From: a virus
IMG/VR virus record: IMGVR_UViG_3300047319_000057
Coordinates: 1 to 26,122 of that record
Reading direction: 5' to 3' (one strand)
DNA length: 26,122 nucleotides
Under the pieces are notes generated by a model. That model saw only the letters and a list, made by a program, of their open reading frames with translations. It was not told where the DNA came from and did no database searches. How positions within the stretch are numbered: the stretch's first letter is position 1; each line of letters starts with the position of its first letter. Shown here in pieces: positions 1 through 26,122 of the stretch. Position numbers and translations under genes: made by a program.

Positions 1-2
1 TC

Positions 3-671
3 GGCGCGGTTGATCGTCTAGTGTCGTCGGCGCCGCCCGCAGAAACAGCAATCCTGCTGCTTCTCGGCGACGTCTACCACATGAACGACCAGACCAACCA
101 GACGCCCGCACACCGGCACCAGCTTGACGTCGACTCGCGCTTCGTCAAAGTCCTGCAGGTTGGCATTGAGACTTACCGGCACGCGATTCTCCGCGCGCTG
201 CAGAAACACACCCGCGTGATTGTGAAAGCCGTTCCGGGCAATCACGACCCGCAAGCCATCTGGGCGCTAGCATTCACGCTGGCGGCATACTTCTCGAATG
301 AGCCGCGGGTTGAAGTCGACCTGGGCCCGTCGAAATTCTGGTATTTCAAATTCGGCAAAGTGCTGATCGGTTCGACGCACGGCGATACAGCCAAGCATGA
401 ACAACTTGGCGGCATCATGGCATGCGATCGCGCCGAGGATTGGGGAGTAACCAAGCACAGGTACTGGTACACCGGCCATGTGCACTCCAAGGGCGTGAAG
501 GAACTGCCTGGCGTCGTCTGTGAGTCTTTCCGGACGCTCGCCGCACAGGATGCATACGCCGCCGGCCACGGCTATCGCGCTGGCCGAGACATGTGCTGCA
601 TCGTGCACCATCGCGATCACGGTGAGATCGAGCGGCACCGCTGCGATGTGGGGATGCTCGAAGCCGCCTAA
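3..671 (+). CDS. Metallophosphoesterase, 5' end missing
   Basis: Calcineurin-like metallophosphoesterase, probably acting on nucleic acid or nucleotides during DNA replication or packaging; the substrate is unknown. Visible metal-site motifs, in order: GDVYHMND (the GD motif), AVPGNHDP (GNHD), a His in STHGDTAKH, and YTGHVHS (GHxH). These four blocks are the usual dinuclear metal site. The frame is open to the first base of the window, and a GTG at 21 falls inside the region that should precede the GD motif, so I read it as an internal codon: the true start and the first Asp/His motif (DxH) lie outside the window. It is followed by a 63-bp gap and then the terminase genes, so it belongs to the end of the replication or start of the packaging region. 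Family assignment is strong; the role is inferred from position. Confidence 0.85.
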   Translation, partial: GAVDRLVSSAPPAETAILLLLGDVYHMNDQTNQTPAHRHQLDVDSRFVKVLQVGIETYRHAILRALQKHTRVIVKAVPGNHDPQAIWALAFTLAAYFSNEPRVEVDLGPSKFWYFKFGKVLIGSTHGDTAKHEQLGGIMACDRAEDWGVTKHRYWYTGHVHSKGVKELPGVVCESFRTLAAQDAYAAGHGYRAGRDMCCIVHHRDHGEIERHRCDVGMLEAA

Positions 672-702
672 CCTACCCCTCTCCATCGCGTGACAGGGTA
701 TA

Positions 703-716
703 GCCGATAAATCGGC
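703..716. repeat. Perfect 6-bp inverted repeat upstream of small terminase
   Basis: GCCGAT and ATCGGC arms flank a central AA in the 63-bp gap between the phosphoesterase and the small terminase gene. The arms are perfect. The loop is too short for a good terminator and no T tract follows, so a protein-binding operator is the more natural reading. No convincing -35/-10 pair is seen beside it. Confidence 0.35.
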
Positions 717-734
717 ACAAATCATAGAAAGACC

Positions 735-1259
735 ATGGGGCGCAAATCAAAACTCACCGAAGAACAATGGGCACAGATAAAAAGCCGCCTTCTCAACGGT
801 GAATCAGGCCGCGCTTTGGCCGAAGAGTACGGCGTTTCGGAAACGGCGATCCGAAAAAAAGTAAGTTCGCAGGTTTCGGAAATAAAAAGCGTTGCAAATC
901 AAATAGCTAGTGCGCAGACCGCACTTTCAAAGTTGCCGGTAAGTTCGCAGATAAGTGCGCAAACTTTGGCCCAGCGTCTCATATCGATTAGTAGTCACCT
1001 GGCTAGCGCAGCAGACTATGGTGCAGCCACCGCTCACCGGCTGGCTGGTATCGCGCACATGAAGGCCGCCGAGATTGACGACGGCGTCCCGCTCACAGAG
1101 GAAGGTGTGCAGACGCTGAAAGGAATCGCAGTCCTTTCCCGTATGGCGAATGAGGCAAGCGAGATCGGTGTGAACCTGCTCAGGGCGAACAAAGATATAG
1201 CTGCTGGCGCCGGCGAAGACGTACCGACGAGCCTCGATCACTTCTATGGAGCAAGCTAG
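735..1259 (+). CDS. Terminase small subunit
   Basis: DNA-recognition subunit of the packaging motor: it binds the packaging site on the concatemer and hands DNA to the large subunit. The N-terminal 45 residues form a helix-turn-helix of the resolvase-like type (TEEQWAQIKSRLL then GRALAEEYGVSETAIRKK). The remaining 130 residues are helical, as expected for oligomerisation. The ATG at 735 is preceded by AGAAAG at a suitable distance. The 3' end overlaps the large terminase by 14 bp. Codon use in the 5' third is more A/T-rich than its neighbours (many AAA, AGT, ATA), suggesting a different history. Four AGTKCGCA octamers lie inside the gene (see the repeat entry). Identity rests on the HTH plus position directly before the large terminase. 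Confidence 0.85.
   Translation: MGRKSKLTEEQWAQIKSRLLNGESGRALAEEYGVSETAIRKKVSSQVSEIKSVANQIASAQTALSKLPVSSQISAQTLAQRLISISSHLASAADYGAATAHRLAGIAHMKAAEIDDGVPLTEEGVQTLKGIAVLSRMANEASEIGVNLLRANKDIAAGAGEDVPTSLDHFYGAS
864..961 (+). repeat. Four AGT(T/G)CGCA octamers inside the small terminase gene
   Basis: Copies at 864-871, 909-916, 942-949 and 954-961. Two of them are part of a longer perfect 12-mer GTAAGTTCGCAG at 861-872 and 939-950. The offsets (45, 33 and 12) are multiples of three, so the repeat also encodes Ser-(Ser/Ala)-Gln each time. Small-terminase genes of headful phages often hold the pac site, so this is a candidate packaging-recognition cluster. It could equally be a protein-level repeat only. 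Confidence 0.4.
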
Positions 1260-2652
1260 CCGACCGACGCTGAATCCTGTTCTGCGGGACTTCTGGCGTA
1301 CGCCGACGCGTAATCGCGTGCTGTATGGTGGCCGGGCCTCATCGAAGTCATGGGATGCAGCTGGCTTCGCAACCTTTCTGGCGAGCAACTACAAGCTTCG
1401 TTTCCTGTGCGTCCGGCAGTTCCAGAACAAGATCGAGGAATCGGTCTACACGCTGCTCAAGCATCAGATTGACCGGTTCGGGCTGAACAGCCAGTTCCGC
1501 GTGCTCGACAACAAGATCATTGGCCGCAAGACCGGTGCGGAGTTTCTGTTCTACGGTCTCTGGCGGTCGATCGACGAAATCAAGTCGCTCGAAGGCATCG
1601 ACGTTCTCTGGATTGAGGAAGGTCACAACCTCTCCGAAGATCAGTGGAAGATCCTCGAGGCGACGATCCGTAAGCAAGGTTCGCAGGTCTGGATCATCTT
1701 CAACCCGCGGCTCTCGACCGACTTCGTCTACCGGCGCTTCGTTGTCAATCCGCCGCCGAACACGATTGTTCGGCGCATCAACTACGACGAGAACCCGTTC
1801 CTCTCGCAGACGATGCGGGACGTCATTGCAGCAGCTCAGGCTGAAGACGAAGATGAGTTCGCGCACATCTATCTTGGCGCGCCCAAGGATGACGATGACG
1901 ACGCGATCATCAAGCGGTCATGGATCATGGCCGCGGTGGATGCGCATAAGGCGTTGGGTCTGGATGCATCTGGCCGGAAGCGCATTGGCTACGACATAGC
2001 TGACGGCGGCCCCGACAAATGTGCCCAGATTTACGCGCACGGCTCGATCGTATCGTGGGCCGATCTTTGGAAGGCTGGCGAGGACGAACTACTGAAGTCC
2101 TGCACCCGCGTCTGGAAGGCCGCGCAGGAACGCGGCGCTGCAGTCACATACGATTCGATCGGTGTAGGCGCGAGCGCTGGCGCGAAGTTTGGCGAGCTAA
2201 ACACAAATGTCATTGACGGACGCGTCCAGTACCAGAAGTTCAACGCTGGTGCCGCAGTGTTCCGTCCCGAGTCAGAGTACAAGCAGGGCACGAAGAACAA
2301 GGACATGTTCCTGAATCTGAAGGCCCAGACATGGTGGCTGGTGGCCGACCGGTTCCGCAACACCTATAACGCTGTGCGCAAGGGCGAGAAGTTCAACGAT
2401 GACGAACTGATCAGCCTGTCCAGTGATCTTCCCCATCTCGACCAGTTGATCGACGAACTGTCTACGCCGAAGCGCGACTACGACAACAACGGAAAGGTCA
2501 AGGTCGAAAGCAAAAAGGATCTGGCGAAGCGTGAGATTGCGTCGCCTAACTTGGCCGATGCGTTCGTGATGGTATTCGCGCCCGGGCTGGAGCCGATGCA
2601 GGTATCGCAAGACGCCCTCAAACAATTCGCCCGCATGGGTCAAACCAGATGA
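1246..2652 (+). CDS. Terminase large subunit (ATPase/nuclease)
   Basis: Motor of DNA packaging: an ATPase that translocates DNA through the portal and a nuclease that cuts the concatemer. In the ATPase domain the Walker A motif is GGRASSKS (residues 28-35) and the Walker B motif is VLWIEEGH (about 120-127) with the catalytic Glu. In the RNase H-like nuclease domain the acidic residues are in IGYDIADGG (D250), TYDSIGVG (D303) and NLADAFVM (about D438). At 468 aa it is normal for the PBSX/Terminase_3 type. The ATG at 1246 lies inside the small subunit gene, giving a 14-bp overlap and translational coupling. The stop overlaps the portal start as ATGA. All expected motifs are present, so it should be active. 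Confidence 0.97.
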   Translation: MEQASRPTLNPVLRDFWRTPTRNRVLYGGRASSKSWDAAGFATFLASNYKLRFLCVRQFQNKIEESVYTLLKHQIDRFGLNSQFRVLDNKIIGRKTGAEFLFYGLWRSIDEIKSLEGIDVLWIEEGHNLSEDQWKILEATIRKQGSQVWIIFNPRLSTDFVYRRFVVNPPPNTIVRRINYDENPFLSQTMRDVIAAAQAEDEDEFAHIYLGAPKDDDDDAIIKRSWIMAAVDAHKALGLDASGRKRIGYDIADGGPDKCAQIYAHGSIVSWADLWKAGEDELLKSCTRVWKAAQERGAAVTYDSIGVGASAGAKFGELNTNVIDGRVQYQKFNAGAAVFRPESEYKQGTKNKDMFLNLKAQTWWLVADRFRNTYNAVRKGEKFNDDELISLSSDLPHLDQLIDELSTPKRDYDNNGKVKVESKKDLAKREIASPNLADAFVMVFAPGLEPMQVSQDALKQFARMGQTR

Positions 2653-4220
2653 ATCGCAGACAACGCAAGAAAGCACAGATGGCCGCGCAGCATGTGGCGC
2701 CCACTGTGCCAGCGAAGCCTGCGGGCATGCGCGTAACGACTGAGGCGGTTTTGACAATGCGGTCAAAGCCCGCTACGAAGGTACCCCTGTCGCAGGACGT
2801 GTTCAAGCCATACGAGCCGATTAAAGGCGTTCTGCCGACCGGTCATTCCGGCAGACAGATGGCCATGGACAGCGGGTTCGACGCCGGTGCCGCGCACAAC
2901 CTCGGACTGCTCGACAACATCAATGCAGCGTTTGGCGAAGGTTACGCCTTTCCCGGCTTCACGGTACTTGCCAATTGGGCTCAGATCCCCGAGTTTCGCC
3001 GTCCTGCCGAGGTCTACGCGCGGGAGATGACCCGCAAGTGGATCAAGATTCAGGCTGTTGGTGAGACCGACAAGTCCGAAAAGATCAAGCGAATTGAGGC
3101 CGAGTTCAAGCGTCTGAACGTTCAGTCTGTGTTCCGCGAGGCAATCCAGCAAGATGGGCTGTACGGTCGCTCGCAGATCTTCATCGACGTCGGCATGCAG
3201 TCGGACCAACTTGACCCAGCTGAACTGAAGACTGAGTTGGTGGAATCGTCGGCTAAAGTCGGCGTCGGCTCCATTAAGCGTCTGGCTGTAATCGAGCCGA
3301 TCTGGAGCTACCCGAACCGCTACAACGCGAATGATCCGCTGGATCCGACGTTCTACAAACCGATTTCGTGGTTTGTCATGGGCAAGGAGATTCACTCCAG
3401 CCGCCTGATGACGATCATCTCGCGCGACGTACCCGACATCCTGAAGCCGGCGTATGCCTTCTCAGGCCTGTCTCTGTCGCAGATGATGAAGCCGTACGTC
3501 GACAACTGGCTGCGCACACGTCAGTCGGTGTCTGATCTGGTCCACGCATTCACGGTCTGGACGCTCAAGACCAACATGTCGAACATCCTCAATGCCGGTG
3601 GCGCTGAGGGTTTCTACAACCGGATGCAGTTATTCAATCTCGGGCGCGACAATCACGGCGTCAACGCGATTGACAAGGATACGGAAGACTTCACCAATAT
3701 ATCGGCCCCGCTCGGGGGGTTGGACAGGCTCCAGGCGCAAAGCCAGGAGCAGCAATGTGCTCCGACAGGCCTTCCGCTGGTCTACCTAACTGGTATCACG
3801 CCAAGCGGACTGAATGCCACATCGGAAGGCGAAATAACTGTTTTCCAGGACACACTGTCCGCGAACCAGGAAATTTACACACCTCCGCTGTCGAAGATTC
3901 TCAACCTGGTGCAGTTGTCGCTGTTTGGCGAGATCGACCCGGATATTGGTTTCATCTGGGAGCCGATGCGTACGATGAGCGAGGAGCAGCGCGCGAATAT
4001 CCGCAAGACGGAAGCCGATACAGATGCGATTCTGGTCGGAGCGGGCGTTCTGTTCCCGGAAGAGGTTCGCACGCGGGTGGCCGGCGAGGAGGACTCGCCG
4101 TATCAGGGGCTCGAGACGAACATCGATCTTCCTGACCCGCCTGAGCCCGAAGAAGGCCCAGAGGCAAAGGCTGCGAAGATCAGCGGGCAGCAAGAGCCAG
4201 TAGAAACAGAGGAAGCCTAG
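2649..4220 (+). CDS. Portal protein (DUF1073 family)
   Basis: Dodecameric ring at the capsid vertex through which DNA enters and leaves, and to which connector proteins bind. The 523-aa protein shows the DUF1073-type pattern: a conserved N-terminal stretch (FPGFTVLANWAQIPEFRRP, then EMTRKWIKI), a central region with LYGRSQIFIDVG, and the C-terminal crown region (PPLSKILNLVQLSLFGEID, then FIWEPM), ending in a Glu/Pro-rich tail. Some databases label this family 'anti-CBASS Acb1-like'. Here the position directly after the large terminase and before the Mu F-like protein supports portal. The start overlaps the terminase stop (ATGA). The stop shares the palindrome CTAG with the stop of the minus-strand gene that follows. 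Confidence 0.93.
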   Translation: MNRRQRKKAQMAAQHVAPTVPAKPAGMRVTTEAVLTMRSKPATKVPLSQDVFKPYEPIKGVLPTGHSGRQMAMDSGFDAGAAHNLGLLDNINAAFGEGYAFPGFTVLANWAQIPEFRRPAEVYAREMTRKWIKIQAVGETDKSEKIKRIEAEFKRLNVQSVFREAIQQDGLYGRSQIFIDVGMQSDQLDPAELKTELVESSAKVGVGSIKRLAVIEPIWSYPNRYNANDPLDPTFYKPISWFVMGKEIHSSRLMTIISRDVPDILKPAYAFSGLSLSQMMKPYVDNWLRTRQSVSDLVHAFTVWTLKTNMSNILNAGGAEGFYNRMQLFNLGRDNHGVNAIDKDTEDFTNISAPLGGLDRLQAQSQEQQCAPTGLPLVYLTGITPSGLNATSEGEITVFQDTLSANQEIYTPPLSKILNLVQLSLFGEIDPDIGFIWEPMRTMSEEQRANIRKTEADTDAILVGAGVLFPEEVRTRVAGEEDSPYQGLETNIDLPDPPEPEEGPEAKAAKISGQQEPVETEEA

Positions 4221-4465
4221 CCGTACCGGATTGCCCGGATGCGGCGAACCATCTCGGTTAGTTCCAGCTCCATCGCGTCAAACCGCGGCTTGCCGGCGCT
4301 ATCGATCATGCCGTTCTTCAGCGTGAACATGTCCAGTTCGGTGTCCAGCAGGTCGGACAGGTTGAAGCGAGCCGAGAACTCATCGTTCTCGCCCACATAG
4401 ACCACGACCCGCTGCGCTTCCTCATGGTCGTAGCCGACGTAATCGACGGCGATTCCTTCTTTCAT
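4217..4465 (-). CDS. Small minus-strand gene of unknown function
   Basis: I do not recognise this family. The 82-aa product is acidic, begins MKEGIAVDYVGYDHEEAQRV and ends LTEMVRRIRAIRYG; it has no signal peptide or membrane segment. The frame stays open upstream to 4639, but the extra 58 codons have shadow-like composition. The ATG at 4465 has GGGAG 7 nt upstream (in CGGGAGCCAGA), so I chose it. It fills a 256-bp stretch with no plausible plus-strand gene. Its stop overlaps the portal stop in CTAG, and its start codon is 11 bp from the divergent start of the Mu F-like gene. Protein-like composition, ribosome site and tight packing argue that it is real. A cargo gene or antisense modulator of the head operon are both possible. 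Confidence 0.65.
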   Translation of the reverse strand: MKEGIAVDYVGYDHEEAQRVVVYVGENDEFSARFNLSDLLDTELDMFTLKNGMIDSAGKPRFDAMELELTEMVRRIRAIRYG

Positions 4466-4476
4466 TCTGGCTCCCG

Positions 4477-5325
4477 ATGGCAAAGCTCGTTTCTCCGACC
4501 GGCAAGGATATTGTGCTGCGACCGGTGCGAGCGAACGCTGGTATTGAAGCGGCTTACAAGAAACAGTTGGACCGCTGGATTGACGCGATGCACAAGTCGC
4601 TGGTCTGGTGGATAAGCGCCCAATACCGTGCAAATCCACCGCCTAGCCTAGCACAGGATGCTGGCCTCGAGTCCTTTCGCGACGGTAGTCCGGCCAATGC
4701 CATGCGCCGCGCGATTCACCGCATGTCGCGACGTTGGATGAAGGCATTTGATAAGGGTTCGGGCGAACTGGCGAAGTACTTCGTTGACCGTGCAGCCGGC
4801 GCAACAGACATTCAGTTGCAGTCGATCCTGAAAAGCGCGGGTTTCACGGTCAAGTTCAAGACGACCGCAGAAGTCAACAACGCCATGCAGGCGGCGATTG
4901 GTGAGAACGTCGGGCTAATCAAGAGCATCGCATCCGAGCATCTGACGCAGGTTGAAGGCCTCGTCATGCGTCACATGCAGACCGGACGTGATCTGGGCGC
5001 ATTGACCAGCGATCTGACTGAGCGATACGACATCACGAAAAAACGAGCCTCATTTATCGCGCGCGACCAGGCCAACAAGATGACCGCGGTCATCAACCGC
5101 ACGCGCCAGAACGAACTCGGCATTACGCAGGCCCGCTGGAAGCATTCCGGCGCTGGCAAACATCCTCGCCTTTCCCACCTGGCGGCAGGCCGTGACAACG
5201 GCGGCAAAGGCGTGCTGTACGACGTGGCCAAAGGCTGCCTGATCGACGGCGAATACATCTGGCCCGGCCAGTTACCAAATTGCCGGTGCACGTCGCAAAG
5301 CGTGATACCGGGACTCGGAGATTGA
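4477..5325 (+). CDS. Minor head / head morphogenesis protein (Mu F / SPP1 gp7-like)
   Basis: Minor capsid protein associated with the portal and needed to assemble or stabilise heads. The family signature is C-terminal: RASFIARDQANKMTAVINR, NELGITQARWKHSG, HPRLSHLAAG, and the terminal Cys motif LPNCRCTSQSVIPG. The N-terminal half is helical with Arg/Lys-rich segments. The 282-aa length is typical. It sits directly after the portal, as in most tailed phages, apart from the intervening minus-strand gene. No Shine-Dalgarno motif is seen before the ATG at 4477; that stretch also encodes the start and ribosome site of the opposing gene, which may constrain it. Confidence 0.92.
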   Translation: MAKLVSPTGKDIVLRPVRANAGIEAAYKKQLDRWIDAMHKSLVWWISAQYRANPPPSLAQDAGLESFRDGSPANAMRRAIHRMSRRWMKAFDKGSGELAKYFVDRAAGATDIQLQSILKSAGFTVKFKTTAEVNNAMQAAIGENVGLIKSIASEHLTQVEGLVMRHMQTGRDLGALTSDLTERYDITKKRASFIARDQANKMTAVINRTRQNELGITQARWKHSGAGKHPRLSHLAAGRDNGGKGVLYDVAKGCLIDGEYIWPGQLPNCRCTSQSVIPGLGD

Positions 5326-5326
5326 C

Positions 5327-5617
5327 ATGGCTCTCGCCTCACTCGCACTAACCGCTGCAGTAGAGATCGCGGTAACAGCAACGTCCGCAAGAACGGTCAT
5401 TCCGGCAACCGGGACGCCGACCACTGCGCTGCTGACGAATCTCGGCCCCGCTCCTGTTTTTGTTTTGATGGGTGATAACACCGTGGTTGCAACTTCGGCA
5501 ACTGGGGCTGTGATCATGCCCGGAAAGCAGTTGCCCTTGACCATTGGCACGGCAACCAACGTCGCAGCGATCACGCTGAGCGGCGTAGCCGGCCTGAATC
5601 TGGCTGTTGGGACTTGA
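5327..5617 (+). CDS. Small Ala/Thr/Val-rich head protein, function unknown
   Basis: 96-aa protein with a low-complexity, beta-prone sequence ([20 protein letters not shown], then [20 protein letters not shown]) and almost no charged residues; no Cys. The ATG at 5327 is preceded by CGGAG 8 nt away. It lies between the Mu F-like protein and the protease/scaffold polyprotein and almost certainly belongs to the head operon. The composition is like small capsid-surface or fibre-type proteins, but I recognise no named family. Two bases separate its stop from the next ATG. Confidence 0.7.
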
Positions 5618-5619
5618 CA

Positions 5620-7425
5620 ATGGCAACGATCAAAGGCGCCGGGATCTGCATGATCTCGCCGCAAGGCAATGCATTGTTTCTGCTGCGTAGCCCGACGTCC
5701 AATCACCCCAACGAATGGGACTTCCCGGGCGGCAAAGCGGACGACGACGAAACGCCCGAGCAGACAGCTATCCGCGAGACGCGCGAGGAAATCGGGGGCA
5801 TGCCGTACGGCGAGCTCCAGTTGATGACCAGCGTAGAAGACATCGAGGGCGTCGACTTCATCACGTTCCGCATGCATGTCATGCACGAGTTCAAGCCGAA
5901 GCTGCAGCTCGATGAGCACACTGCCTACAAGTGGGCGCCGCTCAGCGATCCACCGCAGCCGCTTCATCCGGGTGTCAAGGGAACAGTCCACGTCGCACTT
6001 GGCGTGCAAACAGCCGACGACGACAAGCCGGCCATGGACGGCCTCGCATTCGACCGGGCAAGCGTTCGCACGGTCGACCAGGACGGCCGGATGCGCGTCG
6101 AGATTTGCCATATCTCAAAGGCAATGGTCTGTCCATATCAGGGCAGCGAAATCCCGGGTTTCGACGAACTCGGTCTGGACCCGACGCGCATCTACATGCT
6201 TTTGCGCGATCCAGAGGAACTGAAGAAATCAGTTCCCACCTGGAACAGCGTACCGCTGCTTAACGAGCATGTTCCAGTCAGCGCGGCAGATCACAAGCCT
6301 GATTCGGTTGTCGGTGCTACTGGCAGCGACGCCGCATTCAATCCGCCCTATCTCGATAACTCGCTGGTTATCTGGGCGCAAGACTCCATTCGTGGGGTCG
6401 AAACCGGGCGACAGCAGGAGATCAGCTGCGCCTACTACTACGACCCGGATATGACGCCTGGCAACTATGAGGGCGTTCCTTATGACGGGGTAATGCGGAA
6501 CATCCGCGCAAACCATGTAGCACTTGTGGAGAAGGGCCGCGCAGGCCCGGATGTCCTTGTTGCAGATTCAATCAACCCTACGGGAGCACTGACAGTGAGC
6601 AAGTCCCTCAGTAAAAAAGCAGTAATGGCAAAGGGAGCCTTGCTGGCTGTCCTGAAGCCGAAGATGGCCGCAGACGCCGCACTCGATCTGAATGCGATTC
6701 TGGCCGGCGTGAAGAAAAGCAACTGGCTTGACAAGAAGCCCGGCATTGTGGCCGCGATCAAGCCGTTGCTGGCCAAGGATGCTGACCTGGCCGACATCGT
6801 CGAATTGCTCGACAAGCTCGACGGCGAACAGCCTGACGACGACAACGTCGCACAGGACGAACCCGATCCGAAGTGCGCCGAAATCCTTGACATGCTCCGC
6901 GGCAAGATCAGCGACGAAGATCTTGCGCAGATTCAGGCCAAGATGTCGGCGCCCGCCGCAGCCCCCGCTGCTGCTGCTGACGAACCGCCGCAAACGGCGA
7001 ACGCTGCGAATGCAGACCCGAAGGACGGCAAAGACAAGGAGCCGCTTCCGACTGCGAAGGATGACAAGGAAGGCATGGTGGACAAAACCGCGATGGACAA
7101 GGCGATCAAGCTTGCAGTTGACGCAGCGCGCCGCGAGACGGAAGAGCGCACGATCACCCGTCTGCGCGGCATCGCCGAAGCAGAGGAAGTCGTCAAGCCG
7201 TACGTCGGCAAGCTGACGGCAATGGACAGCGCAGAGGCCGTCTATAAGGCCGCACTCGAAGTGATGAAGATCGACGTCGCTGGCGTCCACCCGAGCGCAT
7301 ACAAGGCCGTGCTGGTTGCTCAGCCGAAGCCGGGCGATATGCCGAAGCCGCGCGTGGCAGCAGATGCCGCAATGCCTTCGGACTTCCTCGAAGCCTTCCC
7401 GGGCGCTGATCGCATCGGCCGCTAA
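5620..7425 (+). CDS. Nudix - DUF2213 putative prohead protease - scaffold fusion
   Basis: Three-part 601-aa protein. Residues 1-135 are a Nudix hydrolase: the box runs from G38 to G60 and fits Gx5Ex7REUxEExGU (G38, E44, R52, E53, E56, E57, G59; T54 replaces the usual hydrophobic residue), so it should bind metal and hydrolyse a nucleoside-diphosphate-linked compound. Residues 141-318 are DUF2213, placed by context as the prohead protease; conserved His are in LLNEHVPV and [14 protein letters not shown]. Residues 326-601 are Ala/Asp/Lys-rich and helical with no compact-domain signature, as in scaffolds. The TTG at 5614 overlaps the previous stop; I chose the ATG at 5620, which follows TTGGGA. 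A second start at 6595 would release the scaffold alone. Position before decoration and capsid genes supports the role. Confidence 0.88.
6595..7425 (+). CDS. Nested in-frame scaffold protein (internal GTG start)
   Basis: Candidate separate translation product identical to the last 276 residues of the fusion. GGGAG at 6582-6586 is followed by 8 nt and GTG at 6595, in frame, exactly where the DUF2213 region ends and the helical, charged, Ala-rich part begins. Many phages make scaffold from such an in-frame internal start within the protease gene (lambda C/Nu3 is the classic case). The sequence starts [20 protein letters not shown] and ends FPGADRIGR. It is Asp/Lys/Ala-rich and lacks Cys apart from DPKCAEIL. 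Strong by analogy and signal, but not proven from sequence alone. Confidence 0.6.
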
Positions 7426-7448
7426 TCAACAGGACACAGGAGTAGATC

Positions 7449-8354
7449 ATGGGTTTTCCCCGACAAGTAAATGTGGTCGCAGCACCGGCAGTTGCGGGTG
7501 ACTTCTGCGACTCGAATCCGCGCTCGACGGTCGATGCTGGCGCAGGCGCGCTCATCGCTAGCGCTAGTGGTGTGAGCGTTGGCCTCTTCGCCTGGATCAA
7601 CCCGACGGACAACATCTCGGTCAGCAACTTCGGCGCAGGCGCTCCGGATGGCTTCGTGCATCGCGACCAGCAAGCGATCATCACGCAGTATCTGGCTGAT
7701 GACACGATGACGATGTATCAGGGCTCGCCGATCACGCTGTTCAATGCTGGCGGCTTCTGGGTGGTCAATGCGGGCTCGACCACATCGGCACTTAAGCAGG
7801 TCGCCTTCGCGAACAATTCGACTGGCGCGGTGCAGTTCGGCTCGAACTTCACCAGCGCAAGCGTGACGGGTTCGATCGCAGCCAATGTATTCACGGGCTC
7901 GATCGCGTCGAACGTCCTGACGATCACCGCCGTTACGACGGGTGTTCTCACCGCCGGCCAGACGATCAGCGGCACGAACGTCACGGCGGGCACGCAGATC
8001 CTCAGCCAGCTCACGGGTACGTCCGGTGGTGTTGGCACGTATCAGGTGAGCATTGTGCAGACCGTGGCGAGCACGACCATCACCGGTTCGGGCGGCACGA
8101 TGACCGTTACGGCAGTTGGCTCGGGCGCAGTTGGCCTGGGTGATGCCCTGACCGGTTCTGGAGTCACCGCTGGTACTGCAGTTACTCAATTCCTGACGGG
8201 CAATGGCGGCACGGGTACGTACGCCGTGAACATCGGCCAGACGGCTGCATCAACGACGATCACTGTGGCCACTGGTACGCAGACCAAGTGGGTCGCAGCT
8301 TCGATCGGCGCACCGGGCGAACTGGTGAAGATGACTACCTGGCTGAACGGCTAA
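7449..8354 (+). CDS. Capsid decoration/cement protein with two beta-module copies
   Basis: 301-aa head surface protein of the 'structural cement' type, placed directly before the capsid gene. The N-terminal part is the family core ([65 protein letters not shown]). Residues 148-211 and 212-271 are two copies of a beta-rich module ([13 protein letters not shown] ... [16 protein letters not shown], and [11 protein letters not shown] ... [16 protein letters not shown]), preceded by a 9-residue tandem start (VTGSIAANV, then FTGSIASNV). The last 25 residues return to a core-like segment. The modules are predicted to project from the capsid. The start has AGGAGT 8-9 nt upstream. A hairpin terminator follows the stop. 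Confidence 0.8.
7863..7916 (+). repeat. 27-nt tandem repeat at the start of the beta-module array
   Basis: Two adjacent 27-nt units (7863-7889 and 7890-7916) encode VTGSIAANV and FTGSIASNV. Both share the core ACGGG(T/C)TCGATCGC. This is the remnant or seed of another module copy. Confidence 0.6.
7890..8081 (+). repeat. Beta-module copy 1 (in decoration protein)
   Basis: Encodes residues 148-211. Signature: [13 protein letters not shown], an [16 protein letters not shown] core, GGVGTYQVS and QTVASTTI. The same ordered signature recurs in copy 2, in the tail completion protein and in the baseplate J-like protein. Confidence 0.75.
8085..8261 (+). repeat. Beta-module copy 2 (in decoration protein)
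   Basis: Encodes residues 213-271. It lacks the FTGSI opening but keeps [32 protein letters not shown] and QTAASTTI, directly after copy 1. Confidence 0.75.
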
Positions 8355-8377
8355 GCGCCGACTCTACCCGCCAAATC

Positions 8378-8400
8378 AGGCCGCCTACGGACGGCTTTTT
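8378..8400 (+). terminator. Hairpin plus T-run between decoration and capsid genes
   Basis: AGGCCGCC pairs with GGCGGCTT-like bases (GGACGGCTT, one bulged A and one G-T pair) around a TAC loop, followed by five T. It looks like a rho-independent terminator or attenuator. It lies inside the late operon, 24 bp before the capsid start, so partial termination or mRNA 3'-end protection is more likely than a full stop. Confidence 0.55.
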
Positions 8401-8423
8401 CATTGCTCAAAGGAAAACGAATC

Positions 8424-9524
8424 ATGGCCAAAATGGCATATGACATGTCGCCGCAAGATCAAAAGGCGGCACTCGACTATCACCGCACCCGCTGGGGTAT
8501 CGACTTCCCGGGCGCACAGATGTTCGCGCGTCCGGAATGGAAGGAAAACATTAACCTCGCGATGGATGCCCAGCCCGCACTGGTCACCGTCCCGAATTCG
8601 GGCATTCCCGCTTACCTGACGTTCTTCACCGATCCGGACATTCTTCGCGTCCTGACCGCGGCGAACGAAGGCGCTGAAATCTTCGGCGAAAAGCAGAAAG
8701 GCGAATGGACGACGTCCACGCTGATCTTCCCGGTTGTGGAGCGCACGTACGAAGTTTCGAGCTACGGCGACTACAACAACAACGGTCGCGCTGGCATCAA
8801 CACGAACTTCCCGGAACGCCAGCCGTATCTGTACCAGACCGTCGTCGAGTATGGCGAACTGGAAATCGAGCGCGCCGGCCTCGCGAAGATCGGCTTCGTG
8901 GCTGAGCAGAAAGAAGCGGCGATCGATGGCCTGAACAAGTTCGGCAACCTGACGTACTTCAAGGGCGTTGCTGGCCTGCAGAACTACGGTGCGTTGAACG
9001 ATCCGGCGTTGTTCCCTGCTATCGCCCCGGCTCCGAAGGTTGCGGGCGGCAATGCCTGGATGAACGGCAACGTCGTCGTCGCAACAGCGAACGAAATCTT
9101 CACCGACATCCAGTCGCTCGTCATTCAGGCGATCAACCAGTCGGGTGGCCGCATCAACACCAAGTCGAAGTTCGTGCTTGCGTTGTCGCCGGCTCGCGAA
9201 GGCGCGCTCACTGCGACCAACACGTTCAACGTGAACGTTGCTGCGCTGCTGAAGAACAACTTCCCGAATCTGGAAGTCAAGAACGCTATCCAGTACGGCG
9301 CCCTGTCGGCACAGAATCCGCAAGGTTCGGCGCTCGGCGAAATCATGCAGTTGTGGTGCCCGGACGCAACCGGCCAGGATTCGGGCTATTGCTCGTTCAA
9401 CGCAAAGCTCCGCGCAGGCCCGGTCGTTCGCGAACTGTCGGCCTACAAGCAAAAGCTATCGCAAGGCACCTCGGGCTTCATCCTGCGTCAGCCGTTTGCA
9501 ATGGCGCAGATGGTCGGCCTGTAA
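8424..9524 (+). CDS. Major capsid protein (DUF2184 family)
   Basis: Main shell subunit, expected to have the HK97 fold. The 366-aa sequence matches the DUF2184/major capsid family: YHRTRWGIDFPGAQMF near the N terminus, NSGIPAYLTFFTDPDILRVL, VERTYEVSSYGDYNNNG in the region of the E-loop, KGVAGLQNYGALNDP, and a C-terminal FILRQPFAMAQMVGL. The frame is open to a TTG at 8403, but the ATG at 8424 has AAAGGA 9 nt upstream and gives the usual N terminus MAKMAYDMS. Codon use is strongly biased to GC-ending optimal codons, as expected for the most abundant virion protein. Confidence 0.95.
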   Translation: MAKMAYDMSPQDQKAALDYHRTRWGIDFPGAQMFARPEWKENINLAMDAQPALVTVPNSGIPAYLTFFTDPDILRVLTAANEGAEIFGEKQKGEWTTSTLIFPVVERTYEVSSYGDYNNNGRAGINTNFPERQPYLYQTVVEYGELEIERAGLAKIGFVAEQKEAAIDGLNKFGNLTYFKGVAGLQNYGALNDPALFPAIAPAPKVAGGNAWMNGNVVVATANEIFTDIQSLVIQAINQSGGRINTKSKFVLALSPAREGALTATNTFNVNVAALLKNNFPNLEVKNAIQYGALSAQNPQGSALGEIMQLWCPDATGQDSGYCSFNAKLRAGPVVRELSAYKQKLSQGTSGFILRQPFAMAQMVGL

Positions 9525-9540
9525 GCAGGGCAGCACACCG

Positions 9541-9590
9541 CGCGCCTAGGGTCATCCCCGAAAGCCGACCTGACCGTACCGGTTGGCGCG
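9541..9590 (+). promoter_or_regulatory. Nested inverted repeats in the gap after the capsid gene
   Basis: The 106-bp gap between the capsid gene and the next gene holds CGCGCC (9541-9546) pairing with GGCGCG (9585-9590) and, nested inside, GGTCA (9550-9554) pairing with TGACC (9571-9575). It would fold as a two-tier RNA hairpin. A T-rich CTCTTTTCTTC follows, so it could be a weak terminator or a leader structure for the next gene. Confidence 0.35.
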
Positions 9591-9630
9591 TGGTCCTCTT
9601 TTCTTCGGTCACCTCTTAAAGGCGGTCAAG

Positions 9631-10110
9631 ATGGCAGGCGATACCCTCAGCATCAAGAAGCACAACGATTCCCCTTCGAATGCGACGGTCACCGTGGCGA
9701 GCAAGATGCCCTTTGACTTCGTGCTGAAGCTGTACGACTTCGTGGAGCGCTCCGAGCCCGTTCTCGGTGGCGGCATGCGCAACTACAAGCAGGCCCAGGA
9801 ACGTCGGACGGCAAAGACCTTCATCGCACAGGGAAATTCGTTCCCGCAGAACAAGGGCGCGCATCAGCAGATCGTCGGTGGTTACGCGATCACGCACGAC
9901 GTTCCCAAGGCTTTCTGGGACGAATGGCTCGATCAGAACAAGGAAGCCGACTACGTTGTCAACGGCATGATCTTCGCGCATGGCGAGTCGGCCAGCACGA
10001 CCGCTGAAGCCCGCGAAAAGGAAAAGGAAAAGTCTGGTCTCGAACGGCTTGACCCGAACAACCTTCCGAAGGGCCTCGAAACCTCGGATCATTTCCGCAG
10101 AGCGTCGTAA
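9631..10110 (+). CDS. Conserved phage protein downstream of capsid, function unknown
   Basis: 159-aa soluble protein. The frame is open upstream to a TTG at 9583, but the ATG at 9631 has AAAGG 8 nt away and gives [17 protein letters not shown]. It contains [16 protein letters not shown], a patch [13 protein letters not shown] and [20 protein letters not shown], and a charged Glu/Lys-rich linker (about residues 125-137) before a C-terminal [13 protein letters not shown]. Such proteins are commonly found between the capsid and DUF4054 connector genes in this phage type. I infer a head or head-completion role from position only. Confidence 0.75.
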
Positions 10111-10112
10111 TT

Positions 10113-10562
10113 ATGGAAGGCGTCGTTGTTTTCGATTACATGGCCTGGTCGGCGCGTTATCCGGAGTTAGCCACGTCGGTAACGCAACCAACGGCGCAGA
10201 TGTATTTCAACGAGGCGCAACTGTACTGCGACAACACGCCGTGCAGCATCGTTGCCGATGTGTGCATACGGGCCGTATTGCTAAATCAGGTGACGGCCCA
10301 TATTGCCGCGCTGAACTCTTCGCTAAACGGCCAGCCGTCTTCACCGCTGGTAGGTCGGATTAATACCGCCACGCAAGGTAGTGTTTCAGTAGGAACGCAA
10401 CTCGATATGCCCCCGGGGTCGTCGCAGTGGTTTGCGCAGACCAAGTACGGCCTGGCATTCTGGCAGGCGACGGCTCAATTTCGGTCAATGCGATATGTGC
10501 CGGGCCGGACACCGGTGGTTAATCCCTGGGGCGGTCGATATGGCGGTTTCGGGAGATTCTGA
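10113..10562 (+). CDS. Head-tail connector / head completion protein (DUF4054)
   Basis: Adaptor protein that docks on the portal after packaging. The 149-aa sequence fits DUF4054: [14 protein letters not shown] at the N terminus, [32 protein letters not shown], then [27 protein letters not shown] and [11 protein letters not shown], ending in a Gly/Arg/Phe-rich tail. This helical pattern with the 'QGSVSV' and 'QWF..TKYG' blocks is typical of connectors of the gp6/gp15 type. The start is 2 bp after the preceding stop. The stop overlaps the next ATG (TGATG). Confidence 0.88.
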
Positions 10563-11170
10563 TGGGCGCATTCTCTGGTGGTGCGGCGCTCGAGGCGAAG
10601 TTGCGAGAGATCGCAGAGAAGGTCGGCAAGGCGAAGACAGTGAATGTCGGATTCCTCGAGGGATCGACCTATCCCGATGGCACTCCGGTTGCGCTGATTG
10701 CCGCCACGAATGAGTACGGTGGCACCGTAACGGTTCCCGAGCATGACGTGACGATCCATCGCAAGATCGACAAGAACGGAAATTTCGCCGCTGGCTCTCT
10801 GGACGAAGAAGGCAATCGCGTAGGGGCGAGCCAGTTCGTCAAGGCTTCCAGGTCGAACTACGACACGACGCACCACGTCGACGAATATACGGTCACCATT
10901 CCTGCACGCCCATTCTTCCGCGGCATGATCGCGGAACACAAAGGCGAGTGGCCGACCGATCTGGGCAAGATCATTAAGGCTGCAAACTATGACTCAGAGG
11001 TCGCGCTGGGCCGCCTGGGAAAACATGTGGCCGAACAGTTGCAGGATTCAATCCGCGCGTTCGATGACCCGGCGAATGCCAAGTCTACGGTCGCAAAGAA
11101 AGGGTTCGACAAGCCTCTTATCGAATCCAAGAACATGTTGGACAGCGTCGACTCCGAGGTGCAAACGTGA
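10562..11170 (+). CDS. Neck / tail-completion protein (HK97 gp10-like)
   Basis: 202-aa protein with the features of HK97-gp10-like or virion morphogenesis proteins that join head and tail: VNVGFLEGSTYPDGTPVALIA, NEYGG, the characteristic IPARPFFRGMI, and a helical C terminus ending with KPLIESKNMLDSVDSEV. A charged insert (HRKIDKNGNFAAGSLDEEGN) lies between NEYGG and the RPFF motif and looks lineage-specific. It overlaps both neighbours (TGATG at the start, GTGA at the stop), so it is translationally coupled inside the connector cluster. Confidence 0.85.
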   Translation: MGAFSGGAALEAKLREIAEKVGKAKTVNVGFLEGSTYPDGTPVALIAATNEYGGTVTVPEHDVTIHRKIDKNGNFAAGSLDEEGNRVGASQFVKASRSNYDTTHHVDEYTVTIPARPFFRGMIAEHKGEWPTDLGKIIKAANYDSEVALGRLGKHVAEQLQDSIRAFDDPANAKSTVAKKGFDKPLIESKNMLDSVDSEVQT

Positions 11171-11550
11171 ACCTGAACAACATTGTGGCCGGCTGTGTCG
11201 CCGCGGTGAATGACTGGGTTACGCTTGCGATCCAGCCATCCCAGGGCTATACGACGAATGATGACGGCTCCCGCGTACCTGCGTATGGGCCGACTCAGTA
11301 TGTGCTCGCACAAATGCAAGCCCTCCAATATAACGACCTGGTTCAGGTCTCCGGCTTGAACCTGACTGGTGAGCGCCGTGCCGTCTATGTGAACGGTGAT
11401 TATGATGCCGTCCTGAGGGCGGCTCAGGCGGGTGGTGATCCGGTCACATTGCTGTCGGATAACAGCAATTGGCTCATCGTGTTCCAGTTTGAAGGTTGGG
11501 ACTATACGGGCGGTTGGACCAAGTTCTGCATGACGAGGCAGTTATCGTGA
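11167..11550 (+). CDS. Conserved neck-region protein
   Basis: 127-aa protein starting with GTG that overlaps the previous stop (GTGA). Blocks: NDWVTLAIQPSQGYTTN, DGSRVPAYG, QMQALQYNDLVQVSGLNLTG, RRAVYVNGDYDAVLRA, NWLIVFQFEGWDYTGGWTKF. I recognise this as a conserved gene between the gp10-like and tail-terminator genes of this phage type, where it is presumed to be a neck or collar component, but the exact role is not established from sequence. No signal or membrane segment. Confidence 0.78.
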   Translation: MNLNNIVAGCVAAVNDWVTLAIQPSQGYTTNDDGSRVPAYGPTQYVLAQMQALQYNDLVQVSGLNLTGERRAVYVNGDYDAVLRAAQAGGDPVTLLSDNSNWLIVFQFEGWDYTGGWTKFCMTRQLS

Positions 11551-12272
11551 GCGTCACGCTATCCCTCACCGAAGTCCAGATTTTCACGGCTCTACGATCG
11601 TTCCTCCTGTCGATCATGCCGGCTGGCATGGAGATCGTGAAGGCGCAGGACAACCGTGTACCGGAACCTGCTGGAACCAACTTCATCACCATGACGCCGC
11701 TGTTTCGCGAGCGCCTTGAAACCAACGTCGATACATATTCAGATGTGGCATTCACCGGATCCATTGCTGGAAATACGTTGACGGTCACAAATATCGGCCT
11801 CGGAACCATTGCAGTAGGGTCGCAATTGATGGGTAACAACCTGGCGTCCAATACGGTCGTGACTGCGCTCGGCACCGGAACAGGCGGGGTCGGTACTTAT
11901 ACGGTTATGCCTGCGCAAACACTCGCGAGCCAGACGATTTCGGCCGGCGTCGAACGTCTGTTGCAGCCGATCAAATTTACAGCGCAACTGGATGTGCACG
12001 GCCCGAACTCTGCGGATAACGCGCAGATCATCACTACGCTCTTCCGGGATGACTACGGAGTCAATGCATTCGCGGCATCGGGCTTCGATGTCACGCCGCT
12101 GTACGCGAACGATCCGCATCAAATGCCATTCGTAAATGGTGAGCAGCAAGTCGAGGAAAGGTACGTGGTCGATGTAGTGATGCAGTGCAATCCCGTCGTC
12201 ACCGTGCCGCAGCAGTTCGCTGACGACCTGCAATACACGGTCAAGAACATCCCGGCGGATTTCCCCGCTTAA
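11547..12272 (+). CDS. Tail completion/terminator-like protein with inserted beta-module
   Basis: 241-aa protein. The core resembles tail-terminator or completion proteins that cap the tube and sheath: LTEVQIFTALRSFLLSIMP, NFITMTPLFRERLETNVDTY, then IKFTAQLDVHGPNSADNAQIITTLFRDDYGV and VVDVVMQCNPVVTVPQQFADD. Between ETNVDTYSD and ERLLQPIKF lies a 63-residue insertion (residues 69-131, FTGSIAGNTLTV ... VGTYTVMPAQTLASQTI), the same module as in the decoration and J-like proteins. The GTG start overlaps the previous stop (GTGA); an upstream in-frame ATG at 11496 lies inside the preceding gene and is not needed. A hairpin terminator follows. Confidence 0.8.
   Translation: MSVTLSLTEVQIFTALRSFLLSIMPAGMEIVKAQDNRVPEPAGTNFITMTPLFRERLETNVDTYSDVAFTGSIAGNTLTVTNIGLGTIAVGSQLMGNNLASNTVVTALGTGTGGVGTYTVMPAQTLASQTISAGVERLLQPIKFTAQLDVHGPNSADNAQIITTLFRDDYGVNAFAASGFDVTPLYANDPHQMPFVNGEQQVEERYVVDVVMQCNPVVTVPQQFADDLQYTVKNIPADFPA
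11751..11939 (+). repeat. Beta-module copy 3 (inserted in tail completion protein)
   Basis: 63 codons, FTGSIAGNTLTVTNIGLG to QTLASQTI, interrupting an otherwise continuous tail-completion core. It has the same motif order as the other copies. Confidence 0.75.
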
Positions 12273-12295
12273 CTCCGCATCAACCAGTTCATTCG

Positions 12296-12326
12296 AGCCT
12301 CCCTTCGCGGAGGCTTTCTTCATTTT
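12296..12326 (+). terminator. Hairpin plus T-rich tail before the sheath gene
   Basis: AGCCTCC (12296-12302) pairs perfectly with GGAGGCT (12309-12315) across a 6-nt loop CTTCGC, followed by TTTCTTCATTTT. It is a rho-independent-type hairpin in the 63-bp gap before the sheath gene. The GGAG ribosome site of the sheath gene lies immediately after it. Probably an attenuator or mRNA processing/stability element within the late operon. Confidence 0.6.
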
Positions 12327-12335
12327 GGAGCACTC

Positions 12336-13844
12336 ATGCAGAGCATTCCCGCCAGCGCGGTCGTACAGGTCATTCCGTCCGTAATCTCGGCGGGCGGGTC
12401 TGCCCTCGACCTCATCGGTCTGTGCCTTACCTCGAACCCGCGTGTCCCGACCGGCCAGGTTCTTTCGTTCCCCTCTTCGGCTGCGGTGTCGGACTACTTC
12501 GGCCCGAATTCGGTTCAGGCTGGTCAAGCCGCGATCTACTTCGCCGGCTTCACGGGCTCTAACGTCCTGCCGGGCGCAATGCTGTTCGCGCAATACAATC
12601 TGGCCGCTGTCCCTGGCTATCTGCGTGGCGGCGACGTCTCCGGTCTGACGCTGACGCAACTGCAGGCGTTTAGCGGCACGCTAACGATCAAGTTTGCCGG
12701 CGTCGGCCTCACCTCGGCGACGATCAATCTTTCGGCGGCCACCAGCTTCTCGAATGCCGCGACGATCATCGCAGCCGGCTTTACGGCGCCCACGTTTGCT
12801 GTGACGTTCGATAGCGTATCGGGTGCATTTGTATTCACCAGCACGATGACCGGCGCAACCAAAACAGTCGATTTCGCTACCGGCACGCTGGCAGCCAATC
12901 TGGCTCTCACGCAAGCAACAGGCGCCGTGTTGTCGCAAGGTGCGGATGCGGTCACGTCACCCTCGGCATTCATGGGAGGCATCGTCGACCAGACGACGAA
13001 CTGGGCCACGTTCTTTTCCGACTTCGATCCGGATGCGGGCTCGGGCAATGCCGTCAAGCTCGAGTTCGCGCAATGGGTCGCCACGACCGGTAACCGGTAC
13101 GCGTACCTCTGCGAAGACACCGACATCACGCCGACTGAATCGACCAATGCGCCGACGTCGCTTGGCCAGTTGATCAAGGCCGCGCAGATCTCGGGCGTAG
13201 AGGTTAGCTGGGTGCCGAGCATTCCGGGCGGCCAGGCAGCGTTTGCTTCGGGAGCGGTCGCATCGATCGACTTCACCGCGACCAACGGGGAAACGACGCT
13301 CGCGTTCAAGTCCCAATCCGGTCTCACGGCAACGGTGACGAGCCAGACTGTGATGGATAACCTCATCGCGAATGGCTACAACGTATATGGCGCGTTTGCA
13401 ACCGCGAACGATCAGTTCATCTTCTTCTATCCTGGTTCTATCAGCGGTCCGTTCGCGTGGGTCGACGCGTACGTTGGGCAGATCTGGCTGAACAACGCAT
13501 TCCAGCTCGCGCTTATCGAACTGTTGACCCAGGTCAAGTCGATCCCCTACAACGCCGCTGGCTACGCGTTGGTTTCGGCCGCGATGCAAGATCCGATCAC
13601 CGCGGCGCTGAACTTCGGCCTCATCACGCCGGGTGCCACGCTGTCGGCTGCGCAGATCGCGGAGGTAAATAACCTCACGGGCGTATCGATCGGGAACGTC
13701 CTGCAATCGCAGGGTTGGTTCCTTCAGATCCAGCCGGCCACTGCACAAACTCGCGGCGCTCGCCAGTCGCCGACGATCTTCTTCCTGTATGTGCAGGGCG
13801 GATCGATTCAGAAGCTCGTAGTTAATTCAGTCGAGGTCCAATAA
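12336..13844 (+). CDS. Tail sheath protein (DUF3383 family)
   Basis: Contractile sheath subunit, and the best evidence for a myovirus. The 502-aa length and layout fit DUF3383: an N-terminal strand region ([35 protein letters not shown]), [20 protein letters not shown], an inserted beta domain at about residues 100-205 (many Thr/Ala/Ser), the core [20 protein letters not shown], and a C-terminal handle ([25 protein letters not shown]). The ATG at 12336 has GGAG 8 nt upstream. The stop overlaps the tube start (TAATG), ensuring matched synthesis of sheath and tube. Confidence 0.92.
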
Positions 13845-14275
13845 TGGCAGACATCACCAGCTCGAATAGCATTTTGATTTTGGGCGTCACGGGCTTTTTT
13901 ACTGTGCCCCAGCAACTCGCCGGCTTCGCTGCCGACGACATGTATTCGATGGCAAACGTCGATACGAAAGAAGTCGTCATGGGCGCAGACGGAAAGTTGT
14001 CCGCTGGATACATTCCGCAAATCAAGGTGCTCGAGATAACCCTGCAAGCGGATAGCCCGAGCAACACATTTTTTGAGTCGGTATACGCTGCTGAGGAGGC
14101 CGCTCAGGCGCCGTTCTTCTTCTTCGGCAACATCACGCAACAGTCGGTAGGCAAGAACTATACGTTGACCACTGGCGTGATGAAGAACTACAAGCCTCTT
14201 GCCGATGCAAAGAAGACGTTGCAGCCGCGGAAGTTTGAAATTCACTTTGGGTCCGTCATTGCGGTGCCGATCTAA
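13844..14275 (+). CDS. Tail tube protein (DUF3277 family)
   Basis: Inner tube subunit of the contractile tail. The 143-aa sequence fits DUF3277: SSNSILILGVTGFFTVPQQL at the N terminus, FAADDMYSMANVDTKEVVMGADGKLSAGYIP, LEITLQADSPSNTFFESVY, and the C-terminal strand RKFEIHFGSVIAVPI. It directly follows the sheath gene with a 1-base overlap, the usual sheath-tube order. Confidence 0.9.
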   Translation: MADITSSNSILILGVTGFFTVPQQLAGFAADDMYSMANVDTKEVVMGADGKLSAGYIPQIKVLEITLQADSPSNTFFESVYAAEEAAQAPFFFFGNITQQSVGKNYTLTTGVMKNYKPLADAKKTLQPRKFEIHFGSVIAVPI

Positions 14276-14276
14276 A

Positions 14277-14714
14277 ATGCGCAAAACCAAAACTATCGTC
14301 ATCGAGTCGGCGGGGCGTGACCAGGGCAAGATGTTCACAGTCACGGAGTTGTCCGCTTCGCAGGCTGAATCATGGGCCACACGCGCCCTCTTCGTCATGA
14401 TGAACTGTGGCGTAGAGGTGCCGGATGATCTGCTGTCGGCTGGCTTGGCTGGCATTGCAGCGATCGGCATCAAGTCGCTTACTAAAGTCCCATACGAACT
14501 CGCCCGGCCTCTGTTCGACGAGATGATGGAGTGCATTTCCATCGTCCCCGATCCGAAGCAGCCGATGGTCAAGCGCGGCTATGGCGGCGTTGGCCCCATG
14601 ATCGAGGATGACATCGAGGAAGTCTCGACGCGGCTTCAGTTGCGCAAGGCCGTTCTCGAGTTGCACATGAGTTTTTTTACGAGCGCCGCCACGCAAAAAC
14701 AAGAGGCGGCGTAA
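14277..14714 (+). CDS. Tail assembly chaperone, short product
   Basis: 145-aa helical protein between tube and tape measure, the place of tape-measure chaperones (lambda G, P2 E equivalents). It binds the tape measure during tube growth and is not found in virions. The ATG at 14277 directly follows the tube stop (TAAA ATG). Blocks: KTIVIESAGRDQGKMFTVTEL, WATRALFVMMNCGVEVPDDLL, GIKSLTKVPYELARPLFDEMM. The C terminus MSFFTSAATQKQEAA is the part that changes upon frameshifting. The zero-frame stop comes right after the predicted stimulatory stem. Confidence 0.9.
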   Translation: MRKTKTIVIESAGRDQGKMFTVTELSASQAESWATRALFVMMNCGVEVPDDLLSAGLAGIAAIGIKSLTKVPYELARPLFDEMMECISIVPDPKQPMVKRGYGGVGPMIEDDIEEVSTRLQLRKAVLELHMSFFTSAATQKQEAA

Positions 14715-14896
14715 CCGTCGACGGCCTGCTCGACTATCCGAACGTCTCACAGAATATCGGCCTGATCGTATCGAGGAATATGGCGACGCTGCATGAACTG
14801 CAGACCGTGTATGGAAGTCAGGATCTTTACGACCTGATCGAAATCGTCGTTATCAATTCGCACAACGACCGCATCATGAGCGAGCGCAAGGAATAA
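14277..14896 (+). CDS. Tail assembly chaperone, -1 frameshift product
   Basis: Long form made by a programmed -1 shift at the T7 run (14672-14678), where the zero frame reads AGT TTT TTT. After the slip the frame continues TAC GAG CGC CGC, giving FFYERRHAKTRGG, then VTVDGLLDYPNVSQNIGLIVSRN, LHELQTVYGSQDLYDLIEIV and a stop at 14894-14896, 2 bp before the tape measure ATG. The product is 134 + 72 = 206 aa. The extension is protein-like and has no start codon with a good ribosome site of its own. It corresponds to lambda GT or P2 E/E'. Coordinates span the join; the reading frame changes at 14678. Confidence 0.85.
14672..14711 (+). promoter_or_regulatory. -1 frameshift element: T7 slippery run plus stem-loop
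   Basis: The slippery heptamer TTTTTTT (14672-14678) is aligned so both P- and A-site Phe codons re-pair after a -1 slip. A 5-nt spacer (ACGAG) leads to stem CGCCGCC (14684-14690) pairing with GGCGGCG (14705-14711) around a 14-nt A-rich loop. Slip site, spacer length and GC stem all match known frameshift signals. Confidence 0.85.
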
Positions 14897-14898
14897 GA

Positions 14899-16776
14899 AT
14901 GGCGAATATTGTCGACGCTCTGGTCGTGACACTCGGCATGGACGTTGCCGGCTTCATCGCCGGCAAGAACAAGGCATCCGACGCCACGAAGAAACTGACG
15001 GCTGAGGAAGTCAAGGCCGGGAAGCAGATTGAGGAAATAAACAAGCGCTCTGCCGAGTCGTTCAAGAAGGTCCGCAATGAGGTGCTGGCTCTCCTGGCGA
15101 TCTTCACTGCCGGAATGGGCCTCAAGGACTTCACCGAGCACACAATTGGATCCGCGGTGAACCTTGGCTACATGGCCAAGAATCTGCAGATGAGCACGCA
15201 GGAGCTTTCTGCGTGGCAACGCGCGGCCGAACGCGCAGGCGGCAGCGCCGAAGGCATCACGCAAGCGCTCCAGGATTCCCAGCAGCAGATCGCCGGATTC
15301 AAGATCGGCAAGGTCAGCGACCAGATACAGGCCTTCCTTCGTTTCGGCGGAAAGACTAGCGACCTGCAGGACGGCAATAGCTTCCTGCTGGCTCGCGCGA
15401 AGATCATCCAGGACCTGTACAAGGTCGATCCGGCTCGCGCACAACTGGTCTCCCAGATGATGGGCGTCAGTGGTGAAGAGTTCAACTTCATCAAGCAGGG
15501 CCCGCAGGCGATCCTTGCGCTCGTCGATGCGCAGAAGAAGAACTCAGCCATCACTGAGCAGCAGGCTGCGCAAGCTCTCAAACTTCAGAACGCATGGCTG
15601 GATTTCCGGGACCGTCTCCAGTATGTTGGAACGACGATCCTGCTGGAGTTGATGCCGACGTTTGAGTTGTGGCTCAAGAAGTTGCAGCAGATGGCTGACT
15701 GGGTTGCTGATCACAAGGCAGACATATCCAAGTGGGTCGACGATGCGGTTCTATCGATCCAGAAGTTTGTTGACTGGGCGGATAGCGCGGCTAAATCCGT
15801 CGGCGGATGGAAAGTGGTGCTTGAGGCCCTTCTCTTGCTGAAAGTCCTGTCGATGGTTAGTCCATTCTTGCAACTGGCGGCTGCGCTTGGCGGTCTTGGA
15901 ACGTCTCTCGGCATCATCGGGACGCTCGGGCCTGCCGCCATTGCCGCTCTTGCTGGGTTGGGCATTGCAAAGGCATTGGGAGTGCCGGACACCGACGAAG
16001 CGCAGGGCTGGAAGGATGTCCAGAATGGTGACTGGCTGGCGGCCTCGGCGCATCTCCCGGCGGCCGACTTCATCAAGGCATTGGCGAACAAAGCCACAGG
16101 CAGTCTGTCGTCAGCACTTGGCAATTCCAGCGATCTGAGAGCGAAGGCCGGACCGGCGGCGGTTCAGGCAGCTCTCAAGACTCAATGGAAGTATGGCGTG
16201 CCGGCGGACGTAACGCTCGCGCAGTTCTCTCTTGAGAGCAGCAATGGAGCGCACATGCCAGCGGGCAGCAATAACCCGTTCGGCATTCATGCGGCGAACG
16301 GTCAGCCGTTTGTGTGGGGCATGGACTGGGATTCGAGCGGCAAGCGTGTTCCGACGAAGTTTGCCAAGTACGCGTCCCTGGATGATGCTTTCGAGGCCCA
16401 CGGCAAACTGCTCGCTACCGGATCCGCTTACGCCGATGCACGCCGTCACCTTGACGACCCGATGGCCTATGCTGCAGCGCTGACGGGACATTACGCCACA
16501 GACCCGTTGTATGGCTCCAAGCTTCAGGCGCTGATGCGTGGGTCTGGCGGTTCTGCGAGCGCTGCGGCAATAGCGGCACAGTCCGCTGGCGCTCGCAGTT
16601 CCGGCTCGTATGCATCCCGTATGTCACAGATGACCTCGACTGCCGAGACCAACATCAACGGCCCGATCACCATCCAGACACAGGCAACCGATGCACAGTC
16701 CCTCGCTCGAGACTTCGGCAAGGAAATGGCGAAATACAGCTTCACGGTGCCGCAGGCAAACACAGGATTGACGTAA
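14899..16776 (+). CDS. Tape measure protein with glucosaminidase-like domain
   Basis: Sets tail length and is ejected into the host envelope. The 625-aa protein begins with MANIVDALVVTLGMDVAGF and a coiled coil (residues 30-75, KKLTAEEVKAGKQIEEINKR), followed by helical tape regions and a hydrophobic segment (about 304-358, LEALLLLKVLSMVSPFLQLA, then GTLGPAAIAALAGLG). Residues about 412-550 form a FlgJ-type glucosaminidase/muramidase: VTLAQFSLESSNG with E446 as the likely acid, NNPFGIHA, KYASLDDAFEAHGKLL and the terminal AALTGHYATDPLYGSKL. This domain should open peptidoglycan during infection. At about 0.15 nm per residue the tail would be under 95 nm. The start is 2 bp after the chaperone extension stop. 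Confidence 0.9.
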   Translation: MANIVDALVVTLGMDVAGFIAGKNKASDATKKLTAEEVKAGKQIEEINKRSAESFKKVRNEVLALLAIFTAGMGLKDFTEHTIGSAVNLGYMAKNLQMSTQELSAWQRAAERAGGSAEGITQALQDSQQQIAGFKIGKVSDQIQAFLRFGGKTSDLQDGNSFLLARAKIIQDLYKVDPARAQLVSQMMGVSGEEFNFIKQGPQAILALVDAQKKNSAITEQQAAQALKLQNAWLDFRDRLQYVGTTILLELMPTFELWLKKLQQMADWVADHKADISKWVDDAVLSIQKFVDWADSAAKSVGGWKVVLEALLLLKVLSMVSPFLQLAAALGGLGTSLGIIGTLGPAAIAALAGLGIAKALGVPDTDEAQGWKDVQNGDWLAASAHLPAADFIKALANKATGSLSSALGNSSDLRAKAGPAAVQAALKTQWKYGVPADVTLAQFSLESSNGAHMPAGSNNPFGIHAANGQPFVWGMDWDSSGKRVPTKFAKYASLDDAFEAHGKLLATGSAYADARRHLDDPMAYAAALTGHYATDPLYGSKLQALMRGSGGSASAAAIAAQSAGARSSGSYASRMSQMTSTAETNINGPITIQTQATDAQSLARDFGKEMAKYSFTVPQANTGLT

Positions 16777-17379
16777 ATGGCAAACGGTATCCCGTCGCTT
16801 CTGGGTCAGGTAGCCAACATCGCCAATACGGTGTCCCTGCTCGCCGCGGATGCCGCGATTGTCGTTGGGATGTTTCAGGGGCCGCAGTGGGGCGTCTTCA
16901 ATCCGAGTGGAATCATCGCTCTTGAGCCTGACTCGATAATTAGCCTTGATTTTCATCGAGAATGGAAGATTCCCAACTATCCCCTGGAGCAGGGGGCTTT
17001 CCAGTCGTATAACAAGGTGGCGCTGCCCAGTAATACTCGCCTGAGAATGACGAAGGGCGGCACGGACGATGACAGGAGCAATTTTCTCTTTCAAGTGGAC
17101 TTTGCGGCAGCGTCGCTGGATATTTTCAATGTGCTGATGCCTGAAGGGACGCTTATCAAGAGCGTCAATATCGTCAATTAATCATACAACCGCACCTCGA
17201 CCAATGGCGTCGGCCTGCTCACCGTTGATATCGAGCTGGAAGAGGTTCGCGTCACTGCGACTGCGGCGTTCTCGAACAACAACACGGCCGCGCCAAGCGG
17301 TGCTGACCCGGTCAATGACGGTCAGGTGCAGGCTACGGCTGTTCCGTCTCCGCAGATCAGCGTATCAGCCCTGCAGTGA
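16777..17379 (+). pseudogene. Tail/baseplate-region gene split by in-frame TAA at 17179
   Basis: A conserved protein found between tape measure and baseplate plug genes in this phage type; function not established. The first 134 codons (start at 16777 directly after the tape measure stop) include IVVGMFQGPQWGVFNPSG, REWKIPNYPLEQGAFQSYNKV and FAAASLDIFNVLMPEGTLIK, ending SVNIVN. Then comes TAA at 17179-17181, and the same frame continues 65 codons (SYNRTSTNGVGLLTVDIELE, then EVRVTATAAF, SGADPVNDGQVQATA) to a TGA at 17377. Homologues, as I recall them, read through this spot with a Tyr (VNxVxYxYxR), so a TAT/TAC to TAA change is the simplest explanation. Either a nonsense mutation, readthrough, or a sequencing error; the tail has no start codon with a ribosome site. 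Confidence 0.8.
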
Positions 17380-17380
17380 G

Positions 17381-17710
17381 TTATTCCACGGGCCTCGACT
17401 GACTGGGCTGATAGCAGGCTTGAATTACCTGCTGCGCAAGCATTGCACCGCGCGCATAGGCAAAGTGTTCGTCGAAAAAGACAAGATTGACGGCTTTCTT
17501 GATGAAGGCATCATCGACGCCGTCGTACCTGGCCTTGCGCAGGTAGTCGTAAGAATACTGCGCCGACCATCCGCTATCACGGAAAGTCGCGGCCATCTGA
17601 AATACAAGTCCCTCCATTCCGCATTCGTGCATCCTTTGCTGATCTGCGGTCACTTCAGCTTGAGCCGCGATGGGCAGCGCAAGGGCAATAGCAATTACGT
17701 AGCGAAGCAT
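17381..17710 (-). CDS. Small secreted protein, probable cargo (moron) gene
   Basis: 109-aa protein with a clear Sec signal peptide: MLRYVIAIALALPIAAQA followed by EVTADQQ, so cleavage is expected after AQA and the mature protein is about 91 aa in the periplasm or outside. The mature part is helical, with two Cys (HECGMEG and IQACYQP) that could form a disulfide, and YSYDYLRKARYDGVDDAFIKK. I recognise no named function. AGAGG lies 5 nt upstream of the ATG. It is opposite to the tail operon, with its stop one base from the stop of the interrupted gene. No strong promoter is visible; a weak TTGAAT-like -35 lies upstream. Such genes often act in lysogens. Confidence 0.78.
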   Translation of the reverse strand: MLRYVIAIALALPIAAQAEVTADQQRMHECGMEGLVFQMAATFRDSGWSAQYSYDYLRKARYDGVDDAFIKKAVNLVFFDEHFAYARGAMLAQQVIQACYQPSQSRPVE

Positions 17711-17750
17711 TGTTACCTCTATGTTTGTGGCCCGATTGGACCGTTAAGAA

Positions 17751-18077
17751 ATGCAGACCATTCCGATTCAAGACACGTTCTCGCAGACCTTGACGGTCCA
17801 GCTTGGCGGCCAGAACACACAGATCAATCTGTATCAGAAGTCGGAAAACCACCTGTACTGCGATTTGTTCGTGAATAACGTCGCGATCGTTACCGGCGTG
17901 ATTTGCCAGAACCTCAATCGCATCGTTCGCGACGCGTATCTCGGGTTTGTGGGCGACCTCTGCTTCTTTGACACGCAAGGGACCACGACTCCGCCGAGCA
18001 CCGGGTTGGATCCAACTAGCCCCGGTCTCGGAACCCGATACCTCTTTTTGTACCTCTCGCCCGCCGACCTCGAATGA
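17751..18077 (+). CDS. Baseplate plug protein (Pam3 gp18-like)
   Basis: 108-aa beta-rich protein that matches the small plug/hub-associated proteins of simple contractile baseplates (the family I know from cyanophage Pam3). Blocks: IPIQDTFSQTLTVQLGGQNT, INLYQKSENHLYCDLFVNN, VAIVTGVICQNLNRIVRDAY, LGFVGDLCFFDTQG and GLGTRYLFLYLSPADLE. It is followed by the hub gene with an ATGA overlap. Only a weak AAGA ribosome site precedes the ATG. The 40-bp gap to the divergent secreted-protein gene must hold both ribosome sites. Confidence 0.85.
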   Translation: MQTIPIQDTFSQTLTVQLGGQNTQINLYQKSENHLYCDLFVNNVAIVTGVICQNLNRIVRDAYLGFVGDLCFFDTQGTTTPPSTGLDPTSPGLGTRYLFLYLSPADLE

Positions 18078-18937
18078 CTTTCGACCGCAAACAGATTGTT
18101 CTCACGGTGAGCCTCGGTACAGGGCAATTCGGCGAGACGGGCGCAAACACGGTGACATTGACCGGCCTTCGGGTCAGGGCGGAAATCCAGCAGTTCGGTG
18201 GCGACGCCATGCCTCAGGTGCAGTTGCTTGTGTACGGTCTGCCGCTGTCGATGATCAACCAGTTGACGGCAATCGGCCCAATCAACTCGTCCGTGCTGTT
18301 CAGGAACTCAGTGCTGGTCGCGGTCGGTGATGAGGGCAAAGCGCTGACGACGATCTACAGCGGGAACATCTGGCAGGCTTGGGGAGACTTCAATCGCCTT
18401 CCGGATGCGGCGCTGAACATCTCCGCGATAGGCGGCCTCGCTGCGTCTCTGAAACCGATCGCCGCCTCCAGTTATCCGGGAAGCGCAGACGTCGGTACGA
18501 TCATGCAGCAACTGGCGACGCTGGCCGGCGTCGGGTTCGTGAACAACGGCGTTTCTGTCCAGCTCGCCAACCCGTATTTCCCCGGCACGGCACTCAATCA
18601 GATTCGAGAGTGCGCCGATGCGGCTGACATTAATTTCACGATCGATACAGGCGTTCTGTACATCTGGCCGAAGGGCGGCACTCGAAACTCAGGAGTTACG
18701 CTCATATCTCCGGAAACGGGAATGGTTGGCTATCCGGCATTCTCGAGCAACGGCCTGATGCTGACGACAATCTTCAATCCATCGGTCGTGATCGGCGGAA
18801 AGATTCAGGTTCAAAGCTCCATTCAGGCCGCATGCGGTCAGTGGATCGCCACGCAGATTTCACATTCGCTTGAGAGCGAGACGCCGGGCGGTCAGTGGTT
18901 CACGCACATTCTCGGGATTCCGGCAGATGTCCAATAG
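18074..18937 (+). CDS. Baseplate hub protein
   Basis: 287-aa protein in the place of the gp27/gpD-type hub that joins the tube to the spike. Features: an N-terminal beta domain (RKQIVLTVSLGTGQFGETGA, NTVTLTGLRVRAEI), LLVYGLPLSMINQLT, IYSGNIWQAWGDFNRLPDAA, ISAIGGLAASLKPI, then a middle helical part (IMQQLATLAGVGFVNNGVSV) and a C-terminal strand region (VVIGGKIQVQSSIQAACGQW) with the LESETPGGQWFTHILGI motif typical of hubs. It is coupled to the plug gene by ATGA and overlaps the spike gene by 11 bp. Larger hubs of P2 type are split in this layout. Confidence 0.88.
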   Translation: MTFDRKQIVLTVSLGTGQFGETGANTVTLTGLRVRAEIQQFGGDAMPQVQLLVYGLPLSMINQLTAIGPINSSVLFRNSVLVAVGDEGKALTTIYSGNIWQAWGDFNRLPDAALNISAIGGLAASLKPIAASSYPGSADVGTIMQQLATLAGVGFVNNGVSVQLANPYFPGTALNQIRECADAADINFTIDTGVLYIWPKGGTRNSGVTLISPETGMVGYPAFSSNGLMLTTIFNPSVVIGGKIQVQSSIQAACGQWIATQISHSLESETPGGQWFTHILGIPADVQ

Positions 18938-19676
18938 TCAGGTCGGATACCGCGGCACGGCAGAAGCTACAGACAACGGTTCGGACTTCAACTCCAACAC
19001 GTTCCTGGTCTGGTCGATCCTAGCCCGCGTGCGCACGATGCAGGTCTGCAAGGTGCTGAGCGTCACGAATGACGGCGGCGTTGCTCCGGTTGGCTTCGTG
19101 AGCTTGCAGCCAATGGTGAATCAGCTAGACGGGTATGGCAATGCCATGCCGCACGGGGAAATCTTCAACGTCCCCTACTTCCGCCTTCAGGGTGGAGCAA
19201 ACGCGATCATTCTTGACCCGCAAGTCGGCGATATTGGATGGGCGGGCTTCGCCGATAGGGATATCTCGAGCGTAAAGGCTACGAAGGCGCAGGCCAATCC
19301 CGGCAGCCGGCGCAAGTTCTCCATGGCGGATGCGGTGTACATGGGTGGGATCCTTAACGGAACGCCCAGCCAGTACGTAGCGTTCTCGTCGAGCGGCATA
19401 TCGATCGTATCGCCGACGAAGATCAGCTTGTCGGCTCCGACGATCGTCCTGCAGGCCACCGAAACGATAGGCCTGACCGCGGGAACCGAGATCACGAACT
19501 CTGCGCCCGCGATCGAGATCGATGGTCAGATGACGCAAGGCGAAGGACCATTGGGTGGTAATGCATCGATGCAAGGTCCACTAAATGTGACGCAGGACGT
19601 CACTGCGCAAGGCACAAGCGTTCATACGCATACTCACCCAGATCCTCAGGGTGGCAACACAGGACCGCCGAACTGA
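18927..19676 (+). CDS. Baseplate spike protein (gp138/gp45-like) with HTHTHP tip
   Basis: Membrane-piercing spike. I chose the ATG at 18927 (MSNSQVGYRG), which overlaps the hub gene by 11 bp; the upstream ATG at 18870 is inside the hub gene. The OB-fold region is MQVCKVLSVTNDGGVAPVGFVSLQPMVNQ, followed by AIILDPQVGDIGWAGFADRDIS. A beta-helix follows (ISIVSPTKISLSAPTIVLQA), with QGPLNVTQDVTAQGTSVHTHTHPDPQGG at the end. The HxHxH tip is the iron-binding apex of phage spikes. Length of 249 aa is normal. Confidence 0.92.
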   Translation: MSNSQVGYRGTAEATDNGSDFNSNTFLVWSILARVRTMQVCKVLSVTNDGGVAPVGFVSLQPMVNQLDGYGNAMPHGEIFNVPYFRLQGGANAIILDPQVGDIGWAGFADRDISSVKATKAQANPGSRRKFSMADAVYMGGILNGTPSQYVAFSSSGISIVSPTKISLSAPTIVLQATETIGLTAGTEITNSAPAIEIDGQMTQGEGPLGGNASMQGPLNVTQDVTAQGTSVHTHTHPDPQGGNTGPPN

Positions 19677-20023
19677 TGAACAGTCTATTCCTTAGCGAAA
19701 ACTGGGATCTCGCGATCGATTCCCTCGGGAATGTCGCCGTATGTTCTGAGCCGTATAGATTGGCCCAGGATGCTGCATGTGCGATAAAAACCTTTGGGGG
19801 TGAGGTTTATTACAACACGACGCTCGGGATACCCTATTTCCAGAATATATTGGGCCACCTCCCAACTCTGGCATACGTCAAGAGCCAGATGGCTGACGCT
19901 GCGGAGACTGTGCCGGGCGTCGTCTCAGCTCGGGTGTTCATAACATCCTTTGATAACCGCGTTTTGCGCGGGCAGGTTCAAGTAACCGACAGCGCCGGCA
20001 ATGTGACAGCAGCCAGTTTCTAA
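19676..20023 (+). CDS. Baseplate wedge protein (gp25/W-like)
   Basis: 115-aa gp25-like wedge subunit that initiates sheath attachment to the baseplate. Sequence blocks: LSENWDLAIDSLGNVAVCSE, YRLAQDAACAIKTFGGEVYYN and TTLGIPYFQNILGHLPTLAY, then the C-terminal domain VPGVVSARVFITSFDNRVLRG. The GEVYYNTTLGIPYF block with an ILG helix is characteristic. The start overlaps the spike stop (TGATG). A strong terminator-like hairpin follows before the J-like gene. Confidence 0.88.
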   Translation: MNSLFLSENWDLAIDSLGNVAVCSEPYRLAQDAACAIKTFGGEVYYNTTLGIPYFQNILGHLPTLAYVKSQMADAAETVPGVVSARVFITSFDNRVLRGQVQVTDSAGNVTAASF

Positions 20024-20044
20024 GCGCGACCACTCAAGCTAACC

Positions 20045-20069
20045 AAGCCGCCCTCGGGCGGCTTTTTTT
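20045..20069 (+). terminator. Strong rho-independent-type terminator hairpin
   Basis: AAGCCGCCC (20045-20053) pairs with GGGCGGCTT (20056-20064) and is followed by T to 20069, seven T in all. It sits between the gp25-like and J-like genes, 11 bp before the next ATG, so the J gene has no strong ribosome site of its own between hairpin and start. Likely partial terminator or antitermination-controlled; it may set lower levels of the distal baseplate and fibre genes. Confidence 0.75.
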
Positions 20070-20080
20070 ATGGCCGCTTC

Positions 20081-21499
20081 ATGGCAAACACAAGCGTTCC
20101 ATTCCCGACGTTCGGCCCGACCGGATTTCAGGCCCCGCTGGAAAGCGCTATCCTCGCGGGCGTGCAGGCCGACCAACAAGCGGCCTTCGGCGGCAATCTA
20201 AACAATGCGCTCAATACTCCACAAGGCCAGCTCGCCCAAAGCGAAACCGCGATCATTGGTGATGCGAATTCACAATTTCTCTTCCTCGCAAACGGCGTAG
20301 ACCCCGCTTTCGCATCCGGTCGTCTTCAAGACGGCATCGCGAGAATCTACTTCCTGACGCGACTGGCTGCCCAGCCAACGACGCTGCAGATTTCCTGCTC
20401 GGGCCTGAACACGCCCATCCCGGCAGGAACCGCTCAGATTAAAGATTCTGACGGCAACATCTATACGTGCACTACCACGGGCACGATTCCGGCAAGCGGC
20501 GGCGCAATCACTCTGCCGTTTGCCTGCCTGACGACCGGCCCTATTCCGGTTCCGGCCAGCAATGGCGTCAAGATCTTTTCGGCCATCCCCGGATGGGATT
20601 CCGTCACATGCATCTCGGGCGTCATTGGCCGCGATGTCGAGTCGCGTGCGGCCTTCGAATTGCGCCGACAGCAAAGCGTCGCACTGAACTCGGTCGGCAT
20701 GCTGGACTCGATCCTTGGCGCCGTGCTTAATGTGCCGGGTGTAGTCGACGCATATGTGATCGACAATCCGCAGGGCACTCCACAGACGATCGGCGGCGTC
20801 ACACTCAACGCAAACAGTCTCTATGTGTGCGTCGCTGGCAGCTATGTGCCTCATGATGTCGCTCAAGCGATCTGGACGAAGAAGCCACCGGGCTGCAACT
20901 ACACGGGCAACACTTCGCAAACGGTTGTGGATCCGAATCCGGTCTACGCAAATCCTCCGAGCTACACCGTCAAATTCCAGACGGCGACTAACACGCCGAT
21001 ATTCTTCGCCGTCTCGATCAAGAACAGCACTCTGGTCCCTCAGAACGTGCTGGCACTGGTACAGCAGGCGTTGGATAGCGCATTCTCGGGAGCGGACGGC
21101 GGGTTAGTGCCGCGTATCGGCGCCGAGATTTTCGCGAGCCGCTTTTACGCTGACATCGCACTGCTTGGGCCTTGGGCGCAGATCGTCACACTGCAGATCG
21201 GCTGCATCAATACTCCGGCCGCCACATTCACGGGGTCTATCTCGGGCAACACGCTAACGGTCTCGGCCGTCGCTTCTGGTGCACTGGCTATCGGTCAGTA
21301 CATCACCGATGCATCGAGCGGGATCGTATCGGGTACGCAGATCACGGCCGGTAGCGGTACGTCGTGGACGGTGAGTATTGCCCAGACGGTGGCGAGCGAA
21401 GCGATGTTCGGTGTTGTGCCGAACCAGAACGATGTAACGATGAACATCGATCAGGAGGCGACATTCTCCGCGGCTAACGTGATTCTGACCTTGGTTTGA
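20081..21499 (+). CDS. Baseplate J-like wedge protein with C-terminal beta-module
   Basis: 472-aa baseplate wedge (J/gp6-like). Core blocks: FGPTGFQAPLESAILAGVQA, LNTPQGQLAQSETAIIGDAN, GRLQDGIARIYFLTRLAAQP, GRDVESRAAFELRRQQSVAL, SILGAVLNVPGVVDAYVIDN, SLYVCVAGSYVPHDVAQAIW and NVLALVQQALDSAFSGADGG. Residues 383-442 are the repeated beta-module (FTGSISGNTLTVSAV ... WTVSIAQTVASEAM), after which the core resumes with NDVTMNIDQEATFSAANVIL. The module therefore interrupts the C-terminal domain. It starts 11 bp after the hairpin and lacks a clear Shine-Dalgarno motif. Confidence 0.9.
   Translation: MANTSVPFPTFGPTGFQAPLESAILAGVQADQQAAFGGNLNNALNTPQGQLAQSETAIIGDANSQFLFLANGVDPAFASGRLQDGIARIYFLTRLAAQPTTLQISCSGLNTPIPAGTAQIKDSDGNIYTCTTTGTIPASGGAITLPFACLTTGPIPVPASNGVKIFSAIPGWDSVTCISGVIGRDVESRAAFELRRQQSVALNSVGMLDSILGAVLNVPGVVDAYVIDNPQGTPQTIGGVTLNANSLYVCVAGSYVPHDVAQAIWTKKPPGCNYTGNTSQTVVDPNPVYANPPSYTVKFQTATNTPIFFAVSIKNSTLVPQNVLALVQQALDSAFSGADGGLVPRIGAEIFASRFYADIALLGPWAQIVTLQIGCINTPAATFTGSISGNTLTVSAVASGALAIGQYITDASSGIVSGTQITAGSGTSWTVSIAQTVASEAMFGVVPNQNDVTMNIDQEATFSAANVILTLV
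21227..21406 (+). repeat. Beta-module copy 4 (inserted in J-like protein)
   Basis: 60 codons, FTGSISGNTLTVSAV to QTVASEAM. The 27-nt stretch 21371-21397 matches 8046-8072 in the decoration gene at 23 of 27 positions. Confidence 0.75.
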
Positions 21500-21500
21500 T

Positions 21501-22346
21501 ATGCAGAACGTCTCTCAAACCTATCTCAGTCAATTCGCCAACAGCCCAATCATTACCGGGCTGATCGAAAACTTTAACGAGTGCGTCGATCCGTCCGCAA
21601 ACATCGATGCGTTTTTCGACCTTGTTTGGAACGTTGATACGGCCCAAGGCTACGGCCTGGAGGTGTGGGGGCGCATAGTCGGAGTTTCCCGAGTCCTCCA
21701 GATTTCATCCGGCGAGTGGCTTGGTTTTAACGAGGCCGGTGATGGCACCGTCGAAACGCCGTTCAATGTGGCGCCCTTCTTCAACGGCACCTCGACGACG
21801 GAAAACTTTGCACTGACAGATGATGCATTCCGTCAACTGATCCTTGCCAAGGCATACGCGAACATCTCGAACGGCTCGATTGCCACCATCAATCAGTTGT
21901 TGATGACCCTGTTCGGGGATTCTGGAGAATGCTGGTGTACCGATGGTCAGAACATGACCATGACATACACATTCGGCTTCCAGCTTTCTCCGGTTCAGTT
22001 CGCCATTGTCGCCCAGTCGGGAGTGCTTCCGCGCCCCGCTGGCGTGCTGGCCACCATTATCCAGTTGGGTCTGTTGAGTGATGGCGGCGTTGTCACTCTC
22101 AGCGCGGGAATCCCGGGATATCCGACATCGCCCTCCGGTCTTGCAATCGGAGCGCTCTGGAACAACGGGGGCGTCGTCTGCATTGCCGGAACGACCACCC
22201 CCAATCCGGCTGCGCCTCCAGTCTTCTTTAACAACATCTCGGCATCGCAACTTCTTGCGCTGGGCGGAGCGAACTTCCCCCTCTCCAATCCCGGTGTCGG
22301 CAGCGGACAAATCTGGAATAACGGCGGCGTTGCATGCGTCGCGTGA
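21501..22346 (+). CDS. Tail/baseplate wedge protein (DUF2612) with WNNGGVV repeats
   Basis: 281-aa protein in the place of tail protein I, linking wedge to fibres. The DUF2612 core is residues 1-180: YLSQFANSPIITGLIENFNE, FFDLVWNVDTAQGYGLEVWG, IVGVSRVLQI, DDAFRQLILAKAYANISNGS, TINQLLMTLFG. The C terminus carries two short repeats, GALWNNGGVVCIAG (Trp codon at 22158) and GQIWNNGGVACVA (Trp codon at 22314), joined by a Pro/Ala linker. A similar module ends the small gene at 23579. The start is 1 bp after the J-like stop and lacks a clear ribosome site, so it is probably coupled. Confidence 0.85.
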   Translation: MQNVSQTYLSQFANSPIITGLIENFNECVDPSANIDAFFDLVWNVDTAQGYGLEVWGRIVGVSRVLQISSGEWLGFNEAGDGTVETPFNVAPFFNGTSTTENFALTDDAFRQLILAKAYANISNGSIATINQLLMTLFGDSGECWCTDGQNMTMTYTFGFQLSPVQFAIVAQSGVLPRPAGVLATIIQLGLLSDGGVVTLSAGIPGYPTSPSGLAIGALWNNGGVVCIAGTTTPNPAAPPVFFNNISASQLLALGGANFPLSNPGVGSGQIWNNGGVACVA

Positions 22347-22359
22347 TTAGCGAGAACTC

Positions 22360-23382
22360 ATGAAAGCATCAAACGCCGCAGCGAAATTTCCCATCCCCTT
22401 CGGCAACGCCGCCGATCCGGCTGACATTCGCCCGATTCCTTTGGCGTCGCAAATCGGAATTCAGAACGGTGCCGCATCATTGCAGGACGGCTTTCCTCCG
22501 AACTGTTTCGTTCCCGTGGCGGCTGGCGGCGCACCGCCCTTTGGCCAGGATTTCAATGGGCTCCTCAACCAGATCACCGCCTGGAACCAATGGCAACAGG
22601 CCGGCGCCCCGATAGTCTACGACGCGACATTCCAAAGCAACATCGGCGGCTATCCGATGGGCGCGGTCGTCCAGGTCAGCGCCTCGGGTCCGTCGTTCAT
22701 GTCGATGGTCGATAACAATACCGTTGCTCCCGCCGTCGGAGCTACCGGGTGGATGCCTGTTCCGACTTTCGGTGGAAATCTCACCAGTGTCACCGCGACT
22801 ACCACCCTGACTGCGGCCAATGCCGGGCTCATTATCGTCAATGCATTGTCCGGCAATATCACGATCACGATGCCGGCCGTCGCCTCAGAAAATGGCGTCC
22901 CGCTTCTGTTTGAATTCGCCCGCGGCGACTCCACTGCGAACACTGTGACATTGACGGGTTCGGGTAGCAACGTATTCTGGCCCGGCGGAGCGCCGACGTT
23001 TTCGTTGGCTGGGAATAGTTCCGCCGTCTTTTCTGGCAATGGCTCGACTCAATGGTTATTGACCGGGGGCTCAAGTCTGGTAAGCAACCTATCGCCCAGT
23101 TCCCTGACCGCCAATGGCTTCAAGAAATACCCTGATCCCAATAGCCCGACCGGCTTCTTTATTGAGCAATGGGGCAGCGTCAACCTGGGGACCGCGCCCA
23201 ACCAGCCGGTCACATTACCCGTTGCATTTCCAAATAGCTTTTTGAACTGCGTGTGCTCTTACGGAGCATTCCCTCCCACCTCTGGATCGTGCGGATCCAG
23301 CCCCTCTTCACTGACGACCATCGCGATTGGCAATTCTGCTGCGTCTGTCAATCAGATCATTTTTAAAGCGTGGGGATTTTGA
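22360..23382 (+). CDS. Tail fibre protein with gp53-like C-terminal domain
   Basis: 340-aa fibre. The N-terminal part is the baseplate-attachment type seen in related phages (KFPIPFGNAADPADIRPIPL, GGAPPFGQDFNGLLNQITAW, YDATFQSNIGGYPMGAVVQV). The middle is a beta domain (VTATTTLTAANAGLIIVNAL, FEFARGDSTANTVTLTGSGS). The C terminus resembles gp53-type receptor-binding tips: KYPDPNSPTGFFIEQWGSVN, VTLPVAFPNSFLNCVCSYG, IGNSAASVNQIIFKAWGF. GCGAGAAC precedes the start as a weak ribosome site. The stop overlaps the next ATG (TGATG). Confidence 0.88.
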   Translation: MKASNAAAKFPIPFGNAADPADIRPIPLASQIGIQNGAASLQDGFPPNCFVPVAAGGAPPFGQDFNGLLNQITAWNQWQQAGAPIVYDATFQSNIGGYPMGAVVQVSASGPSFMSMVDNNTVAPAVGATGWMPVPTFGGNLTSVTATTTLTAANAGLIIVNALSGNITITMPAVASENGVPLLFEFARGDSTANTVTLTGSGSNVFWPGGAPTFSLAGNSSAVFSGNGSTQWLLTGGSSLVSNLSPSSLTANGFKKYPDPNSPTGFFIEQWGSVNLGTAPNQPVTLPVAFPNSFLNCVCSYGAFPPTSGSCGSSPSSLTTIAIGNSAASVNQIIFKAWGF

Positions 23383-23582
23383 TGACCCAGTATGCGCAAT
23401 ACAATCCGGCGGCTCCGTCTCCGTCGCCCGTTATAGGCTGGTACGACACGGTTGCGTTTAATTATCCGAATCTCCCTCCTGCGACGAGCCTGATAGCAGT
23501 AACTGCCGCCCAATGGGTTGCGCATTACACCAACCCGAATGGCTGGGTTGTGAATAAAGGTCAATTGGTCGAATCAGCATGA
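23382..23582 (+). CDS. Small fibre-associated protein
   Basis: 66-aa protein, Pro/Trp/Tyr-rich (YNPAAPSPSPVIGWYDTVAF, QWVAHYTNPNGWVVNKGQLV). The ATG at 23382 overlaps the fibre stop; an upstream GTG at 23370 lies within the fibre gene. It lies directly after a fibre gene with overlaps at both ends (ATGA at 23579), the usual place of fibre assembly helpers or fibre-tip accessory proteins. No named family recognised. Confidence 0.72.
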   Translation: MTQYAQYNPAAPSPSPVIGWYDTVAFNYPNLPPATSLIAVTAAQWVAHYTNPNGWVVNKGQLVESA

Positions 23583-23797
23583 ATGAAATCTTTGGATTGC
23601 CTCAACCCCTGACCGGCGCTGAACTGGTCACTATTTACCAGATGCAGAACGGCCAGCTTGCCAAGTGCACGATGCCGCTTTCCGAGCTCGCATCTATTCT
23701 CAGTTCGACGGCATGGGCAACGGGGTTGCCTACATCTCCTCCGGCCACCGCTGGCGTCGTTTGGAACGATAACGGCGTCGTCTCGATCTCCAGCTAA
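23579..23797 (+). CDS. Small fibre-region protein with PTSP/WNDNGVV module
   Basis: 72-aa protein. The N-terminal part reads MNEIFGLPQPLTGAELVTIY and QNGQLAKCTMPLSELASIL; it resembles short linker/adaptor domains seen in phage fibre clusters. The C terminus, LPTSPPATAGVVWNDNGVVSI, is clearly related to the PTSP...ALWNNGGVVCI block of the DUF2612 protein. The start overlaps the previous stop (ATGA). The 6-bp gap to the next ATG suggests coupling to the following fibre-like gene. Confidence 0.72.
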   Translation: MNEIFGLPQPLTGAELVTIYQMQNGQLAKCTMPLSELASILSSTAWATGLPTSPPATAGVVWNDNGVVSISS

Positions 23798-23803
23798 AGA
23801 CAA

Positions 23804-25378
23804 ATGAAGAAAATCCTCTTGACGGCACTTCTCGTGCCGGCGATGGCGCTCGCCCAGACTTTTCCGTCGCCTACGTTTAACAGCCTGACGCTACAGAATC
23901 CATTGACGGCGGCTAATGGCGGAACGGGTGCGACGACGGCGACCGGCACTGGCTCTGTGGTGCTTTCGAACTCGCCTGCACTGACGACCCCTAATCTCGG
24001 CACGCCGTCTGCGGTGACGCTGACAAATGGAACGGGGCTTCCCGTATCGACCGGCATCTCTGGCCTGGGAACTGGCGTTGCGACGGGCTTGGGCAATGCC
24101 GCGACTGGCACGGGCTCCCCTGTTCTAGCGACTTCGCCTTCGATCAGCACTCCAGCGATCGCTGGCGGTTCCGTCAATAACGCCACGGTCGGCGCAACAA
24201 CGCCTTCGACCGGGGCATTCACGACGCTATCGGCTTCGGGCACCGTCAGCGGCTCCGGCTTCAATACCTATCTGGCGTCGCCTCCTGCGATTGGCGGAAC
24301 GACTGCGAACACTGGCGCGTTCACCGGCCTGTCGTCCACGAGTCAGACCGTGGGTCAGGCGCTATCGGGCACTGCGGTGACTAGCTATACCAGCGGTGCA
24401 GCGCCGGGCTCGCCCACCTTCAGCGGCTGGTTGAATTCGTTCTGGCGTTGGGGCTCGGTCAATTCCGTCGCCGGTTCGCATCAGGTCGGTTTTTATGTCG
24501 GATGCTTTATCAACCCGACCAACACATCCCTGGCGGAACAGGATTGCGCTCAGTTCCAGGCTATTGATGCAACTGGCGATGGTTTCACTAATGCGGTGGG
24601 ATTGCGCAGAGATGGGGCTATCGCAGGCACCATCACTAATGGCTTAGCGTGGGGTGGCAACGATATCGCAACTATCAATCCAGGCGGTGACGGTCAACTG
24701 ATCGGGAATGAGATCGACGTGGTGAACTTCGGCTCGACCGTAGCGAGCCCACTTCCTATTGGCACCACCAAAATGAAAGTCGGGCTGTGGCTAGCTAACT
24801 TTCAGAATCCCGCGACGGCCGCTATCGGCTTAAATGGCACTGGCTGGCAAAACGGCCTATGGGCGCAAGCCGCTAATTTCCCGGCCAATGCGAACTACAT
24901 CTGGCTGGACAACAATTCCGGCTCAGCGATTTACAGCGTCAGCGGAACGGGTGTCGTTACATCCACAGGTAGCACATCCGGCTCGTTTGCGGCGTCCGGC
25001 ATGGTCGGACAGACGATTCTGCACAGCTCGAGCGGCACATCGCTGACGACAGGCGTAACAGCCAACGCAACTTCGTTTAGCGTTCCGGCAGGGAACTGGA
25101 ATCTCCAATGCTCGTTCGCATTCATCCCGGGAGCGTCAACAACAACTGCCGCCATCGCTGGCGGGGTTACAACCACGTCGGCGACTTTTCCGGCGAACTA
25201 CTTCCAGACAACGCAATTGAGCACGAGTTTTACTGCCGGGCAAAGTCAGGTCATTTCCACACCTGTTTTTGCACAGTCATTTGCGTCTGCAACAACAGTG
25301 TTCTGCGTGGCGTTCTCGGCATTCGGCGTCAGTACGATGGGTGTGAATGGTACGTTGACCGCAACACGCATCAATTAG
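23804..25378 (+). CDS. Fibre- or spike-like protein with N-terminal signal-peptide-like segment
   Basis: 524-aa protein. The N terminus MKKILLTALLVPAMALAQTF has the charge, hydrophobic core and A-x-A of a Sec signal peptide, odd for a virion part. Then come Gly/Thr/Ser-rich repeats typical of fibre shafts (NGGTGATTATGTGSVVLSNS, PALTTPNLGTPSAVTLTNGT, TPSTGAFTTLSASG). Residues about 200-390 form a beta-rich domain with few charges (GWLNSFWRWGSVNSVAGSHQ, FYVGCFINPTN, IGLNGTGWQNGLWAQAANFP). The end is a jelly-roll-like domain (FSVPAGNWNLQCSFAFIPGA, TVFCVAFSAFGVSTMGVNGT). It probably serves as a second receptor-binding fibre; a secreted or surface product is possible. Stop overlaps the acyltransferase stop. 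Confidence 0.78.
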   Translation: MKKILLTALLVPAMALAQTFPSPTFNSLTLQNPLTAANGGTGATTATGTGSVVLSNSPALTTPNLGTPSAVTLTNGTGLPVSTGISGLGTGVATGLGNAATGTGSPVLATSPSISTPAIAGGSVNNATVGATTPSTGAFTTLSASGTVSGSGFNTYLASPPAIGGTTANTGAFTGLSSTSQTVGQALSGTAVTSYTSGAAPGSPTFSGWLNSFWRWGSVNSVAGSHQVGFYVGCFINPTNTSLAEQDCAQFQAIDATGDGFTNAVGLRRDGAIAGTITNGLAWGGNDIATINPGGDGQLIGNEIDVVNFGSTVASPLPIGTTKMKVGLWLANFQNPATAAIGLNGTGWQNGLWAQAANFPANANYIWLDNNSGSAIYSVSGTGVVTSTGSTSGSFAASGMVGQTILHSSSGTSLTTGVTANATSFSVPAGNWNLQCSFAFIPGASTTTAAIAGGVTTTSATFPANYFQTTQLSTSFTAGQSQVISTPVFAQSFASATTVFCVAFSAFGVSTMGVNGTLTATRIN

Positions 25379-26122
25379 GCTATTTCCCGCGCGTCTGATG
25401 ACCTGAGCGCCCGGTATTTCCGCTTGGCAAAAGAAAGCCAGGCGGAAACAATCTCATGGCTTCGGCGCCCCAATGCGATGCTCGGCTTTTCCACGAAGTA
25501 CCACGACAAAGCCCCAAAAAGCAAAGCGGTTGGGATGCTGAGTGCCTGATTGGCATACACGCCGGCATGAGGGAAAAGACTTTCGTAGGTCTGCTGGATC
25601 GGCCAGCCGAAGACATACACGCCGTAAGAGAAGTCACCTGGAAGCCGGAGCGCCATCACTGGTGGAGTGGATATAAGCCACAGACAAGTGATCAGAAAAG
25701 CCGGATAGAAGGCAGCCTGGAATCCAGCATGACCATGAAATACGCACGCGATAAGGATGGTGCCGAACGCTACGCGCCCATCAATTCTGACATTCTCCTT
25801 GTGGAGCGCCAGAAGCGAGCCGAATGCGAAGAAGGCCGGGAGATGTCCAGAAGGCCCGATATTCGTCAGATCCACCAGCACGACCACATCGGGGCGGATC
25901 ATGCTGCCGATAATGACGAAGAGCAGTATCAGGGTGGCGATGAGCTTATTTCGGAACATGCCGCATAGAGCTCCACCGAGAAGCAGGGCATACATCGCAA
26001 GCTCGTAGCGGATCGTCCAGATTGAACCGTTCGCCGCCGCATTATATGCATTGTGCGTGAAGACGCCCGGAATAAAGTAGCCGACATAGCAATAACTGAG
26101 GATGTGGGTGTACATCCAGCTG
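25375..26122 (-). CDS. Membrane acyltransferase (acyltransferase 3 / OafA-like), N terminus outside window
   Basis: Integral-membrane O-acyltransferase that would acetylate surface sugars such as O-antigen. The 249 codons present are the C-terminal two thirds; the frame is open to the window edge, so the ATG at 26115 is probably internal and the start and the family's N-terminal catalytic His/Arg region lie to the right. Seen: GSIWTIRYELAMYALLLGG, several hydrophobic helices (LIATLILLFVIIGSMI, LPAFFAFGSLLAL, AAFYPAFLITCLWLI), GDFSYGVYVFGWPIQQ and WYFVEKPSIALGRR, which mark this family. It faces the fibre genes tail-to-tail with overlapping stops. In temperate phages such genes change the host receptor and exclude other phages. 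Confidence 0.85.
   Translation of the reverse strand, partial: SWMYTHILSYCYVGYFIPGVFTHNAYNAAANGSIWTIRYELAMYALLLGGALCGMFRNKLIATLILLFVIIGSMIRPDVVVLVDLTNIGPSGHLPAFFAFGSLLALHKENVRIDGRVAFGTILIACVFHGHAGFQAAFYPAFLITCLWLISTPPVMALRLPGDFSYGVYVFGWPIQQTYESLFPHAGVYANQALSIPTALLFGALSWYFVEKPSIALGRRSHEIVSAWLSFAKRKYRALRSSDAREIA

Follow-up and report, generated by a model that had tools for sequence, protein, structure and literature searches.

A small predicted β domain, probably inserted into β-hairpins, recurs across virion proteins of a group of contractile-tailed phages

A segment of about 60 residues that recurs in the virion proteins of a small contractile-tailed phage and its relatives is, by prediction, a small self-contained β domain, inserted into β-hairpins of those proteins. 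Comparison of orthologous loci shows that this phage group uses seven or more insertion sites, distributed over four orthologous virion proteins, and that the insertion leaves the core of the host protein intact. The window, i.e. the whole stretch of DNA analysed here, is a 26,122-base IMG/VR virus record that carries the structural genes of the phage. It has Pfam matches to XM1_gp53_minor_capsid, Phage_tail_terminator_9, DUF3383 (tail sheath), Baseplate_J and DUF2612, and its gene order is like that of Pantoea phage PA-1, Burkholderia phage Bcep781 and Aeromonas phage 56. The genes that matter for what follows are these:

7449..8354, + strand: decoration (minor capsid) protein gene, 301 aa, with two modules (PF23982, E 9.4e-16; phrog_2122, E 1.4e-34)
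11547..12272, + strand: tail (neck) terminator gene, 241 aa (PF23961, E 9e-23; NF047498; Foldseek matches to phage terminators including that of XM1)
12336..13844, + strand: tail sheath gene, module-free here, with orthologues that carry one or two modules (PF11863, E 4.7e-124)
20081..21499, + strand: J-like baseplate wedge gene, 472 aa (PF04865, E 8.4e-14; phrog_6, E 7.8e-54)
22360..23382, + strand: tail fibre gene, module-free here (phrog_12796)

The terminator most likely starts at the GTG at 11547 and not at 11496, as judged by alignment with homologues. Elsewhere in the window, the head maturation protease (DUF2213; 5614-7425, + strand) has an N-terminal NUDIX hydrolase domain within one open frame. 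A short LWNNGGVV(C/A)-like motif, another motif dispersed among proteins of the virion region, is found twice at the end of the DUF2612 protein (21501-22346, + strand) and once, as VVWNDNGVVSIS, ending a small downstream ORF (23579-23797, + strand). On the minus strand, the open frame at 25375-26115 resembles a membrane acyltransferase, and an acyltransferase is annotated in Pantoea phage PA-1 at the corresponding end of the structural genes.

When the terminator copy of the module was used as query against the window, exactly four places were returned, which are the four copies of about 60 residues that an earlier note on this DNA had described, two in the decoration protein and one each in the terminator and the J-like wedge:

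7890..8084, + strand: module copy A of the decoration protein (E 1.5e-9)
about 8085..8264, + strand: module copy B of the decoration protein, abutting copy A (E 8.5e-9)
about 11751..11948, + strand: module in the terminator (E 6e-36)
about 21227..21406, + strand: module in the J-like protein, at site J2, ahead of the last strands (E 1.1e-7)

The similarity is far above chance: pairwise scores lie 10-14 standard deviations over composition-preserving shuffles, and in 1000 shuffles the observed score was never attained, whichever pair of copies was compared. An ordered set of conserved residues is common to the window copies; decoration copy B is without the FTGSI block, and in the J copy the Gly/Thr core is shorter and GTYxV is replaced by GTSWTV. 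Only short DNA matches are found between the copies (the best, between decoration copy A and J, spans 28 nt at 86%), and this divergence at the DNA level means that they are not recent duplications. The host proteins belong, as the earlier note had supposed, to different families (Pfam XM1_gp53_minor_capsid, Phage_tail_terminator_9 and Baseplate_J).

The claim that the module interrupts otherwise continuous cores holds for both the terminator and J, each of which has orthologues without it. Uninterrupted cores are present in orthologues from cultured phages (Acetobacter phage phiAO1, Pantoea phage PA-1, Bcep781 and Aeromonas phage 56), and solved relatives of the sheath (504 aa) and of J (404-417 aa) are of core length. 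With so many homologues lacking the segment, it is not an integral part of these folds. In the terminator the junctions read YSDVA[module]GVERLL and correspond to a short turn in module-less proteins, and in J the module lies between a strand ending GCINTPAA and GVVPNQNDVTMNIDQ, which in module-less proteins are joined by a few residues. The supposed restriction of such interruption to these two proteins does not stand, since the C-terminal core strand of the decoration protein resumes after the copies, making the decoration pair an internal insert as well. The pair is located between ASVTGSIAA and this C-terminal core strand; in proteins without modules the two directly adjoin each other (GATVAGSIETKFYAATAGAASELIKM in locus L113). 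The C-terminal strand of the module-less decoration proteins was misplaced by MAFFT and was aligned by eye instead. The two flanking elements are:

7857..7883, + strand: ASVTGSIAA, the decoration core strand directly before the modules (by-eye alignment with GATVAGSIETK of module-less decoration proteins)
8277..8351, + strand: resumption of the decoration C-terminal core (25 residues), with the modules as internal insert

A profile search of viral contigs yielded 317 relatives, in which the module occupies further sites that are empty in the window. The tail sheath of relatives carries either a single module (e.g. in L121) or a tandem pair (15 loci), and in L096 the sheath module is at a different place, after FDSQSSAFVLTSPTTGA. 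The empty sites are:

11619..11624 (approximate), + strand: second terminator site T1, with a module in L079 and L068
12781..12786 (approximate), + strand: sheath site S, with one module in L091/L121 and the tandem pair in 15 loci
12856..12861 (approximate), + strand: sheath site S', occupied in L096
20766..20771 (approximate), + strand: first J site J1, occupied in L087 and L091

The phrog_12796 fibre family, module-free in the window, carries the module in relatives L121 and L197. The decoration, terminator, sheath and J genes are all present in 26 loci, and occupancy among these takes 10 of 16 possible combinations, ranging from no module (L102-L105) through the decoration protein only (L126, L130) to all four proteins (10 loci). 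Most of these loci were found via the module search, which biases the proportions and leaves the combinations unaffected. Trees of the cores require at least four changes for the sheath, at least four for J and at least two for the terminator, and the nearest pairs with and without a module have core identities of 74% (sheath) and 73% (J). Taken across loci, these comparisons indicate that the occupancy of each protein varies independently. A syntenic relative (L138/L093, G040), in whose 43.8 kb record no module was found, is a natural module-free control. One of the loci without modules, L102 (Acetobacter phage phiAO1), has genes for catalase, Cu-Zn superoxide dismutase, peroxiredoxin and sulfurtransferase amid its structural genes.

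AlphaFold2 was run on the tandem module (39 sequences) and on the terminator (18 sequences). The tandem model has a mean pLDDT of 87, exceeding 90 over the first module, with strands in module A at residues 2-14, 25-28, 36-43 and 49-66, the last of which continues toward module B. The terminator model (mean pLDDT 82, pTM 0.62) matches the terminators of phages Pa193, E217, Pam3 and XM1 by Foldseek; in it, two 25-residue strands (61-85 and 115-139) cross the junctions at 69/70 and 132/133, the short strands of the module lying in between. The end strands of the module are thus continuous with the host hairpin in this model, and the module seems to prolong the hairpin and not to hang on a flexible linker, the strand pairing being read from predicted secondary structure. 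The prediction is of a compact four-stranded β unit at the hairpin end, and the decoration and terminator copies show the same strand order, in agreement with the expectation that copies in different hosts would share a structure. For the module, only one notable fold match was obtained in the PDB, and both models led to it: 8eci chain 1 (Arthrobacter phage Bridgette), with probabilities of 0.96 and 0.99, weak E-values of 0.41 and 0.044 and a partial alignment. Sequence-profile comparison of the module with this chain gave no match, PDB sequence searches with the module returned chance-level matches only, and profiles from the decoration and terminator alignments had no sequence match in the PDB. 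Resemblances to F1-ATPase, pyruvate kinase and FeoA were weak and not significant, and were set aside.

An important question is how the module came to be in so many places. The earlier note had proposed spread within one genome, and the identities argue against this: copies at different sites of the same genome (0.494) are no more alike than unrelated pairs (0.492). Copies at the same site in different genomes have a mean identity of 58.7% (0.587), and the window copies share 84-88% identity with their counterparts at the same site of other phages. Since same-site similarity is above background and same-genome similarity is at background, most insertions are, on these identities, old and have been inherited at their sites, alongside gains, losses and a small number of transfers. 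An excess likeness among the copies of one genome, as would mark a mobile element, is seen only in L197 (1-3046), where the copies in the J-like and tail-fibre genes have 77% identity across 155 nt and share a long run of identical residues. This pair is the best candidate for recent copying from gene to gene. It lends some colour to the proposal that the copies in the window arose by recent duplication inside this phage genome, as does what the decoration and sheath pairs have in common in order and prefix (below). Against the proposal stand the identities just given and the scarcity of close DNA matches between families, with no pair above 80% apart from L200/L202, clusters that look like one family apparently split by truncated frames. 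For the window we therefore reject it on the comparison of same-site with same-genome identity, and consider it very improbable.

The tandem pair of the sheath also points to a putative transfer between genes. When sheath and decoration tandems are compared, identities are 0.57 for first with first and 0.54 for second with second modules, vs. 0.48-0.50 for the crossed comparisons, and the correspondence in order is positive in all 15 pair-bearing sheaths, which are related to each other. In addition, the ASVTGSIAA prefix is also found ahead of the sheath pair (score 33.3, compared to 20.5 for shuffled sequences, sd 2.3). In the same prefix test it was absent from single-copy sheaths, module-less sheaths, J and the terminator. 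Given that a core strand of module-less decoration proteins aligns with this prefix, transfer of the tandem pair from the decoration gene to the sheath gene would be the simplest reading, and the sheath pair in the 15 loci may stem from one single event. Descent of both pairs from a shared older unit is the alternative.

Beyond the phage group, the module is present in head-closure Hc3 (phrog_578), phrog_12985, phrog_3287, phrog_3645 and phrog_1912, in a minor-tail-like protein and in several fibres. About 20 further protein clusters of diverse phages carry it in all. The cores of all module-bearing proteins fall into 25 clusters, some of which may be distantly related. Those hosts of the module that have a PHROG assignment are virion proteins. 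Within 21 structural regions, 95 of 98 modules are in the decoration protein, terminator, sheath or J and three in other structural proteins, and no module was found in the tube, tape measure or major capsid proteins of these loci. BFVD yielded structural matches as well, among them a phage HK97 major capsid protein (60% identity, 0.6 Å across 65 columns), a P22 gp10-like protein, a tip protein J and fibres. The tandem model also matches the collagen-repeat proteins A0A1V0SDM6_2 and A0A1V0SCQ2 of Indivirus ILV1 (47% and 36% identity), which possibly reflects either true sharing or an assembly chimera. By tblastn against cultured phages the module alone gave no match, probably owing to the masking of low-complexity sequence by BLAST; with a longer and less repetitive relative as query, tail fibres of Sinorhizobium phage phiLM21 and environmental phages were retrieved. 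A pattern scan of genomes, for which a 4-row alignment was used as the 75-row alignment was too diverse, gave eight bacterial loci. Thus, the impression that the module recurs in other phage structural proteins as a family without a name is borne out by the profile, PHROG, Pfam and NCBIfam searches.

What could such a domain do for the particle? The module consists to 61% of Thr, Ser, Gly and Ala, and charged residues (DEKR) make up 2.4% of it vs. 16.9% of the core proteins in the window; there are no conserved charged residues and only one strongly conserved aromatic. In the AlphaFold2 model of the terminator, the one host modelled, the first and last strands of the module would prolong both arms of the host hairpin, and the little disturbance of the host fold that this entails would explain why many unrelated proteins tolerate it. 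The hairpins used would face solvent, so that the virion would be studded with the domain; assuming an XM1-like geometry, we estimate that the head would carry several hundred copies, with rings of them on the neck and baseplate in addition. The benefit would then lie in multivalent display, most simply as weak general adhesion to cell-surface or environmental polymers. Binding of sugars or mucus, which the earlier note had raised, would be conjectural; mammalian mucus is not suggested, given that Rhizobium, Bradyrhizobium and Paraburkholderia predominate among the named bacterial hosts.

On balance we favour multivalent surface display with weak adhesion, giving it about an even chance, with a cementing role as its main rival and neutral persistence third. 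Speaking against display are the few aromatics, the near absence of charge and conserved residues that are only of a structural type, leaving no obvious ligand site; moreover, the nearest solved fold would also suit cementing. As a cement or spacer, the module would touch neighbouring subunits in head trimers, sheath rings and the neck and so stabilise the particle, a role to which its structural rather than ligand-like composition would be suited. Most copies are within a decoration protein family that reinforces capsids (PMC10457771), tail cementing has been proposed for add-on domains of sheath proteins (PMC9230969), and dimeric capsid cementing proteins are reported for phage Bridgette (PMC13033339), one of which, we infer, is 8eci chain 1. 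Still, the E-values of the Bridgette match are weak, one and the same module occurs in very different symmetry environments, fibres included, and occupancy that is optional in every host, in 10 combinations, would be odd for a load-bearing part, all of which makes cementing unlikely in our view. The repeated gain and loss in every host, the insertion at tolerant hairpins and the one recent-looking intragenomic copy (L197) could also be read as the marks of a neutral or near-selfish insert that is tolerated at hairpin tips and spreads by recombination at no benefit to the phage. The copies are nevertheless in frame, with Gly, Thr and Tyr positions strongly conserved despite very low overall identity; sites are kept over long divergence (same-site identity 0.587), and nearly all copies are in a few outer virion proteins. 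This renders a neutral insert distinctly improbable. We tentatively propose, as possible rather than probable, a hairpin-graft domain of general purpose that would differ from both Ig-like domains and carbohydrate-binding modules (CBMs), would occur across most outer virion layers in many tailed-phage lineages and possibly giant viruses, would move as ordered tandem units (e.g. from decoration protein to sheath with a piece of the donor core strand) and would present one repeated surface chemistry.

The promiscuous accessory domains so far known from phage particles are for the most part Ig-like folds and CBMs. The module is not Ig-like and has no known CBM match, and in its distribution it behaves like both; it forms a separate, smaller family that, within a single phage group, is found in head, neck, sheath, baseplate and fibre proteins. 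No Pfam or NCBIfam model matches it, and a description of the domain was not found in the open-access papers searched, although one may exist elsewhere. The natural pairs with and without the module, with core identities of up to 74%, offer a way to test both the purpose of surface domains and how a domain enters unrelated proteins, and a curated profile of the module would explain many unannotated stretches of phage structural proteins. PHROG 21413 (unknown function) and PHROG 38233 (tail fibre) have profiles that contain the module inside larger proteins; these are whole-protein families and not a named domain.

Phage Ig-like domains are present, as optional and exchanged parts, in five classes of virion protein, namely fibre, baseplate, tail, head and decoration proteins (PMC7602432), and weak adhesion has been proposed for them; Hoc, pb10 and gp17 are examples of this optional, promiscuous occurrence (Fraser et al. 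2006, as cited in PMC10684548). The module is likewise an optional, promiscuous β domain in several unrelated virion proteins, but it is grafted inside hairpins, and its roughly 60 residues and four predicted strands compare with 7-9 strands and roughly 80-100 residues for the Ig fold. Searched alone, it gave no Ig, Big or fn3 match in Pfam or NCBIfam and no significant Ig fold match, so that its size and the lack of a profile match rule out an Ig-like domain. In the 936 lactococcal phages, CBMs are found on the neck, tail and baseplate and their binding to host cells has been measured (PMC6669499). There too, one class of domain is dispersed over several proteins of a single virion; cell binding was measured for those modules, whereas the module here is known from sequence and predicted structure, with no CBM profile match in Pfam or NCBIfam and no significant lectin or CBM match in the PDB. 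The additional domains of phage tail sheath proteins are a precedent for added surface domains (PMC9230969), the difference being that here one domain family is also in head, neck, baseplate and fibre proteins. Finally, gp53, gp5 and gp16 of Vibrio phage XM1 have cores orthologous to those of the three host proteins (PMC10457771). XM1 gp5 and gp16, at 161 and 404 residues vs. 241 and 472 here, are too short to have room for a module, and gp53 is described up to residue 160, compared to 301 residues for the decoration protein in the window.
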